This document shows positions 1 through 64,000 of a DNA stretch of 64,000 bases, in pieces. The first letter of the stretch is position 1. Every line of letters starts with the position of its first letter. Origin of the DNA: Epilithonimonas zeae (lineage in GTDB: Bacteria > Bacteroidota > Bacteroidia > Flavobacteriales > Weeksellaceae); the NCBI RefSeq assembly GCF_900141765.1, contig NZ_FSRK01000001.1, positions 1,984,001-2,048,000 on the forward strand, in the 5' to 3' direction. Position numbers and translations under genes: made by a program. The notes under the pieces are model-generated. The model saw only the letters and a list, made by a program, of their open reading frames with translations, searched no databases and was not told the origin of the DNA.

Positions 1-785
1 ATATCATCAATAAGATAAGCGCTTCTGGACGGCACATCACCTTCTATCCCAACTTCGTGCAGACCCGTATTATAAGCAACAGGCAGCAATTGGTTTTCGT
101 AATACACATTCTTGCCATCGGTAAAATAACTGGTACTCTCCCGCTCCTGTCTATCTACGTAACGGATGCTTAGCGGACGGATGGACTTAGGGTCAGCTTT
201 TGGCATCACCAATCCCTTGAAAAAAGCCTGATGTGCATTGCCTCCAATATCAAACCCCTTCTGGGAAATATAAGCCTGATTTCTTGGAAGCTCAACAAAA
301 GGATACCAATAGTTTTGCGGTTTCTCGGCAATACCCATACTTTGCCCAACCAATTGTATCACCTCTGTCATAGTGCCTAGTTCCTGATTACGCTCTGAAT
401 TTCTGGCGCAGAAGTAAGTGGTTTTGCCGTCGGTATAATAATTATTGGCAAGTGCTTTCAAGTTTTGGGGATTAAGGTCTTTGAGAATGATATTTCCAGC
501 GTATACATGCTTGCCATCCCAACCGATGTGCGCATCTTTAAAATTATCCTCAAACGTTCTAAAAGTAGCAGCATTCGCTCCTTTCACTTCATAGTAGCCA
601 TTACTCGGTACCGCAGCATAAACTTTGCCTTCGTAGGTGCAAAACACACTGTTGAGATCGGTCTTTGGCGTGCTGTAAGTAATAGGTTCTGCTTTGTTTG
701 ATAAGGAGACATACAAAATACCAAAGCAAGCTACAAGGATCAAAACCAATAAGCTACCAACAAGAATTCGGAATTTATAGAACAT
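1..785 (-). CDS. DKNYY-type membrane-anchored protein, C-terminus cut by window edge
   Basis: The frame opens with ATG at 785 and runs off the left edge without a stop, giving about 261 visible residues. The N-terminus (MFYKFRILVGSLLVLILVAC) is a membrane segment or lipoprotein-like signal. The rest repeats short YxTDGKxxYF/YY blocks, for example YYTDGKTTYFC and YFTDGKNVYYE, typical of DKNYY-family proteins from Bacteroidetes and Proteobacteria. The function of that family is unknown and it is usually exported. No neighbour on the same strand shares a transcript here. The start is well placed because the hydrophobic segment begins right after it. Family assignment is by motif only. Confidence 0.7.
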   Translation of the reverse strand, partial: MFYKFRILVGSLLVLILVACFGILYVSLSNKAEPITYSTPKTDLNSVFCTYEGKVYAAVPSNGYYEVKGANAATFRTFEDNFKDAHIGWDGKHVYAGNIILKDLNPQNLKALANNYYTDGKTTYFCARNSERNQELGTMTEVIQLVGQSMGIAEKPQNYWYPFVELPRNQAYISQKGFDIGGNAHQAFFKGLVMPKADPKSIRPLSIRYVDRQERESTSYFTDGKNVYYENQLLPVAYNTGLHEVGIEGDVPSRSAYLIDD

Positions 786-1004
786 TTAGATTATTTATAG
801 TGGTTGATTCTCAAATTTAATAAAAAATGATTAAGGCTATTGATGCCTATGTATTTCATCCATTTACATACAGCTTCCTTATCAAAAAATGACTTGAATT
901 GACAACTTGAGCAGCCATAAGATGACTTATCGGTTCGAGATATTGAATCATAGAAAGAACGAAAGTTAATTATTATTAATTAAGAATTTATCATAATAAA
1001 ATTT

Positions 1005-1012
1005 TATTTTTG
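1005..1012 (+). promoter_or_regulatory. Putative -7 box (TAnnTTTG) of the AraC-type gene
   Basis: TATTTTTG fits the Bacteroidetes -7 consensus and would put the transcription start near 1019, about 19 bases before the ATG at 1038. No clear -33 TTTG was seen at the expected distance, so this is moderate support only. Confidence 0.4.
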
Positions 1013-1037
1013 AATAATAATCCAATAAAATACAAAA

Positions 1038-2696
1038 ATGAGCATCAATATATCATCTGTTATCAAGCGTCCTATTTTTTTGTTGATGTTCATTTGTTTT
1101 TCCTTCCACGCCTATGCTGCCAAAATATTGTGTCCAGACAATAAAGAATTTGATCCTCTAATGGATAAGGCGATTAAATTGAATTCTGAAAATAAAACGA
1201 AAGAGGCTATAGCGACACTTCAGCAACTTATTGATTTGGCAAAATCTATCGGTTGCGAAAAAGGGCAACTGGCAGCCACCAAAAATATGATGCTTGTCTA
1301 TGCACAAGTTGGAAATTATAAAAAATCGCTTGAGGTTTCTAACGCTGTTATACATCTAGCACTTCAACAGAAAAATTATAAAACCTTATCAACGTTATAT
1401 ACAACAAGAGCAACATTGTACGATGAACTAGGATTGTACGAAGAGAGCTTAAAAAATTCTGAAGAAGCCATAAAATATGCAAAACTGATTCCTGAAGAAG
1501 ATATCAGACATTATGAGTTGTCTTTTATCTATTTCAATTTATCCCCTTATTATCAGAATAGAGATGATTATCAAGTTTTATATTATCTTAAAAAAAGCAA
1601 AGAAGAAATCCAAAAAGTTAAAGATAATAGCAAAGATATCTCTGCAAACAAAAAGGTCGATATGTTGATTTCTATCAATATGAATCTGGGAACATATTAT
1701 CACGATTCAAAAAATAAAGGCAGAGATATCAAATTATCTGAATTCTATTTGATGGAGGGATTGAAATTACTTGAAAATGTTAAAGAAGAGATTAATCCAG
1801 ATACGACAATCGATTACTACCAGGCTGTTATGGAATTATACAAAACGAAAAAAGAATATGAAAAAGCTATTGAATATGGTCAAAAAGTTCTGACTCTGGA
1901 AAAATCCAATAGTTTGCCTTATGCCAGAAGAGTCACTTACATGGTCTTGGCAAAATCTTATCTGGGAATTAAGGAGAATGAAACGTCACAAAAGTATCTC
2001 GAACTATTTTCAAAACTGAATGACAGCATCAACAGCGCTGAAAAAGAAGCGGTAGAGGTTCCGGTAAAAAAAATAATTTCCGAAACAAAAACCAACAGTG
2101 AAAAGCAGATCAAAAAAATTATCATCATTTCTGCCGTTTTAATTTTACTGATTGTAATTGGTTTCCTTATTTACAAAAGAAGAAGCAACCGAATTCTCCA
2201 CGAAAAATATCAGGCTCTTATTGATAAATTAAAAACAGAACAAAAAGAGATTTTTCCTGACGAGGTTGAGATAGAAGAAAATCCTATAGAATCGGTAAAA
2301 AATACAAATGTAATTTCTGATGAAACTCAAAAAACATTACTGAAAAAATTACAACGATTTGAAAATTCAGATCGGTATCTGAAAAAAGATATCAATCTCG
2401 CTTGGATGGCTAATCATCTCAACACCAATACGAAATATTTGTCTGAATTAATTAATACTCATAGAAACAAAAACTTCAGCAATTATATCAATGGTTTAAG
2501 AATCGATTACATTACCCGAAAGTTATATGAGAATCGAATGTATAGAGATTATAAAATAAGTTATCTTGCAGAAGAGTGTGGTTACGCTTCTCCGCAGGTC
2601 TTTGTCATTGCCTTTAAAAAAGAAACAGGTGTTACACCATCCTATTTTATAGAGAAATTAAACAAGCAGTTCCACACCGAAGCCGAAACTGCTTAG
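1038..2696 (+). CDS. TPR-containing transmembrane regulator with C-terminal AraC-type HTH
   Basis: 552 residues. A signal peptide (about residues 1-27) is followed by a periplasmic region of tetratricopeptide-like helices (about 40-340). One membrane helix (about 362-384, IIIISAVLILLIVIGFLIYK) follows, then a cytoplasmic linker and a C-terminal AraC/XylS double helix-turn-helix (about 440-545, with ISYLAEECGYASPQVFVIAF and a terminal TPSYF). This one-component layout, an external TPR sensor joined through the membrane to a DNA-binding domain, is common in Chryseobacterium and relatives. It probably senses an envelope cue and controls transcription; the target is unknown. It stands alone on the plus strand and ends at a strong hairpin. 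Confidence 0.85.
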   Translation: MSINISSVIKRPIFLLMFICFSFHAYAAKILCPDNKEFDPLMDKAIKLNSENKTKEAIATLQQLIDLAKSIGCEKGQLAATKNMMLVYAQVGNYKKSLEVSNAVIHLALQQKNYKTLSTLYTTRATLYDELGLYEESLKNSEEAIKYAKLIPEEDIRHYELSFIYFNLSPYYQNRDDYQVLYYLKKSKEEIQKVKDNSKDISANKKVDMLISINMNLGTYYHDSKNKGRDIKLSEFYLMEGLKLLENVKEEINPDTTIDYYQAVMELYKTKKEYEKAIEYGQKVLTLEKSNSLPYARRVTYMVLAKSYLGIKENETSQKYLELFSKLNDSINSAEKEAVEVPVKKIISETKTNSEKQIKKIIIISAVLILLIVIGFLIYKRRSNRILHEKYQALIDKLKTEQKEIFPDEVEIEENPIESVKNTNVISDETQKTLLKKLQRFENSDRYLKKDINLAWMANHLNTNTKYLSELINTHRNKNFSNYINGLRIDYITRKLYENRMYRDYKISYLAEECGYASPQVFVIAFKKETGVTPSYFIEKLNKQFHTEAETA

Positions 2697-2700
2697 AATA

Positions 2701-2734
2701 AAAATACGCCTCAGATCTGAAGCGTATTTTTTTT
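2701..2734. terminator. Bidirectional intrinsic terminator
   Basis: The stem AAAATACGC/GCGTATTTT (2701-2709/2722-2730) encloses the palindromic loop TCAGATCTGA. It is followed by T-runs on the plus strand and preceded by A-runs that serve the minus strand. It lies between the convergent ends at 2696 (+) and 2747 (-). Confidence 0.8.
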
Positions 2735-2746
2735 AATGAAAATGAA

Positions 2747-3703
2747 TTAAATTCCGAAGTTGATAAATAAGCTGAATCTGGATTTGGCTTCGATATCACC
2801 ACCTGCTAGTTGGGTGTAAGCAGGTAACATCAGTTCGCTTCCGAGACTGAACTTCTTGTAAGACACTTCAAATCCCAGCTTACCATACAAGGCACTGCCG
2901 GCGGTTCTTGGTATCACTTCGGCAAACTGCTTGTTCCAATCATAAACTTCACCTTGCAATCCTAGCTTCCCAGAAAGGATGCTATTTTCATTGCGCCATA
3001 ATCTGTAAAATCCAGTTGCAGCATAATTCCATTGGTTACCAAACTGGTAGTGTTTTTTGTTTTCGGTTTTGATGGTATAATCTGTATTTAGCATTAGTGC
3101 AAAAAGGTTTTTCTGGAATTTGTAGCTCAGTGCCAGTTGATAGTCCCAGCTTCCTGTTCCCAACTGGAAACTGGGATTGACGCCTGTAATGCCTTTCTCA
3201 TCAAATCTGCCCAATGGAATCTTAATCCCAAATCCACCGTTTAATTGATGGTATTCGTTTTGGGATTTAAGAATTTCGTAAATACCGATTATGTTTGCAT
3301 CTCCTATTCCACTGATATTGATATCACCCTGTAAAGTCTTCTTCTCATGAAATTGAAACGGAATACTTCCATAGATACTCAATTTCTGAGTTACCGGAAT
3401 CTTACCCCAAACTTGAATGGTATTGAAATATTGATTCTGAGTCAAATCCTGCGTGAACAGGTTTTCTTTGGCTTTATAATGCTGAGCAAAATATTTGATT
3501 CCAATGAATTGGGGATTCAGTAAAGATTCGAAGCCAGAAGAACCGTTGCCCGCAGCACAACCGCAAGCATCACAGAAGAACGCTTCATACTTGGACAGTT
3601 TCTGTAACTGATTTTGGTATTGTGAAATATACAGACTGTCTTTTTCAGCCGCCAAAGCCGAATTGTGAAGAATTAAAACGAGGATTAAAATAAATTTCTT
3701 CAT
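2747..3703 (-). CDS. Outer-membrane porin/transporter-like protein of the MbnP-peroxidase locus
   Basis: 318 residues with a signal peptide (MKKFILILVLILHNSALAA). A Cys-rich patch (CDACGCAAGNGSSG, about residues 44-57) is followed by alternating hydrophobic strands typical of a beta-barrel. The C-terminus ends in an aromatic strand (FSLFINFGI). Proteins of this kind are often labelled 'transporter' and sit beside MbnP and diheme peroxidase genes in Flavobacteriia. The start codon touches the end of the peroxidase gene (both at 3703), so it is the last gene of a three-gene operon. The CxxCxC patch might bind copper; that is inference. Confidence 0.7.
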   Translation of the reverse strand: MKKFILILVLILHNSALAAEKDSLYISQYQNQLQKLSKYEAFFCDACGCAAGNGSSGFESLLNPQFIGIKYFAQHYKAKENLFTQDLTQNQYFNTIQVWGKIPVTQKLSIYGSIPFQFHEKKTLQGDINISGIGDANIIGIYEILKSQNEYHQLNGGFGIKIPLGRFDEKGITGVNPSFQLGTGSWDYQLALSYKFQKNLFALMLNTDYTIKTENKKHYQFGNQWNYAATGFYRLWRNENSILSGKLGLQGEVYDWNKQFAEVIPRTAGSALYGKLGFEVSYKKFSLGSELMLPAYTQLAGGDIEAKSRFSLFINFGI

Positions 3704-4779
3704 TATTCCGCAAATTGTTTGTTGTTCAAAAATTGCTGATCGCTGAGGGTTTTCAGGAAAGCAATGATGTACTGTTTTTCCAAAGTGGTCATTGAGATAC
3801 CAATGTGTCCGTTCTGTTTCAGAATTGGATCCAGATTGGCTTGATTCTCTACGTTATCCGAATAAAAATTGAGAACCGCATCCAGAGAATAAAACCGCCC
3901 ATCGTGCATATATGGCGCAGTATATTCTACATTTCGGAGACTTGGCACCCGGAATTTCATATTGTCATTCCAATCCAATGTTACGCGGTATCTTCCACGG
4001 TCGTCATACTGTGCATCATAATACATTCCGGTATTCCGGTAACTTTCATCCGTAAACAATTCCCCGGAATGACAGCTCGCACATTTGTTTTGAAATAATG
4101 CCATTCCTTTCGATTCGTCATTCGTAAAAGAAGCTGTACCTTTTTTCATTCTGTCGTATTTGGAATCGGCGGAAATCATTGTGACCATAAACTGAGATAA
4201 AGCTTTCAACACTCTTTCGCCGGTAATATTATCATCGCCATAAGCTGCTTTGAATAGCTTCCTGTAATTGGCATCTGCATTCAGCTTTGAAACGACTTCG
4301 GGCAGAGAACTGTCCATTTCAAAATCTGTGGTAATCGGAACCAGAGAACGCTCATCCAGATTATGGCTCACGCCATCCCAAGTATAGTTTTTGAGAAATG
4401 CCATATTCTGGATTGCCGGTGCGTTGCGGATTCCCAATTTATCATCAATACCGTGGCTCACAGGATGCCCGTGGTGCGTGAACGCATACTCCTGAATATG
4501 ACAAAAGCCACAAGAAATGGTATTGTTACGGGACAATTTGCCTTCATAGAATAATTTCTTACCCAAGGCTACTCCATTCACAGTTATGGGATTTTTATTG
4601 ATATCAAATGCCAATGCCGGAAAGTTGGTAGGAATCTCCAGATTGTAAGCTTTGTCTTCTTCAAAAACTTCGCCATCATATTCATTGGCGCAAGACATTA
4701 TCATCCAAGAAAGCGTAATTAAGAAAATCCAAAGAGAACGTATTCGCCCTCCTTGGAATTGTTGACTCGGATTAATCAT
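3703..4779 (-). CDS. MbnH/MauG-like diheme cytochrome c peroxidase, lipoprotein
   Basis: I take the ATG at 4779, whose ATGATTAA overlaps the MbnP stop, giving 358 residues. A longer frame starting at 4827 would put 16 residues in front of the signal. The N-terminus ends in a lipobox-like IMSC (Cys30). Two heme c motifs are visible, CGFCH (90-94) and CASCH (233-237), with C-terminal peroxidase features such as APYMHDGRFYSL. MbnH enzymes use two hemes and peroxide to oxidise a Trp of the partner MbnP to kynurenine, creating a copper site. The immediately upstream MbnP gene supports that pairing. Ordinary bacterial cytochrome c peroxidase is the alternative. Confidence 0.85.
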   Translation of the reverse strand: MINPSQQFQGGRIRSLWIFLITLSWMIMSCANEYDGEVFEEDKAYNLEIPTNFPALAFDINKNPITVNGVALGKKLFYEGKLSRNNTISCGFCHIQEYAFTHHGHPVSHGIDDKLGIRNAPAIQNMAFLKNYTWDGVSHNLDERSLVPITTDFEMDSSLPEVVSKLNADANYRKLFKAAYGDDNITGERVLKALSQFMVTMISADSKYDRMKKGTASFTNDESKGMALFQNKCASCHSGELFTDESYRNTGMYYDAQYDDRGRYRVTLDWNDNMKFRVPSLRNVEYTAPYMHDGRFYSLDAVLNFYSDNVENQANLDPILKQNGHIGISMTTLEKQYIIAFLKTLSDQQFLNNKQFAE

Positions 4780-5593
4780 TGTGAACGTGGTCAACTTTGA
4801 ACATATTAATGAGGTTATTGCTGACATTGACTAAATGCGCACTGCTTCCCATCGCCATATTGTTGGAAGTATTTAACGATAAAGTTGTTTTTCCGCTCAA
4901 GTACTGATTAAAGTCTGCCAAGATATGTACAGAAGGCGTAATCTCTTTAGTCACTCTGGCTGTAGTTGGTAAATCCAAAACCACTTCTCTGTATAAATCT
5001 GCTGTACCATTGGCTGTTGTATCGCCCATATTACCGCAATGGTTCATAAACTCAGTATCAGGTGTAGAGGTTCCATATTTACCTTCTAGTTTTGTGAAGA
5101 TGTAACCGGCTGCCCAAGACCAAGCCATCCCTTCCTGTTTGGCTTTTTCCCAGAACAGTCCTTGTCCGTCCTGACCAATCAAATAAGCAATCGGACTGAT
5201 TCCCAAACCTAGTTTGATTTTCTTGTAGTTGCCTTTTGGGATTTCGGTAAGGTTGATATACACAATTCCGCCCGTCGCTTCAGACTGATTGATTATAAAA
5301 GCACCTTTGTCTGGATTGTTGTAATTGTACTTGAATTCAGCTCCGTTTTCATCGATTAAGGAAATATTGCTGATGATGTATTTGAGAGTTGAAAACTGAT
5401 GTTTCTGTCCATTGGATGAAGTTTGAGTTGTCTGATTAAGGACAATATCGCTAAGGTTATTGAAACCGTTTTCGAACTTAACTTGAAGACTTCCAGTTGT
5501 GTTATCTTGGATATCGTCATCATCGCTGTTACTGCAAGATGAAAGGGTTAAGAATGTAATGAATAGTAATGATAAGAGTTTATAGATTTTCAT
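4772..5593 (-). CDS. MbnP-family lipoprotein, putative periplasmic copper-binding protein
   Basis: 273 residues with a lipoprotein signal (MKIYKLLSLLFITFLTLSSC, Cys20) followed by an acidic DDDD stretch. The body shows MbnP hallmarks: GSLQVKFENGFN, SNGQKHQFSTLKYIISNI and the Trp-rich EGMAWSWAAGYIFTKLEG. In characterised MbnP one Trp is converted to kynurenine by MbnH for copper binding; WSWAAGY is the candidate region. It is the first gene of the operon MbnP-peroxidase-porin, with start/stop overlap to the next gene. Nearby SCO, YHS and dismutase genes agree with a metal or redox role. Confidence 0.8.
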   Translation of the reverse strand: MKIYKLLSLLFITFLTLSSCSNSDDDDIQDNTTGSLQVKFENGFNNLSDIVLNQTTQTSSNGQKHQFSTLKYIISNISLIDENGAEFKYNYNNPDKGAFIINQSEATGGIVYINLTEIPKGNYKKIKLGLGISPIAYLIGQDGQGLFWEKAKQEGMAWSWAAGYIFTKLEGKYGTSTPDTEFMNHCGNMGDTTANGTADLYREVVLDLPTTARVTKEITPSVHILADFNQYLSGKTTLSLNTSNNMAMGSSAHLVNVSNNLINMFKVDHVHND

Positions 5594-5650
5594 TTGTTTA
5601 GATGTTAAGTTGTTAAACTGTTGATTTGTTTAACTATTAATTGTATAGTT

Positions 5651-5800
5651 TTTGAACACAAAGGCACAAAAGGTTTTTGAGCAATTCTGTGTTTTAAGGC
5701 ACAAAGGTTTGACTTCGTCAAATATTTTGTTGAACACGAAGGCACAAGTTCTTTTGAAAGATTCTCTGCTTTAAGGCGCAAAGTTTGACTTCGTCAAATA
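5651..5800. repeat. Two tandem degenerate AAGGCACAAAG intergenic repeats
   Basis: Two units of about 70 bases (5651-5724 and 5729-5800) each hold GAACAC(A/G)AAGGCACAA, then TTTAAGGC(A/G)CAAAG, and end in the hairpin TTTGAC-TTC-GTCAAA (5708-5722 and 5784-5798). Related copies occur at 8111-8172 and 13186-13320. They are AT-rich and noncoding and look like a dispersed intergenic family. Confidence 0.55.
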
Positions 5801-5870
5801 CTAATAATTCTTGCTGTCTTTAATTTAAAAAGACGATTATTTTTTGCTGAAATGTGAATTTTGTGCTCTG

Positions 5871-6000
5871 CTGCGATAGGGATAGTAACGGTTACCCCAC
5901 AGGTCAGCGGCGGAGCGAAGCGGAGCCGTTGACCGAGGAGTATGAGTGTACAGCCCGACCCGAGTAACTGCTTTAGCGCCGGAGAGGGAATCGCCCTAAT
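5871..6000. repeat. GC-rich structured intergenic element, palindromic repeat or small RNA candidate
   Basis: This stretch is clearly richer in G+C than its surroundings. The ends can pair (GCGAT at 5873-5877 with ATCGC at 5990-5994). Inside are GTAAC-G-GTTAC (5885-5895) and a strong stem GGTCAGCGG/CCGTTGACC (5902-5910/5926-5934, one G-U pair). It carries GCGATAGGGAT and AGCCCGACCCG, which I recall as motifs of short repeated elements between genes in Flavobacteriia. No reading frame was recognised. The gap 5594-6015 holds only this and the tandem repeats upstream. Confidence 0.5.
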
Positions 6001-6015
6001 AATGAATTTGAAAAT

Positions 6016-6372
6016 CTAAGTAATGGGAGGCCTGAAAACGTGTTTCAGATACAGATAAGAATAATCTGTGGTGTATGTGAAAGTAAGGCTGGTAACAAAT
6101 CTTTGCCCTACCGTTTTGACTGCAGAAATCTCAACCGGAATATAACAGTCGATGATTTTCTGTGTAGGATTTTTGGATTTGGAATCTTCTGAGCTGTTTT
6201 TTGCAAGTTCTTTTCCGAGGTAACATTTGCCGTTGCAATGCAGCTCCGGCTTTTTCTTGTTGATACACAAAACATCCGAAATATAATCGTAATTAACCGC
6301 ATACTCCACCAATGGCAACACCGGTTTGAGTACCAAATAAAAAACGAGTAATAGGTTAAAGATTAATTTCAA
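6016..6372 (-). CDS. Small CxGKCY membrane protein (TTG start)
   Basis: The frame is open from 6489, but that start would overlap the dismutase gene and its terminator. The TTG at 6372 gives 118 residues beginning MKLIFNLLLVFYLVLKPVLP. This aligns from the first residue with the protein at 8194-8559 (PL(V/M)PLV-Y-VNY-YI----C, then C(N/K)GKCYL(G/A)KEL(A/S)K). It has one N-terminal membrane helix followed by a Cys pair in HCNGKCYLGKEL. Function is unknown. Its position beside dismutase, SCO and MbnP genes suggests a metal-related role, which is inference. Confidence 0.7.
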   Translation of the reverse strand: MKLIFNLLLVFYLVLKPVLPLVEYAVNYDYISDVLCINKKKPELHCNGKCYLGKELAKNSSEDSKSKNPTQKIIDCYIPVEISAVKTVGQRFVTSLTFTYTTDYSYLYLKHVFRPPIT

Positions 6373-6391
6373 GACTCTGTTTTGAGGATTT

Positions 6392-6418
6392 AAAAAGCAC
6401 AGACGAGCTGTGCTTTTT
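6392..6418 (-). terminator. Intrinsic terminator after superoxide dismutase
   Basis: An 11-bp perfect stem AAAAAGCACAG/CTGTGCTTTTT with a 5-base loop, ending in a T-run on the minus strand. It lies between the dismutase stop (6437) and the TTG start at 6372, which supports that later start for the small gene. Confidence 0.8.
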
Positions 6419-6436
6419 CTTGATATATTGAGATTG

Positions 6437-7105
6437 TTATTTAATAGCTTCCTCGTATCTTCTGCTGATTTCTTTCCAGTTGGTAACATTCCAAAGTGCT
6501 GCCAAATAATCTGCTCTTTTGTTCTGATATTTCAGGTAATAAGCGTGCTCCCAAACGTCGATTCCGAAGATTGGCGTTCCTTTGACCTCAGCGATATCCA
6601 TCAACGGATTGTCCTGATTTCCAGAAGAGGTAACCGCTAATTTTTTATCAGCCGTCACCACTAACCAAGCCCAACCAGAACCGAAACGGTCTGCACCAGC
6701 TTTACTTAGTTTCTCTTTCAACGCATCCAAACTACCGAAAGAATCGTTGATTGCTTTTGCTAATTTTGCAGAAGGCTGCGTGTTTTTCTCAGGTGTCAAA
6801 ACTGTCCAAAATAACTCGTGGTTGTAATGTCCACCAGCATTATTTCTAACAGCAGGGCTTTCTTTTGAAACGTGGGAAAGAATCTTTTCCAAGCTCTCTT
6901 TTTCCAGTGGTGTTCCAGCGATAGCCTTATTAAGATTAGAAACATAGGCCGCAGCGTGCTTTGAATAATGGATTTCCATTGTCTGTGCATCTACAGAACC
7001 TTCCAAAGCGTTATAAGCATAAGGAAGTGGCGTTTGCTTGAATTGTGCTGCTGCAAAAGTCGCTGCAGAAATTGCACTTGCCAGAAATATTTTCTTGATT
7101 TTCAT
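6437..7105 (-). CDS. sodA: Secreted Fe/Mn superoxide dismutase
   Basis: 222 residues: a cleavable signal (MKIKKIFLASAISAATFAAA) plus a full dismutase of about 200 residues. Metal ligands are visible: His in MEIHYSKH, His in GGHYNHELFW, and Asp and His in DVWEHAYYLKYQNKR. GGHYNH and the GNQDNPLM loop are Mn-type signatures, so Mn or cambialistic use is likelier than Fe alone. It converts superoxide to peroxide and oxygen. The signal peptide places it in the periplasm, where the neighbouring peroxidase acts. It ends at its own terminator. Confidence 0.9.
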   Translation of the reverse strand: MKIKKIFLASAISAATFAAAQFKQTPLPYAYNALEGSVDAQTMEIHYSKHAAAYVSNLNKAIAGTPLEKESLEKILSHVSKESPAVRNNAGGHYNHELFWTVLTPEKNTQPSAKLAKAINDSFGSLDALKEKLSKAGADRFGSGWAWLVVTADKKLAVTSSGNQDNPLMDIAEVKGTPIFGIDVWEHAYYLKYQNKRADYLAALWNVTNWKEISRRYEEAIK

Positions 7106-7134
7106 GATAACTTTTTTTAGTAATTAGACATTTA

Positions 7135-7818
7135 TTATTTTAATAATTTTCTGATATCTTCTATCAATTTTTCCCTGTCCGGATGGTACTTTCCTCGCAG
7201 ACTTGTTTTAGTTCCAGCTTCATCTTCGTAATTCAAACCTGAATAATAAAGAATCGGCATATTGTTCTCATCGAATCGGCAACGCAGATTCCCTTCTTTG
7301 TCCACCAAAGCAATCATCCCGCTGTGATTAAGACTCTCCGAATCATCTTCTTTGTCCCCCACATAAATATCGAACATATCCGCTAAGTTACCGATATAAT
7401 CTCGGTCTCCCGATAGAAAATGCCAATTAGGAGAATCAGCACCAATCATTCTAGCGTGATTTTTCAACACTTCAGGCGTATCATTTGTTGGGTCAATACT
7501 GATTGAGATAATCCCGAAATCTTTATTGTTGATTTGCTCATCGATGTATTTCATATTCGAATTCATCACGGGGCAAATCGTGGGACAACGGCTGTAAAAG
7601 AACTCCACAAGATAAACTTTCCCCAGCATATCCTTATTGGTAATCTTCTTGGAGTTTTGGTCAGTCAACGCAAAATCCGGAACTTTCATTACCGTATAAA
7701 GACTTTTCTTGAAATAGCTCATCCCAATTCCTATGACCAAAAATAATACCGCAAAAACTATTATCGGCAGAATCAGTTTGCTTTTCTGAAAAGACTTCTG
7801 TTTCTTTCTGTTTATCAT
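7135..7818 (-). CDS. SCO1/SenC family copper chaperone/thioredoxin-like protein
   Basis: 227 residues with one N-terminal membrane anchor (about 15-35) and a thioredoxin-like domain. The copper-binding motif is CPTIC (Cys78 and Cys82, in FFYSRCPTICPVM), with the distal His165 in SLNHSGMIALVD; all three SCO ligands are present. SCO proteins deliver copper to the CuA site of cytochrome oxidase or act as thiol-disulfide reductases. Its ATG overlaps the stop of the YHS gene, so the two are translationally coupled. Confidence 0.9.
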   Translation of the reverse strand: MINRKKQKSFQKSKLILPIIVFAVLFLVIGIGMSYFKKSLYTVMKVPDFALTDQNSKKITNKDMLGKVYLVEFFYSRCPTICPVMNSNMKYIDEQINNKDFGIISISIDPTNDTPEVLKNHARMIGADSPNWHFLSGDRDYIGNLADMFDIYVGDKEDDSESLNHSGMIALVDKEGNLRCRFDENNMPILYYSGLNYEDEAGTKTSLRGKYHPDREKLIEDIRKLLK

Positions 7819-8084
7819 TTCAGGGCGTATTTGACAGGACTTTTCTTGAATTCTTTTTTGCAGTGGTCGCTGCAGAAGCCATAAGTTTTTCCTTTATAGT
7901 TTACAGTATCTTTTAGGAATTCAGCTGTTTTCATATGACAGATCGGGTCATCTGCATTCACGACTTTCACTCCTTTGAGGTCGGTCTTAGGTTTCATTTT
8001 GGAAACCTGTTTTACTTTGGGTGTTTCCTGCGCACAAGACAGAGCAGACACCGAAAGCAGTATCATCAAAATATTGAATTTCAT
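7815..8084 (-). CDS. YHS-domain lipoprotein
   Basis: 89 residues. A lipoprotein signal (MKFNILMILLSVSALSC, Cys17) precedes a YHS domain (about 45-85) with DDPICHMKT and YGFCSDHCKKEF, three cysteines and histidines that can bind metal. YHS domains occur in copper-handling proteins. It is the first gene of a pair with the SCO gene (overlap 7815-7818), which supports a copper-trafficking role in the periplasm. Confidence 0.8.
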   Translation of the reverse strand: MKFNILMILLSVSALSCAQETPKVKQVSKMKPKTDLKGVKVVNADDPICHMKTAEFLKDTVNYKGKTYGFCSDHCKKEFKKSPVKYALK

Positions 8085-8110
8085 TTTTTGAAGTTGATTT
8101 AATAATAAAA

Positions 8111-8172
8111 TTTTAAACGCAAAGGCGCAAATATTTTTTAGCTATTAACTGTTTAAAGTCGCAAAGACTAAA
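8111..8172. repeat. Dispersed intergenic repeat copy (AAAGGCGCAAA type)
   Basis: TTTAAACGCAAAGGCGCAAA and then GTTTAAAGTCGCAAAGACT resemble the units at 5651-5800. No gene lies here. Confidence 0.4.
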
Positions 8173-8193
8173 GTTAAAAGCTCGCAGATGTTA

Positions 8194-8559
8194 TTAAACC
8201 AACGGTGGATGGAATATCCTTGAATCTAATGAGAAATTGTAGAATGAACTTAAATAAGAATTCTGTTTTTGATGGTCCAAGCTGAAATTTAAATTATTCA
8301 AAACTGTGAAAATATTCCCTACAGTAAATAATTCTGAGAATATGGAAAGTTTTAATTGGTCTTGTTTTGCAGAGTTCTGAGAAGATTTGGAAAGTTCTTT
8401 GGCCAAGTAGCATTTCCCTTTACAATTCATTTCTTTTTTTGCTCTGTTCTCGCAAAGATTTTTGGTGATGTAATTGTAATTCACGGTATAATCAACCAAT
8501 GGCATTAACGGACGCAATGCTATTGTGAAAATGATGAATATAGAAATGAATGCTTTCAA
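8194..8559 (-). CDS. Small CxGKCY membrane protein (paralogue of 6016-6372)
   Basis: 121 residues. One N-terminal membrane helix (MKAFISIFIIFTIALRPLMP) is followed by VDYTVNYNYITKNLC and the motif NCKGKCYLAKELSK. It is about half identical by eye to the protein at 6016-6372 in the first 60 residues, and the C-terminal parts diverge. Together the two copies bracket the dismutase-SCO-YHS genes. I do not recognise a named family. Four cysteines outside the membrane suggest metal binding or a disulfide. Confidence 0.75.
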   Translation of the reverse strand: MKAFISIFIIFTIALRPLMPLVDYTVNYNYITKNLCENRAKKEMNCKGKCYLAKELSKSSQNSAKQDQLKLSIFSELFTVGNIFTVLNNLNFSLDHQKQNSYLSSFYNFSLDSRIFHPPLV

Positions 8560-8647
8560 TACAACAAAAATAAAGCATTAGTCTCAGATAGCAAATGATA
8601 TTTGACAGTAGATTGTAAGAGTTTACTGAAACTTAATTTTGAAAATA

Positions 8648-8681
8648 AAAAAGGTCAGAAGAAAAAACTTCTGACCTTTTT
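8648..8681 (-). terminator. Intrinsic terminator of the endonuclease gene
   Basis: A 14-bp perfect stem AAAAAGGTCAGAAG/CTTCTGACCTTTTT with an A6 loop, 19 bases past the stop at 8700. It ends in a T-run in the minus direction. Confidence 0.85.
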
Positions 8682-8699
8682 ATAATGATTTGAAATTGA

Positions 8700-10457
8700 T
8701 TAATCAACAATTACTTTCGTGCTGCTAGATTTTGTTTTCACAAAATAAACACCTTTAGAAAGTTTTTTCAAGTTGATTTTCTCGTTGTTGTTAACATTAT
8801 TAACCGTCTGAACCAATTGTCCATTGGCGCTGTAAATCTGAACTGTTTCGTTCTTAGAAATCCCGCTGATGAACAATTCGCTGTTTTTCACAGGGTTTGG
8901 ATAAACAGTTAATTTTTGGTTTTTAGCACTAGATTCTGAAACCGCCAATTTTGTGTAGCAAGTCCAAGACAAGTTATCAAAAGATACTCTGTTGCTTGTA
9001 GTATCGTCTACTAATTCAATCACTACATCACCTTCAACATCAATATTAGAAATTGTAGTCGTAGTAGCTGTTTTAGAATAAGGGATTTGTCCTTTCACAA
9101 CACCATTAACTTTCAAAATATAGTTACCCGCAGAATCAGCAAAAGGTAAATAGGTCTTAACAGTCAATGAACCGATACCTCCGGAAATTGTAGAAGATTT
9201 CAATGAACCTTTTCTTAAACAGATTGCTCTGTTGTTATCTCCATCGATATGAATTTGCTTATCCGTTCTAGCATAAGTGGCAGTCCATGTAATGCCTTTA
9301 TTAACCCATTGTCTGTCAAGGTAAGATGAGTTAGTAGCTGGTATAGTTTCAAAATCCTCAGTTCCACAAGTTGTCTCTGGCTCACCTGGATTTCCGTGTC
9401 CTGATGTTGTGCTCTCTACTGTATCACTATTATTAGATTTATTACCCGCCGCATCTTTTGCTACAACATACAAAATATAAGTTGTAGCAGAATTAAGTCC
9501 TGAGATTGTTCCGCTGTTTGTAGTAACCGTAGTTTTATATGTATTGTTCGCATAGATATCATATCCGCTAACCCCAACATTATCGGTAGAAGCTGTCCAG
9601 GATAATGAAATGCTAGAAGAAGTAGTCCCTGTAACACTAAGATTTGTTGGTACAGTTGGCGCCTCTGTATCAGTAGTACTTCCACCATTGAAGGTATCCG
9701 GCCAAGTATTCTGAGCTGCAGGACCTCCCCAAATTACAGTTGCTAAATAAGCATTGTCAATAAATGGATTTCTGTTATGCTGAATTCCAAAAACAACATT
9801 ATTTCTTTGTCTTTCAAAATCAGAAACTGGATCTTCAGCATTCCATTTCAAAAGAATATCTGGGAAATCTGAAGAATAAGTTGAAGGATTCATTGTGATG
9901 TTCAAAGGAAGACATCTCGTGTTGTATCTTACATACATATACATCAAGATTCTGGCAACATCTCCTTTCCATTCGTCTCCAGGATACCATCCACCACGAC
10001 TTGTTTTGTAAGCTGTTGCTCCGGTTCCGTCATCAAATAACAAACTTCCTCTTGTACTGTTCAAAGTATTGTCTGCCGGACGAAGGTGGTGACCATCTGA
10101 ACCAGGACCAGAAGTTCCCAAGTTAGGCGTTCCTTTTGATTTTGCATAAACGTGCTCTCTGTTCCAACTTCCACTATAAGGACGGCTTCTCTGGTGCGTA
10201 CCAGAACTCTGAGATCCATACATCAATAAGATGTTGTTTGGGTTAGCCGGATCTGCGTCACTCGTTTTGAAAAGTGATGCCAACCCTGCAGAGTATGCAA
10301 TTGTCTGTGTATGGGTTGTTGTAATTAATGTTGCAAGATCAGCTTTTAATTCATTTTTAGTTTTGTTAAAGTTAACCCCAGAATAGTAAGACGGAGCCGA
10401 CTGTGCAAAACCAATAAACGAAATCATACTTGCTAAAAAAGAAACTTTTAACTTCAT
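8700..10457 (-). CDS. Secreted endonuclease I with fibronectin type III domain and T9SS sorting signal
   Basis: 585 residues. Signal peptide (1-19), then an endonuclease I (Vvn/EndA-like) domain (about 20-240) with the His-Me finger residues SGSWNREHVYAKS (Arg100-Glu101-His102) and GSDGHHLRPAD. A fibronectin type III domain follows (about 255-345, APTVPTNLSVTGT), then a beta-sandwich region (about 365-495). The C-terminus is a Por-type type IX secretion signal (TVYPNPVKNSELFISG to KGVYFVKTKSSSTKVIVD). It is exported and probably degrades extracellular DNA for nutrients. It ends at a strong terminator, and the next gene is only 17 bases upstream. Confidence 0.92.
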   Translation of the reverse strand: MKLKVSFLASMISFIGFAQSAPSYYSGVNFNKTKNELKADLATLITTTHTQTIAYSAGLASLFKTSDADPANPNNILLMYGSQSSGTHQRSRPYSGSWNREHVYAKSKGTPNLGTSGPGSDGHHLRPADNTLNSTRGSLLFDDGTGATAYKTSRGGWYPGDEWKGDVARILMYMYVRYNTRCLPLNITMNPSTYSSDFPDILLKWNAEDPVSDFERQRNNVVFGIQHNRNPFIDNAYLATVIWGGPAAQNTWPDTFNGGSTTDTEAPTVPTNLSVTGTTSSSISLSWTASTDNVGVSGYDIYANNTYKTTVTTNSGTISGLNSATTYILYVVAKDAAGNKSNNSDTVESTTSGHGNPGEPETTCGTEDFETIPATNSSYLDRQWVNKGITWTATYARTDKQIHIDGDNNRAICLRKGSLKSSTISGGIGSLTVKTYLPFADSAGNYILKVNGVVKGQIPYSKTATTTTISNIDVEGDVVIELVDDTTSNRVSFDNLSWTCYTKLAVSESSAKNQKLTVYPNPVKNSELFISGISKNETVQIYSANGQLVQTVNNVNNNEKINLKKLSKGVYFVKTKSSSTKVIVD

Positions 10458-10474
10458 TTCGAAAATATATTTAA

Positions 10475-11008
10475 TTAGGTTGTTTTAATAATTTTATTTT
10501 GATAAATGATATCGAATGGATGTTCCTCAATAATTACTGAGACTTTGTTTTCAAACTCCAGAAAAAAACTGTTGTCAAACCTATAAAGCTTAGACTGAAT
10601 TTTATTTTCATTAATCTGAGTCGAAATTTCTATATCAATTCCATTTTCTAATTCTTCGTTAGAAAAATTAATATCACTTAATTCTAAATTTTCTCCAAGG
10701 CGAATAACACATGTCAAAAGTCCCGGATGAGAATCTCCTGCGCCCACAAAAAGCCTGTTTTCTTTTTCATCAATATTAATGACATACAAAGGCTCTTTTT
10801 TTCCACCAACATTGATTCCTTTTCTTTGTCCAATCTTGAAATTTTCTACTCCCTGATGTTCTCCGACCAAAAAACCATCAAACAGCGAGTACTCTTTTTT
10901 CTGGGATTTCCAGATGAGTTCATCTTTCTTTGAATGAAATCTTGGCAATTCTCTACTATAGATTGGAGAGCTTGCAGGTATTTCAACTATTTGTCCTTTT
11001 TGGGTCAT
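10475..11008 (-). CDS. Orphan MnmA C-terminal-like protein without the PP-loop domain
   Basis: 177 residues. GFLVGEHQGVENFKIGQRKG and PLYVINIDEKENRLFVG match the central segment of tRNA 2-thiouridylase MnmA (GeH-G---yTIGQRKG, P-YVv-id---n-l-VG), followed by a beta-barrel-like C-terminus. The N-terminal ATP-pyrophosphatase domain and the catalytic cysteines are absent. It therefore cannot thiolate tRNA alone. It may be a relic, an RNA-binding accessory, or a separate family. It sits 17 bases upstream of the endonuclease gene and may share its transcript. Confidence 0.7.
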   Translation of the reverse strand: MTQKGQIVEIPASSPIYSRELPRFHSKKDELIWKSQKKEYSLFDGFLVGEHQGVENFKIGQRKGINVGGKKEPLYVINIDEKENRLFVGAGDSHPGLLTCVIRLGENLELSDINFSNEELENGIDIEISTQINENKIQSKLYRFDNSFFLEFENKVSVIIEEHPFDIIYQNKIIKTT

Positions 11009-11175
11009 TAAAAATTAAATGAGTGATGATTATCAAAACCCCTTTTTGATTGGGGGCGCTAATATAGAAATTTATATTTAAACAAGGTGTAACTAATTAT
11101 TAATTTACAATTATTAATAAAAAATTAACTTTTACAGAATATTTGATAATAATATTTTAGAATTTGATGTCAAAA

Positions 11176-11856
11176 CTAAAATTTAGGAAACTCCACTTTG
11201 AAGCCTATTCCACGAACAGAATCGAATTTGATTCGTTCATCTTTCTGGAAATACTTGCGTAATCTGGTCATAAAAACATCCAGGCTTCTGCCAAGAAAGT
11301 AATCGTTCTCGCCCCAAAGTGTTTCAAGGATTTCTTTTCGATTGATGATTTTTTGATTGTTTTTGGAAAGCAAAAGCAACAACTCGGATTCTTTCTCGGT
11401 CAACTGAATAGTTTCATTCTGGAAAAGCAACTGAAACTGCGACGGAATGAAAGAATAATTTCCGAGTTTGATAATTAATTTTGTTGAAGATTGGTTTCTT
11501 TTGAGAATATTTTTGATACGTAAAATCAGTTCTTCCGGTTCGCAAGGTTTTGTGATATAATCGTCTGCGCCAAGTTTTAATCCTAGAATCCTGTCTATAC
11601 TTTGTCCTTTTGCTGTCAGAAATAAAAATGGAATATCAGAAGTTTTTCTAATTTCTTTGGACAATTCAAAGCCATCAATTACTGGTAACATGACATCAAG
11701 AATTGCCAATTGGTATTGGTCAATCTGTTTTTTACTTTTCAGAATTTCTTCCGGATTCGCAATCCAATTGACCTCAAAATCGGAAAATTCCAAATATTGT
11801 TTCAGAACCATTCCCAAATCTGGGTCGTCCTCTACTAATAAAATTTTAGGCTTCAT
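11176..11856 (-). CDS. OmpR-family response regulator
   Basis: 226 residues. The receiver domain (about 1-118) has the acidic pair EDD, the phosphorylatable Asp in LAILDVMLPVIDG and Lys in YITKPCEPEEL. The winged-helix DNA-binding domain (about 130-224) includes LTEKESELLLLL and RSLDVFMTRLRKYF. It overlaps the kinase gene by 11 bases, which marks a cognate pair. The divergent beta-barrel gene at 13433 is a candidate target. Confidence 0.93.
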   Translation of the reverse strand: MKPKILLVEDDPDLGMVLKQYLEFSDFEVNWIANPEEILKSKKQIDQYQLAILDVMLPVIDGFELSKEIRKTSDIPFLFLTAKGQSIDRILGLKLGADDYITKPCEPEELILRIKNILKRNQSSTKLIIKLGNYSFIPSQFQLLFQNETIQLTEKESELLLLLSKNNQKIINRKEILETLWGENDYFLGRSLDVFMTRLRKYFQKDERIKFDSVRGIGFKVEFPKF

Positions 11857-13150
11857 TCGGAATTGTTATTTTAAATGAAACTCCTTTCTTTTTTGGATTC
11901 ACGTCGATATCGCCTTTGTATTTATCAACGATTTTTTTAACTAAAAAAAGACCGACTCCAAGACCGTTCACGTGAAGATTTTCATCTCGCGTGATGCGAT
12001 AATATTTATCAAAAATATTTTGTTTTTCTTCTCTCGGAATTCCGATTCCGTCGTCGGAAACTTCCATTTCAATAAGCTTATTAAACTTAATCAAAACTTC
12101 GATTTCCTTTGCTCCGTATTTTGACGAATTATCGATAAGATTATCTATTATTTGTTTGAAATCATTTTGATACAACGACTTATTCTCAGTAAAATCAATT
12201 TTAATTTTGAAATCGATTTTATCAAAGGATTTTTTAATTTCTAAAAAGTAATTCTCGATGTCTTTTTTATCAATTAAAACATCATCAGAATCATTATTAT
12301 GAATGGATGAAACGATATTCTCAAGACGTGTGATTTGACGTTCCAATAAAGCTTTGGTTTCAGAATCCGAAGATTGAGCGATTGAAAATTTCAAAGTTGT
12401 AATTGGCGTATTGAGTTCGTGAGCGATGGAATCAATTGTTGTGTGAAGCTGTGAGATTTTCTTTTCCTGACGATTTAGGTTTTTGATACTATTTCGGAAT
12501 AGGATTACAATTAGAATTACAATCAATAAACTAATGATAATCAACGGAATAATTTTCTTTAAAACTAAAATTTTGACATTCAAAAGTTGGAAAGTCGATT
12601 TGGACTTTACCAAATAATAGTTTTTCTCATCCAGTTTCAAATCTGTATTTTCTCTCGTTTGACGACTCGACCATTTACCCTCATTAATAGTCAAAGGTTT
12701 TGTCATTTTTTTTACAGTTTGATACAAAACGAGCGACCGACCAGACGGCAAAAGTTCCATTTTCTGAACCTCATCTAATATTGAATAGATTTCGCTTTTC
12801 ATTGCAATCTCAAAACCAGAATCTGCAATATTGTCTTTAAGAATTTTTTCTAATTTTTTGTTGTACAACTTCTCAGAACTATAAATTCTTTCAGGATTTG
12901 TAATCTTTTCTTTTTGAATCGTAATACCAGTTTTCAATCTCTCAAAATCGCCAACTAGTTTTTCTTCATTCGTTTCAGTTTCATATCTTTCCATTGTCTC
13001 CAACGTTTTGTCAGCAATGGCTCTAGCTCGTATAATAAGGTCTCTTTCCTGAAGACGATAAGAATTGTAGATATAATAGCCTTGCAGAACAACCAAAATA
13101 ACAAGGCTGAACGTGAACAAAATCATCGTGATGTTTCTCTTCCGATTCAT
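11846..13150 (-). CDS. Two-component sensor histidine kinase
   Basis: 434 residues. Two membrane helices (about 8-28 and 197-219) flank a periplasmic sensor region with no recognised fold. The HisKA domain carries SIAHELNTPITTLKF, where His is the phosphoacceptor. The HATPase has an N-box (LIDNSSKYG), DDGIGIP and GLGVGLFLVKKI. It is first in the operon and overlaps the regulator at 11176-11856. It is divergent from the barrel gene at 13433, across a 282-base gap containing intergenic repeats. Confidence 0.92.
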   Translation of the reverse strand: MNRKRNITMILFTFSLVILVVLQGYYIYNSYRLQERDLIIRARAIADKTLETMERYETETNEEKLVGDFERLKTGITIQKEKITNPERIYSSEKLYNKKLEKILKDNIADSGFEIAMKSEIYSILDEVQKMELLPSGRSLVLYQTVKKMTKPLTINEGKWSSRQTRENTDLKLDEKNYYLVKSKSTFQLLNVKILVLKKIIPLIIISLLIVILIVILFRNSIKNLNRQEKKISQLHTTIDSIAHELNTPITTLKFSIAQSSDSETKALLERQITRLENIVSSIHNNDSDDVLIDKKDIENYFLEIKKSFDKIDFKIKIDFTENKSLYQNDFKQIIDNLIDNSSKYGAKEIEVLIKFNKLIEMEVSDDGIGIPREEKQNIFDKYYRITRDENLHVNGLGVGLFLVKKIVDKYKGDIDVNPKKKGVSFKITIPNEA

Positions 13151-13185
13151 ATTGATTTTTCTAAAACCACAAAAAATATTTTAAA

Positions 13186-13320
13186 TACAAAGGCACAAAA
13201 GTTAATTTACAATCTTATTAATTTTAAAGGCACAAAGTTTTTAAACTTCGTTTAAGTGAAAAATCTTTGATTTTTTAGTGCCTTAAATTTTTTTCATTAA
13301 AAAATCTTTGTGTTCAACTT
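13186..13320. repeat. Dispersed intergenic repeats in the divergent promoter region
   Basis: AAAGGCACAAAAGTT and AAAGGCACAAAGTTT are followed by inverted counterparts (TTTAGTGCCTTAAA and CTTTGTGTTCAAC), making a loosely palindromic block. It is the same family as 5651-5800 and noncoding. Confidence 0.45.
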
Positions 13321-13432
13321 TACACACCAAAAATACAATCAAATTTCTTTCAAAATAAGCATTAACCTTCCATTAACCGTTCATTAACAAAACTTTCCTG
13401 CGTTTCGTCTCAATTTTGTCAAAATTATTGAA

Positions 13433-15784
13433 ATGAAAATTTACATCAGCATTTTGTTATTACTTCCAATGTTTATTTGGAGTCAAAATATCAAAGGCCA
13501 CATCGAAAACGAAAATCAGGAATCTATTTCCGAATCAAGCATTGAAATTAATGAAAACAAATCAATATTCTATTCTGACAAAGAAGGGAATTTTAGTATT
13601 GAAGGCATTTCGAAATTTCCTGTCTCAATAACAATCAAAAAATCAGATTATCAGGATTATGAAATCACTTTGGAAGAAAATGAATTTCTGAATATCATCC
13701 TCAAAAAAGACACTGTTAAATCCATTGAAAGTGTCACAATAAAAGCCAACAAACCTTTACTGAAAAGAAAAATCGATAGATTGGAATTTAACATCGATAA
13801 AACGCCACTTCAAAATCTGAATGCCTGGGACATCTTGAAAAGCACGCCCAACATCTTGGTAAAAAATGAAGAATTGAGCGTTCGTGGAAATTCTCAAATC
13901 ATTGTCACCATTAATGATAAGAAAACATTGATGACTCAAGAACAATTGAAACAACTTCTGGAAAATACCGATGGAAATAATGTTTCCTCCGTGGAAGTCA
14001 TCACCAATCCCCCGGCGAAATATGAAGCACAAGGCGGTGCTGTTATCAATATTAAAATGAAGCAAAATGTTCTTTCCGGCTACAAAGGAAGAATCTCAAC
14101 AAGATATACGCAAGCGACTTATGCCAAAGGATTAATTGGAACATCGCAGTCTTATAACACAGACAAATGGCAGTTGACCGGAAACTATAACTTTGTGACC
14201 GGAGATTATGTACGATACAACTTTGATGTTGTAACCTTTGACAAAGACAAAACCCGTTGGGAAAGCGATATGGTAAGAAAAACACACGCCCACGAACAGC
14301 ACGTCTATAATTTTTCCGGACAATATGCCGTAGATAGTTTGTCCACCATCCAGTTTGGTTTTGATGGTTATAATGCGCCCAACAACAATGGTCATTACAA
14401 TGTTCCAACCAATATCTATAACACAGAGAACAATCAATTACAATCCAATTATTTGACATCCAACAAGAAAAGACAATATGATAACAGTTTCAATTCATAT
14501 TTGGTTTATGATAAAAAATTCGGAAATCACAATCTGACCTGGACCAATAATTCAAGTACAAAACGCTTTAAGGAAAATCAGGATGTTGCAACTTTACTGA
14601 ATTTTGACGGGCAACCTGAAAGCAATAACAGATTTGCGAACAACAGTATTCAGGATATTTCGCTTTATGCCACACAATTGGATTATCGATTTACTAATGA
14701 CAAATTCACGCTGGAAAGTGGTCTGAAATATAGCTTTGTAAAGAACAAAAACGACCTCGATTTCTTTGACGGAACAAGCGGAACTTTGGTTCCTGATTTG
14801 ACAAAAAGTAACCTATTTAATTACAAAGAGAATATTTTTGCTGGTTATATTTCATCGGAATACAAATGGAAAAAATGGGAAATGAAAGCAGGTTTGCGTT
14901 CGGAAACGACTCTTATAAAAACCAATTCGGACAATCCTGTGGTGGAAAACAAGACAACAAGAACCGGGCTTTTTCCTACGTTTTATCTGATGTATAATTT
15001 GAAAGAAGACCAGCAATTAGGATTCTCGTACGGAAAAAGAATCGACCGGCCGAACTATGATTTCCTGAATCCTTCCAAATCTTATTACAATCTGTATTCT
15101 TACTTCCAAGGTGATGCTTATTTAAAATCAACAATTATTCATAATCTGAGTTTGACTTATACTGTAAAAGACTGGAATTTTGAAGCCTATTACAGCTATA
15201 TCAAAGACCCTTCTATGGAAATTTCTGTTCAGAATCCGCAGACTTTTGAAACAGTTTATAATTATACCAATATCGACCACGGACAAAATTTGGGAGTCAA
15301 TTTCTCCAAAAGCATTTCTATAATGCCCTACTGGAAACTGAATCTTTTTGGAATGGGAGAATTTCAGGAAAATTACTTTATGGGAACAGACAAAATTCTT
15401 TACAAAAATGATGTCTTCTTTTACAATGCGAATGTTTCGACACAAATCACTTTGGACAAAGCAAAAACCTGGGATTTGAATGTGTCTTATGTTTATAATT
15501 CCAAGACGATACAGGGTTCTTTTGACATCAGTTCTTCCCAGAGAACCAATATCATCATCAATAAAAAAATGTTTGATAAAAAATTGGAAGCTGGCTTGGT
15601 TTTCAATGATATTTTCCGAACAGATAAGAACATAATCTCGACAAGATATGCTGACCAAAACCAGTATTTCAAAGATTATCGTGACACGCAGTATGTTATG
15701 ATAAATCTGAAGTATAACTTCGGAAATCAAAAAGTTAAAGATGCGAAGGCTGGCCGTAAAACGGATGAGCAGAATAGACTTTGA
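13433..15784 (+). CDS. Outer-membrane beta-barrel protein, TonB-dependent-receptor-like (OMP_b-brl_3)
   Basis: 783 residues. A signal peptide (MKIYISILLLLPMFIWSQ) precedes a carboxypeptidase-regulatory-like Ig fold (about 19-100, GHIENENQESISESSIEI). A plug-like region (about 105-215, NAWDILKSTPNILV and SVEVITNPPAKYEAQGGAVINI) is followed by a long barrel of amphipathic strands ending MINLKYNFGNQK. Such proteins are usually outer-membrane receptors or porins of unknown ligand in Flavobacteriia. Divergence from the kinase/regulator pair suggests control by that system. Confidence 0.85.
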   Translation: MKIYISILLLLPMFIWSQNIKGHIENENQESISESSIEINENKSIFYSDKEGNFSIEGISKFPVSITIKKSDYQDYEITLEENEFLNIILKKDTVKSIESVTIKANKPLLKRKIDRLEFNIDKTPLQNLNAWDILKSTPNILVKNEELSVRGNSQIIVTINDKKTLMTQEQLKQLLENTDGNNVSSVEVITNPPAKYEAQGGAVINIKMKQNVLSGYKGRISTRYTQATYAKGLIGTSQSYNTDKWQLTGNYNFVTGDYVRYNFDVVTFDKDKTRWESDMVRKTHAHEQHVYNFSGQYAVDSLSTIQFGFDGYNAPNNNGHYNVPTNIYNTENNQLQSNYLTSNKKRQYDNSFNSYLVYDKKFGNHNLTWTNNSSTKRFKENQDVATLLNFDGQPESNNRFANNSIQDISLYATQLDYRFTNDKFTLESGLKYSFVKNKNDLDFFDGTSGTLVPDLTKSNLFNYKENIFAGYISSEYKWKKWEMKAGLRSETTLIKTNSDNPVVENKTTRTGLFPTFYLMYNLKEDQQLGFSYGKRIDRPNYDFLNPSKSYYNLYSYFQGDAYLKSTIIHNLSLTYTVKDWNFEAYYSYIKDPSMEISVQNPQTFETVYNYTNIDHGQNLGVNFSKSISIMPYWKLNLFGMGEFQENYFMGTDKILYKNDVFFYNANVSTQITLDKAKTWDLNVSYVYNSKTIQGSFDISSSQRTNIIINKKMFDKKLEAGLVFNDIFRTDKNIISTRYADQNQYFKDYRDTQYVMINLKYNFGNQKVKDAKAGRKTDEQNRL

Positions 15785-15846
15785 TATCAATGATAATCGC
15801 TGAATGATAATTGATTTAATCAAAAAACTTAACACTTTTAATTAAA

Positions 15847-15879
15847 AAAACGGTTGTTTCAAATATGAACAACCGTTTT
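15847..15879. terminator. Bidirectional intrinsic terminator
   Basis: Stem AAAACGGTTGTT/AACAACCGTTTT (15847-15858/15868-15879) with A and T runs on both sides. It serves the convergent ends at 15784 (+) and 15902 (-). Confidence 0.85.
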
Positions 15880-15901
15880 AATTTTATATCAATGTCAGTT
15901 T

Positions 15902-18274
15902 CTATTTCTTTCCCGCAGCCTGCATCGGATTTACTTTTCCATTGGAAGCACCTCTTGCAGCATCTTTTTGTTTCTGTTTGAAAACCTGGAATTTGCTTGG
16001 TGTTTCTGATGAAGTTGAAGCAGCCCAGAAATTATTAGAAGTATCAATATCTGCTGTTTCTCTCATTGGGTCGACTTGGACAGACTTCAGTTTCTTATCA
16101 AAATAATAAGTCTTGGAAGCTTTTTGTTCGTTATGTCTCCAAATCTGAACACTTATTTTGTCATTCAGTTTCGAACCATCCTCAAATGTAAATTCCAAAA
16201 TGATTGGCATCACCAATCCACCCTTATTCGAAAAATCGATTTGATAAGCGGTCACATTATTTTCTTTTTTGATGTCTTTTGCATCTAATTTCTCTAGGTT
16301 TCCAGTCGTTAAATTATATTCTTTAGATGTATCTACTTTCTCCTGCCCACGGTCATATCTGTAATAGAAATCCTGAACATCTTTGTCTGATTCTACATAG
16401 AATTTGATGTTCTTATCTTCTTTGTTTCTGATTTTGGAAACATCTTCAAACTCGTTTTGAACAGGTTTTTCAACATTATATTTAACCGTTTCAGATTGAG
16501 GTGTTGAATCAAAGTCAGGTATCGCAACTGTCACTTTATCTAAAGAAATATCTACAGGATCTGTTCCATAAAACCAGCCTCTCCAGAACCAATCCAGATC
16601 TTCCCCACTCGCATCTTCCATCGTTCTGAAAAAATCTGCTGGTTCAGGATGACGGAAAGCCCATCTTTTTGCATAAGTCTTGAAAGCTTTATCAAATAAG
16701 TCTCTTCCCATAATGGTTTCACGAAGAATATTAAGCCCAGTTGCCGGTTTTGAATAAGCATTCGGACCAAATTTTGCGATGTTTTCGGAATTAGACATAA
16801 TCGGTTCCAAATCATCTTTCGGAAGTTTCATATAGTCAACGATTGTCCAAGCTGGGCCACGTTTTGACGGGAATTTATTATCCCATTTTTCTTCGGTCAA
16901 ATATTCAACAAAAGTATTGAGACCTTCATCCATCCAGCTCCATTGTCTCTCATCAGAATTGATAATCATTGGAAAGAAATTGTGACCCACTTCGTGGATA
17001 ATTACGCCTAACATTCCATTTTTGATGGCTTCAGAATAAGTTCCGTCTTTTTCGGTTCTTCCGTAATTGAAGCAAATCATCGGATATTCCATTCCGTTCG
17101 AAGCTTCCACAGACTGTGCTACTGGGTATGGATAAGGAATCGTGAATTCTGAATAAGTTTTAATCGTGTGAGCTACAGCTTTTGTAGAGAATTTTCTGTA
17201 AAGTCCGTAAGCTTCTTTTCCGTAAAAGCTCATTGCCATTACTTTATTATTATTTTCAGGAATCGTAACTCGCATCCCGTCCCAAATAAATTTTCTTGAA
17301 GAAGTCCAGGCAAAATCACGAACGTCATTCGCTTCAAAAACCCAAGTTTTTCTTTGTTTGGAGTGATTTTTCTCTGCTTTTTTGGCTTCGTCTAATGTTA
17401 CAATTTCTACCGGTTCGTTCGCAGATTCGGCTTTTCTATATCTCGCTAATTGCTCGGAAGTCAAAACCTGTTCGTAGTTTTTACATTCGCCCGTTCCACC
17501 GACAACGTGGTCAGCAGGAACATTCATTTTTACTTTATAATTTCCAAAAACCAAAGAAAATTCGCCGCGTCCTGTGAACTGATGATTCTGCCAGCCGTGA
17601 AAATCACTGTAAACACACATTCTTGGAAACCATTGTGTGATGGTGTAAAGGTCGTTTCCGTCTTCAGGGAAATTTTCATATCCACCTCTTCCGCCTTTTT
17701 CGATACGATTCGGGATGTTGTAGTTCCAATTGACTTTGAAAACAAATTTCTCTCCTTTTTTCAATGCTTTTGGAAGGTCAATTCGCATCATTGTTTTGTT
17801 GACCACATATTTCAACGGATTGCCGGAAACATCGGTTACTTTTTCCAGATTTACCCCATAACCATTATCAGAAACAGGAAGTTGAGTTGCTTTTAGTTTA
17901 TCAATCGTTGTTCTTTTAGGCAAAGTAGAAGAGAAGGAATAATCTGCATTTTTCACAGAAGATTGTTCATTTTCGTCCAGCTGTAGCCATAGATAATCCA
18001 AATCATCCGGTGAATTATTGTAATATGTGATTGTTTCTGAACCTTTCAGATTTCTTTTATCTTCATCCAGATAAGCCTCAATATCATAATCCGCACGTTG
18101 TTGCCAATAAGCGTGGCCTGCTGCTCCAGAAGCTGTTCTATATACATTGGGCGTTGGAAGAATGGTTCCGAGTTGTTCGAATTTGTTTCCGTGGTTGCTT
18201 CCAGGATTATTTTGGATATTCTGTGCTGAAACCACAGCAGAACAGAATAAAAGTCCTAAAACTTTTAATTTCAT
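15902..18274 (-). CDS. M1-family zinc metallopeptidase, secreted
   Basis: I start at the ATG at 18274, which opens directly on the signal peptide MKLKVLGLLFCSAVVSAQ; the frame extends five codons further to a TTG. The protein is 790 residues. The catalytic zinc site is intact: HEVGH in MLGVIIHEVGHNFFPMI, and the downstream Glu in WMDEGLNTFVEYL, the M1 gluzincin signature. The N-terminal lobe is the beta-rich M1 domain. It probably trims peptides in the periplasm or outside the cell. No T9SS tail was seen. Confidence 0.9.
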   Translation of the reverse strand: MKLKVLGLLFCSAVVSAQNIQNNPGSNHGNKFEQLGTILPTPNVYRTASGAAGHAYWQQRADYDIEAYLDEDKRNLKGSETITYYNNSPDDLDYLWLQLDENEQSSVKNADYSFSSTLPKRTTIDKLKATQLPVSDNGYGVNLEKVTDVSGNPLKYVVNKTMMRIDLPKALKKGEKFVFKVNWNYNIPNRIEKGGRGGYENFPEDGNDLYTITQWFPRMCVYSDFHGWQNHQFTGRGEFSLVFGNYKVKMNVPADHVVGGTGECKNYEQVLTSEQLARYRKAESANEPVEIVTLDEAKKAEKNHSKQRKTWVFEANDVRDFAWTSSRKFIWDGMRVTIPENNNKVMAMSFYGKEAYGLYRKFSTKAVAHTIKTYSEFTIPYPYPVAQSVEASNGMEYPMICFNYGRTEKDGTYSEAIKNGMLGVIIHEVGHNFFPMIINSDERQWSWMDEGLNTFVEYLTEEKWDNKFPSKRGPAWTIVDYMKLPKDDLEPIMSNSENIAKFGPNAYSKPATGLNILRETIMGRDLFDKAFKTYAKRWAFRHPEPADFFRTMEDASGEDLDWFWRGWFYGTDPVDISLDKVTVAIPDFDSTPQSETVKYNVEKPVQNEFEDVSKIRNKEDKNIKFYVESDKDVQDFYYRYDRGQEKVDTSKEYNLTTGNLEKLDAKDIKKENNVTAYQIDFSNKGGLVMPIILEFTFEDGSKLNDKISVQIWRHNEQKASKTYYFDKKLKSVQVDPMRETADIDTSNNFWAASTSSETPSKFQVFKQKQKDAARGASNGKVNPMQAAGKK

Positions 18275-18359
18275 TTTTTTCAAAAACAATTAGATTATAA
18301 TTCCTTACAAGTAATCAAATTTAGTAAATTGTTACTAATAATTTAAATTCTAAATTAAA

Positions 18360-18938
18360 TTAAAAAGGAAATCGCTCTAAAGTCATTTTTAAAGCCAATG
18401 CGAAAACTCCCGACGAAACAAATAGAATCCAATCTTTTCTGTTGACTCTGAAAACTTTGAGAAGAATGAAAAGCAGAATCAAAATTGCAATTACCACGAT
18501 AATCTGTCCCAACTCCAAACCAATGTTGAAGCCTAAAAGCGGAACGAAAATACTTTGTTCTTTAGCCAACATCATTCTGGCCGTGTTCGCAAATCCCATC
18601 CCGTGAATCAAACCGAAAATTAATGCTAAATAATAGTTGAGATTCATCAGCGTTTTCTGATTGCTTTTCATCAGAATGTTACCCAATGCGGTGATGACAA
18701 TGGTCAAAGGAATCAGAAACTCGACCCAATTTCCGGGAACTCGCAGAATATTGAGCGTGCTCAGTGCCAAAGTGATGGAATGTCCGATGGTAAAAGCGGT
18801 TACGAGAATCAGGATTTTTTTGAAATCGTTGTATGAATAAACTGCAATCAGCGCCAAAATAAAAAGCTGATGGTCCAGCGCATCCAGAGAAATAATGTGT
18901 TCCCAACCGAGTTTCAAGTAAAAAATAAAATCCTGCAT
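18360..18938 (-). CDS. HupE/UreJ-family membrane protein
   Basis: 192 residues with about six membrane helices. Family features are visible: GWEHIISLDALDHQLFIL at the N-terminus, FTIGHSITLAL and LIFGLIHGMGFAN, where the conserved histidines may coordinate nickel or another metal. The family was named from hydrogenase and urease clusters, but here no such genes are near. In flavobacteria this type often lies beside an M1 peptidase and a DUF6702 gene, as here. The substrate is unknown. Confidence 0.85.
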   Translation of the reverse strand: MQDFIFYLKLGWEHIISLDALDHQLFILALIAVYSYNDFKKILILVTAFTIGHSITLALSTLNILRVPGNWVEFLIPLTIVITALGNILMKSNQKTLMNLNYYLALIFGLIHGMGFANTARMMLAKEQSIFVPLLGFNIGLELGQIIVVIAILILLFILLKVFRVNRKDWILFVSSGVFALALKMTLERFPF

Positions 18939-18999
18939 CCTATCATTTAAAAAAGAATTACGAAAATAATGATTAATTTCGATTTAAATTTTGGGTGTG

Positions 19000-19503
19000 A
19001 TGAAGAACTTTCTTTCTACAATTGCTATTTTTTCTTTGGCTTTGGCACTTTTCTCTTTCAAATTTCATCCTTATCACGTTGGCTCTATGGAATTTAATTA
19101 TAACCAAAAGTCAAAAGCATTTGAAGTTTCGGGACGTTTTTTTATGGATGATTTAGAGAATGCAATTAATAAAAAATATGGAAAAAATCTTCATTTCCTG
19201 AATTCAAAATCTGAAAAGGAAATGAATGAAGCGCTAAAAAACTATGCTTCAGAATATGTGAAATTGAAAGTGAACAATCAATTTGTGAAAGTTAATTTTG
19301 TTGGTTACGAGGAAGATAAGGAAAGTGTTGACATTTTTCTGGAATCTGAAACTGTTTCTAATCCTAAAAAAGTTGAAACTGCAGTCAGTTTTCTTTATAA
19401 CCTTTTTGATGACCAAATGAATATCATTCACATTGTCATAAACGGTCAACGTAAAAGTGAAAAACTGAATTATCCTGACCGTTATCTCTTTCAGGAGTTT
19501 TGA
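19000..19503 (+). CDS. DUF6702-family exported protein
   Basis: 167 residues from ATG 19000. The upstream in-frame TTG at 18991 is disfavoured because the signal peptide MKNFLSTIAIFSLALALFSF starts at the ATG. FHPYHVGSMEFNYN and the even-spaced beta strands fit DUF6702, a small periplasmic or outer-membrane-associated family. It is divergent from the HupE/UreJ gene across 61 bases. Function is unknown. Confidence 0.75.
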   Translation: MKNFLSTIAIFSLALALFSFKFHPYHVGSMEFNYNQKSKAFEVSGRFFMDDLENAINKKYGKNLHFLNSKSEKEMNEALKNYASEYVKLKVNNQFVKVNFVGYEEDKESVDIFLESETVSNPKKVETAVSFLYNLFDDQMNIIHIVINGQRKSEKLNYPDRYLFQEF

Positions 19504-19606
19504 TTGAAAATAGTTATCGTTTTTATCAATAATCAGATCAAAGCGCGATTGAGAAAAGGTTTAAAGACTCATCAACTGCAATTTAAAATTAATTACGTTG
19601 AAATAA

Positions 19607-19639
19607 TTTGGTACTAAAGAGTAAAATGTTCTAATTTTG
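19607..19639 (+). promoter_or_regulatory. Bacteroidetes-type promoter of the tetR gene
   Basis: TTTG at 19607-19610, a 21-base spacer and TAATTTTG at 19632-19639 match the -33/-7 pattern. The predicted start, near 19645, falls inside the palindromic operator at 19640-19652. Confidence 0.7.
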
Positions 19640-19652
19640 CTAACGCTGTTAG
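19640..19652. promoter_or_regulatory. TetR operator, autoregulatory site
   Basis: CTAACGCTGTTAG is a palindrome (CTAAC-GCT-GTTAG) directly after the -7 box and 13 bases before the tetR ATG. Near-identical copies precede the efflux genes. Confidence 0.65.
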
Positions 19653-19664
19653 AAATAATACAAA

Positions 19665-20261
19665 ATGGGAGTTCACGAACGTCGTCAAAGAGAAAAAGAA
19701 TCAATACGCGCCAATATTTTGGACGCTTCTTTTAATTTGGCTAAAACAGAAGGTTGGGCTTCGCTTTCCATTAGAAAGATTGCGGATGCTATAGAATACA
19801 GTGCACCAGTTGTTTACGATTATTTTGAAAATAAAGAAGCTATTCTTTATGAAATCTCATTAAATGGCTTCCATCAATTACACATCGAATTACTGAAAGC
19901 ACAGAAAAAACACGATGAGCCAGAAGATCAATTGACTGCTATTGTGGATGCTTACTGGAAATTTGCATTCAAGAATAAAGAGTACTATCAATTGATGTTT
20001 GGGCTTGGAATGCAGTGCAGCGGAAAAGGAATGATGAAGGAAGAATTTTCTTCGTTTCAGGATATGCTTTATGAATGCACCTTGGAAATCATCAATAAAA
20101 AAGGATCGAATCCAGATAATGCCTGCCACTCTTCTCATGCTTTATTTTCAGCCGTTCACGGGTTAATATCTATTATGATGATGAGAAATGCGGATATCCC
20201 TTCTACAATGAACAAAACAACATTAGACGAAACTGTTTCAGCTTTTATTAAGTCATTGTAA
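19665..20261 (+). CDS. TetR/AcrR-family repressor of the adjacent RND efflux operon
   Basis: 198 residues. The N-terminal TetR HTH (about 14-60) shows ANILDASFNLAKTEGWASLS and KIADAIEYSAPVVYDYFENK, followed by an all-helical ligand domain (about 80-195). It is upstream of and co-directional with an adaptor-pump-channel operon, separated by 287 bases containing three copies of its probable operator. By family habit it represses itself and the pump until a toxic ligand binds. Confidence 0.9.
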   Translation: MGVHERRQREKESIRANILDASFNLAKTEGWASLSIRKIADAIEYSAPVVYDYFENKEAILYEISLNGFHQLHIELLKAQKKHDEPEDQLTAIVDAYWKFAFKNKEYYQLMFGLGMQCSGKGMMKEEFSSFQDMLYECTLEIINKKGSNPDNACHSSHALFSAVHGLISIMMMRNADIPSTMNKTTLDETVSAFIKSL

Positions 20262-20279
20262 TTTTTTTTGATTTATCAA

Positions 20280-20292
20280 TTAACACTGTTAG
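20280..20292. promoter_or_regulatory. TetR operator copy 2
   Basis: TTAACACTGTTAG, one of four matches to (C/T)TAAC(A/G)CTGTTAG around the tetR-efflux genes; it lies 19 bases after the tetR stop. Confidence 0.6.
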
Positions 20293-20367
20293 GAAAATTA
20301 ACATTAAATTAATGTAGCGTTTGATCCAAAGTTCAAAATTTGAAGAAATCAAATTTGTCATAAAATA

Positions 20368-20390
20368 TTAACACTGTTAGTTATACTAAC
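20368..20390. promoter_or_regulatory. TetR operator copy 3 with extra half-site
   Basis: TTAACACTGTTAG (20368-20380) is followed by TTATACTAAC, so GTTAG-TTATA-CTAAC (20376-20390) forms a second overlapping palindrome. This suggests cooperative binding of two dimers. Confidence 0.6.
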
Positions 20391-20476
20391 ACATTATTAT
20401 CAATTTTAGTAGATTAAACTGTCATGGAAACAACAATATAAGCTCAACCGAATATTATATTTTTTTGAACAAATTA

Positions 20477-20489
20477 TTAACACTGTTAG
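20477..20489. promoter_or_regulatory. TetR operator copy 4, proximal to the efflux operon
   Basis: TTAACACTGTTAG lies 60 bases before the adaptor ATG at 20549, a position suited to blocking initiation or elongation. Confidence 0.6.
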
Positions 20490-20548
20490 GAAATATAACT
20501 ATAAAACTATTAAGAACATATTTAACTAAACTTAATTCATATCTCAAA

Positions 20549-21709
20549 ATGAAAACTATTACTAAACTAAAATTTATTGTACTTCTATCAAGTATTATAC
20601 TTTTACAAAATTGCACCAAAGCGGCAGAAGGTGCAGGAGCGCCACCGCCAGCTCCAGAATTGCCTGTTTATACTGTAATTACATCCAATACTTCAACTTT
20701 TCAGGAATTTCCAACTGCTTTGGAGGGAAAGAACAATGTGGAAATCAGATCTCAGGTGGATGGTTATCTGGATAAAATTTATGTGGAAGAAGGTGCATTC
20801 GTGAGAGCTGGACAGCCTCTTTTCAAAATAGATTCCAGATCTTATGGCGAGCAGGTGAATATGGCAAGTGCCAACCTTCAGGCTGCAAATGCTAACATCC
20901 AGAAAATGAAAGTCGAAGTAGACCGATTAACAACTTTGGTTGCTGAAAAAGTAGTTTCTGATGTTCAATTGAAAACAGCGAAAGCGAATTACGCAGTCGC
21001 AGTTGCAACAGCAGCACAAGCAAAAGCAGCTTTGGGAGGTTCTAGAATTACAAATGGATTTACGACGATTACAGCTCCAGTTAGCGGCTATCTTGGCAGA
21101 ATTCCATATAAAAAAGGAAGTCTGATTTCCAAGACAGATCCTACTCCGCTGACTTTCGTTTCGGACATCAGCGAGATTTATGCTTATTTCTCCATCAGTG
21201 AAATCGATTTTATTGCTTTCCAAAAGAAATATGTCGGCGCAACGCTGGAAGAAAAAATGAGAAATATGCCTTTGGTAGATTTGGTAATTGCAGACAACTC
21301 CACTTATTCTGAAAAAGGAAAAATGAAAATGATTGATGGTCAATTTGATAAAAGTACAGGCGCAATCACAGTTCGTGCGACTTTCCCAAATCCAAACGGA
21401 ACTTTGAGAAGCGGAAACACAGGAAAAGTTAGAATGCCTCAATTATTGTCGAATGCAGTTGTTATTCCGCAAGAATCAACTTTTGAAATTCAGGATAAAA
21501 CTTACGTTTACGTTCTTGGAAAAGATAAAACTGTGACTAGTAAACCAATCACAATTTCAGGAAAAACTGAGCATTATTATTTCATTTCCGAAGGACTTAA
21601 AAAAGGTGACCAAATCGTATTTACAGGCTTGGGCAGCTTAAAAGATGGTGCATCCATCAAACCAAAAATGATTTCTTCTGACAGCTTATTAACAGCGACG
21701 CCTTTGTAA
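20549..21709 (+). CDS. RND efflux periplasmic adaptor (membrane fusion protein), lipoprotein
   Basis: I choose ATG 20549 (386 residues). The frame is open back to 20465, but that part overlaps an operator and precedes the signal. The lipoprotein signal is MKTITKLKFIVLLSSIILLQ followed by Cys22. The biotinyl-lipoyl/hairpin region (about 60-180, VRSQVDGY-type segment EIRSQVDGYLDKIYVEEGAF) and the beta-barrel (GKVRMPQLLSNAVVIPQESTF) are intact. It links the inner-membrane pump at 21747 to the outer-membrane channel at 24927. Confidence 0.92.
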   Translation: MKTITKLKFIVLLSSIILLQNCTKAAEGAGAPPPAPELPVYTVITSNTSTFQEFPTALEGKNNVEIRSQVDGYLDKIYVEEGAFVRAGQPLFKIDSRSYGEQVNMASANLQAANANIQKMKVEVDRLTTLVAEKVVSDVQLKTAKANYAVAVATAAQAKAALGGSRITNGFTTITAPVSGYLGRIPYKKGSLISKTDPTPLTFVSDISEIYAYFSISEIDFIAFQKKYVGATLEEKMRNMPLVDLVIADNSTYSEKGKMKMIDGQFDKSTGAITVRATFPNPNGTLRSGNTGKVRMPQLLSNAVVIPQESTFEIQDKTYVYVLGKDKTVTSKPITISGKTEHYYFISEGLKKGDQIVFTGLGSLKDGASIKPKMISSDSLLTATPL

Positions 21710-21746
21710 ATCAATCATTAACAGAAGACTTAAAACTATACTTCTT

Positions 21747-24700
21747 ATGCTAAAACAATTTATAGAAAGACCCGTACTTTCAACGGTTATTTCGATCATC
21801 TTATTATTATTGGGATTGCTCTCGGTTTTCCAATTGCCGATTACATTATTCCCGGATATTGCGCCGCCAAGCGTTCAGGTAACGGCATCTTATCCCGGTG
21901 CTAATGCCGAAGTTGTTGCCCGTTCTGTTGCGAATCCAATTGAGGAAGCTGTGAACGGTGTGGAAAATATGACTTATATGACATCCAACTCCAGCAACGA
22001 TGGATCATTGACTTTGAATATCTATTTCAAACAGGGTTCTGATCCAGATAATGCAGCAGTTAACGTTCAAAACAGAGTTTCCAAAGCGATGAGCCAGCTT
22101 CCGCAAGAGGTTGTTCAGGCTGGGATTTCTACTCAGAAAGTTCAGAACAGTTTCATTATGTTTATGGGAATCACGAGTGATGATCCTAAACAATATGACG
22201 AGCTTTTTCTTCAGAATTATATGAAGATCAATATCATTCCACAGCTTCAACGTATTCCGGGAGTTGCTCAGGCTCAGGTTTTTGGGTCTAAGGATTACTC
22301 TATGAGAATATGGCTGAAACCTGATCGTCTGGCTGATAACAATCTTTCGCCTCAGGAAGTTTTGACGGCAATCAAAAACAGTAATCTTGAAGCTGCGCCA
22401 GGAAGATTTGGTCAAGGAAGTAAGGAAACTTACGAGTACATTCTTAAATATAAAGGTAAATTAAACAAAAACGAAGATTACGAAAATATCGTCATCAAAT
22501 CCAATAGTGATGGTTCTTTCCTAAGATTGAAAGATGTTGCAAGAGTAGAATTTGGTTCTTATAGTTATACTGCAGCAAACAGAGTGGATGGAAAACCGGT
22601 TGCAGGTTTTGCGATTCTTCAAACGGCTGGATCTAATGCCAACGAAATCTTAACCGAAGTTGAAAGACAGGTTGAAGAATTCAAAACGACATTACCAAAA
22701 GGTGTGAAACCGATCATTATGTACAATTCCAAAGACTTTTTGGATGCATCTATTCATCAGGTTGTTGAAACGTTGGTCATTGCATTTATCCTGGTTTTCA
22801 TCGTGGTTTATATTTTCCTTCAGGATTTCAGATCAACATTGATTCCGGCGATTGCAGTTCCGGTTGCGATTATTGGTACATTTTTCTTCCTGAATCTATT
22901 CGGGTTCAGTATTAATATGTTGACTTTGTTTGCTTTGGTTCTTGCCATTGGAATCGTCGTCGATGATGCGATTGTAGTTGTGGAGGCTGTCCATTCTAAG
23001 ATGGAACACACAGGACTTCCTGTAGATCAGGCAACCAGAGAATCGATGAGCGAAATTTCAGGTGCGATTATTTCTATTACTTTGGTGATGTCGGCGGTTT
23101 TCGTTCCGGTTGGCTTTATGCAAGGTCCTGCGGGTGTTTTCTACAGACAGTTTGCTTTCACTTTAGCGATTGCGATTTTGATTTCTGCTATTAATGCATT
23201 GACATTGAGCCCCGCTTTATGTGCACTTTTACTGAATGATCCTCAGGGAGAACATAGCGAACACGGTCACAAAACTGGATTTGGAGCCAGATTTTTCAAC
23301 GCTTTTAATACAAGTTTTAATAATCTGACCAAAAAATATATTTACAGTCTCAAATTCTTGATCAAGAACAAATGGGTAAGCGTTGGCGGATTGGTTTTGA
23401 TTACGGCAATCACTGTATTTTTGGTTAATAAAGCGCCTTCAGGATTTATCCCTACAGAAGATCAAGGTTTCGTTTTATATGCCGTGAATACGCCTCCAGG
23501 AAGTTCATTGGAAAGAACCAACAAAGCGACAGAACAAATTGATAAAATTGTAAATGGTGAAAAAGCGACCAACCATCTTTGGGTTGCGGACGGACTAAAC
23601 TTCATCAGTAATGCCAATGCGTCGCCCTACTCTGCCGGTTTCATCAAACTTAAAGATTATGAAGATCGTGGCGATGTAAAAGATCCGGATCAGATTGCAG
23701 CAGGATTGACAGGAAAAGTAGCGCAGGTAAAAGATGCGAGTGCATTCTTCTTCAACTTCCCTACTGTTCAAGGTTTTGGTAACGTTTCTGGTTTCGAATT
23801 TATGTTGCAGGATAAAACCAACGGTTCTTTTGAGCAATTGGGAACCACGACTCAGGCTTTCATCGGCGAATTAATGAAACGTCCGGAAATTGCTTTTGCA
23901 TTCACGACTTATGCAGCAGGAAATCCTCAATATACTATTGAAGTTGATGCCGACAAAGCCAATCAGCTGGGGGTTTCTGTAACCGATCTGATGCAGACAA
24001 TGCAGATTTATTACGGAAGTAGTTTCGTTTCAGATTTCAACAGATTTGGAAAATACTACAGAGTAATGGCTCAGGCTGATGTACCTTATAGAACCGATGC
24101 TAACTCGTTGGAAGGAATTTATGTTAAGAATAACCAAAGTGAAATGGTTCCTGTTAAAACATTAGTGACTTTGAAAAGATCTTTCGGACCAGAAACTGTG
24201 ACCAGAAATAACTTGTTCAATGCGGTAACTATCAACGGAACACCGAAACCAGGTTATAGTACAGGTGACGCCATCAAAGCGGTTGAAGAAACTGCCAAAA
24301 AATCGCTGCCAAGAGGCTACGGATATGAATGGACGGGGATCACACGTGAAGAGAGACAAACTGGAGGACAAACGGCTTTCATTTTTATGTTGAGTATTTT
24401 GTTTGTTTACTTTTTATTGGCTGCTCAATATGAGAGTTACATTCTGCCTTTCGCAATTATTTTAACGATTCCTACAGGTATTTTCGGGGTTTATGCTTTC
24501 ACAGGATTAGCTGGAATTGATAATAATATTTACGTTCAGGTTGGATTGATTATGCTCGTTGGATTGCTCGCGAAAAATGCAATTCTGATTGTGGAATTCG
24601 CTGTTCAAAGAAGACACGCAGGTAAAACTTTGATTGAATCTGCGCTCCAAGCTTCGAGGCTGAGATTGAGACCAATTTTGATGACATCGTTTGCGTTCAT

Positions 24701-24917
24701 CATCGGAATGTTGCCTTTGGTTTGGTCGCAAGGTGCGGCGGCAAAAGGAAATCATTCCATTGGAATCAGTACAGTTGGCGGGATGTTGACCGGTGTAATT
24801 TTCGGAATCTTCATCATTCCGGTAATGTATGTGATTTTCCAATATCTGCACGAGAAAATGCCTAGCAGAAAGAAGCGCAGACTTAAAAAAGAAAAAGCAG
24901 CTTTAAACCTTATTTAA
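21747..24917 (+). CDS. RND multidrug efflux permease (HAE1 family)
   Basis: 1056 residues, the full length for this family. Twelve membrane helices are expected; seen are the first (LSTVISIILLLLGLLSVFQL), the conserved ALVLAIGIVVDDAIVVVEAV with the proton-relay Asp pair in helix 4, and the C-terminal GMLPLVWSQGAAAKGNHSIG. Two large periplasmic porter loops follow helices 1 and 7. It exports hydrophobic drugs or detergents using proton flow. It is flanked by its adaptor (37-base gap) and channel (9-base gap). Confidence 0.95.
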   Translation: MLKQFIERPVLSTVISIILLLLGLLSVFQLPITLFPDIAPPSVQVTASYPGANAEVVARSVANPIEEAVNGVENMTYMTSNSSNDGSLTLNIYFKQGSDPDNAAVNVQNRVSKAMSQLPQEVVQAGISTQKVQNSFIMFMGITSDDPKQYDELFLQNYMKINIIPQLQRIPGVAQAQVFGSKDYSMRIWLKPDRLADNNLSPQEVLTAIKNSNLEAAPGRFGQGSKETYEYILKYKGKLNKNEDYENIVIKSNSDGSFLRLKDVARVEFGSYSYTAANRVDGKPVAGFAILQTAGSNANEILTEVERQVEEFKTTLPKGVKPIIMYNSKDFLDASIHQVVETLVIAFILVFIVVYIFLQDFRSTLIPAIAVPVAIIGTFFFLNLFGFSINMLTLFALVLAIGIVVDDAIVVVEAVHSKMEHTGLPVDQATRESMSEISGAIISITLVMSAVFVPVGFMQGPAGVFYRQFAFTLAIAILISAINALTLSPALCALLLNDPQGEHSEHGHKTGFGARFFNAFNTSFNNLTKKYIYSLKFLIKNKWVSVGGLVLITAITVFLVNKAPSGFIPTEDQGFVLYAVNTPPGSSLERTNKATEQIDKIVNGEKATNHLWVADGLNFISNANASPYSAGFIKLKDYEDRGDVKDPDQIAAGLTGKVAQVKDASAFFFNFPTVQGFGNVSGFEFMLQDKTNGSFEQLGTTTQAFIGELMKRPEIAFAFTTYAAGNPQYTIEVDADKANQLGVSVTDLMQTMQIYYGSSFVSDFNRFGKYYRVMAQADVPYRTDANSLEGIYVKNNQSEMVPVKTLVTLKRSFGPETVTRNNLFNAVTINGTPKPGYSTGDAIKAVEETAKKSLPRGYGYEWTGITREERQTGGQTAFIFMLSILFVYFLLAAQYESYILPFAIILTIPTGIFGVYAFTGLAGIDNNIYVQVGLIMLVGLLAKNAILIVEFAVQRRHAGKTLIESALQASRLRLRPILMTSFAFIIGMLPLVWSQGAAAKGNHSIGISTVGGMLTGVIFGIFIIPVMYVIFQYLHEKMPSRKKRRLKKEKAALNLI

Positions 24918-24926
24918 AAAACTAAA

Positions 24927-26348
24927 ATGAATATAATTACTAAAATAAAAGAGGTTTTGGGAATATCGCTGATTGCGGTAGGTGCAATTTCCTGTATGCC
25001 AAAGCTGGCATTGGAAAAAGTGACGCCAGAGTTACCAGAAGCCTTCAAACAGACTGCTACAGCCGATACAGCGAGCGTTGCGAATCTGGAATGGAGACAA
25101 TTTTTTAATGACCCGATTTTACAAGGTTTGATAGAAAAGGGAATCAAAAATAACTACGATTTGCAGATTGCTTTAAAGCAAGTTGCATCTTCTCAAGAAC
25201 GTTTGAAACAAGCAAAATATATGCAATATCCGGATGTTGGTTTCGGAGTTTCTGCACAGATTTCCAAACCTTCCAAGAATAGTATGAACGGACAAAGTCT
25301 GAACTTATTTTTAGGACAAAGTCACGTTGAGGATTATAATGCGGCGTTCAATCTGTCTTGGGAAGCTGATATCTGGGGAAAAATCAAAAACCAGCAGGAG
25401 GTTTCTAAAATGCAATATCTGCAGACTTATGAAGCGACAAAAGCAATTCAGACCCAAGTAGTGGCAGCGATTGCGCAAGGTTACTACAACCTTCTAATGC
25501 TGGATAAACAACTACAAATTGCAAAATCGAATTTGGAATTGAGTACCAATACGCTTTCTATCACAGAAAAAATCTGGAAAAGTGGCGATGCGACTTCTTT
25601 GGGGATTCAACAATCTAAAGCTCAAAAAGAATATACAGAACTTTTGATTACACAGTTGGAGCAAAATATTGCCATTCAGGAAAATGCGTTAAGTATTTTG
25701 ATAGGTGAAAATCCGACAAAAATCAACAGAACGATTGAAATGTCGGACACTTCCCTACCTCAAAATTTATCTGCCGGATTACCTGCAGCAATGGTAAGCC
25801 GCCGTCCGGATGTTCGTCAGCAGGAACTGGTTTTGCTGGAATCTAATGCTCTGATTGGAATTGCCCAAGCGAATATGTATCCGTCTTTGAAAATAACTGC
25901 AAATGGAGGTGTAAATTCTTTCAAAATTGATAACTGGTTTCAGATCCCGGCATCGTTGTTTGGCTCTGCTTTAGGAGGATTGACTCAACCTATTTTCCAA
26001 AAAAGACAATTAAAAACTGATTTGAATGTAGCTAAAATACAAAGAGAGAAAAATGTTTTGGCATTTCGTCAATCTGTCCTGAATGCTGTCGGCGAAGTTT
26101 CTGATGCTTTGGTTTCTAATGAAAGTCTAAAAGTTCAGGAACAAAAGGCAAGCGAACAAGTTTCAACATTGAAAGATGGAATAAAAAGCGCTGAACTACT
26201 TTATAAAAGCGGAATGGCAAATTACTTAGAAGTGATTGTTGCTCAAGGTAATTCTCTGCAAGCTGAACTGAATCTTGCTTCTGTTAAAAGACAGAGACTG
26301 AGCAGTATTGTTGACCTTTACCGAGCGCTTGGTGGCGGTTGGAAGTAA
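24927..26348 (+). CDS. Efflux outer-membrane channel (TolC/NodT family), lipoprotein
   Basis: 473 residues. A lipoprotein-like signal (GISLIAVGAISC) precedes two repeats of the TolC helical-coil and barrel-strand pattern. NodT-type hallmarks are DPILQGLIEKGIKNNYDLQI, MVSRRPDVRQQELVL and a TQPIFQKRQLKTDL segment. It completes the adaptor-permease-channel tripartite pump and ends the operon before a hairpin terminator. Confidence 0.93.
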   Translation: MNIITKIKEVLGISLIAVGAISCMPKLALEKVTPELPEAFKQTATADTASVANLEWRQFFNDPILQGLIEKGIKNNYDLQIALKQVASSQERLKQAKYMQYPDVGFGVSAQISKPSKNSMNGQSLNLFLGQSHVEDYNAAFNLSWEADIWGKIKNQQEVSKMQYLQTYEATKAIQTQVVAAIAQGYYNLLMLDKQLQIAKSNLELSTNTLSITEKIWKSGDATSLGIQQSKAQKEYTELLITQLEQNIAIQENALSILIGENPTKINRTIEMSDTSLPQNLSAGLPAAMVSRRPDVRQQELVLLESNALIGIAQANMYPSLKITANGGVNSFKIDNWFQIPASLFGSALGGLTQPIFQKRQLKTDLNVAKIQREKNVLAFRQSVLNAVGEVSDALVSNESLKVQEQKASEQVSTLKDGIKSAELLYKSGMANYLEVIVAQGNSLQAELNLASVKRQRLSSIVDLYRALGGGWK

Positions 26349-26372
26349 TTTCTATATTTAAATTAAATTGTT

Positions 26373-26404
26373 AAAAAATGCAGTCTTTTGGGACTGCATT
26401 TTTT
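26373..26404. terminator. Intrinsic terminator of the efflux operon
   Basis: Stem AAAAATGCAGTC/GACTGCATTTTT with loop TTTTGG, 25 bases after the channel stop. A and T runs allow use by the convergent gene at 26423 as well. Confidence 0.85.
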
Positions 26405-26422
26405 GTTTTTGAATACATATTT

Positions 26423-26785
26423 TTAATTCAAATATTTAGCAACTTTCTGTTCCAAATCTTCCAGATCAAAAGGCTTCGCAACAAAGTCATCAGCTTGGGC
26501 GCTTTCGGCTAAAGACTCGATGTCGTTATTAGCAGTTACATAGATTACTGGAATGTGTTTGAATTCTTCCTGGCTTTTCAAGAGTTTTGTTGCTTCTATT
26601 CCTCCAATATTCGGAATCCAGTTATCCATCAGAATAATATCCGGATAAAACTCCGACACTTTCTCGAGAATATTATGCGAAGTTTGCGATATATCGACTT
26701 CGTAACCACCATCTTCAAAAATAATAGAAATCAGTTCCAGAAGTGTGGTATCATCATCAAAGATTAATATTTTTTTCTTGCTCAT
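26423..26785 (-). CDS. Single-domain response regulator (CheY-like)
   Basis: 120 residues, a lone receiver domain: acidic DDD in ILIFDDDTTLLEL, phosphoacceptor Asp in IILMDNWIPNIGG, and Lys in FVAKPFDLEDL. There is no output domain. It is the last gene of a six-gene minus-strand phosphorelay cluster (33676 to 26423) and probably relays phosphate or inhibits a partner. Confidence 0.9.
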   Translation of the reverse strand: MSKKKILIFDDDTTLLELISIIFEDGGYEVDISQTSHNILEKVSEFYPDIILMDNWIPNIGGIEATKLLKSQEEFKHIPVIYVTANNDIESLAESAQADDFVAKPFDLEDLEQKVAKYLN

Positions 26786-26803
26786 ATAAAGTTAATTTAA
26801 AAT

Positions 26804-27379
26804 CTATAGTTTATTATTTTTATTTAATTCATTAAGTTGGATTGGAAGATTTTCAGAAGTTATCAATTGATTAAATCTTACTCGTTCCGCAGCTTGTCTT
26901 GGCATATAATCTACTTGCGCTGTATCAGGATTTTGTATCCATATTTTACCTCCATTTTTTTTGATGTGCTGCAAACCTTCGACACCATCAGAATTGGCTC
27001 CCGACAAAAGAACAGCTAACAATTTGTCACCAAATACTTCTCCAGCGGAACTGAAAGCTATATCAATTGACGGGCGGGAAAAATGCAGCTTCTCTGATCT
27101 GTCCAGTGAAACATTTGTTTTATCATCAAACAATAAATGATAATCTGCCGGAGCAATGTAAATTTTATTGATTTCTATTTCTGTTTTATCTTCTATTTCT
27201 ATGACTTCTATCTTAGAATATTGTTGTAATAATGATGGTAAAATACTTACAGATTGTGCTTTGCGATGAACAACCAATACGATAGAAAAACTCAAATCCG
27301 CATCAAGATTTCTAATGAGTTCTATAATCACTTGCAAACTGCCGGCTGATCCTCCTATAATCACTAATTCTGTTTCCAT
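26804..27379 (-). CDS. CheB-type methylesterase domain protein without receiver
   Basis: The start at ATG 27379 (191 residues) gives METELVIIGGSAGSLQVIIE. The open frame to 27556 would overlap cheR and adds nothing family-like. The catalytic triad is visible: Ser11 in GGSAGS, His in VVHRKAQSV and Asp in LLSGANSDGVEG. The N-terminal receiver of classical CheB is absent. CheB removes methyl groups that CheR adds. It is directly downstream of the CheR gene (10-base gap). No chemoreceptor or flagellar gene is in the window, so the methylated partner may be another signalling protein. Confidence 0.88.
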   Translation of the reverse strand: METELVIIGGSAGSLQVIIELIRNLDADLSFSIVLVVHRKAQSVSILPSLLQQYSKIEVIEIEDKTEIEINKIYIAPADYHLLFDDKTNVSLDRSEKLHFSRPSIDIAFSSAGEVFGDKLLAVLLSGANSDGVEGLQHIKKNGGKIWIQNPDTAQVDYMPRQAAERVRFNQLITSENLPIQLNELNKNNKL

Positions 27380-27389
27380 CCTTATTGTA

Positions 27390-28220
27390 TTAATTGTGAT
27401 CCGCTTTTTTCCAAATCTTCTGATCATCCAACTGCTGATATCTCTTTTGAAGATGAGAAAATCGCAATGTTTCCTTCGTACCCAAAGCCAGATAACCAAG
27501 ATTCTCCAAACTATCATCAAAAAGATGGAAAACTCTTTCTTGTAGTCGCTTATCAAAATAGATCAAAACATTACGGCAAATAATCAATTGAAAACTATTA
27601 AAAGAACTATCTGAAACTAAATTATGCGTTGATAGTATCATCTTTTCTTTCAAGCTTTTATCAAATCTTGCACTGTCATAATTGGCTGTATAATAATCTG
27701 AAAAATCTTTTTTTCCACCGGAAAGTATATAATTTTCAGAATAAATCTTCATCTGATTAATCGGAAACACACCTGAACTTGCTGTCTCTAAAACCGACGG
27801 ATTGATATCTGTTGCATAAATCAAAGACTTGTTATAAAGACCTGCTTCTTTCAATAAAATCGCGACCGAATAAGCTTCTTCTCCTGTAGAACATCCTGCC
27901 ACCCAAATTCTTATCAGCGGATAAGTCCCCAACTGTGGTAAAACCTTTTCTCTCAGAGCTTTGAAGAAATGAGGATCTCTAAACATCTCGGTGACATTGA
28001 CAGTGATTTCTTCTATGAAATGTTTCAAATAACCCGGATCATTGACGATTTTATACCGCAATTCAGCAAAACTCGTGAACTTATCTATCAGACAAATTCG
28101 GTTGATTCTTCGTTTAAAAGAGGCTCTGCTGTAAAGTGAAAAATCATAACCATAAACCTCGTGAACATCTTTGATAAGGTGCTCTACTTCGTGATCTAAG
28201 ACAATATTAGGTTCTAACAT
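27390..28220 (-). CDS. CheR-type protein glutamate methyltransferase
   Basis: 276 residues. The N-terminal helical domain (YGYDFSLYSRASFKRRINRI) and SAM-binding domain (PLIRIWVAGCSTGEEAYSVA) are typical of CheR, with FQLIICRNVLIYFDKRLQER near the C-terminus. It is a complete short form without the PAS or CheB fusions seen in some relatives. The gene ends 10 bases before cheB and begins at the stop of the regulator at 28221. Confidence 0.92.
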   Translation of the reverse strand: MLEPNIVLDHEVEHLIKDVHEVYGYDFSLYSRASFKRRINRICLIDKFTSFAELRYKIVNDPGYLKHFIEEITVNVTEMFRDPHFFKALREKVLPQLGTYPLIRIWVAGCSTGEEAYSVAILLKEAGLYNKSLIYATDINPSVLETASSGVFPINQMKIYSENYILSGGKKDFSDYYTANYDSARFDKSLKEKMILSTHNLVSDSSFNSFQLIICRNVLIYFDKRLQERVFHLFDDSLENLGYLALGTKETLRFSHLQKRYQQLDDQKIWKKADHN

Positions 28221-28586
28221 TTATGACTTTTTTTCTATGGCAATCAATAACTGATCCACATTAATCGGTTTTGTAATATAGTCGTCTGCTCCGGCTTCCA
28301 AACACTTCTCACGGTCTTGCGCCATTGCTTGTGCTGTTACAGCAATAATAATTTTATCCTTTATCGCAGGCGTTTCACGAATGATTTTCATTGCCTGATA
28401 TCCATCCATATCGGGCATCATCATATCCATCAAAACAATAGTGATATCACTGTCTTTTTTTAAGATATCAATCGCTTCCTGACCCGTTGCAGCAGTTTCA
28501 GTGGTGTAATGTCTGGCTTTCAAAGTCAGTTTTAAAGCAAAAATATTTCGTGGATCATCGTCCACTATCAGAACTTTTTTATTCAT
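28221..28586 (-). CDS. Single-domain response regulator (CheY-like)
   Basis: ATG 28586 (121 residues) opens MNKKVLIVDDDPRNIFAL. The frame is open further to 28703, but that region is the 3' end of the hybrid kinase gene. The acidic pair DDD, Asp in IVLMDMMMPDMDG and Lys in YITKPINVDQL are present. It resembles the third receiver of the adjacent hybrid kinase (DDDARNIF, VVLMDMMMPEMDG), suggesting duplication. The gap to the kinase stop is 7 bases. Confidence 0.9.
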   Translation of the reverse strand: MNKKVLIVDDDPRNIFALKLTLKARHYTTETAATGQEAIDILKKDSDITIVLMDMMMPDMDGYQAMKIIRETPAIKDKIIIAVTAQAMAQDREKCLEAGADDYITKPINVDQLLIAIEKKS

Positions 28587-28593
28587 TGAAAAA

Positions 28594-31500
28594 TTAACTT
28601 TCGTATAACCAAACTCGTAATAATGATAATAACTGGTCGATATCCACAGGCTTGGAAATGTAATCCGATGCACCTGCAGCCATACATTTGTCCCTATCGC
28701 CAATCATAGATTTGGCAGTAACAGCAATAATTGGAAGTTTCGAAAATTTTGGAAGTTTTCTGATTTCCCGAATTGATTCATAGCCGTCCATCTCCGGCAT
28801 CATCATATCCATTAAAACCACATCGATATCAGGATTTTTTTCAATTTGTTCTAAGGCCTGTTTGCCATCCATAGCCAAAACCACTTCTACTTTATACTTC
28901 TCCAATGATTTTGTTAATGAGAAAATATTTCGGGCATCGTCATCGGTAATCAGGATCTTTTTGCCACTCAAAACTTCTGTCAATGATCCCAGAGTTTTGC
29001 TTCTGGATTCTTCTGCATTATTTTTCTCCTCAACCAAGTGTAAAAACAATCCAACTTCATCTAAAATCCTCTGGTATGAATGTGCTGTTTTCACAACAAT
29101 AGAATCTGCATATTGTTTGATTTTCAGTTCTTCTGCATTGGACAAACTGTGCTCTGTGAAAATGATGATTGGCAAGTTCTCCAGACCTTCATAACTTTTG
29201 ATTGATTCTACAATCTCGTATTCTCTGCCTTTGAAAGCGCCTATGTCCAAAATCACACAATCGACTCTATTAGAAACCAAAGCATTAACACTGTCTTCCA
29301 CATTATTTTCTACCGATAACGAAATGTTATAATTACTCAAAAAGAAAGACAAAGCTGTTGCGTGTTTCGCATTTTCTTCTACAATCAGGACTTTTTGAGG
29401 TGATTTTCTGATGACTTCCTCTATTTTTTTAAAAACGTTGTTCATTTGATCCAGAGCCACAGGTTTACTGATAAAATCAATGGCACCTTTCATCAGACTT
29501 TCCTTTTTAGCGCGCATTACAGACATCATATGCACCGGAATATGTCTTGTCTCATTAATTGATTTGAGATCATCCATCACTTGCCAGCCATTTTTTACAG
29601 GCAGTTGTATATCTAATAAAATTGCGGATGGACGATATTGTATCGCAAAAGGAACGGCTTGATCGCCTCGCACAGAAACCACAGCTTTATAATTTTGTTT
29701 TCTGGCATATTTCAGTAAAGCTTTTGCAAAATTGGTATCATCTTCTACAATCAAGATCACTTTATCATCTTCTGTGATAGAGTTTCTGTCGTCTTCTATA
29801 TCTTTTGGAATTTCTAAAATCGGAGTTTTCAGTAATTCAACAGGATCTTCTTCGCCCAAAATAGTCTGGATTTTTTCCACATCATCTTTTATGACATCTA
29901 CCAAATCCTGATTATTATCAAAATGAATGACTTCAGCCGGTTTCACAGTCGGAATTCTGAAACTAAATTCGCTTCCTTCATTCACCTGACTGGTTACTGA
30001 TAATTCTCCACCTAATAATCTTGCAATCTCACGGCTGATTGATAATCCCAAACCTGTTCCTCCGAATTTCCTTCTCGTAGAACCATCGGCTTGTTGAAAA
30101 GCTTCGAAAATAATATTCTGTTTCTCTTCCGGAATTCCGATTCCTGTATCTTTCACAGAGAATATAATTGAATTCTGATTCTTCGGATCGTTTTTAATAT
30201 TAAGGTTAATACTTCCTTTCTCTGTGAATTTGATAGCGTTGGACATTAGATTTCTCAAGACCTGATCCAAACGCAGTCTGTCGGTTTCTATATTTCTTTG
30301 AACATCTTCGTCCACATTAATATTGAACTGAAGTTCCTTTTGATGAATAATTGGATTAAAGAGATTTCGCAAATCTTTTACCACTTCTTCTAACGAAACG
30401 TCCTGATGTTCCAAAGTCATTTTCCCTGATTCGATTTTGGCTAAATCTAAGATTTCATCAATCAAAGTCAATAAACTAGTTCCAGAGCTTTGGATCACCT
30501 TTGCCGATTCGATTTGATCTTCGTTTAGATTTTCATCCGGATTTTCAGCCATTAATCTTGAAAGCAAAAGAATCGAGTTCAATGGAGTTCTCAACTCATG
30601 AGACATATTTGCAAGGAATTCTGATTTGTATTTGGTGCTTAAAGCCAATTCCTCAACTTTTCGCTGAATTTCTGCATTACGTTCACCAATCAAATGATTT
30701 TTTTCTTCCAGCAAAGTAGAACGTTCTTCTAATTCTAAATTAGATTGTAGTAATTCCTCCTGCTGAACCTTCAACTCTTCTTCAGAAGCTTGTAATTTTT
30801 GAGTTTGCGCTTCCAGTTCTGTGTTCAGATTTTCTAATTCAGAATGCTGAACCTGTAATTCTTCTGCCTGAGTCTGTGTTTCTTCCAACAGACGTTGCTC
30901 TTCTTCACGACTTTTTGCAACATTCAGGGCTATACCGATATTTCTGCAGGCTTCTACAAAATATTCAACTTTATCTTCATAAAAATTAGAAGTTGAACTC
31001 AGTTCCAAAACACCATAATTATAGCTTCCGGAAATAATAGGCATCAACAAAATATTATTAACATTGATCTTACTACCAGCAAAACTAATAGCAATATTAT
31101 CATCGTTAAAATCATTAAAGACTTTCAATTCTTTATTTTGAAAAACCTGTCCAACCATACCTTCACCAGGTTCGAAAATTTTTTTCATATGATCTTCCAA
31201 ACCATAGGCTGAGCTGAGCTTCAATCTTCCTTCTTCATTCAAATAAATTGCACCGTTGATACAGCCGCCGTAATCGATTAAATTCTTCAGAGAATCTTTG
31301 GTGACTTCCTTCACGGTTTTGTTTCCAGACAAAGAATCATTCAGTAACACCAAACCTTTTTGTCGCCATTCGCTCTTATTAATTTTATCGAATGAAGTTT
31401 TGAGAGAGTCCGTCATATGATTGAGAGACTCTACCAAATCGCCCAAATCATCTTGCGAATTATCCACTGCTTTTTGACTGTAATCTCCGTTGGAAACTCT

Positions 31501-32202
31501 GTTTGCAATCTCTTTTATTGCACTTACACGTCTAGAAATTTCCAAATCTTTTGCAGTAAGTTCTTTTTCCAATTTATCTCTTCGGATCAGATCTGACTTC
31601 AGCTTTGCATAGAAAGAAGCGGTAACAATAACTGCTGCAATGGCCGATAAAATGATGAACAAAACTGTCATATTGGACGATCTTGTCAAATCAATATTTT
31701 TAATCTCCAACTGTTGCTCTTCATATTTCACAAACTCGGCAACCAGATTTCGACATCTGTCCATATAGATTTTGCTGGTCAGGATTTGCTCCTGAGTCAT
31801 CACCAATCCATGATGTTTGTTTTCTACAAATTGCTTAAGATTGCTGATATTAATATTACCATTTTCCTCCAGTTTATTGAGACGATCCAGTTGAACTTTA
31901 TCATCAATATCCAAAGCTTTTGCTTTTTCTATAGCTTTAGAAAACTCAACCAAACTCTTGTTATAAGGTTCCAAGAAAGTTTCTCTGCCGGTTAGCTGAT
32001 AACCTCTGTTTCCTGTTTCCGCATCCAAAAGCGCTACCAAAACATCCTTCACAGCTGTGATAGAACGTCGGCTTGCAGAGAGCTTTTCTCTGTTGTCCAT
32101 TTGTTTTTGGATACTCCAGTAAGAGGCTACGGAACTGGCAATTAATATCAAAAGTGACAGCCCGACTCCTATCTGAAGATTTCTGATAATTTTCTTTGGC
32201 AT
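28594..32202 (-). CDS. Hybrid sensor histidine kinase: CHASE3-HAMP-GAF-HisKA-HATPase with three receivers
   Basis: 1202 residues. Two membrane helices (about 12-29 and 177-198) flank a CHASE3-like region (LVALLDAETGNRGYQLTG). Then come HAMP, a GAF-like domain (about 300-450), a coiled coil (about 450-530), HisKA (FLANMSHELRTPLNSILLLS), HATPase (VKDTGIGIPEEKQN and GTGLGLSISREIA) and three receivers (about 795-910, 920-1040, 1075-1195). All three keep a phosphoacceptor Asp (LLDIQLPVKNG, ILDIGAFKG, LMDMMMPEMDG); the middle one lacks the usual MP after it and may be degenerate. It is part of a cluster with a second hybrid kinase, CheR, CheB and two lone receivers. Confidence 0.9.
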   Translation of the reverse strand: MPKKIIRNLQIGVGLSLLILIASSVASYWSIQKQMDNREKLSASRRSITAVKDVLVALLDAETGNRGYQLTGRETFLEPYNKSLVEFSKAIEKAKALDIDDKVQLDRLNKLEENGNINISNLKQFVENKHHGLVMTQEQILTSKIYMDRCRNLVAEFVKYEEQQLEIKNIDLTRSSNMTVLFIILSAIAAVIVTASFYAKLKSDLIRRDKLEKELTAKDLEISRRVSAIKEIANRVSNGDYSQKAVDNSQDDLGDLVESLNHMTDSLKTSFDKINKSEWRQKGLVLLNDSLSGNKTVKEVTKDSLKNLIDYGGCINGAIYLNEEGRLKLSSAYGLEDHMKKIFEPGEGMVGQVFQNKELKVFNDFNDDNIAISFAGSKINVNNILLMPIISGSYNYGVLELSSTSNFYEDKVEYFVEACRNIGIALNVAKSREEEQRLLEETQTQAEELQVQHSELENLNTELEAQTQKLQASEEELKVQQEELLQSNLELEERSTLLEEKNHLIGERNAEIQRKVEELALSTKYKSEFLANMSHELRTPLNSILLLSRLMAENPDENLNEDQIESAKVIQSSGTSLLTLIDEILDLAKIESGKMTLEHQDVSLEEVVKDLRNLFNPIIHQKELQFNINVDEDVQRNIETDRLRLDQVLRNLMSNAIKFTEKGSINLNIKNDPKNQNSIIFSVKDTGIGIPEEKQNIIFEAFQQADGSTRRKFGGTGLGLSISREIARLLGGELSVTSQVNEGSEFSFRIPTVKPAEVIHFDNNQDLVDVIKDDVEKIQTILGEEDPVELLKTPILEIPKDIEDDRNSITEDDKVILIVEDDTNFAKALLKYARKQNYKAVVSVRGDQAVPFAIQYRPSAILLDIQLPVKNGWQVMDDLKSINETRHIPVHMMSVMRAKKESLMKGAIDFISKPVALDQMNNVFKKIEEVIRKSPQKVLIVEENAKHATALSFFLSNYNISLSVENNVEDSVNALVSNRVDCVILDIGAFKGREYEIVESIKSYEGLENLPIIIFTEHSLSNAEELKIKQYADSIVVKTAHSYQRILDEVGLFLHLVEEKNNAEESRSKTLGSLTEVLSGKKILITDDDARNIFSLTKSLEKYKVEVVLAMDGKQALEQIEKNPDIDVVLMDMMMPEMDGYESIREIRKLPKFSKLPIIAVTAKSMIGDRDKCMAAGASDYISKPVDIDQLLSLLRVWLYES

Positions 32203-32209
32203 AAAGAAT

Positions 32210-33676
32210 TTAGTTTAATGGTAAGGTGAAATAAAATGTAGAACCTTCTCCCAGCTCGCTGGAAACACCGATTGTCCCGTGGTGCTGATTAATAATTTCT
32301 GAACAGATATAAAGTCCGATTCCCAGACCTTGAAACTGTAGAGACGATTCTTCAACACGATAAAACTTCTGGAAAACATATTCCTGTTTGAAATCCGGAA
32401 TCCCAATCCCAAAGTCTGTTACGCTAATTCGAACTTCTTTTTCGTCGGTAAAAGTGGTGACAATAATCTGATGATTTTCAGGAGAATATTTGATAGCGTT
32501 GGTTAAGAAATTAATCAAAACCTGCTCTATTCTTATCTTATCCAGCGGAATCATAAAATCCGGCTTCACACCGTGACGTTCGATTTTAACATCGCTTCCA
32601 CTCGTATGCAGAATCGTTTCAAGAGCATTTTCCAGAACCTGATTCAGATTTTCCGGTTTTTTATTAATCTTTAATTTTCCGTTCTCTATTTTGGAAACAT
32701 CAAGCAAATCCGTAATCAAACTATTAAGTTTATCGATTTGGTCTAATGTTTTTTGGACGTACATTAATTCAGAATTTTCGTCGTTCTGCTTTAGTTTACG
32801 ACTTAGTAATTGAGTGTAAGCTTTTATACTTGTCAAAGGCGTTTTCAGCTCGTGGCTGGCAATACTTAGGAACTCGTCTTTTTCTTTCTCGATTCTTTTT
32901 TGATCATCGATATCGGTGAAAGTTCCTACCCAATTTTTGATATTTTCACCTTCAAAAACAGGCGACATTCTCAGCAAATGATAGCGGTAAGCTTGATTTT
33001 TGATATTCTTGATTCTGATTTCCAGCTCCAGCGCTTTGCCTCTTTTTCTACATTCTTCAAATTGCTCTCGGATATTGTGATCGTCTGGATGAGTTTCCGG
33101 AAAATCTTTTTCATTTTCAGAATATTGATACCATTTACAATTAACAAAATCGACTTCACCATTTTCATTCAAGGTAAAAGCGATTTGAGGTAAAGCCTGC
33201 AACATTACATGAAAATGATCAATCTGAGATTTCATGGTTGCCTGCGCTTCCTTTCGTCCTCTATTTTCCAGCTCCAGATTGTGCTGTGTTTTCTTCATCG
33301 CAAGATTGTTCTCCTGCAGATTGTAAAACGTTTTTGCTTTTAATAAAAGAATGTCTGGATCAACGGGTTTGGTAACATAATCTTTACCTCCGGATCTATA
33401 GCCTTGGGTAATAAATTTTTTCTCGATGCTGACTGCCGAAAGAAAAATGATCGGAACATCCTTGGTTTTGCTGTAACCTGATAAATTTTCAGCAACTTCG
33501 AAACCATCCATATCCGGCATCTGGACATCCAGAATTACCAAAGAATAGTCATTTTTAAGCGCTTTCCCTAAAGCTTCTTCACCTGAAAGTGCTGTATCTA
33601 CTTCAAAATCATTGGACTCTAATAATTTTTTTAAAGAAAATATATTATTGGGATTATCATCAACAATTAAGACCAT
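32210..33676 (-). CDS. Response regulator-PAS-histidine kinase
   Basis: 488 residues. An N-terminal receiver (about 1-120: VDDNPNNIFSLKKLL, LVILDVQMPDMDGFEV, YVTKPVDPD) is followed by a PAS domain (about 150-260), HisKA (FLSIASHELKTPLTSIKAYT) and HATPase (VTDFGIGIPDFK, GLGIGLYICSEI). No membrane helix is present, so it is cytosolic. It is the first gene of the phosphorelay cluster, 7 bases from the next gene, and may receive phosphate from an upstream kinase to gate its own activity. Confidence 0.92.
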   Translation of the reverse strand: MVLIVDDNPNNIFSLKKLLESNDFEVDTALSGEEALGKALKNDYSLVILDVQMPDMDGFEVAENLSGYSKTKDVPIIFLSAVSIEKKFITQGYRSGGKDYVTKPVDPDILLLKAKTFYNLQENNLAMKKTQHNLELENRGRKEAQATMKSQIDHFHVMLQALPQIAFTLNENGEVDFVNCKWYQYSENEKDFPETHPDDHNIREQFEECRKRGKALELEIRIKNIKNQAYRYHLLRMSPVFEGENIKNWVGTFTDIDDQKRIEKEKDEFLSIASHELKTPLTSIKAYTQLLSRKLKQNDENSELMYVQKTLDQIDKLNSLITDLLDVSKIENGKLKINKKPENLNQVLENALETILHTSGSDVKIERHGVKPDFMIPLDKIRIEQVLINFLTNAIKYSPENHQIIVTTFTDEKEVRISVTDFGIGIPDFKQEYVFQKFYRVEESSLQFQGLGIGLYICSEIINQHHGTIGVSSELGEGSTFYFTLPLN

Positions 33677-33835
33677 AAAATTTTAAAATGAACTGATTAT
33701 TATATTTCATTTATGTAGTTATCAAAAATACTTACAATATTCCAATAAAGCATTATTTTTATAAAATCAACATAAATAAACTCGAAAAATTAGCCTAGCA
33801 AAAACACAGCCAACTTTGCTTATTTATTACAATTT

Positions 33836-33870
33836 TTTGTGATTCATCAATTTTCACATGCTTATCTTTG
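33836..33870 (+). promoter_or_regulatory. Promoter of the radical SAM gene
   Basis: TTTG (33836-33839), a 23-base spacer and TATCTTTG (33863-33870) fit the -33/-7 pattern. The box overlaps the first in-frame ATG (33858), so that ATG would not be transcribed; this favours the TTG start at 33885. Confidence 0.6.
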
Positions 33871-33884
33871 CAAAAATTTTTCTT

Positions 33885-36077
33885 TTGAAAGACATTCTTC
33901 TCATTACTCCGCCTTTTACCCAACTGAATACGCCCTATCCCGCGACGGCTTATATTAAAGGTTTTCTTAATACCAAAAATATATCCAGTCACCAGATAGA
34001 TCTTGGGATTGAAGTGATTTTGGAGTTATTTTCCAAGAATGGACTTCAGAAAGTTTTCAATGTTTCGATTGATCTTTATAATGTTTCTGAAAATTCTCAA
34101 AGGATATTTGCCCTGCGAGAAGAATATATCAAAACCATAGATCAGGTGATTCTTTTTTTACAGAATCAAAATCCAACTTTGGCGAGACAGATTTGCTCTA
34201 TGAATTTCCTTCCGGAAGCTTCCCGCTTCAATCAGTTGGATGATATGGAATTTGCTTTCGGGAATATGGGTTTGCAGGATAAAGCAAAACATTTGGCAAC
34301 CTTATATTTAGAAGATCTTTCCGATTATATTGTGGAGAATATCGATTCCGATTTTGGATTCAGCAGATATGCCGAAAGATTGGGGAAAAGTGCTAATTCT
34401 TTTGATGAATTATATGCTAAAATCAATAATGCCAATAGTTTTATTGATGAAATTACTTTAGACATTTTAAAGAAAAAACTGGAATTGGTTCAGCCAAAAT
34501 TGGTTTGTTTTTCTGTTCCTTTTCCTGGAAATTTGTATTCTGCTTTCCGATGTGCCAAGTTGATTAAAGAAAACTATCCTCACATCAAAACCGCAATGGG
34601 TGGCGGTTTCCCAAATACTGAATTAAGAGATATCAAAGATAAAAGAGTTTTTGAATTAATAGACTTTATCACATTAGACGACGGCGAATTGCCACTTGAA
34701 TTGGTTTACCAGAATGTTTGTCAGACTGAGAATCTAGAAGCCGAATATAAAAGAACATTCCTTCTAGAAAACGGAGAAGTTACTTATAAAAACAATTCAA
34801 AAAAACACGATTACAAACAAGCCGAAGTTGGAACACCAGACTATTCTGATTTGCAATTAGACCATTATATTTCTGTGATAGAAGTTGCCAATCCGATGCA
34901 CAGCTTGTGGAGCGATGGCCGATGGAACAAGCTCACAATGGCACACGGCTGTTATTGGGGGAAATGTACATTCTGTGATATTTCTTTGGATTATATCAGA
35001 ATTTATGAACCTATTTCTGCCAAAATTTTGGTGGACAGAATGGAAGAACTCATCCAAACGACAGGTGAAACCGGTTTCCATTTTGTGGACGAAGCAGCGC
35101 CTCCAGCCTTGATGCGAGAAGTAGCTCTGGAAATTCTAAGAAGAAATCTCGTCGTGACTTGGTGGACGAACATTCGATTTGAAAAAAGCTTCACACAGGA
35201 TCTTTGTTTTTTGTTGAAGATTTCAGGTTGTGTTGCGATCTCTGGCGGATTGGAAGTGGCGAGTGACCGATTATTAAAACTAATAGACAAAGGTGTTTCC
35301 GTAGATCAGGTGGCAAAAGTGACAAGAAACTTCACCGAAGCTGGGATTATGGTTCACGCTTATCTGATGTATGGCTACCCGACTCAGACCGTTCAGGAAA
35401 CGGTGGATTCTCTCGAGATGGTTCGACAATTGTTTGAGATGGGGATTTTGCAAAGTGGTTTTTGGCATCAGTTTGCGATGACCGCGCATTCTCCAGTGGG
35501 ACAAAATCCAGAAGAGTTTGGTGTTACACCTATCAAGCAAGAGATTTTGTTTGCCAACAACGATATCGATTTTGTTGATAAAACAGGCATCGATCATAGT
35601 AAATTCAGTTTTGGACTGAAGAAATCTTTGTTCAACTATATGCACGGGATTAACTTCGAAATGCCTTTGCAGGATTGGTTTGATTTCAAAATTCCGAGAA
35701 CTACGATTCATCCGGATTATATCCACGACAGTCTTTTGGAGGAAGAAAACTTCGCCTTCAAACCAAATTCCAAAATTATTTTTCTGGACAGAAATGTGAT
35801 TGCTGAAGATTTTGTCAAAACCAAAAAAGGCAATTCCTACAACTTAACGAGAATCACTTTTCACCTGAAAACCAACATTCTGAAGATAGAATTGGAAAAA
35901 GAAAAAGCCGATTGGCTTATCTCTGTTTTGCAGGACAATTCTATAGAAAACGCAAAGAAAATCACGCTTCAGCAACTCAAAAATCAATATGAAGAACATT
36001 TGGAGGACTTCGAGTTATTCTGGTTTTCAAAACCGATACAGCAGTTGAAAGAGAACGGGATTATTCTGAGTTTGTAA
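33885..36077 (+). CDS. B12-binding-type radical SAM protein
   Basis: Read from TTG 33885 the protein begins MKDILLITPPFTQLNTPYPA, 730 residues. An upstream ATG (33858) lies inside the promoter. The N-terminal part is cobalamin-binding-like. The radical SAM cluster site is HGCYWGKCTFCD (about residue 352), a C-x4-C-x2-C form seen in several B12-type radical SAM proteins. SAM-binding features follow (GFHFVDEAAPP, CVAISGGLEVASDRLL). The substrate is unknown. The gene at 36104 (DUF1826) follows after 26 bases, so the two probably form an operon. Confidence 0.85.
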   Translation: MKDILLITPPFTQLNTPYPATAYIKGFLNTKNISSHQIDLGIEVILELFSKNGLQKVFNVSIDLYNVSENSQRIFALREEYIKTIDQVILFLQNQNPTLARQICSMNFLPEASRFNQLDDMEFAFGNMGLQDKAKHLATLYLEDLSDYIVENIDSDFGFSRYAERLGKSANSFDELYAKINNANSFIDEITLDILKKKLELVQPKLVCFSVPFPGNLYSAFRCAKLIKENYPHIKTAMGGGFPNTELRDIKDKRVFELIDFITLDDGELPLELVYQNVCQTENLEAEYKRTFLLENGEVTYKNNSKKHDYKQAEVGTPDYSDLQLDHYISVIEVANPMHSLWSDGRWNKLTMAHGCYWGKCTFCDISLDYIRIYEPISAKILVDRMEELIQTTGETGFHFVDEAAPPALMREVALEILRRNLVVTWWTNIRFEKSFTQDLCFLLKISGCVAISGGLEVASDRLLKLIDKGVSVDQVAKVTRNFTEAGIMVHAYLMYGYPTQTVQETVDSLEMVRQLFEMGILQSGFWHQFAMTAHSPVGQNPEEFGVTPIKQEILFANNDIDFVDKTGIDHSKFSFGLKKSLFNYMHGINFEMPLQDWFDFKIPRTTIHPDYIHDSLLEEENFAFKPNSKIIFLDRNVIAEDFVKTKKGNSYNLTRITFHLKTNILKIELEKEKADWLISVLQDNSIENAKKITLQQLKNQYEEHLEDFELFWFSKPIQQLKENGIILSL

Positions 36078-36103
36078 TTATACGTTCATTTTATACTATT
36101 AAT

Positions 36104-36802
36104 ATGTCTGATACATTTTCTGACCATCATCAAATCAAGACCGTTTCAACTTTCAAGGAACTTGTAGAAACAGAGTTTCAAGGTAACAACAATGCTATCT
36201 GCTGGCAAAGAAATCTGGTTGGAGATTTTGGAGAAATTGTTTCCAAACTTGAACTGAAAGAAAACATTACAGAAGTTTCTGTTGAAGATTTAGAAAGTCT
36301 TACACTTTCAGAAAATGGTCAGCTTGCCAGAGAAATCATCATCAATGATTTACAATTATTAACTGATTTTGGCGCTTCGCCGTCACTTAATTTACTTAAA
36401 AATTACGAGCGTGATGATGAGTTCAATTTCATCTCAACAGATGTCTATTCTTATCACGTAGACCGCTCACCTATCGCTACCAGTACATTTCTTTGCACTT
36501 ATTTTGGTGCAGCAAGTGACATTTTACCTAATGATCAGGCAATCCAAAAAATTCTAGTTCCTGAAATCCGTGAAAAACTAAAAGAGCTACACGATGGCAA
36601 AGAGGAAGATTTTGAGGCTTTTTTGAAGGAGTATTATTTTGATTTACATTATCAGCCGAAAGCCAATGTGCATCCCATCAATCTCGGTTTGGGAAATCTC
36701 TGGCGTTTGTCCGTAGATCATCCGGAACAGACAGTGCCACCGTGTGTCCACCGTGCACCTGTAGAAAACAAGGACGAATATCGGTTGCTTTTGATTTGTT
36801 AA
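36104..36802 (+). CDS. DUF1826-family protein
   Basis: 232 residues. NAICWQRNLVGDFGEIVSKL near the N-terminus, YSYHVDRSPIATSTFLCTYF in the middle and VPPCVHRAPVENKDEYRLLL near the end fit DUF1826. Its conserved His, Asp and Cys residues suggest a metal-dependent oxygenase-like fold, though function is not established. It follows the radical SAM gene and is the last core gene before the island border 10 bases downstream. Confidence 0.75.
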   Translation: MSDTFSDHHQIKTVSTFKELVETEFQGNNNAICWQRNLVGDFGEIVSKLELKENITEVSVEDLESLTLSENGQLAREIIINDLQLLTDFGASPSLNLLKNYERDDEFNFISTDVYSYHVDRSPIATSTFLCTYFGAASDILPNDQAIQKILVPEIREKLKELHDGKEEDFEAFLKEYYFDLHYQPKANVHPINLGLGNLWRLSVDHPEQTVPPCVHRAPVENKDEYRLLLIC

Positions 36803-36811
36803 AAAGCTAAA

Positions 36812-36829
36812 TTACTTTCCGATACAGAA
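36812..36829 (-). other. Attachment-site footprint: last codons of mnmE (left border of genomic island)
   Basis: Read on the minus strand, this 18-mer is TTCTGTATCGGAAAGTAA, which encodes F-C-I-G-K-stop. That is the near-universal C-terminus of the tRNA-modification GTPase MnmE, and no mnmE body lies next to it. SGI1-type elements in Gammaproteobacteria integrate in exactly this part of mnmE (trmE) and leave an 18-bp direct repeat. Upstream on the same strand the translation (IDKDFFT) no longer looks like MnmE, so homology stops at the core. The intact mnmE with the second copy should lie beyond the right edge. Confidence 0.7.
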
Positions 36830-36899
36830 TGTAAAGAAGTCTTTATCAATGGTACTTTACGAAGCTTAAGATGTACAAAAGTGGTACATAAAATTTCAT

Positions 36900-37844
36900 T
36901 TAAACTTTAAACAATTGTATCCTTTGCTGTAATAAATCTTTATATATTTTTTTCTTTTCTTGATCAAGGAAAGAAATACTTATTAATTCCATCATCTTTT
37001 CTTCCGCCTTTATAAATCTTTCAAAAATATTTTTTATCTGTCTTTCAGATAAACCGAATTTCAAACCTAAATTGATAAAGTCAGCTTTTGTTAATCGGCT
37101 CTTCTTCCCTCCAATTGTCAATGCTGTTTCTTCTTTATCTTCCGGTAAATGAAGTTGGACATTAAGTAAATCATAAGCGGGCGAAAACACCCAATCTTCA
37201 CCTTTCAAAATCATAGAAAAATTCTTGAGGTGCATATCATTATTTCCAGTGAGGTAACTAAAAACAGTTACTTCATAAAGTCGTACAACATCAAGTAAGG
37301 TATTAGAAGAATACTCATTCAAAGCTTTACCCACTTTCTCCATAGAGCTTTTATACTTATCAAACGCTTCTGTTATCTGAAACATATCCAGCATATGAAT
37401 TTTCCTATTAGAGGATGCTCTATCAATTCTTTTGGTTATGTAAGAAAGTTCCCCTGATTTCAATCTTATCAATGAAGAGGTTACAGTTTGGATTCCTAAT
37501 AATTCTGCCAATTTCATTGTCAAATGCTCGTTTTCCGGCATTTGGGGGAAAATTATATTCTGAGGTTTCAAGATGTAATTTCCACCTAAAGCTTCTAGAA
37601 CCGTCAATCTTCCTCTAGTTCCATCTTCTAATTTTTCTTTTATAAAACTCAAAGACAATTTGGGTTGTACACCCGGTACAGAGATAGATATTTCTATGAC
37701 TTCCTTAGCTAAAAGTTCCATTTCGCTCAGAGTGTAATTAAGCAGTGGAGCTGTTTCTGTTCCAAATATTTTTTTACTGCATTTTTTATGAAAGTCAATC
37801 TCGTTGTCTTTCAAAAGCTGATAACAAAAAAGACACTTACTCAT
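36900..37844 (-). CDS. HipA/HipT-like Ser/Thr kinase toxin
   Basis: 314 residues. The N-terminal CLFCYQLL plus FHKKC form a possible zinc-binding patch. Kinase features follow: the Gly-rich-loop signature SVPGVQPKLSLSF, the catalytic GNNDMHLKNFSMIL (Asp as base) and the metal-binding PAYDLLNV. The N-terminal subdomain of classical HipA is missing and encoded separately upstream, as in HipBST of E. coli O127, where HipT phosphorylates a tRNA synthetase. It overlaps the HipS-like gene by 8 bases and is last in the three-gene operon. Confidence 0.85.
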   Translation of the reverse strand: MSKCLFCYQLLKDNEIDFHKKCSKKIFGTETAPLLNYTLSEMELLAKEVIEISISVPGVQPKLSLSFIKEKLEDGTRGRLTVLEALGGNYILKPQNIIFPQMPENEHLTMKLAELLGIQTVTSSLIRLKSGELSYITKRIDRASSNRKIHMLDMFQITEAFDKYKSSMEKVGKALNEYSSNTLLDVVRLYEVTVFSYLTGNNDMHLKNFSMILKGEDWVFSPAYDLLNVQLHLPEDKEETALTIGGKKSRLTKADFINLGLKFGLSERQIKNIFERFIKAEEKMMELISISFLDQEKKKIYKDLLQQRIQLFKV

Positions 37845-38172
37845 CAGTAGATAAATCTAAAGGTTCAACACTCACTGACCCGATACAATTTTTACAACAA
37901 GCTAAAAGTAAGCCCATCCGATCATTCTTATTAATTTTCCAGTTATCAGAGGCAATATCCAAAAGCCACCCTTCAGGAATAAGTCCTTCAAAAAAAGGAA
38001 ATAATCTTTTGTCTTTGTACACTTTGTCAGTTACAGGCATAGAAAATGTCAGAAACTGTTTAGGATATTCTTTAATATAAGAAGATTCATAGGCGAATGT
38101 ATATTCGCCATCATTAGTTTCTGTAATGATTCCTGCAAAAATATCATTGTAAAAAACTTTTCCTTGTCTCAT
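37837..38172 (-). CDS. HipA N-terminal subdomain protein (HipS-like, putative antitoxin)
   Basis: 111 residues matching only the HipA N-terminal subdomain: FAGIITETNDGEYTFAYESS and KDKRLFPFFEGLIPEGWLLD. In characterised HipBST systems the stand-alone HipS is the antitoxin that blocks the kinase. Its ATG overlaps the HTH gene stop (38169-38172) and its end overlaps the kinase start, so the three genes are translationally coupled. Confidence 0.8.
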   Translation of the reverse strand: MRQGKVFYNDIFAGIITETNDGEYTFAYESSYIKEYPKQFLTFSMPVTDKVYKDKRLFPFFEGLIPEGWLLDIASDNWKINKNDRMGLLLACCKNCIGSVSVEPLDLSTDE

Positions 38173-38381
38173 TCTTCAACTTCTTTAGCATTCATTGGAA
38201 TAAGCTTACTACCAAACATCAAAAGAACCTGATTGACCTTTGCTAGACTCAAATTATCTTTTCCTTGTTCTATTTTACGAACTACAGTAAGAGCAACTCC
38301 TGTTTTATCAGCAAATTCTTCTTGAGTCAAATTAGCTTCTTTACGTTTTTGCTTTACAAAATTTGACAAATTGGTATACAT
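38169..38381 (-). CDS. XRE-family HTH regulator (HipB-like)
   Basis: 70 residues with a single XRE/Cro helix-turn-helix: LTQEEFADKTGVALTVVRKI and LSLAKVNQVLLMFG. It is the first gene of the HipBST-like operon and probably represses it by binding the direct repeats upstream (38411-38461). Confidence 0.85.
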   Translation of the reverse strand: MYTNLSNFVKQKRKEANLTQEEFADKTGVALTVVRKIEQGKDNLSLAKVNQVLLMFGSKLIPMNAKEVEE

Positions 38382-38410
38382 AATTATATGCTTTTACATC
38401 GATTACTATG

Positions 38411-38461
38411 CAAAAGTATAAAAATATATGCAAATAGATATAAAACAAGAACAAATAGATA
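38411..38461. promoter_or_regulatory. Direct-repeat array upstream of the HipBST-like operon, putative HipB operators
   Basis: Three copies of a 10-mer on the plus strand lie 20 and 21 bases apart, about two helix turns: CAAAAGTATA (38411), CAAATAGATA (38431) and CAAATAGATA (38452). The first overlaps a minus-strand TACTTTTG (-7 type) box at 38411-38418, 30 bases upstream of the ATG at 38381. The rest of the gap 38382-38724 is AT-rich and I see nothing else in it. Confidence 0.5.
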
Positions 38462-38724
38462 AATTATATTTAAAAACATATAATTTAAAAATTAAAACTT
38501 GTATACAATTTTGTTTAGTAATCGAATATTTTTGGAAATATACAATCGTACTACTTTGTCCATCTTTTAAACTACTATATTTTAAGCAGATGTAAAGATA
38601 ATTAGTACATTCGCTTCACAAATTTTATAAAAGGGAAATTTTTCTTGTTAGCTATTTAATAAACATTTTAAATTTCATACAAAATATCTCTGAATTTTAT
38701 CAAAAATGACTAGGAAATATTTAA

Positions 38725-39417
38725 TTATCTAATATTATTAAAAGTTTTAATATTTTCTATAATTGGTAAAATGATTGATGGTAACAAGTCATCCAAAACC
38801 ATTTGATAATCAACAATTACTCGAGTCATAACACCAACAACTTTTATGAAAGACGGATGTATAATGTATTTTGAACTATAATTAGCTGTTAAGAAATTAA
38901 AAATAGCTTCTGCAAAAACACCCAGCTCCGACTGTTGATAACCATCTTTTTGCGCAGCAAATAACAATGCTCCTAAATATTCTTTGTCATCAACAGTAAA
39001 AGTATAGATGTGATGTATCTCTACTTTTAAGCTTAAAGCTGCTATTTCAATTACTCCGCTTTTTCTTGCTTTTGAAAGAATTTTAATTTCTTCTGTAGGC
39101 GTTATACTTCTAAAATCAAAATCCTCATAATTATATAAAATCTGTAAATTCCTATCGTACTTATCCCTTGTTCCTTTGTTTAATTTGGGTGAATAATCAT
39201 TTATTATATCGGTAATTTTGTCAGAAATAAAACGGTTATCATTTTCTCTGAAAGCATTATTTAAAGCACTGATGCTCCGAACCCAATAGTCACCACCTGA
39301 ACTTTCATCATTTTCTTTTACAATTTTTTCTTTTTGTAAATTGATAAGGAAAGTACTTTTCCTTCTCTCGGTCAGACGTTTAAACGTTACTAAATCCTTA
39401 ACTCTAATATCTTTCAT
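38725..39417 (-). CDS. Unrecognised protein, second gene of an island pair
   Basis: 230 residues, soluble, no signal peptide, no membrane helix, and no catalytic motif I can name. The N-terminus is charged (FKRLTERRKSTFLINLQKEK) and the middle mixes helices and strands (AALSLKVEIHHIYTFTVDDK). It lies 43 bases downstream of the 433-residue gene and is likely co-transcribed. By position between a kinase toxin and a restriction operon it may be defence-related; this is inference from context only. Confidence 0.6.
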   Translation of the reverse strand: MKDIRVKDLVTFKRLTERRKSTFLINLQKEKIVKENDESSGGDYWVRSISALNNAFRENDNRFISDKITDIINDYSPKLNKGTRDKYDRNLQILYNYEDFDFRSITPTEEIKILSKARKSGVIEIAALSLKVEIHHIYTFTVDDKEYLGALLFAAQKDGYQQSELGVFAEAIFNFLTANYSSKYIIHPSFIKVVGVMTRVIVDYQMVLDDLLPSIILPIIENIKTFNNIR

Positions 39418-39460
39418 CTTTTATAAAACATTCTAAATCTTAATTAATATTCAATTATTA

Positions 39461-40762
39461 TTAATAATTGTTCTTACCATACAAAAGCGTATTAGAAATG
39501 ATATATCTAAGTTTAAATTTTAAATCATAATCCATATCTATCATTTCAGCCTTTTGACAAATTTCAAGCAACTTTGCTAAGTTATCAATGTGCTGAGAAG
39601 CACTTCTTTCAAATAATTTTTTCAACTCTGTAATTCCTTTAAATGGACTATTATTACTAATAACTTTTTCTTCTATTTTCGCACGTAATTCGTCGGGTGA
39701 TTTAGTTTTGACAAACCCTTTAAAATCCTTTACATAATCATCTACTAAATATATAACAGATTCTATGTTATCAAAAGTCTTCAAGACCTTCTCAATTCCG
39801 GTACTATGACTAGCGGACATTTTATATTTAATCTCATTGTCATTAAATTTTGGAAATAGAAGAATTTTACGTTCATCATTTTGCAAGGGTGTAAGTTTTA
39901 GAGAATGAGTAAATGAAAGTGATCTGTCCCCTAAATCATTATTTTTTATTAAAATAGAAGAAGTGATAAAATTGTCTATATCATCAATGTATACAGGATT
40001 ACCAGTTGAAATCACCATATCAAATTTGGATTCATTTAACGATAATGAACTTATAGAAAAGTTTACACCTTTCTCCTTAACCATCATTTTATGCAGAGAT
40101 AGAATAGAAATTACAAAACTAAAAGCAATTCCATATTCATAATAACTATCAGAAGTTATACTTCTAAGAAAGTAATTTTCATTCTTATCTTTAAGAAAGC
40201 GAAATTTTCGTTCACTTTGCGATAATGGATTCCTTTCATATTGTTTCTTCCAAGAATTATTAACATCTTCAATAAGAATGTTACGATCTTTAAGATTTCC
40301 AATACTTCTCGCATTACTTGATTTCAAATAGTTAATATACTTTGAAAGTTCTCTATCCTTATAAAACATAGAAACAGAATCATATTCTGCTTTTGCTCGT
40401 AATGCAGAATATACCACACCATCTTCATCAAATAATGTGTCAAAATCAAAAAATAATTCTTGCTTCTTATCAAATTCTTGAGAGTGAGCAACAAAAGTAG
40501 TCACTTGATTATTAACGGATTTAAGATTTAAATATTCGTATTTGGAAGTTATATATTCAACATACATATAACATAAATCAACATTATCGATTTGAATATA
40601 AAAATCTAAAGAACTTAAGCCGTGATGATTAATAATAGCATTTTTAATTTTTTCGTCCTCTATTAAGCTTAAAAGTTTTTCTGCTTTAATTTTATTTTGA
40701 GAATTCTGTTTTTCGAAAGGTGGAACAGTAACCTGTACAAAGGGTTTCTTAAAAATTTCCAT
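39461..40762 (-). CDS. Unrecognised 433-residue protein, first gene of an island pair
   Basis: 433 residues, soluble, with no signal peptide or nucleotide-binding motif I can recognise. Visible features are FFDFDTLFDEDGVVYSALRA, FSFVISILSLHKMM and a helical C-terminus (RASQHIDNLAK-like segment SASQHIDNLAKLLEICQKAE). It follows the 44-residue basic protein with a terminator-like hairpin between them, and precedes the 230-residue gene. Function unknown. Confidence 0.6.
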   Translation of the reverse strand: MEIFKKPFVQVTVPPFEKQNSQNKIKAEKLLSLIEDEKIKNAIINHHGLSSLDFYIQIDNVDLCYMYVEYITSKYEYLNLKSVNNQVTTFVAHSQEFDKKQELFFDFDTLFDEDGVVYSALRAKAEYDSVSMFYKDRELSKYINYLKSSNARSIGNLKDRNILIEDVNNSWKKQYERNPLSQSERKFRFLKDKNENYFLRSITSDSYYEYGIAFSFVISILSLHKMMVKEKGVNFSISSLSLNESKFDMVISTGNPVYIDDIDNFITSSILIKNNDLGDRSLSFTHSLKLTPLQNDERKILLFPKFNDNEIKYKMSASHSTGIEKVLKTFDNIESVIYLVDDYVKDFKGFVKTKSPDELRAKIEEKVISNNSPFKGITELKKLFERSASQHIDNLAKLLEICQKAEMIDMDYDLKFKLRYIISNTLLYGKNNY

Positions 40763-40791
40763 TTACTTATTCTTTTTAATTTTGTCATATT

Positions 40792-40819
40792 AAAAAGTGC
40801 TTTTTATACGGAAGCACTT
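40792..40819 (-). terminator. Hairpin between the 44-residue gene and the 433-residue gene
   Basis: Stem AAGTGCTT/AAGCACTT (40795-40802/40812-40819) followed by TTT on the minus strand. It could terminate or attenuate transcription before the gene starting at 40762. Confidence 0.55.
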
Positions 40820-40836
40820 GGAAACCTTTTTGCCAA

Positions 40837-40971
40837 CTACTTCTTCTTTTCTCTTTGACTTAGAGCACTTGCGGCAACTGTTTTTGATGCTTTGGATGTT
40901 CTTCCGTCTCTCAAGATTTTTGAAGCTATTTTGGCAACTTTTAGTGAGGTTGCTTTTTTTGCCATTATCAT
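40837..40971 (-). CDS. Conserved-looking 44-residue basic protein
   Basis: ATG 40971 gives MIMAKKATSLKVAKIASKIL and continues RDGRTSKASKTVAASALSQR to a KKK end; a second ATG lies two codons in. I recall very similar small Lys/Ser/Ala-rich proteins (KxASKxLRDGRTSKxxKSxAGSALSQ) in many unrelated bacteria, often in accessory DNA, with no known function. The opposite-strand frame at 40797-40982 is its shadow. Basic charge suggests nucleic-acid binding. Confidence 0.65.
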   Translation of the reverse strand: MIMAKKATSLKVAKIASKILRDGRTSKASKTVAASALSQREKKK

Positions 40972-41103
40972 TTTTTTTCTAATGAATCACTTTATTACTG
41001 TAAGTAATTGGAACAGTGAAGAAATTGGCATACTTTGAAAGCAATAGACAAAATTTAAAATGTTAAAGTGTTTCAATAATGAATCATTTTAATACACAAT
41101 TTG

Positions 41104-41213
41104 TACATTTGCGCAACAAAGCAGGATAGTTGGCATCTTCAAATACCAAATTATCTCTTTGTACAAAACCAAGAAGTCCCAGGAACCGTAGGAAGTTTAG
41201 GACTTCTTTTTTA
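41104..41213 (+). ncRNA. Candidate small RNA with its own promoter box and terminator
   Basis: TACATTTG (41104-41111) is a perfect -7 type box. About 60 bases downstream the stem AAGAAGTCC/GGACTTCTT (41171-41179/41200-41208) runs into T6 on the plus strand. No reading frame lies between. Together they could define a transcript of roughly 90 bases. No -33 TTTG at the right spacing was found. Confidence 0.35.
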
Positions 41214-41567
41214 TTTTATTATAACTCGCTTATTTAGCTTGTAAATATTTTCCTTTTCTGTTTTTCGTATATCAAAGATTGTTGTATTATCCGACTTATA
41301 ATCTATCTCTAAATCCTCTAGTAAGCTTTTAGCAGTTATATAATAGTAATCTCCTGCTTTAGCTACATTAAAAGTTTCTTCATCAGAATACTTACACATT
41401 ACAATAAAGAAATTTTCCTCTTCATCATAACCAAACTTTGCAAATTTATTTTGCTCTAATCCCAAGATTTCCATCGCCCCCTTTGAGAAGCCCAATTTAC
41501 CTGTCTTATGCACTGTAATTTTTGCTATCGCATTTGGTTCTTTAGGTTTTATTATCTTCAATTGCAT
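41211..41567 (-). CDS. Small hypothetical protein in defence island
   Basis: 118 residues, soluble: MQLKIIKPKEPNAIAKITVH, then GKLGFSKGAMEILGLEQNKF and DYYYITAKSLLEDLEIDY. The layout of short strands is reminiscent of small Bacteroidetes proteins of unknown role. It is a separate unit from the operon ending at 41816 (248-base gap) and has a TATATTTG box (41589-41596, minus) 21 bases upstream. Confidence 0.6.
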   Translation of the reverse strand: MQLKIIKPKEPNAIAKITVHKTGKLGFSKGAMEILGLEQNKFAKFGYDEEENFFIVMCKYSDEETFNVAKAGDYYYITAKSLLEDLEIDYKSDNTTIFDIRKTEKENIYKLNKRVIIK

Positions 41568-41588
41568 AACCTAATAAATTAATTTAGA

Positions 41589-41596
41589 CAAATATA
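41589..41596 (-). promoter_or_regulatory. Putative -7 box for the 118-residue gene
   Basis: TATATTTG on the minus strand, 21 bases before the ATG at 41567, fits TAnnTTTG. No well-spaced -33 TTTG was found. Confidence 0.4.
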
Positions 41597-41815
41597 CAGT
41601 TTTTTACAAGACACTTGTATTTTAATTTATCAACTTACTAACAATTATCAATTTTTTAATACTTATTGTGGAAATGTTTATATTTTTTTTATTTGTGTCC
41701 TTGACTAGTGTATTTGAAAATATTTTTTTTCCGATTAGCTATTGCGTATTTTTCGAATTCATTTAGTTAGTATCATTTGACACTTCTTTTAAAAAAACTA
41801 AAACTATAGATCACT

Positions 41816-42460
41816 TTAACTTTTTATACTGCTCGTCATTTCACCCATCAATAATTTCAACCGTAAATTCAATTCCACTTTTTTATTAAATTGTTTACAC
41901 CTTAAAATTTCTGATTTAATTTTTTCAATCTCTTTCTTAATACTATCTATATTTTTTTCTATCTCAATAATTTCCTGAAGATTTTTTGAAGCACTAGTAT
42001 CACTTACAAATTGAGAACAAAAATTTTTGTAAACCCAATCCAAATTATTTTTAAGTTCAACACAAGGTGATAATTCGTTTTCATCATTCCAATCTGTAGA
42101 AAATGTATAGTCAATTACTGAATTGTCATCATTGGTTGGGTGGGAATGTTTAGCAGAGGTTGAGATATAAAATTCATTATTAAATCTAACATTGAAAATA
42201 ATTTGATACGGAATTGCTTTATCAATAATTAGAAGTAAATCCTTAATGTAAAGCTTTTCTTTTAACTCAATTTCGAAAATTTGTATTTCTTGTATATCTT
42301 TTCCTGCAAGGTTTATGGTATCTTGAGATAATTTATTAGCCCAGGTTATTCTTAAAATCTTTTCGCTAATTATCTTTTTCTGCTTCGAGTTGGTGTAAGT
42401 ATCAAAAGCATTTTTTGGAATTACTTTTTTTACAACAGTCGATTTGGGTAGATCAAACAT
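41816..42460 (-). CDS. DUF4391-family protein of the restriction operon
   Basis: 214 residues. The opening MFDLPKSTVVKKVIPKNAFD matches the DUF4391 signature (F-LP-ST-V-K-IPK--F). The core ends in a helical, probably coiled-coil segment (IIEIEKNIDSIKKEIEKIKS). DUF4391 genes are typically found next to SNF2/PLD helicases and type III-like methylases, and this one begins 8 bases after the helicase stop. Its biochemical role is unknown. It is the last gene of the nine-gene operon. Confidence 0.8.
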   Translation of the reverse strand: MFDLPKSTVVKKVIPKNAFDTYTNSKQKKIISEKILRITWANKLSQDTINLAGKDIQEIQIFEIELKEKLYIKDLLLIIDKAIPYQIIFNVRFNNEFYISTSAKHSHPTNDDNSVIDYTFSTDWNDENELSPCVELKNNLDWVYKNFCSQFVSDTSASKNLQEIIEIEKNIDSIKKEIEKIKSEILRCKQFNKKVELNLRLKLLMGEMTSSIKS

Positions 42461-42468
42461 TCAGTAAT

Positions 42469-45400
42469 TTATTTTACAATTAAAAACGAGATTAATTTAA
42501 AATCCTCAATACCCTTAAACTTTTCTTTCATCACGTTGGTACCGCCAGATTTGAATAAACTCAAAACTTCTTTTTCATCTTCAGTTTCTAAAATAGTAGC
42601 GATGGATTTCTTTAATAATTTTGAATAAACTGACATATTATGATACTCTTCAGTTTCTTTGTTAAGTTCCTCACACAATGCAGTAATAGGTTCTTTTACT
42701 CCTTTACATAACATCCGAATAGCATCCAAGATTTTCTTAGAATCAATATGATTAAACAATAACTTCCCCTCATCACTGATATAAACTAAATAAAAAGGAT
42801 GTAATCGATTTAGCTTATTGATATTGATGCTTTCGTTAATGTTCTTCAAAACGTATATCACTCCAGGTTTCAAAATTTCTGTAGAACGAATAACTGCGTG
42901 TATTCCTTCTGGGATATCAACTAGTTCTCTATATTCCTTAATGAAATTGGATAAATCGATTCTAAAATCATTTAGTCCTAAATCTGTTATATCAATTCCT
43001 TCTCGTAAATCTTCCAAGTCTGTAACTTCATCTTGTAGTTTTTTCAACTGAATTTTACGGTATTCCAAATCTTTTTGATTCTCTTTCAGAATATTATCAT
43101 CAGCTGTACTTGCCATATCTGAAATAAGCATCCTATCTTCGACTCTTTGTTTTAAATTAATATAATTATCTAATGTGATATCGGGCCAAAAGTTGACCAA
43201 GGTAATCGTTTCGTTGGTCGAGCCAATTCTATCTATCCTTCCAAAACGTTGAATAATACGAACTGGATTCCAGTGAATATCATAATTAATCAGATAATCA
43301 CAATCCTGTAAATTTTGCCCCTCAGAAATACAGTCCGTAGCTATGAGAATATCAATTTCTTCATTAATTGTTGGAAAGATCAAGTCTTTACCTTTAGACT
43401 TAGGAGAAAAACAAGTCAATAATGCATTAAGTTCCGTAGGTATAGTTTTAGCAGTTGTAACTCTTCGTGATCCCGTAATTAAAGTTGTATTAATTTGAAA
43501 TTCATCTTTAAAAACCTTACCTATATTTTTATACAGGTAATCTGCAGTGTCAGCAAATGCCGTAAAAATAATAACCTTCTTATTATTAGCATTAAGCGGA
43601 TTTTCTACTTTATTCTTAATTGCCGAAATAAGTTTCTGAAGTTTGTAATCTACTGATGGAGTTACTATATTAACTTTCTTTAGAAGTTCATTCAAGGTAC
43701 TCAAATCTTCTTCCAAATCCTCTTTCCATTGCATCCGGTCAATATCCGCAAGATGAACTTTTACTTTTTTTCCAAAAACATTTTCTTCATCTCCCCAATT
43801 AGCGTCCCAGTCAAAGTTTTCATCTTCTGTATCAAACTGAGGACTGAACAAATCCTCCAAACCATCTTTTGACAAAGCTCCTATAGTTTGTTCTATTTGA
43901 GAAACAATCCCATTAGTTGTAATTCTGAATGAATCTATGGAACTTTCAATTCGTTTCAGTAGATTAATTCGCATCAGAATCTTCAAGCTTTTTTCTCTGT
44001 CTACCTGCGTCAGCTTTCCACCTTTAGTTTGCTTATCATAAAGTTCCGCATACTTGGAAACCTGACTTGGCAAAATATATTTCAATGGTGTATATACGGA
44101 AAGATTCAACTGTCCTAATAATTCAGCTATTTCCACATAGGTTAAAGAATGATTTTCCGTTAGAGGACTTTCTATAGAAACTGGTATGTTTCGCTTTGGG
44201 AATTTACCTATATCACTAGTATCATAATAAGTTGTAATATGTTTTCTGGATCGGGCAATGGTAAGAGAATCCAATATCTCAAAAAAATCAAAATCTAACA
44301 TATCCAAAAGCTTTTCTGTAGTTCTTTCAGATAAATCTAGTTTTGTCCAAACGTTAAATGCTTTCTGAGTTCTTTTGAAAATACTGTCAATACCTAGTTC
44401 TGTGTCTAACTTCTCATCAATAATTTCTGAATTACCTTCATAAGCTAATGCCAATTGATTTTTAAGGTCATTGAATTTATTGTTTACGGGCGTTGCAGAA
44501 AGCATCAATACTTTCGTTTCAATACCTTCACGCATTACCTTTCTCAATAACGCCTGATAACGGTTTTCTTTTTCTGAATAAGTTAAGCCCGCATTTCTGA
44601 AATTATGTGATTCATCAATCACCACCAAACCGTAATTTCCCCAATTGACATTCTCTAAATTTCTTCCATTACTCATTCCTTTATCTCTCGACAAATCGGT
44701 ATGGAACAGCAAATCATAATTAAAGCGGTCTTTAGCTAAAATATTGGTTTTATCATTATGGCGGTAGGTATTCCAGTTGGCTTCCAGTTTTTTTGGACAA
44801 AGTACCAAAACATCTTTATTACGCATTTCATAATATTTGATGATTCCCAAAGCTGAAAAAGTTTTCCCTAAACCAACGCTGTCTGCCAAAATACAGCCTT
44901 TGTATTTTTCCAGTTTATTGATGGCACCAATCACAGCATCTTTTTGGAAATTAAAAAGCTTATTCCAGACTACAGTATCTTTAAAACCAACTTTATCATC
45001 AGGGAGATTATCAATACTTAGGTCATCCAAGAAGTTATTGAAAATATTATACAACGTAATAAAATAGATAAACTCTGGACTGTTATCCTTAAAAGCTTTC
45101 TCAAAATAATGCTGTACTTTTTCAGTAACTTCTTCCAGATTCTCATCATCTTCCCAAACCTGATTAAACCAATCCAAGTATGCTTTACTGTTAGGGAATT
45201 CTGTTTTTTGGATCAACGTAGGAAACCCTTTTATAGGTGTGATTCCCAAATCTGCGGTTGTGAAACTGTTGATACCATTCCAGGCAAGCGAAGACTCCTC
45301 TTTATCTGATGAATGAATCATTCCCTGCATTGGATAGTTGGTCTGCTTATTAGATTTAAAAGTAACCTTATCTTTTACCCATTGACTACACTCTTGAGCA

Positions 45401-45699
45401 ATGGCACGCTGCGTGAGTTGATTTCTCAATCTCAATTCAAATTCGCCACCACAAAGATCTGCTTCTTTAAAAAGATGTGGAATGAAAAATTTTGGAACTT
45501 CTTTCTTCAAATTCTCTTGCAGAAAACTGGGAGATGTAAAGATAAACCGCAACTCATCAACTCCTTGCAGTTCTTTTCGCAGTGCTTCAAAGGCATAAAT
45601 CGAAAATGATGATGCTGCAATGGCAAGTTTGCTTTTCTTTTTGATGTTCTCTTTGAGATCATCTACAAGGCGGGTGTTGATGTTGTCGATTAGTTTCAT
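42469..45699 (-). CDS. SNF2-type helicase with N-terminal phospholipase-D-like domain
   Basis: 1076 residues. The N-terminal PLD-like part (about 20-155) keeps a degenerate HxD motif (MIHSSDKEESSLAWNGINSF). SNF2/RapA helicase motifs follow: Walker A ADSVGLGKT (272-280), DESH box (362-365), motif III LMLSATPVN, and C-terminal ATDCISEGQNLQDCDYLINY with QRFGRIDRIGS. It should translocate on or remodel DNA using ATP, with a possible nuclease activity from PLD. Start at 45699 is 3 bases past the DUF262-DUF1524 stop. It belongs functionally with the DUF4391, Mod and Res genes. Confidence 0.88.
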   Translation of the reverse strand: MKLIDNINTRLVDDLKENIKKKSKLAIAASSFSIYAFEALRKELQGVDELRFIFTSPSFLQENLKKEVPKFFIPHLFKEADLCGGEFELRLRNQLTQRAIAQECSQWVKDKVTFKSNKQTNYPMQGMIHSSDKEESSLAWNGINSFTTADLGITPIKGFPTLIQKTEFPNSKAYLDWFNQVWEDDENLEEVTEKVQHYFEKAFKDNSPEFIYFITLYNIFNNFLDDLSIDNLPDDKVGFKDTVVWNKLFNFQKDAVIGAINKLEKYKGCILADSVGLGKTFSALGIIKYYEMRNKDVLVLCPKKLEANWNTYRHNDKTNILAKDRFNYDLLFHTDLSRDKGMSNGRNLENVNWGNYGLVVIDESHNFRNAGLTYSEKENRYQALLRKVMREGIETKVLMLSATPVNNKFNDLKNQLALAYEGNSEIIDEKLDTELGIDSIFKRTQKAFNVWTKLDLSERTTEKLLDMLDFDFFEILDSLTIARSRKHITTYYDTSDIGKFPKRNIPVSIESPLTENHSLTYVEIAELLGQLNLSVYTPLKYILPSQVSKYAELYDKQTKGGKLTQVDREKSLKILMRINLLKRIESSIDSFRITTNGIVSQIEQTIGALSKDGLEDLFSPQFDTEDENFDWDANWGDEENVFGKKVKVHLADIDRMQWKEDLEEDLSTLNELLKKVNIVTPSVDYKLQKLISAIKNKVENPLNANNKKVIIFTAFADTADYLYKNIGKVFKDEFQINTTLITGSRRVTTAKTIPTELNALLTCFSPKSKGKDLIFPTINEEIDILIATDCISEGQNLQDCDYLINYDIHWNPVRIIQRFGRIDRIGSTNETITLVNFWPDITLDNYINLKQRVEDRMLISDMASTADDNILKENQKDLEYRKIQLKKLQDEVTDLEDLREGIDITDLGLNDFRIDLSNFIKEYRELVDIPEGIHAVIRSTEILKPGVIYVLKNINESININKLNRLHPFYLVYISDEGKLLFNHIDSKKILDAIRMLCKGVKEPITALCEELNKETEEYHNMSVYSKLLKKSIATILETEDEKEVLSLFKSGGTNVMKEKFKGIEDFKLISFLIVK

Positions 45700-45702
45700 T
45701 AC

Positions 45703-47541
45703 TTAATTTGAAATGATTAAAATTCTCTCTCTGTTTTCTAACAAATCTGCTACTTCAATTCTATGATTTGAAATTTCTTCATTACCCCATTGCTTGTGTC
45801 GATTTGTAATATCGTAAATTATTTTCTGTTTTGGAGGTAGATTTGTCTTGTAATACTTACCATCAATGGCAGCTTTCCCAGTGGGATGCTCATTATTCAT
45901 TTTAGAATTGGAACTTTTGCTTACCAAACAAAGATTACCCAGGTTATCAAGCAAACTTTCATTAATTTCGTTCTTATAAGACTGAGGAAGATGATGTTCA
46001 ACTGAATTACGATAAGTAAATTTAAAATCAGAAGGACTTTGAACCCAATACAAATAATCAATAAAATTGAATAAAAAATGCGGGACTTTCACTCCTTCAT
46101 CAAATTTCGCAGAATCTATTTTTCCATCAAAATGGTTCAATATAATTTTATCAACAAAAGACTGAAGTTTGATATTTTCAATATTAAACCTTTCTCTATC
46201 GGAAAAGAAATTCAGTATTTCCTGTAACCAATTTTTATATTTTCTGTTTCTGAATGTAACTTGTAAAAGTGAAATTGATTTGATAAGTCTTTCTTGGTCG
46301 TTATAAGAATTTTTATACTTTAAGCTAGTAGAAATTTTATTTTCTACTTTGGAGTAATCATAACGAGTAGGCTTCTTTAGTGTCCATTTATAACTTTCTT
46401 CATCCCTATCATCGTCTGTAGACTTTACAATAAACCTGTCAAAAACAGTACGATAGTAAAGTAAATCATTAACAAAGTCTTTTGCATCTATTATATTTTT
46501 CAAACTCTCATACACAGTAATGAGGTCTTTCTCATTCAAAGGGATTTCTGTTTCATTTCCATTATCATAATAAGTTTGATATTTTACTTTAAAAATATGC
46601 ATTAAGAAATTTGGAAAATCAATAATCGATTGGTCTTTTCCGGAGTCATCAATATCTTCAATCTCAACTGAAGTAAGTTTCTTAGTCGTATTTTCCAATG
46701 CTTGATTGATTGAAAATCCGCTCTTAAAATAAGATTCTTCGTCCTCAAAATCTACTTTTCTTATATGATCATAATTTTCTCCAAAGTATTTCCGTCTTTC
46801 TTCAGATGAAAATAATTTCTGAATATGAGTATCCATCTGTGAACAGGCATCCCATATTTTAGAAAATTCATCTTGTTGTTTCTCAAAATAATTGCCATCC
46901 TTATCTTTCAAAGTTTCTATAAGATAAGATTTTAGAATTTCGTGTTTCTGCAATTGTTCGCCACGATTATTCATTATTTCAAAGTAATTAGCAACATCTG
47001 TATCTTGTGGAATTTCTATACGGACAAGAACTACATTTTCAAAAACAAACTTTCTGAACTGCTCCAAACCCTCTATATCATAAAGTCTTTTCTCTATATC
47101 CTCATCAGGATTTACAATAGATTGCTGTAGCAAATCTACAGCATTAATCAAATGAGAGACTTTGTAATCAAAAGTAACTTCCGTTGTTTTTCCATTTCTA
47201 TAATAAGAATCAAAAAAAGACTCTACTTCCGGTCTAGATTCGTAAAAGAGCTTTGGCTCTTTTACAAGATTCAATATTTTTAGTAATAGAGATAAGGTAG
47301 TCAAACGCTGTTGCCCATCAATTACCTCATATAATCCGTCATTCCTTTTGAGAACCACTAAACTCCCAATAAAGTAATTTAAAATTGGATTGGTTTTAGA
47401 CTTTTTAAAATTCTCATACAAGTCCTGAAGCAACTGTTCTATTTCATCTTGCCCCCAAGCATAATTTCTCTGATAAAGAGGAACTATATATTTACTTTGA
47501 AAAATTTGTTTTAAGCTTTTATTTAGATTTTTAGTTGACAT
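45703..47541 (-). CDS. DUF262-DUF1524 protein (GmrSD-like HNH restriction enzyme)
   Basis: 612 residues. The N-terminal DUF262 (ParB/sulfiredoxin-like) domain has YIVPLYQRNYAWGQDEIEQL and the DGQQR motif (75-79). The C-terminal DUF1524 His-Me finger nuclease has SVEHHLPQSY (EHH 515-517) and LDNLGNLCLVSKSSNSKMN. GmrSD-type enzymes use the DUF262 NTPase to license the HNH nuclease against modified phage DNA such as glucosylated cytosine. Both parts are intact by motif. The gene overlaps the upstream DUF262 gene by 11 bases. Confidence 0.87.
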   Translation of the reverse strand: MSTKNLNKSLKQIFQSKYIVPLYQRNYAWGQDEIEQLLQDLYENFKKSKTNPILNYFIGSLVVLKRNDGLYEVIDGQQRLTTLSLLLKILNLVKEPKLFYESRPEVESFFDSYYRNGKTTEVTFDYKVSHLINAVDLLQQSIVNPDEDIEKRLYDIEGLEQFRKFVFENVVLVRIEIPQDTDVANYFEIMNNRGEQLQKHEILKSYLIETLKDKDGNYFEKQQDEFSKIWDACSQMDTHIQKLFSSEERRKYFGENYDHIRKVDFEDEESYFKSGFSINQALENTTKKLTSVEIEDIDDSGKDQSIIDFPNFLMHIFKVKYQTYYDNGNETEIPLNEKDLITVYESLKNIIDAKDFVNDLLYYRTVFDRFIVKSTDDDRDEESYKWTLKKPTRYDYSKVENKISTSLKYKNSYNDQERLIKSISLLQVTFRNRKYKNWLQEILNFFSDRERFNIENIKLQSFVDKIILNHFDGKIDSAKFDEGVKVPHFLFNFIDYLYWVQSPSDFKFTYRNSVEHHLPQSYKNEINESLLDNLGNLCLVSKSSNSKMNNEHPTGKAAIDGKYYKTNLPPKQKIIYDITNRHKQWGNEEISNHRIEVADLLENRERILIISN

Positions 47542-48964
47542 TATATACTAAATTGAAATCAGTTAATTTTACTTTATTTGAATCAAAAGATTCCAACTTT
47601 ATTTGTTGTTCATCAAAAAACTCAATCACTCTTTTAACACCTTTTTTACAAACTACTTTCTTATTTGCAATTTTTTCCAAATGAATTAAATCAGAATAGG
47701 TTTGAGCATTTTCTATGATATTGAATACTTTGTTGTGAACAGGATAATCTGCAACACTTGCGTATCTTACTTGTTCCCTTTCAAGACGAAGTCTGTAAAC
47801 CAAGAGATATAAAATCTTATGATATTTCTCAACACCTTCTTCTCCAAACTTATCAAACATCAGCATTATCAATGATTTATAAAGTTCAAATAGATATTGA
47901 TCTCCATCACGATGCGAACCTAAATATTTACAATTCCTTTCAATAAACTTCTTGAACTCTATCATTTCATTATACTCAGAATGAAAAATCCTCTTGTAAA
48001 TTTCAACGTAGGTTTCTGTATAATCAAAAAAATCTTTTCCATTAACAATATTTTGGTTGAGTAAAGCAAATGGACTGATATTTTCAGGTGAAGATTGCTT
48101 GAATCGTGACTTAACACCATTTACAGTTATACCCAGTGAGTTTAAATAATGTTGCACTACGTACTGCAACAATGCTTTATTTTGATATGGAAAATCAATA
48201 GGATGATTCTTACTAACATTAATTCCTTTAAACTCTTTAATTTCTTTTTTACTAAATTCTGATGCTGTTTCCTTTCGGCTCCACAATCGTGTTCTATAAA
48301 GCTGTTCATTAATAAGTTGTCTAAGTAAATCTGAAACTTGCTTGCTTTCCTTATTCGATTGATATCTTGCAGCGCCTTCCCAGGTTTTGTCACAAGCAAT
48401 TTTTTCTTCAAACGTATTACTTTCCATCGCACGAATATGATATGCTTTTAAAAGATTATAAGCTTCTAACTCTTTTCCACGTCCGTTTTGAGAATCAAAC
48501 ATTTGAAATGCTTCAGACAGATCCCTTACCCTAATCTCTACAAACTCACAATATTCTAAAATATACTTTGCGAAACTATTGGCATCGTTTCCAAAATTTT
48601 CTTGTAACCAAGAATCAATAAAACGCTTATTGTTAATAATTGCGTTTAATGAATCTTGATGCTTGTATTGCAGTGACTTTCTTAAAGCGGAACCGATTGG
48701 ACTTCCTAATGATTTTAGAATGAGTAAAATAGTGGTAATGCGCTGTTGACCATCAACAATATTTAGTTTTGAGTCTTTGTTATTAAGAATGACACTGCCA
48801 ATTCTGTAAGAACTTTTTCCTTCTTTCCAGCTATGGGTAATATCCTCTAGTAATAAACGTACATTGTTTTCTGTCCAGCGATAAGGTCTTTGGTAGTTTG
48901 GGATTTCCATTTGGTCATCCAATACTTTGATGACCTTTTTGATTTCAGCAGTTATTTTTTCCAA
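47531..48964 (-). CDS. DUF262 protein without a recognisable HNH tail
   Basis: 477 residues. The DUF262 domain has IPNYQRPYRWTENNVRLLLE and DGQQR (71-75), then a long helical region (EIRVRDLSEAFQMFDSQNGR, typical of this family). The usual C-terminal EHxxP of DUF1524 was not found, so it may act as a GmrS-like NTPase subunit serving the DUF1524 nuclease encoded next to it. The 11-base overlap with that gene supports a pair. Confidence 0.83.
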   Translation of the reverse strand: MEKITAEIKKVIKVLDDQMEIPNYQRPYRWTENNVRLLLEDITHSWKEGKSSYRIGSVILNNKDSKLNIVDGQQRITTILLILKSLGSPIGSALRKSLQYKHQDSLNAIINNKRFIDSWLQENFGNDANSFAKYILEYCEFVEIRVRDLSEAFQMFDSQNGRGKELEAYNLLKAYHIRAMESNTFEEKIACDKTWEGAARYQSNKESKQVSDLLRQLINEQLYRTRLWSRKETASEFSKKEIKEFKGINVSKNHPIDFPYQNKALLQYVVQHYLNSLGITVNGVKSRFKQSSPENISPFALLNQNIVNGKDFFDYTETYVEIYKRIFHSEYNEMIEFKKFIERNCKYLGSHRDGDQYLFELYKSLIMLMFDKFGEEGVEKYHKILYLLVYRLRLEREQVRYASVADYPVHNKVFNIIENAQTYSDLIHLEKIANKKVVCKKGVKRVIEFFDEQQIKLESFDSNKVKLTDFNLVYNVN

Positions 48965-48980
48965 GTTATTAGTTTTTGTT

Positions 48981-49763
48981 TTATGGTTTTAGTTCGAATG
49001 ATTCAACAAGTTCTAAAGTTTTACAAGTCTTCTTTTCTATAAATAGAGATTCAGAATATGGGATATTCAAACTGATTTTCTTTTGATCAGATGTTTTAGA
49101 ATTTATTTTTAGTGAATTGCTAAGAATTTTTAGAACAGCAACGGAAAAATCTGTTTGGTTGTAGCACAGTAAATAAAAATCCTTTTTCAACTCATCTCTC
49201 TTAAGATTAAAATTCCAGTTATCTGTAGATACCTTGGCAATCCTGCAATTATTTTCGTTTAAGTAAGAAATATTGGAGATGATAAATTTCTTAATTATAA
49301 CAGATGTTGTATTGAAATCTAATTCAAAATTAGGTTGATAAGTTTCTTCAGTTTCAAGTGCAATATCATCTTCTATATCTACTACTTTGTACTTCTTATC
49401 ATAAGCCCGATGATGCTTTCTGCATCTAAACTGGATAACTTTAAAAAAGTCTTTATGTTTATTCCGGAATTCTTCTTCAAATTCATCAATATTGATCTTG
49501 TAAATTCCTTTACCACTCTCAGTACCAAATTCTTCAAGTATTTCTCGAATCAATATTTTTCTCGTTCTGTCTTTCAAATGGGCAGCATCTAAGCTTTTCC
49601 ACTTTCCGCAAACTTTCTTTTTCCCATTCTCATCCTTATCCTCGTCTTTACAAGATTTCTGTTTTTTACGATAAGGTCTGGATATTTCAGTGACTATATC
49701 ACTTGTTCTTGGTCCCAAAAATTTATAAAATTCTTCTAATGTTCCTTCAAAATATGCAGACAT
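48981..49763 (-). CDS. HNH-endonuclease-like protein
   Basis: 260 residues. A Cys/His frame fits a His-Me/HNH zinc-finger nuclease: Cys38, Cys52, DAAHLKDRTRK (His62) and FRCRKHHRAYDKK (Cys114, His117, His118). This gives C-C-AH-C-HH spacing like classical HNH proteins. The C-terminal half (about 140-260) is unrecognised and may bind DNA or a partner. It lies 16 bases upstream of the DUF262 gene. Assignment is by motif spacing only. Confidence 0.6.
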   Translation of the reverse strand: MSAYFEGTLEEFYKFLGPRTSDIVTEISRPYRKKQKSCKDEDKDENGKKKVCGKWKSLDAAHLKDRTRKILIREILEEFGTESGKGIYKINIDEFEEEFRNKHKDFFKVIQFRCRKHHRAYDKKYKVVDIEDDIALETEETYQPNFELDFNTTSVIIKKFIISNISYLNENNCRIAKVSTDNWNFNLKRDELKKDFYLLCYNQTDFSVAVLKILSNSLKINSKTSDQKKISLNIPYSESLFIEKKTCKTLELVESFELKP

Positions 49764-49820
49764 AAATATTTTGTATTTGGGCAGTTAATAATATAGATTT
49801 GCTTATCTAATTTTATGTCA

Positions 49821-51032
49821 TTAATTAGAAATCCCGATCTCTTTAGCTAATTCTTTAAACAATAGACTTTGCAGTCCTGCTGAACCACCACCTCTATACC
49901 TGCTATTTTCTCCAAAATATCTTTCTGATAATTCTTTTCCTTCTAACGTTTTTTTATTGAACGGCTTAAAAATATCATTAAAAATTTTCTCTAATTCTTC
50001 AATAGTTAGATCTTTCAAATCTTTTTTATCATAATTCGGAAATAGTCCTAGCTTAAAAAGTTCATTTATTCTACCTAACAATCTAAGAAATGCACCTAAA
50101 CTTGTTGTTTTAGAAAGAATTGTAGAGTCACTTTTCTCTATAGATTTTGGCCAATAATCTGACAGTTCATTTTTTATGGTATTAAAGTAGGCAACAAAGA
50201 CCTTAGGAAGTTTTTTATGTAGATCAAGTCTGTTTTGATCATCCTTTTTAAAATCCTCTACCACGTCATTCCATCCTCCTCTAGAGCCCAACAACCGTAA
50301 AATTTGTTGTGTTAAAAAAGCTTGTGAAATAAATCCATCATTTGAATTAAAATTCTTAACAAATCCTTTTAAAGGAGATTTAGTGGAAGAATTAAGAAAC
50401 TTACCTAATTCGTGTGCAACATATAAGTCACTTAGCTTTTCATCTTTTCCAAATTTTGGTGCTTCACCAAAAATATCATAATACAATGATCTATCTACAG
50501 GTTTCTGATTAAAATTAACATCTGCAAATATTTTTGCCTGTTCCCAAATGTCGTAATCAACCAAGATGGTACAATTAAATTTGTAATTTAAAATTTTCGC
50601 AAGTTTTTTTTCAGAAAAAAACTGGCTTTCAATATCTCTGTATAACGAAAACATTGCTTTCATACGATGTTGACCATCAACAATCAGGCAACTCTGTTTT
50701 TCGATAGGTAGTTCGAAATTTACAACATTAAAAAGGTCTTTTGTAAATTCAATTGAATCTGAGCTAATGCTCAAAATCATAGATGAAGGAAATAATATAT
50801 CAGAATCGTTATTTTCAAACAACGTATTGGAAATATATCTTTTTATGTTCCCGACTCTAATTTCATTAGTTTGACGTTGATAAAATTTAGATCTTTCATC
50901 ATTTTCAGAGTTATCAGACCAATTTGACGTTGTTCTCTGCGTAAACTTTACAATATCTTTTAAATCTTTAAACCTAATAGCTGTAACCAAAATCATATGA
51001 TCTTTATTACTGTATAATTCAATAGCTTTCAT
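49821..51032 (-). CDS. DGQHR-domain (DndB-like) protein
   Basis: 403 residues. The motif CLIVDGQHRMKAMFSL (DGQHR 119-123) and the preceding RVGNIKRYISNTLFENN define the DGQHR family, a ParB-like fold. The family includes DndB, the regulator of phosphorothioate DNA modification. The C-terminal part is helical. No dnd genes are near. It is 10 bases from the membrane protein gene and 57 bases from the HNH gene, the widest gap in the operon. It may act as a DNA-binding sensor or regulator. Confidence 0.8.
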   Translation of the reverse strand: MKAIELYSNKDHMILVTAIRFKDLKDIVKFTQRTTSNWSDNSENDERSKFYQRQTNEIRVGNIKRYISNTLFENNDSDILFPSSMILSISSDSIEFTKDLFNVVNFELPIEKQSCLIVDGQHRMKAMFSLYRDIESQFFSEKKLAKILNYKFNCTILVDYDIWEQAKIFADVNFNQKPVDRSLYYDIFGEAPKFGKDEKLSDLYVAHELGKFLNSSTKSPLKGFVKNFNSNDGFISQAFLTQQILRLLGSRGGWNDVVEDFKKDDQNRLDLHKKLPKVFVAYFNTIKNELSDYWPKSIEKSDSTILSKTTSLGAFLRLLGRINELFKLGLFPNYDKKDLKDLTIEELEKIFNDIFKPFNKKTLEGKELSERYFGENSRYRGGGSAGLQSLLFKELAKEIGISN

Positions 51033-51042
51033 TCTTATAAAA

Positions 51043-52143
51043 TTATTTAGTTAGGTCGTCATCGTTAAATAAATCAGTTTCAGAATCATTCTTTATTTGT
51101 GATTCATTTGGTACATCAATTTTTTCATTAACTACATCTTTATTATCATCTGCGTTAGTCTTAGCTGTATCAATATTTACTTTTTGAATTTGACTTTCTT
51201 CTTCTACCTCTTCTTTCGAAGTATGATCTTCTGTCTTAGTGAAAGGTTCTGAATGAAGACTTTCAATTTGTTGTACACGTTCTTCAATAGATTCCAAATC
51301 TTCCAATATCTTCTTTAGATTTACTTCTATCTCTCCTTTCAAATTATTTGCCCATTCATCCGAAACTTTAAGTTCTCTTTCTTCAAATTTATCTTTAAAA
51401 TCTCTTTCTAAATTACTTTTTAATTGTTTTTTAATATCTTTTAATCTATCTCTCACTTCAGTTTTTGCTTCTTTTTCAGCTATTGTCTTTGAAGTTTCAG
51501 TAGCAATTTCTTTTGCTTCTTTTTCAGCTATCGTCTTTGAAGTTTCAGTAGCAATTTCTTTTGCTTTAATCTCAGCTACTTCTTTTGCAGTTTCAGTAGC
51601 AACTTCTTTTGCTTTGACTTCAGCTACTTCTTTTGCTATTTCTTCTGCTACTTTTTTTGCCTCTTCCTCAGCAATTTTTCTCGCTTCATATTCGGCCGTG
51701 TCTATGGTGCCCTTCTTCATTTCATTAATTGACTTAAAACCAAAAAATGTAGCAATAGCAACTAATATTGCTAAAAAACCTGCACCATAGGAAAATAGTT
51801 TGCTCCTATCTTCTTGCACTGATAATATAGATTCCATACGTTTATATTGAGCATCAACAGAAGAATTAATTTCACTTAAAATCTTTTTGTTGTTTTCATC
51901 AAGGTTTTTGATACTTTTTATAGTTGCAGAATCTTTATCATTTTTGATCAAGGAAGTATCCACAGATATTTCATATTTAACGACAATTTCTTTTGGAGCT
52001 ATATTTTCAGGTTCTTTTCTTATCAAACTTGAGACTACCCAAATTAATGCACCAGTTGCAATTGTTACAATTAAAATCGCTGCCCAATTGGCACCAATGA
52101 TTAGCCAATCTAATTTAGTTTTTGGTTTATTAGTTTCTGACAT
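51043..52143 (-). CDS. Two-TM membrane protein with long repeated coiled coil
   Basis: 366 residues. Membrane helices lie at about 13-41 and 117-137. A charged coiled coil (about 150-300) contains a 16-residue repeat based on AKE(I/V)ATETSKTIAEKE, encoded by 48-bp DNA repeats, then an acidic tail. It has no catalytic motif. In the operon it lies between Mod and the DGQHR protein. A membrane-anchored sensor or membrane-acting effector is plausible, but this is inference. The apolipoprotein-like repeat may be only structural. Confidence 0.75.
   Translation of the reverse strand: MSETNKPKTKLDWLIIGANWAAILIVTIATGALIWVVSSLIRKEPENIAPKEIVVKYEISVDTSLIKNDKDSATIKSIKNLDENNKKILSEINSSVDAQYKRMESILSVQEDRSKLFSYGAGFLAILVAIATFFGFKSINEMKKGTIDTAEYEARKIAEEEAKKVAEEIAKEVAEVKAKEVATETAKEVAEIKAKEIATETSKTIAEKEAKEIATETSKTIAEKEAKTEVRDRLKDIKKQLKSNLERDFKDKFEERELKVSDEWANNLKGEIEVNLKKILEDLESIEERVQQIESLHSEPFTKTEDHTSKEEVEEESQIQKVNIDTAKTNADDNKDVVNEKIDVPNESQIKNDSETDLFNDDDLTK
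51467..51658. repeat. 48-bp in-frame tandem repeat in the coiled-coil gene
   Basis: Four units begin at 51467, 51515, 51563 and 51611. The first two differ at about one position and the later ones diverge. The unit equals 16 codons, so copy-number change would keep frame and alter coiled-coil length. Confidence 0.75.
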
Positions 52144-52159
52144 ATTTGAACTATTAAAA

Positions 52160-54043
52160 TTATAAAACCTTCATCTCACTCCCCGCACTCAACTGCTTCA
52201 ACAACTGCTTCACATTCTCTTTCGCCGTATCATCTTTAAAACCTTTATCTCGAAAAACAATACGCAATGGTTTTTCCTTAGCGATTTCCTTGGCAAAAGC
52301 TTCATCAATACCATCATCAAAACAGCAGTACAGTGAATCTCCGGCTACGGAATAGACTTCTTTGCCCGAAATGGTTTTGCGTTCAATAGGCAGCGAAAGT
52401 GGTAATCCCCAATCGAGCATTATCTGAGTAAGCAAATCTTCTGCTGTACGACCTTCTTTTACATTGTCTGCAAAAAGGTCTAGCGTACCTTGGTTATAAT
52501 CCTGCGGTTTATAGTACACATCTTGCATATTGGAGGAATCTAAACGGTACACACGGAAACCATAATCCTGCTCATCTTTAAATTCTGAAAACAAACCATC
52601 TTTTTTGGCTTTATCTATTTTTTCTTCTTTTATTTTATTGGAAGCACGGCGAATTCTTTCTTTGCCTATTTCACAAATGTTTTTGTAACCAGCTTTGTAG
52701 GCTTCCGTTTTTTCATCACTAGCTTCAGGAAGTTGTACCATTATGTACTTTCTATTACCATCATCTTCTGCATTTAGTTTCATAACAGCGTGTGCTGTAG
52801 TAGCAGAGCCCGAATAGAAATCCACTACCGTAAAATCATTCTCTGTTCTGAAAAGCTCTGCCATTTTTTGAATCAAGCCAGTAGGTTTAGGTGTATCAAA
52901 AGGTACATTATCACCAAAAAGTTCTTTTAACTCTGAATTTGCGATTCTTGTAGTTCCAAAAACATTTCCATCCCAAAGGTTTTCAGGAGTTCTTCCTTCT
53001 TGTTCTGACAAGTATATTTTCCTTATTATCCCAGAGTTATCATTCTTAAATATGATTTCTTTAGATTGAATTTTATTTTTCAATACTTCTTCCGACCATC
53101 GCCATCCGTTATCAGGAGGATTAATAATGTTTCCATTAGGTGCAATTATTTGAAATTTCAAAGTTTGCCTTAGATTTGGACTTCTAACATCTCCACTTCT
53201 CCAAAATCCTTTGGGATCATCATCAGGATTAGAGTAATTCTTGTTATCTTCTTCGGTTCTATTAAATTTGAAGTTTTTTGTGATTAAAATATTTTTACTG
53301 TAAACCAAATTATAATTTGATTGTCTAGATAAAAATCTTTCATCATTCTTGCTCTGCTGAGTATGTTTCCAAGTGATACATCCTATAAAATTACTTTCTC
53401 CAAAGATTTCGTCACAGATTTTACGAAGATTATGTACTTCATTATCATCGATGGAAATAAAAATGACACCATCATCTTTCAACAAATTTCTTGAAAGTTT
53501 TAAAACTGGATAAATATTACTAAGCCAATCTGAGTGATACCTTCCATCTGTTTTAGGATTTGGACTAAGCTTTCTATTTTCTTCGTCTATTTGTCCACTT
53601 TCAAATAACTCTTCCCCTCCCGATTTAGCAAAATTATCTTTATATACAAAGTCATTTCCCGTGTTGTAAGGCGGGTCTATGTAGATCATTTTTATTTTGT
53701 TCAGATAACTTTCCTGTAAAAGTTTCAGCACTTCCAGGTTATCACCTTCTATGTAAATGTTTTCGGTGGTATCAAAATCAACAGAATCTTCCCTCACTGG
53801 TCGCAAGGTTTTAGTAGTTGGGATATTGGCGGTTACAATAGCTTCGCGTTTTCCGGGCCATTCCAGTCGGTAGCGTTCTTTGTTTCCTTCTACTATTTCG
53901 GTAGAGAGTTCCTGTTTCAGCAAATCAAAATCTATCTTTTTGCCTTCTGCCGTTTCGGTAACGCAGTTGGGAAAAAGAACAGCTATTTTATCAATGTTCA
54001 TAGCTGTTATATCGGTAGATTGTAGGTCTAATTTATCGTTCAT
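52160..54043 (-). CDS. Type III restriction-modification methyltransferase (Mod), N6-adenine type
   Basis: 627 residues. The beta-class order of motifs is seen: motif IV DPPYNTG (123-129) before motif I FYSGSATTAHAVM (409-421), typical of type III Mod. The DNA-recognition region lies between them (about 220-380). It should methylate adenine in a short asymmetric site and, with Res (54050-57181), form the type III complex. Separated from Res by 6 bases; the next gene is 16 bases on. The C-terminal 100 residues look complete. Confidence 0.92.
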   Translation of the reverse strand: MNDKLDLQSTDITAMNIDKIAVLFPNCVTETAEGKKIDFDLLKQELSTEIVEGNKERYRLEWPGKREAIVTANIPTTKTLRPVREDSVDFDTTENIYIEGDNLEVLKLLQESYLNKIKMIYIDPPYNTGNDFVYKDNFAKSGGEELFESGQIDEENRKLSPNPKTDGRYHSDWLSNIYPVLKLSRNLLKDDGVIFISIDDNEVHNLRKICDEIFGESNFIGCITWKHTQQSKNDERFLSRQSNYNLVYSKNILITKNFKFNRTEEDNKNYSNPDDDPKGFWRSGDVRSPNLRQTLKFQIIAPNGNIINPPDNGWRWSEEVLKNKIQSKEIIFKNDNSGIIRKIYLSEQEGRTPENLWDGNVFGTTRIANSELKELFGDNVPFDTPKPTGLIQKMAELFRTENDFTVVDFYSGSATTAHAVMKLNAEDDGNRKYIMVQLPEASDEKTEAYKAGYKNICEIGKERIRRASNKIKEEKIDKAKKDGLFSEFKDEQDYGFRVYRLDSSNMQDVYYKPQDYNQGTLDLFADNVKEGRTAEDLLTQIMLDWGLPLSLPIERKTISGKEVYSVAGDSLYCCFDDGIDEAFAKEIAKEKPLRIVFRDKGFKDDTAKENVKQLLKQLSAGSEMKVL

Positions 54044-54049
54044 CTCGGT

Positions 54050-57000
54050 TTATTTTAATTGCGCAATATCTCTTAATTTGTCATAAGTGGTAATGACATC
54101 AAACTTCACTTCGCCATTACTGATGGTTTTAAAGTGTTCCTTTGCACAATGTATTTTTAATTGTTCAATTCCTCTCAGGTCGTTTACATTTTCAGAACCT
54201 TTTGTTTCAGCTACAAAGTAGATGTACTTCACTTTTTCACTGTCTAAAACGATTGCCCAGTCGGGACTATAACTAGCAACAGGTGTGGCAATGTAAAATC
54301 CTTTAGGTAATTTAGCATAGACTACAACTTCTGTAGCCTGCTCCAGATTTTTGGTAAATTCTCTTTCTATTTTAGAATCTGTCTCTAAGAAATCGTAAAT
54401 ATGTTTTTGAAGGATTTCTTCGGTACGCAATACATTTTTTCCATTGGTAAAAACAGTTTTTGCATCAAACGATTCTTCTGTTTTGTGGTATGCAATATTG
54501 TTAATAATGAGCGAAGCTTTAGTTTCGTTGATGAGCTTAGCACATTTAGCAATAAATTCTTCCGGATTCTTTCTCAAAAGCGCGAAAGTATTCGGACTGA
54601 TTTTTTTCAGAATAGAAACAATAGTAAGGCGCTTCAGATTGGTCAACGCTTCTATTTCACCAACAATATCATAAGCCACTTCGGTATAAAGGTCGGAAGA
54701 TAATTTTTTAGAATCTGTTTTTGTGACATTAATAGCCGTTCCTTCTTTCAGATCTTCTTTGGAAACCTCACGCATTTCTCCGGTCTTGATTTCGTATTTG
54801 CGTTCTGAGATATGCAAATCTGCATCAATACGGATTCTGCTGTCATCAATCAGTTTATCGGTATCAAATTTCACTTCATACACCGTTTTCAGACTGATCT
54901 TTTTCCAAAGCTCCTGAAACTCTTTTTTAGCAAAGTTATTATTGATGGTTAACGGAACGGTGTCACTGGCATTTTCAGGCTTAATACCTTCTCCATTGTA
55001 AACAGATTGTAGCAATTGGCTAATGGCAGAAGCATAAGCAGCTAAATGTTCCGGTACAGGAACTTCATTTTTTTCAATTAGCTCTTTTCCTTCTGAAGTT
55101 ATTTTATCGTCCTCGTCCAAAATGTCGTGTTTATACAAAAACTTATTTAGTTTTTTAGCATCTTCATCTGTAAGACGTAAAGTTTCGCCCAATTCATTGG
55201 TCAAAACTTTTCCAACAAAGAATTTGGTATCTGCTTTTACCGGACGGTCTTTCAGCGATTTTGCAATTTCATTCTGCAAACCTCTGGCAAACTCTTCATA
55301 ACTTTCAGAAGCTATAACTGTCAATACATTAATGTCGTGAACCTGTTCGCCAACAAGTTCAAAATCCTGACGAACACCTCTTTTGTCAACTGCTAAACGC
55401 ATTCCACGACCGACTTCCTGTCTTCTTCTAGTTTGGCTTCCACTATCTACATTTTTCAAGGCACAGATTTGAAATACATTAGGATTATCCCAACCTTCTT
55501 TCAAAGCCGAATGCGAAAAGATAAAACGTGTAGGTTCCTCAAAACTCAGCAGCCCTTCTTTATCTTTCATAATCAAATCGTACGCAGAAACATCATCAGA
55601 GTCTTCACTCCCTCTTTTGATGGTTGGGTCAACAGGTTTTCCTTTTTTATCAATGGAAAAATAACCGTTATGTACTCGGTCTGCGTCATCACGCTGCAAA
55701 TAATGTAAGTAACTTCCAGGTGCATACACTTTTGAAGTTTTATTTACATCGGTTTCAATCACATAATCGGTATAATCCTGACGGAATAAATCAATAAATT
55801 GATTAATAGCATTCTTGTATTCCTCTTCAAATATCTGAGCATATTCGCCCAATTCTTCTTCGCCCATCTCATTATACTTTCGGTATTTCTCAACAGAGTC
55901 AATAAAGAATAGAGACAAAACCTTAATTCCTTTCTCAAAAAGTATCTTTTCTTTCTGTAAATGCGACAGAATTGTTTCCCTGATTTGAATTCTACGGAAA
56001 GCCAACTCGTCTTTGTCATTAATAATATCTCCGGGATAAATATCCCGCCCATTAACTACAATTTTGTTGAGATAACCGTTGATTTCCGCTACCAAACAAT
56101 TTTTGTAAGCTGGTAAACCGCCCGAAACTTCATATAAATCTGTTCCCTGTGCAATTTTTTCACGAACCCGTTTTACACCATTTCCACTTCGTTGCTCATA
56201 TTCCAGATAAGCTAAAGGAGGTTTGTTTGCGCTAAGACTAATGTATTCAAGATATAAATATCCCGTAGTCCCAGAAGATCCTTTCAAATTAATCCCTTTT
56301 ACCTGAATCTTCTTTACCAGCTTTTTATTATACGCATCTAAGGCATCTAAACGGAAAATTTTATTGTATTCTTCCAGATGCGTTGCAGAATATCTTAAAG
56401 TGAAAAGAGGATGAAAATCTTCCATACTTTTCAGCGTAATCGAACCTTCTTTACCAACAGATTGTGGTTCGTCAATAATAATAATCGGTTTTGTTTGCGC
56501 AATTATGTCAATTGGTCGTCGCGAGCCAAAATGATCTAACTCCTGATGAATTCGCCTTGCATCAGCACCTTTGGCAGCAAAAGCCTGAGTATTAATTACC
56601 ATTACGCTGATTCTCCCATCCGAAGCAAAACTCTCAATATCCTGTGGTCGGGAAGAATTATAAATAAACGGACTGATTTTATGTCCATAGATTTCCTGAA
56701 AATGATCCTGTGTTAATTCAAAGGTTTTAAAAACCCCTTCTCTGATAGCAATACTTGGAACAATGATGATAAACTTGCTCCAGCCATATTTTTTATTCAG
56801 CTCATACATTGTACGGATATAGGTATAGGTTTTACCCGTACCTGTTTCCATCTCAATCGTAAAATTGTAGCCAATATTTGCTCCTTTTACAATATCAATT
56901 TTTTGATTTTCTATCAGGTAATGCTCACGCTGTACACCAACAATATTATCAAAAATTTGAGATTCGGTAATTTGTATGGTGCTATTCCTATAACCAATCA

Positions 57001-57181
57001 GTTCGTCAACCTCATACTCCAATGTAGCAACTCCCTTTGCTTGTTCACGTGCTTTTCGTAAAATTTCAGCTGTTTTCTCCAGTGTAAATCTATTGGTTTT
57101 CAGAGTCTGACCTTCAAAACATCTTACAACTGCATCTACAGCCTGTATTTGAAAATCTTGTTCTTTGAATTGTAACTTCAT
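54050..57181 (-). CDS. Type III restriction endonuclease subunit (Res)
   Basis: 1043 residues. Superfamily 2 helicase motifs: Walker A METGTGKTYTYI (111-122), IIIIDEPQSVG (DEPQ 237-240) and the C-terminal helicase block (EGWDNPNVFQICALKN, RRRQEVGRGMRLAV). The C-terminal PD-(D/E)xK nuclease is visible as YSPDWAIVLD and YFVAETKGS. It is the first gene of the nine-gene operon. It translocates on DNA and cuts when two unmethylated sites are sensed head to head. All key motifs appear intact. Confidence 0.92.
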   Translation of the reverse strand: MKLQFKEQDFQIQAVDAVVRCFEGQTLKTNRFTLEKTAEILRKAREQAKGVATLEYEVDELIGYRNSTIQITESQIFDNIVGVQREHYLIENQKIDIVKGANIGYNFTIEMETGTGKTYTYIRTMYELNKKYGWSKFIIIVPSIAIREGVFKTFELTQDHFQEIYGHKISPFIYNSSRPQDIESFASDGRISVMVINTQAFAAKGADARRIHQELDHFGSRRPIDIIAQTKPIIIIDEPQSVGKEGSITLKSMEDFHPLFTLRYSATHLEEYNKIFRLDALDAYNKKLVKKIQVKGINLKGSSGTTGYLYLEYISLSANKPPLAYLEYEQRSGNGVKRVREKIAQGTDLYEVSGGLPAYKNCLVAEINGYLNKIVVNGRDIYPGDIINDKDELAFRRIQIRETILSHLQKEKILFEKGIKVLSLFFIDSVEKYRKYNEMGEEELGEYAQIFEEEYKNAINQFIDLFRQDYTDYVIETDVNKTSKVYAPGSYLHYLQRDDADRVHNGYFSIDKKGKPVDPTIKRGSEDSDDVSAYDLIMKDKEGLLSFEEPTRFIFSHSALKEGWDNPNVFQICALKNVDSGSQTRRRQEVGRGMRLAVDKRGVRQDFELVGEQVHDINVLTVIASESYEEFARGLQNEIAKSLKDRPVKADTKFFVGKVLTNELGETLRLTDEDAKKLNKFLYKHDILDEDDKITSEGKELIEKNEVPVPEHLAAYASAISQLLQSVYNGEGIKPENASDTVPLTINNNFAKKEFQELWKKISLKTVYEVKFDTDKLIDDSRIRIDADLHISERKYEIKTGEMREVSKEDLKEGTAINVTKTDSKKLSSDLYTEVAYDIVGEIEALTNLKRLTIVSILKKISPNTFALLRKNPEEFIAKCAKLINETKASLIINNIAYHKTEESFDAKTVFTNGKNVLRTEEILQKHIYDFLETDSKIEREFTKNLEQATEVVVYAKLPKGFYIATPVASYSPDWAIVLDSEKVKYIYFVAETKGSENVNDLRGIEQLKIHCAKEHFKTISNGEVKFDVITTYDKLRDIAQLK

Positions 57182-57228
57182 TAATCAATTATAATTAATC
57201 GATAAATATAACTAAAGGACGACAAAAG

Positions 57229-57255
57229 AAAAAATAGAAAACCGTAAAACACAAA
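57229..57255 (-). promoter_or_regulatory. Weak promoter-like site before the Res gene
   Basis: On the minus strand TTTG (57252-57255) is followed after 15 bases by TATTTTTT (57229-57236), one mismatch from TAnnTTTG. It is the only candidate seen in the 153-base gap for the nine-gene operon; spacing is short. Confidence 0.25.
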
Positions 57256-57334
57256 AAAAACTCACCTTAAATAAAAAAATTTTGATACTTTAAATTCTTT
57301 ATATGAAAAATCAAGTTCGTTCAAAAAATTTACA

Positions 57335-58102
57335 TTAATTATTCAAATCTAAAAGTTCTTTTATTCGGACTTGTAAACATTCAGTAATCAAATTTTTTAT
57401 TAATCCCGATTGACATTCAGTATATTGACTAACAAGCATTTCATTAAATAAAGCACCTTTGCTTTCATATGTAAAAAGAGGAAATCCTTTGCTCATAGTC
57501 ATAAAATTAATTAGTAACCTCGCTGTTCTTTTATTCCCATCAATAAAGGGTTGATTAAGCCAAATTCCTTGTGCTAAAAACGAAGCCTTTTCAATCACAT
57601 TCTTGTCACTGTTCTCAAACTGATTGATTAGCAATTGTATATTTTTTATGACATTTTCTGGACTGCTATAAGGCTCAATAAACTCTGATTTACTTTTAGA
57701 AGAAGTAATCATTATACGATTGTTTTTTACTTTAAAATCACCATATTTTTGACCTCTTTCTTTATAGCTAAAGTAGTAATCATCTTGGAAAAGATTTCCA
57801 ACTATGAGCCAATTAAGTTCCTTGATTAATTCAATTGATAAACTTTCCTTATTTATAACTGCTTTCAACATCTTAATTAGAGCTTTGTAAGTTCCTTTTT
57901 GCTCAAGAATATCTTTTACTTTAATCTTATCTCCAGATATCGTGTCATTATCAATGATGGACTGTGTTTGAACTAAAGTTAAATTATTTCCTTCTAGTCT
58001 ATTTGTGGAATAGATATATTGGGCAAGCAAATCCCTTTCCTGTTCTAAGTTGAGAACAATATTTTGTGATTTATATTTATCAAGTAGTATGAAAATATCC
58101 AT
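57335..58102 (-). CDS. Fic-fold protein with His-to-Gln change in the catalytic motif
   Basis: 255 residues. The inhibitory motif STNRLEGNN (Thr33 to Gly38) fits (S/T)xxxE(G/N) at the N-terminus, as in class II Fic proteins. The core motif reads NQPFIDGNKRTAR (183-195), where HPFxDGN(K/G)R is expected; Gln184 (codon CAA) replaces the catalytic His, and Asp188, Asn190 and Arg192 remain. Fic enzymes transfer AMP to a hydroxyl using that His, so AMPylation should be lost or altered. It is 153 bases upstream of the restriction operon on the same strand and may serve it. Confidence 0.8.
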   Translation of the reverse strand: MDIFILLDKYKSQNIVLNLEQERDLLAQYIYSTNRLEGNNLTLVQTQSIIDNDTISGDKIKVKDILEQKGTYKALIKMLKAVINKESLSIELIKELNWLIVGNLFQDDYYFSYKERGQKYGDFKVKNNRIMITSSKSKSEFIEPYSSPENVIKNIQLLINQFENSDKNVIEKASFLAQGIWLNQPFIDGNKRTARLLINFMTMSKGFPLFTYESKGALFNEMLVSQYTECQSGLIKNLITECLQVRIKELLDLNN

Positions 58103-58306
58103 TATGTTAATTCACTTAAATAATGTTCTCTTACATTTTTACATTGATTTAAAGATATGACTTACAAGCTATTCATATTTTTCACCGAATTTCTAATCAA
58201 GTTTTTTATAATCACTAACATAGATAAAAATGAAAGTTCTTCCAAATTTAAAAAGATTTTTTGATGAAAGTAGGCTATCACAAGACTTTAAATAGAAGCT
58301 TTTAAC

Positions 58307-58314
58307 TATCTTTG
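58307..58314 (+). promoter_or_regulatory. -7 box driving the hairpin leader and the 58556 gene
   Basis: TATCTTTG is a perfect TAnnTTTG. The predicted start near 58321 lies 24 bases before the long hairpin. No clear -33 TTTG was found 19-23 bases upstream (TTTA only). Confidence 0.45.
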
Positions 58315-58344
58315 TTTTAGAAAAAATTAAATCAACGTAAACCG

Positions 58345-58490
58345 TAAGCTATCGTATTGGTACAAGAAAACCGCTAATCTTCTTAGATAACCAAATTCGA
58401 TAGGCTTACGCCCGTGTCATATTATGGCGTGGGCTGTAAGTTCTATCTGGTTATCGGGTTCTTAGCGGTACCACTTGTACGGATAAGCTT
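58345..58490 (+). ncRNA. Long nested hairpin: structured leader or independent RNA element
   Basis: About 145 bases fold into one rod with helices in strict order: AAGCT/AGCTT (58346/58486), GTACAAG/CTTGTAC (58360/58474), ACCGCTAA/TTAGCGGT (58370/58462), GATAACCA/TGGTTATC (58386/58448), GATAG/CTATC (58399/58443), CTTAC/GTAAG (58405/58436) and GCCC/GGGC (58410/58431), with the loop at 58414-58430. At least 42 base pairs are perfect. It lies between a -7 box and the ATG at 58556, so it would be the 5' leader of that gene. A transposon-like palindrome is the alternative. The rest of the gap 58103-58555 is AT-rich and empty as far as I can see. Confidence 0.6.
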
Positions 58491-58555
58491 CAGTACCACG
58501 CTTTCTCATTTCTAATCCGAAGTATTGGACTGTGCTTCTACAAAACTGTAGACCA

Positions 58556-59053
58556 ATGAAAACAAAAACAAAAATTCAGCACCTCCATCAATCTGTTACT
58601 GGCGAGATGTTTCTAAATTACTTTCTATTTGATGAACCATCAATTGAGCATTTAAAAAATCTAGAAAATCTACCCATTGGCAAGAGCTTAAACGATTTAG
58701 TTTATAAAGTGGCAAAATATGATACTGAAGAAGGTCAGAATCAAGAAGCTAAAAAATTACTTCATAAATTATTTGAAATCAAGTCTAAAAAATTTGCCAC
58801 TATACTTTCAGAAAGCGACCGCAAAAATTTTTATGATTTTTACATTAAAAATGATATGAATCCCCTGACTTTCATTTTAAAAGATTCTAATGAAAAAGAA
58901 AAGTTCATATCGAAAAAAGTATTATCCAAAGAAATGATACTCTTCATTAAGAAAAATTTTGCAAGTGCATTTATGGAAATCGATTTTATAACGTTAGAAA
59001 TACCAATGAGTAAATACAAAAAAATGGTCAAACATTATTCTTACACAGTCTAA
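58556..59053 (+). CDS. Hypothetical protein downstream of the hairpin leader
   Basis: ATG 58556 gives 165 residues (MKTKTKIQHLHQSVTGEMFL). The open frame back to 58532 is not supported. It is soluble, Lys-rich and mostly helical by composition, with no motif I recognise (KKLLHKLFEIKSKKFATILS, FASAFMEIDFITLEI). It may be controlled by the structured RNA upstream. The next, broken gene begins 16 bases after its stop. Confidence 0.6.
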   Translation: MKTKTKIQHLHQSVTGEMFLNYFLFDEPSIEHLKNLENLPIGKSLNDLVYKVAKYDTEEGQNQEAKKLLHKLFEIKSKKFATILSESDRKNFYDFYIKNDMNPLTFILKDSNEKEKFISKKVLSKEMILFIKKNFASAFMEIDFITLEIPMSKYKKMVKHYSYTV

Positions 59054-59069
59054 AAAAAAACATATTCCA

Positions 59070-59636
59070 ATGAAAAATCTATTTCCATTTCTATTCGTAG
59101 CTATCCCAATGTTAGGATATTCTCAAAACTCTGATTGATCCGATGTTAAAAATGAACTTCAAATCAGCAAAACACAAATCACAAAACTCAATAAGGAAAT
59201 TGAGTACTACAAAGAAACTTTGAATCTTTTGAAACCAATACGAACGGTTGGTGTTGATGGTATGGAATTAAATATCACTAAAATTGTCGGTTCTAGGAAA
59301 GATAAAAGTTTGTCTATCACTTTTGTTTATTAAAATAAAGATTCTGAAACAAGAAGCTTCTTTCAGTGCGAACAAGCGTTTCTAGTTTACCCACAGGGAA
59401 ATCAATTTCAAACCTATGATGTATTCATTGCACCAAACAATGGGATAAGAGCAGAAAAAATACTCCCAAGCATCCCAACCAAAGCAAGCATCACATTCAA
59501 AACAACCAACCCAAGCATCCCAATCGACACAACCATCCCAACTATAAAAATTTTGACACTTAAGGTTTACGCAAAAAATCATATGGACAGCCCTTATTCA
59601 GCCATATTTGAAAATATTCCGGTAACTTGGGAATAG
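59070..59636 (+). pseudogene. Broken gene for a small exported protein (two in-frame stops)
   Basis: One frame of 189 codons starts MKNLFPFLFVAIPMLGYSQN (signal peptide) and ends with TAG at 59634. It is interrupted by TGA at 59136-59138 and TAA at 59331-59333, without frame change. Between them the translation is protein-like: ELQISKTQITKLNKEIEYYK (coiled coil) and later AFLVYPQGNQFQTYDVFIAP. The third part carries repeated PSIPT/PSIPIDTTIPT segments. Both stops are single-base changes from sense codons. The family was not recognised. Confidence 0.65.
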
Positions 59637-59725
59637 GATAAGATGTTTTCTCTGTCTATAAAACTTCAATTTCATTATTAGAATTAAAAATCAATTGGAT
59701 AAATTAATATTAAAACATTAAAATT

Positions 59726-59977
59726 ATGGGAGACTATTGGCACTATCAAATTATTAATACAGGAACTGAAAGTGAACCATCTTTAGGAATTCACGAAGTT
59801 TTCCGAAGCACTGCTAACAAAAAAGTCGTAAGTTGGACAGAAGACCCGATTGATTTAGGTGGTTTTGAAAACATCGAATCTTTAAGAGAAAATCTCGAAA
59901 ACATTTTAGAAGCAATTAAAAAACATCCAGTACTTTTAGAATCAGAATTAGAAAAAAATATAAAAGAAAAACTGTAG
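59726..59977 (+). CDS. Small hypothetical protein in island
   Basis: 83 residues: MGDYWHYQIINTGTESEPSL, then SWTEDPIDLGGFENIESLRE and a helical end (ILEAIKKHPVLLESELEKNI). Acidic, soluble, no motif recognised. Start is the only ATG, 23 bases after a short AT-rich stretch. It stands alone between a pseudogene and the mobC remnant. Confidence 0.55.
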   Translation: MGDYWHYQIINTGTESEPSLGIHEVFRSTANKKVVSWTEDPIDLGGFENIESLRENLENILEAIKKHPVLLESELEKNIKEKL

Positions 59978-60105
59978 CTGCATTGTAATTGTAATAATCA
60001 TTTTGAAAGATTTATTTTCCAAAAAAAAATGAAAGTTTGCGTGAGGCTTTTATATTTTTTTGTCCTAAAATTAAAAGTAAATTTCAAACAAAATCAATTC
60101 AGTTA

Positions 60106-60456
60106 TTAATAATTTGCTAAAAAATCATAAATCTTTTTTGTTATTTGAAGCTTCTCATTCGAGATAGAAGCCAGCTCGCTAAGTAAGCGATTATAGTCCT
60201 CAAGCAATTCATTAGAGATTTGTTTTTCAGTATTAATAATTCTTGCAATCTGATTGATATTTGTTTCAACTTTACTTTAAAAATAATCGTCTTTATTCAC
60301 AAAATCAAAAATCATTTTATGTGAACCAAAATCTAAATCTCCATTTATTTTTGAAATAAAATAATGTGTATAACTACAATCTAGTTTATTACAAATCTCA
60401 TTTAGTTTTTCTTTTTCTGATTCACTAACTCTTATTTGAATAAATTTATTTTTCAT
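60106..60456 (-). pseudogene. mobC: MobC-like relaxosome gene interrupted by a stop
   Basis: From ATG 60456: MKNKFIQIRVSESEKEKLNE and about 40 more residues, then TAA at 60277-60279. The same frame continues directly with VETNINQIARIINTEKQISN and further helices to TAA at 60106. An N-terminal ribbon-helix-helix-like start and the NQIARxxN motif are those of plasmid mobilisation protein MobC. MobC helps relaxase open the nick site at oriT. A single stop splits it at about residue 60 of 116. No relaxase gene follows. The module is probably dead unless another copy exists. Confidence 0.65.
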
Positions 60457-61150
60457 AAAACATTGATTAATTATTTTTAAAAAAAACCACAAAGTTCCGT
60501 AGTGTTTTTAAATCTTTTTGTAAAAAAGCAAAGAGTTTTTTGAAGTGTTGTCACTACAAAAGCACATCTTGCCGTACTAATACTTTGGTTTTTCAGAACT
60601 CTGAAATAATTATTTTAAATATTGATGATCAGTATGTTTTAAGATTTTTTGCTTTAGAAATAAAAAAGAATGGAAAAGAACAAATCTTCAACCTGCATAT
60701 TTTGTATGAAGGTTAAAGATTAAAGTGTATCTATTTTATACAAGTTTGCAAGCAGACTGTATAAATTTTGTATCCGTTTTAATTTTCGGTGTACATTTCT
60801 TCTACAGGTTTTTGATTTGAGTGTACAAAGATTGTACACTCAAATCAAAACATCAGAAACCTATTGCGAGAAACATTATTTGTATTTGAAGAACATTAGA
60901 AATCAAAATCTGAACAAACTCCAACATCTTTAAACATATTCCGATAATTAACTATTAACCATCAATTTTAAATAATAACTGTTATGAAATTTGTTTAGTA
61001 GGTAAGTTTTCTATTTGCTTTTAAAACTTATAAAAAGCGGCAACCTTTTTCAAAAGCATTTGATGGCGATGCAAGGCAATGTTTTTGAATGGGTTGCTTC
61101 TGATTTTGCAAAAATGTGTTTTCGACCACAGGGAGGAATTGCATTTTTGC
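60457..61150. other. Noncoding region with palindromes, possible oriT relic
   Basis: Upstream of mobC, where oriT usually lies, this 700-base gap has several inverted repeats. One is a near-perfect 19-bp palindrome (separate entry), and another a weaker TTATACA/TGTATAA stem near 60740. The third is GCAACC/GGTTGC with a TCAAAA/TTTTGA inner part (about 61042-61103). A 34-codon plus-strand frame (61063-61167, MAMQGNVFEWVASDFAKMCF) exists but runs into a terminator. I see no other gene. Confidence 0.35.
60810..60850. repeat. 19-bp perfect inverted repeat
   Basis: TTTTGATTTGAGTGTACAA (60810-60828), loop AGA, TTGTACACTCAAATCAAAA (60832-60850). It has no T-run typical of a terminator on either strand and lies upstream of the mobC remnant. 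Confidence 0.7.
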
Positions 61151-61152
61151 CA

Positions 61153-61188
61153 CAAAAAAATGGCTGACATTTCAACAATGTCAACCAT
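61153..61188 (-). terminator. Intrinsic terminator of the DUF932 gene
   Basis: Stem ATGGTTGACATT/AATGTCAGCCAT on the minus strand (one G-U pair), loop of five, followed by T7. It lies 8 bases after the stop at 61196. Confidence 0.75.
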
Positions 61189-61195
61189 CGATTAA

Positions 61196-62269
61196 TTAAT
61201 TCAAATTGAATATTTCAGCTCCGTCCTTAGCAAAAGCTGTACACAATTCGAATGCTTTTTGAGACTTTAATTGTGCTGTTCCTCCCATTACAATACTTTG
61301 TAATTTCGTTTCGTTGTCTTTATACTTACGGACATTTTGAAAGTAACCCGTTACGGCATTGTAAGCTCCGAACAAGTTGCCTTTTGTCGTTTCCATTTGC
61401 TGAGTGTCGCTCATCATCGCATAAGCAAAAGCATTTTCTACAGTATTTTTAAACACTGTAGAAATTTCATCTTCCTCGCCTTTCTTCAATAAATCCAAAG
61501 TTTTCTTGTTTGGACAAAGTGATATTTGAATCAGTTTCTTCACTTCATCATCTGAAACTTTAACTTTCGTCCAATCATTAAATACGTCCTCCAATCTGTT
61601 ACTAAGTAAGTTGGCTAACCCCATTACTTTATGAGCTGTTTCTATACGTTGTTTTGCTCCAGAAGTATGTTTAATTCTTACAACATTGGTCATATTCTTT
61701 AGTGAAGCATTGAGTGTATTCTGACAAACAATTCTTACAGGTGTAAAAGCGGCGGTAATGCTTCCGCTTCCATCGTGTGAAGTGGTGAGGAAAATATATT
61801 TTTCTGTTATATCATCCCCATTTCCCACTCTGATATAGTCGGGTAATTTTGCTGTAATAAAAATGCGCTCCCCATTCCCCAATGCTCCAGCAGTTTCGTA
61901 TTTAATCCCTTTATTACTCCCTACTATAGAATCAAAGAAATTAAATGCTTCTCTATTCTGTACAATTTGGTATTCCTTACCAACAACACCTAAGACTATA
62001 TTGTTATCCGTACGAATGTTGGCAAAATAATTAGGAACATCTAAATCACTTGAACCAATTGTAATGCCCTCTTCTGTTTCAATAAGACTTGAAGCTTTTG
62101 TCAATAAGGGAGATTTTACCACCTCATAATCCAAGCCTGCATATTTAATGGCTTCTTCGCTTGTTGGATAATGATCCACGATTAGCCCTAGACCGTGCCA
62201 CGCTTTTTGTTTTACACTAAAAAAAGAATAGTTTCCAGTTCTCTGATTAAAATTGATATTATGCGACAT
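61196..62269 (-). CDS. DUF932-family phage/plasmid-like protein
   Basis: 357 residues. It shows GNYSFFSVKQKAWHGLGLIV near the N-terminus, FFDSIVGSNKGIKYETAGAL and FAYAMMSDTQQMETTKGNLF. These match DUF932, a family found on plasmids, phages and conjugative elements in Bacteroidetes and elsewhere, with unknown function, often near ssb. It is 40 bases downstream of ssb here, so the two may share a transcript ending at the terminator at 61153-61188. Confidence 0.85.
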   Translation of the reverse strand: MSHNINFNQRTGNYSFFSVKQKAWHGLGLIVDHYPTSEEAIKYAGLDYEVVKSPLLTKASSLIETEEGITIGSSDLDVPNYFANIRTDNNIVLGVVGKEYQIVQNREAFNFFDSIVGSNKGIKYETAGALGNGERIFITAKLPDYIRVGNGDDITEKYIFLTTSHDGSGSITAAFTPVRIVCQNTLNASLKNMTNVVRIKHTSGAKQRIETAHKVMGLANLLSNRLEDVFNDWTKVKVSDDEVKKLIQISLCPNKKTLDLLKKGEEDEISTVFKNTVENAFAYAMMSDTQQMETTKGNLFGAYNAVTGYFQNVRKYKDNETKLQSIVMGGTAQLKSQKAFELCTAFAKDGAEIFNLN

Positions 62270-62309
62270 AATGTTTGTTTTTAGATTATAAGTACTATTT
62301 GCTTAAGAA

Positions 62310-62705
62310 TTAAAATGGTAGGTCGTCTTTCTCATCATTAATAAGTTGATTTGAACTTTGCGAAGTTTCAGTTTGTTTTTTTTCTATTTGCGATTTTGTT
62401 CCACCTCCGTGAAATCTGATATTGGAAGTATGGAAATTGAGCCCCGATTTAAGTTCCCCGTCTTTTCCTATCCAGGCGTTTGAGCTTACTCTACCTGTCA
62501 ATTCTACCAATGTACCTTTGGTTAATGATTTTGCTACGTTTGGACTAATCCAATAAGCACAATTATAGTAGGTTGTCTGTTCTACCTTTTCCCCATGTTT
62601 GTTTTTATAGCTGTCATTGATTGCTACTGAAAAGTTGACCACTTTCTTTTGATTTTTCAAGACTGTGATTTCTGCATTTTTTGTAATTCTGCCTACGATG
62701 TTCAT
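62310..62705 (-). CDS. ssb: Single-stranded DNA-binding protein (mobile-element type)
   Basis: 131 residues. The OB-fold (about 1-100) has MNIVGRITKNAEITVLKNQK, YYNCAYWISPNVAKSLTKGT and GRVSSNAWIGKDGEL, with the acidic C-terminal tip DEKDDLPF that recruits partner proteins. It is shorter and more divergent than a housekeeping flavobacterial SSB, as is common on conjugative elements. First gene of a probable pair with DUF932. Confidence 0.88.
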   Translation of the reverse strand: MNIVGRITKNAEITVLKNQKKVVNFSVAINDSYKNKHGEKVEQTTYYNCAYWISPNVAKSLTKGTLVELTGRVSSNAWIGKDGELKSGLNFHTSNIRFHGGGTKSQIEKKQTETSQSSNQLINDEKDDLPF

Positions 62706-63340
62706 AATGTTTCGTTTTAAAATGTTAATACTTGATTTGTTTATTATTTCGTTACTGATATCGAGTGAATTGATTTGGTATCGAGGACACTCGGCTTCTC
62801 TTTATCTTTTCCTAATTGGAAAAGCTGTCTTCTATCTTGATGTAATTTTGTTTTTTCGTCGATGTCAAAGAGCTTCTAAAGTTGAATTGATTCGTATAAC
62901 TGAGGTTCCGGCTTTTTCTTTGCCGATGATAATAGAAAAGTATTGGGCACACAAAACCCTCTTGAAACAAAGTTTGAAGAGGGCTTGAAATCTTTTTGTC
63001 CAAAGGATTAAGGAGTGTCTGGAAAAATTTCAGGAATGAAGTGGAAGGAATTTTTGTAGAAACCCAAAAAGATTTTTTTGAGTGAATGATACTATTCTAC
63101 ATTTGCAACTAGAAAAGCAAAACATCGGTAAGAATTGGTACAACACAAGGTTTTATCGAACCAAAAACCTATAAATAAGCATTGAAAAAACGGTTTTTAA
63201 GAAATTTAATAAGAGTATTTTTTTTCCTTAAAAAGCAAAATTTCCCTTATTCCGTTTAAATAAAAAAAACTTTCATAATCTTTTCAATGATACTTTTATT
63301 TATGCAGCGTTTCTCCCACCAATAAAAAGAATCATCCAAG
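62706..63340. other. Noncoding stretch upstream of ssb with a decayed reading frame
   Basis: No intact gene was recognised. On the minus strand a stop-interrupted frame (about 62744-62950) reads protein-like text (KLFDIDEKTKLHQDRRQLFQ) after one TAG and may be a gene remnant. A hairpin CCCTCTT/AAGAGGG lies near 62957-62986. The promoter of ssb is presumably here but no clean TAnnTTTG box was found. Confidence 0.3.
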
Positions 63341-63346
63341 GTTGAG

Positions 63347-63620
63347 ATGAGTGTAATTTCGAATTAGTAATCAGCAGTTTTCCGAAATACAGATGAGCAG
63401 AATTCCGTAAACAAGCGTAATTAGAAATAAGTTCAATTCCGAAAATATTTTGAAAATTGATATAACTCTTGAGGTAAATAAAAGTATTCACAGTTTAAGA
63501 GAGTGATTTTCCGAAAAGATAAGTAATTGAAAAACTTAACAGACTAATTTTTTACTCTAATGAGTGGTTTTCCGATTTATGAATGAGCGTTTTTCCGAGA
63601 GCAAATGAGTATTTTTCCGA
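63347..63620 (+). repeat. Iteron-like array (16-bp repeats), candidate replication origin or control site
   Basis: Consensus ATGAGTGNTTTTCCGA. Strong copies: 63560-63575, 63583-63598 and 63605-63620, with a good copy at 63499-63514. Degenerate copies: 63347-63362, 63370-63385, 63393-63408 and 63427-63442. Several neighbours are 22-23 bases apart (for example end points 63362, 63385, 63408 and 63575, 63598, 63620), about two helix turns. All face the same way. This spacing is typical of plasmid iterons bound by a Rep protein. Confidence 0.65.
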
Positions 63621-63911
63621 AAAAAGAACTGCACAATCAACTAGTAATATGACTAAACAGATATTAATTCTTTAAGAATTGGAGCTTAAGAAAATTGAAG
63701 TCATTGTAAAACTTAACCAAATCTGTTTTCTTGGCACAAAAAAATCCCCAAAATTGAGGATTAAACCAATAACCATGAAAACTCAAGTAAATTGAGAATC
63801 GGTACAAATTTCGCTACTGCTAAAAAAAATTGTAAAAAACCTAATTAATTACAAAGCAAAGAGACAAAATAAAACTCTATTAAAATTAAATAAACAGATA
63901 CATCAATTTAA
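63621..63911. other. AT-rich noncoding stretch beside the iterons
   Basis: Contains a perfect AATTCTT/AAGAATT palindrome (63666-63680) and a small AATCC/GGATT hairpin near 63744-63761. No gene was seen. AT-rich DNA next to iterons would suit origin melting. Confidence 0.35.
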
Positions 63912-64000
63912 TTATCTGTAATTACACAGCCACTCATTTAAGTCATTAAAATCTCTATATAACATTGAACAATCTTCCACATTGTCAAACTGTTGTTGAA
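63912..64000 (-). CDS. C-terminus of an unidentified protein, cut by window edge
   Basis: The minus-strand frame reads QQQFDNVEDCSMLYRDFNDL, then NEWLCNYR and TAA at 63912-63914, with no stop up to the window edge. The residue mix looks coding, but only about 28 residues are visible. Its place next to the iterons would suit a replication or partition gene, which cannot be shown here. Confidence 0.4.
   Translation of the reverse strand, partial: QQQFDNVEDCSMLYRDFNDLNEWLCNYR

Follow-up and report, generated by a model that had tools for sequence, protein, structure and literature searches.

A probable distal attachment site of an mnmE-targeting integrative element in Epilithonimonas zeae, detached from its target gene

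The border between core genes and a genomic island in Epilithonimonas zeae, located within the analysed window (the whole stretch of 64,000 nucleotides, C1:1984001-2048000), probably represents the distal attachment half (attR) and the adjoining end of an mnmE-targeting integrative element that was separated from mnmE and the integrase gene by a chromosomal rearrangement. According to the proposed mechanism, a tyrosine integrase would insert the element into the 3′ end of mnmE; next to the integrase the MnmE C-terminus would be rebuilt, and the final mnmE codons of the recipient would remain at the opposite end. A later chromosomal rearrangement would have split this opposite end, which carries the toxin-antitoxin and defence genes, from mnmE and its integrase, the breakpoint lying just past the stop codon of the DUF1826-like gene, about 9 bases outside the att core. 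We regard the border as a genuine att border belonging to a known kind of element, most likely moved away from its gene by a rearrangement, and the element in the window is probably an immobilised half-element. The border comprises the following features:

36104-36802, plus strand: DUF1826-like gene, the last gene of the left flank (open reading frame; Pfam DUF1826 at 19.9 bits, cut-off 22)
36803-36811, no strand: 9-base spacer AAAGCTAAA, the putative breakpoint zone, resembling the integrase-side flank at mnmE (TTTAGCTTTT)
36812-36829, minus strand: candidate 18-base att core, corresponding to the last six codons of an mnmE (word searches and comparison of halves); its outer half GGAAAGTAA adjoins DUF1826 and its inner half TTCTGTATC adjoins the island
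36811-36891, minus strand: conserved distal end of mnmE-targeting elements (16 other matches in 13 of 23 genus genomes)
36872-36887: arm-like repeat TGTACAAAAGTGGTAC, inside the conserved distal end

The attachment core and the conserved element end

The 18-mer TTACTTTCCGATACAGAA at 36812-36829 is the sole exact copy of this word in the 4.08-Mb E. zeae genome (whole-genome word search). Its minus-strand reading, TTC TGT ATC GGA AAG TAA, gives F-C-I-G-K-stop, with no mnmE body attached, just as the initial annotation had described it, and the gene itself is located at C1:895520-896905. The DUF1826-like gene ends at 36802, leaving 9 bases before the 18-mer instead of the 10 originally given. The 3′ end of the genome's own mnmE, TTTTGTATCGGGAAATAA, encodes the same peptide with three synonymous third-position changes, and the degenerate word TTYTGYATYGGNAARTAA, searched with zero mismatches, is present at only two sites in the genome, mnmE and 36812-36829. 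Within the window, 3 matches with at most 3 mismatches were observed against 0.16 expected, a number reached in 0 of 100 shuffles. Chance, judged improbable from the outset, is ruled out by the shuffles, the degenerate-word counts, the family-wide control (517 matches against 26) and also because, in other genomes, the 63 bases next to the 18-mer are conserved together with it. That the word belongs to a second mnmE, surviving as a remnant or pseudogene, was ruled out as well, as the mnmE model search of the E. zeae genome gave 7 matches, a single one above the cut-off (C1:895547-896902, in the open reading frame 895520-896905) and six weaker ones, all outside the window.

When the segment 36104-36900 was used as a query against 23 Epilithonimonas genomes, 16 matches to approximately 36811-36891, besides the window's own, were obtained in 13 of them, with 71-88% identity; 14 of the 16 had a locus and were aligned. 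In all 7 genomes in which the element end shares a contig with mnmE, it is positioned past the mnmE 3′ end, in the orientation of the island, at distances of 10-37 kb (G021 10 kb, G007 18 kb, E. zeae genome 20 kb, G020 27 kb, G022 and G017 29 kb each, G008 37 kb), while in the other 6 genomes the copies sit on contigs without mnmE. The conserved end of about 81 bases containing the att core, present in the window as in those 13 genomes, thus bears out the proposed island border, and the 7 of 7 same-contig copies past mnmE bear out this gene as the target of the element family. Because the conserved element end is found past mnmE and integrase relatives are located at mnmE, the most suitable reading of the 18-mer is that of a distal attachment half of an mnmE-targeting element.

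At the loci with a close integrase, the integrase-side half of the core is GGGAAATAA in 11 of 14 cases, the exceptions being GGCAAATAA in G020 and G008 and GGGAAGTAA in G007. The far-side half is variable, and is mnmE-like in 11 of the 14 aligned copies; of the remaining three, two are single copies in G009 and G005 with a common flank, and the third is the E. zeae copy at C1:917082. Among the loci with no integrase match, the mnmE end of G011 and G013 is GGAAAGTAA, identical to the outer half in the window, and the mnmE ends of G003 and G012 differ from it. We infer a crossover within TGTATC(G) and an origin of the outer half, the 9 bases GGAAAGTAA, from the original mnmE end of a recipient. 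The copies in G009 (L104) and G005 (L111) have an element end in common and an outer flank which is not mnmE-like (GCGCCGCC before CGATACAG), and perhaps belong to another target or another element.

The E. zeae genome contains a second element end at C1:917082, with 79% identity to the window copy over 69 bases. It was rejected as the partner of the window att, being the far end of the separate 20-kb element at mnmE, with an outer half that is not mnmE-like, although a tandem array that was later broken up possibly links the two. Another apparent integrative and conjugative element (ICE), read by eye, extends past the mnmE element at C1:917-963k (L141, L142, L196, L197) and holds tra-like genes, a glycoside hydrolase, SusC/D-like cargo and a tyrosine recombinase at 961484-962707. 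That this ICE had inserted at 917 kb and carried the missing outer half of the C1:917082 att to about 963 kb was rejected, as the half was looked for around 963 kb and was not found there.

The mnmE locus, its integrase and the island cargo

An mnmE locus was obtained from 21 of the 23 genus genomes, and in 17 of these loci an integrase match lies within 1.5 kb after the mnmE stop codon. Fourteen matches have at least 45% identity, and the weaker ones, in G006, G010 and G016, have 30-35%. In G014 and G021 the integrase gene may be broken, because the match after mnmE is in pieces. Integrase matches within 1.5 kb after mnmE were not found in G003, G011, G012 and G013, the last one having only 325 bases available. 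Judging from these sequences, mnmE is an integration hotspot in Epilithonimonas. The integrase adjoining mnmE combines the domains Arm-DNA-bind_5, Phage_int_SAM_5 and Phage_integrase, and HTH_17, VapE-like and Toprim-type genes come next (Pfam). The distal part of the G022 element contains genes resembling restriction-modification and other defence genes (read by eye).

A tyrosine recombinase directly after an intact mnmE had been predicted, and is indeed present at the C1:895520-896905 locus; it is the sole close mnmE-type integrase in the E. zeae genome, the other match having 30% identity at C1:961529. The prediction that mnmE would be found at the other end of the island failed, as the gene is 1.12 Mb away from the border, in opposite orientation and with its own element of about 20 kb. 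The window element is therefore not enclosed between mnmE and the distal att, and what is present in the window is, at most, a detached portion of an mnmE-targeting element. It has no mnmE-type tyrosine integrase of its own: since the sole close integrase of this type sits at mnmE, the window att is without its integrase half, which was not found in approximately 127 kb to the right (reading of open reading frames) or by a search of the genome. The initial annotation had set an mnmE located elsewhere with no second copy against its own reading, and this is literally what was observed; nevertheless, we retain the att reading, for which the conserved 81-base element end is independent support.

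The surroundings of mnmE vary among the genomes. The tyrS-side genes are directly upstream of mnmE in the E. zeae genome (G000), G001, G012 and G020, are found beyond the att and reversed relative to mnmE in G022 (C1:1317626-1351723, L146-L148) and G008 (C11:187726-194796), and in G007 (C5:1505001-1554683) mnmE is also inverted relative to them; tyrS, panE, Rhs, ATP synthase and SusC/D are names read from translations, without a family search. From such arrangements, the mnmE-island cassette seems to have been flipped more than once.

To the right of the conserved end, the island in the window carries the following genes:

36900-38381, minus strand: HipA-type toxin-antitoxin module of three genes, namely the HipA C-terminal part, a separate N-terminal part and an HTH protein (Pfam HipA_C, Couple_hipA, HTH_3), a split module which we take to be 'HipBST'
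41816-45699, minus strand: DUF4391 protein and SNF2-type helicase (best PADLOC model HKD+Snf2)
45703-48964, minus strand: two proteins matching PADLOC models HEC-06, Orf5 and SspE
49821-51032, minus strand: DndB/DpdB-like protein (profile matches)
52160-57181, minus strand: type III restriction-modification pair (profile matches)
57335-58102, minus strand: Fic protein (profile match)
61196-62705, minus strand: DUF932 and SSB genes (profile matches)

A 116-base stretch at the start of the toxin-antitoxin module (38370-38483) has an 86% match about 1.4 kb past mnmE in G004. From 61196 rightward the island resembles an ICE, with an RteC gene past the window and with relatives of the DUF932 and SSB genes in another ICE-like region of the E. 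zeae genome. At C1:2051-2064k (L012:3741-4586 and 4632-16000), the RteC gene is followed by a TPR/AraC-type regulator, a MauE-domain protein and an S9 peptidase; G005, G003 and G001, and other places in the E. zeae genome, have parts of this gene set at about 63-73% identity.

The DUF1826 junction and the origin of the displaced site

The left flank is collinear with G022, with 95.7% identity over 11.9 kb, up to position 36804. After DUF1826, G022, G020 and G006/E. hominis continue into another block and not into the mnmE anticipated for an island-free relative; none of the three carries the 18-mer after DUF1826, the occurrence of which in island-free relatives would have spoken against an island border. 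The sequences following DUF1826 are identical between E. hominis and G006, E. tenax and G019, and E. lactis and G008, from which the genus was judged to be Epilithonimonas. The post-DUF1826 block of G022 is found in E. zeae at about C1:1417-1473k, after a panE-like gene and 0.6 Mb off. This rules out a plain insertion between DUF1826 and its native right neighbour, and because the block of the nearest relative lies so far away, the place where DUF1826 meets attR resembles a breakpoint of rearrangement. Rightward of the island, patchy matches to the G022 DNA beyond that block begin from about C1:2077.7k, and core DNA at 98% to G022 resumes from C1:2129k. The order in E. zeae is consequently DUF1826, the att-bearing island, and then the region which the block separates from DUF1826 in G022. 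Illegitimate joining would be compatible with a break inside an A tract, the two sides being TTAAAA and AAAAGCTAAA. An ICE-like region with a serine recombinase and SSB, DUF932 and RteC-like genes is located where the moved block ends (C1:1473188-1501876, L208-L210), and a serine recombinase with an IS-like pair is present at the matching place in G022.

Three observations count against the proposed explanation of the border. In Chryseobacterium, DUF1826 is repeatedly found next to mnmE or to a bare att, and G001 also has an att after it, a recurrence that a random breakpoint leaves unexplained; the outer halves are unlike mnmE in 3 of the 14 element ends; and the integrase half of the window element was not found in the roughly 127 kb to its right.

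In line with the initial annotation, DUF1826 and mnmE could have been native convergent neighbours in this lineage, with the island inserted between them and mnmE with the integrase moved away later, a course of events that we consider unlikely. In C. formosus and C. defluvii, DUF1826 and an intact mnmE are indeed convergent, as had been anticipated for relatives, with gaps of 11 bases and 1 base, respectively, which the 9-base spacer in the window resembles. A related 18-mer follows DUF1826 in both species, but as the end of the intact mnmE. Furthermore, 57 DUF1826 loci were fetched, 23 of them not from Acinetobacter/Moraxellaceae, and in 9 of these 23, always convergent, the 8 kb after DUF1826 contain mnmE (L020, L023, L025, L027, L058, L073) or a bare att/element end (L034, L037, L055); one locus, L068, had fewer than 200 bases available after DUF1826. 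The exact motif after DUF1826 was found in none of the other 34 of the 57 loci. DUF1826 was matched in 16 of the 23 genus genomes, among which G001 has an att 2.8 kb after it. Such data support DUF1826 and mnmE as natural neighbours in Chryseobacterium. However, a similar sequence leads from the DUF1826 stop codon into another block in the sister G022 and also in G020 and G006/E. hominis, which are more distant, and the G022-type junction looks ancestral because it is common to all of them. The upstream neighbours of mnmE are, moreover, unchanged in the E. zeae genome, G001, G012 and G020. Going by the closest relatives, these comparisons suggest that the junction in E. zeae may be the newer one.

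It is rather improbable that the island arrived on donor DNA in which DUF1826 was already beside att, as in C. arachidis, and recombined in the conserved end of DUF1826. The last bases of this gene are well conserved, and such an arrival would explain why DUF1826 recurs beside att in two genera. Nonetheless, the alignment shows no tract of foreign origin, as identity to G022 is 92-98% in every one of the ten 100-column windows that precede the stop codon, and a comparison of 19 island proteins with the Chryseobacterium loci gave no match (E 1e-15, more than 30% identity; loci of up to 8 kb on each side). The DUF1826-like protein itself has about 69-76% identity between E. zeae and many Acinetobacter genomes, suggesting a recent transfer of the gene between phyla.

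Very improbable is an integrase that placed the whole element at a secondary site after DUF1826, in the manner of SGI1 between sodB and purR. Secondary sites of SGI1 are described in PMC2297512, 3 of the 14 element ends have flanks unlike mnmE, and G022 holds TCTGTAT five bases past the DUF1826 stop codon. Still, the outer half in the window is a full mnmE-like 9-mer and not a G022-type flank, the polarity of a G022-type site would set the integrase, and not the far end, beside DUF1826, and the native right flank is absent after the island. An assembly error joining two regions at a repeat is hardly credible: the genome is in 4 contigs and the att end is present twice, but the two copies are distinct (79% over 69 bases) and on the DUF1826 side the sequence is unique. 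Separation of attR from mnmE by rearrangement is the reading preferred here.

Comparison with known islands and breadth across the family

In Gammaproteobacteria, SGI1 targets mnmE, also named trmE or thdF, forms tandem arrays and uses a secondary site (PMC2297512, PMC9035990, PMC5704250). SGI1 and related elements resemble the elements described here in the target, the last 18 bases of the gene, and in the behaviour of the att halves, with a constant attL half and an attR half that is the recipient's. In SGI1 elements, the last 9 bases of attR correspond to the trmE of the recipient and the last 9 of attL to the island (PMC9035990). In contrast, the host here belongs to Bacteroidota, and the att is detached from the gene: word and peptide match an SGI1-type att and the relatives sit at mnmE, but the window copy does not. 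The integrase here, as characterised by Pfam domains, has Arm-DNA-bind_5 and Phage_int_SAM_5 and precedes the HTH_17, VapE-like and Toprim genes, and none of the SGI1 backbone genes xis, rep, traN, traG and mpsAB was present among the six Pfam-scanned genes of the mnmE-linked element. The parallel with SGI1 drawn in the initial annotation is a likeness of function, in the target and the att-half pattern, and is not extended here to family membership; the element would work like SGI1.

Islands targeting dusA likewise have integrases tied to a tRNA-modification gene (PMC4482086, PMC8409611), although that gene is another one and the site is at its 5′ end (PMC4482086). The 10K and 50K islands of Riemerella anatipestifer, among related bacteria, have an integrase beside the target and direct repeats at both ends, while their sites are at tRNA genes and not at mnmE (PMC6764341, PMC9745183).

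The mnmE 3′ end is already known as an island target in Gammaproteobacteria, and no report of it in Bacteroidota was found in open PMC text. Elements at the same six codons in Bacteroidota suggest a general role of the conserved MnmE C-terminus as a landing pad. The 81-base end could serve as a marker for finding these defence-carrying elements. As a bare att may sit far from its target gene, mapping islands by the nearest target gene can fail. We tentatively propose that mnmE might be a family-wide hotspot for tyrosine-integrase elements with anti-phage cargo, with their att sites acting as recurrent rearrangement breakpoints. If this is true, mnmE would either invert along with its island or become separated from it, and DUF1826 would come to lie next to an att again and again.

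Across 296 family genomes, the word TTYTGYATHGGNAARTAR gave 517 matches, against 26 in 25 genomes for the reversed control. The degenerate word was present in 290 of the 296 genomes and in two or more copies in 156 of them, a tally that overstates the number of islands because one genus has a recurrent TTTTGCATTGG word, located far from mnmE, that probably represents another gene. Same-strand pairs of the word, counted within 200 kb, were found in at least 30 family genomes, 2-163 kb apart.
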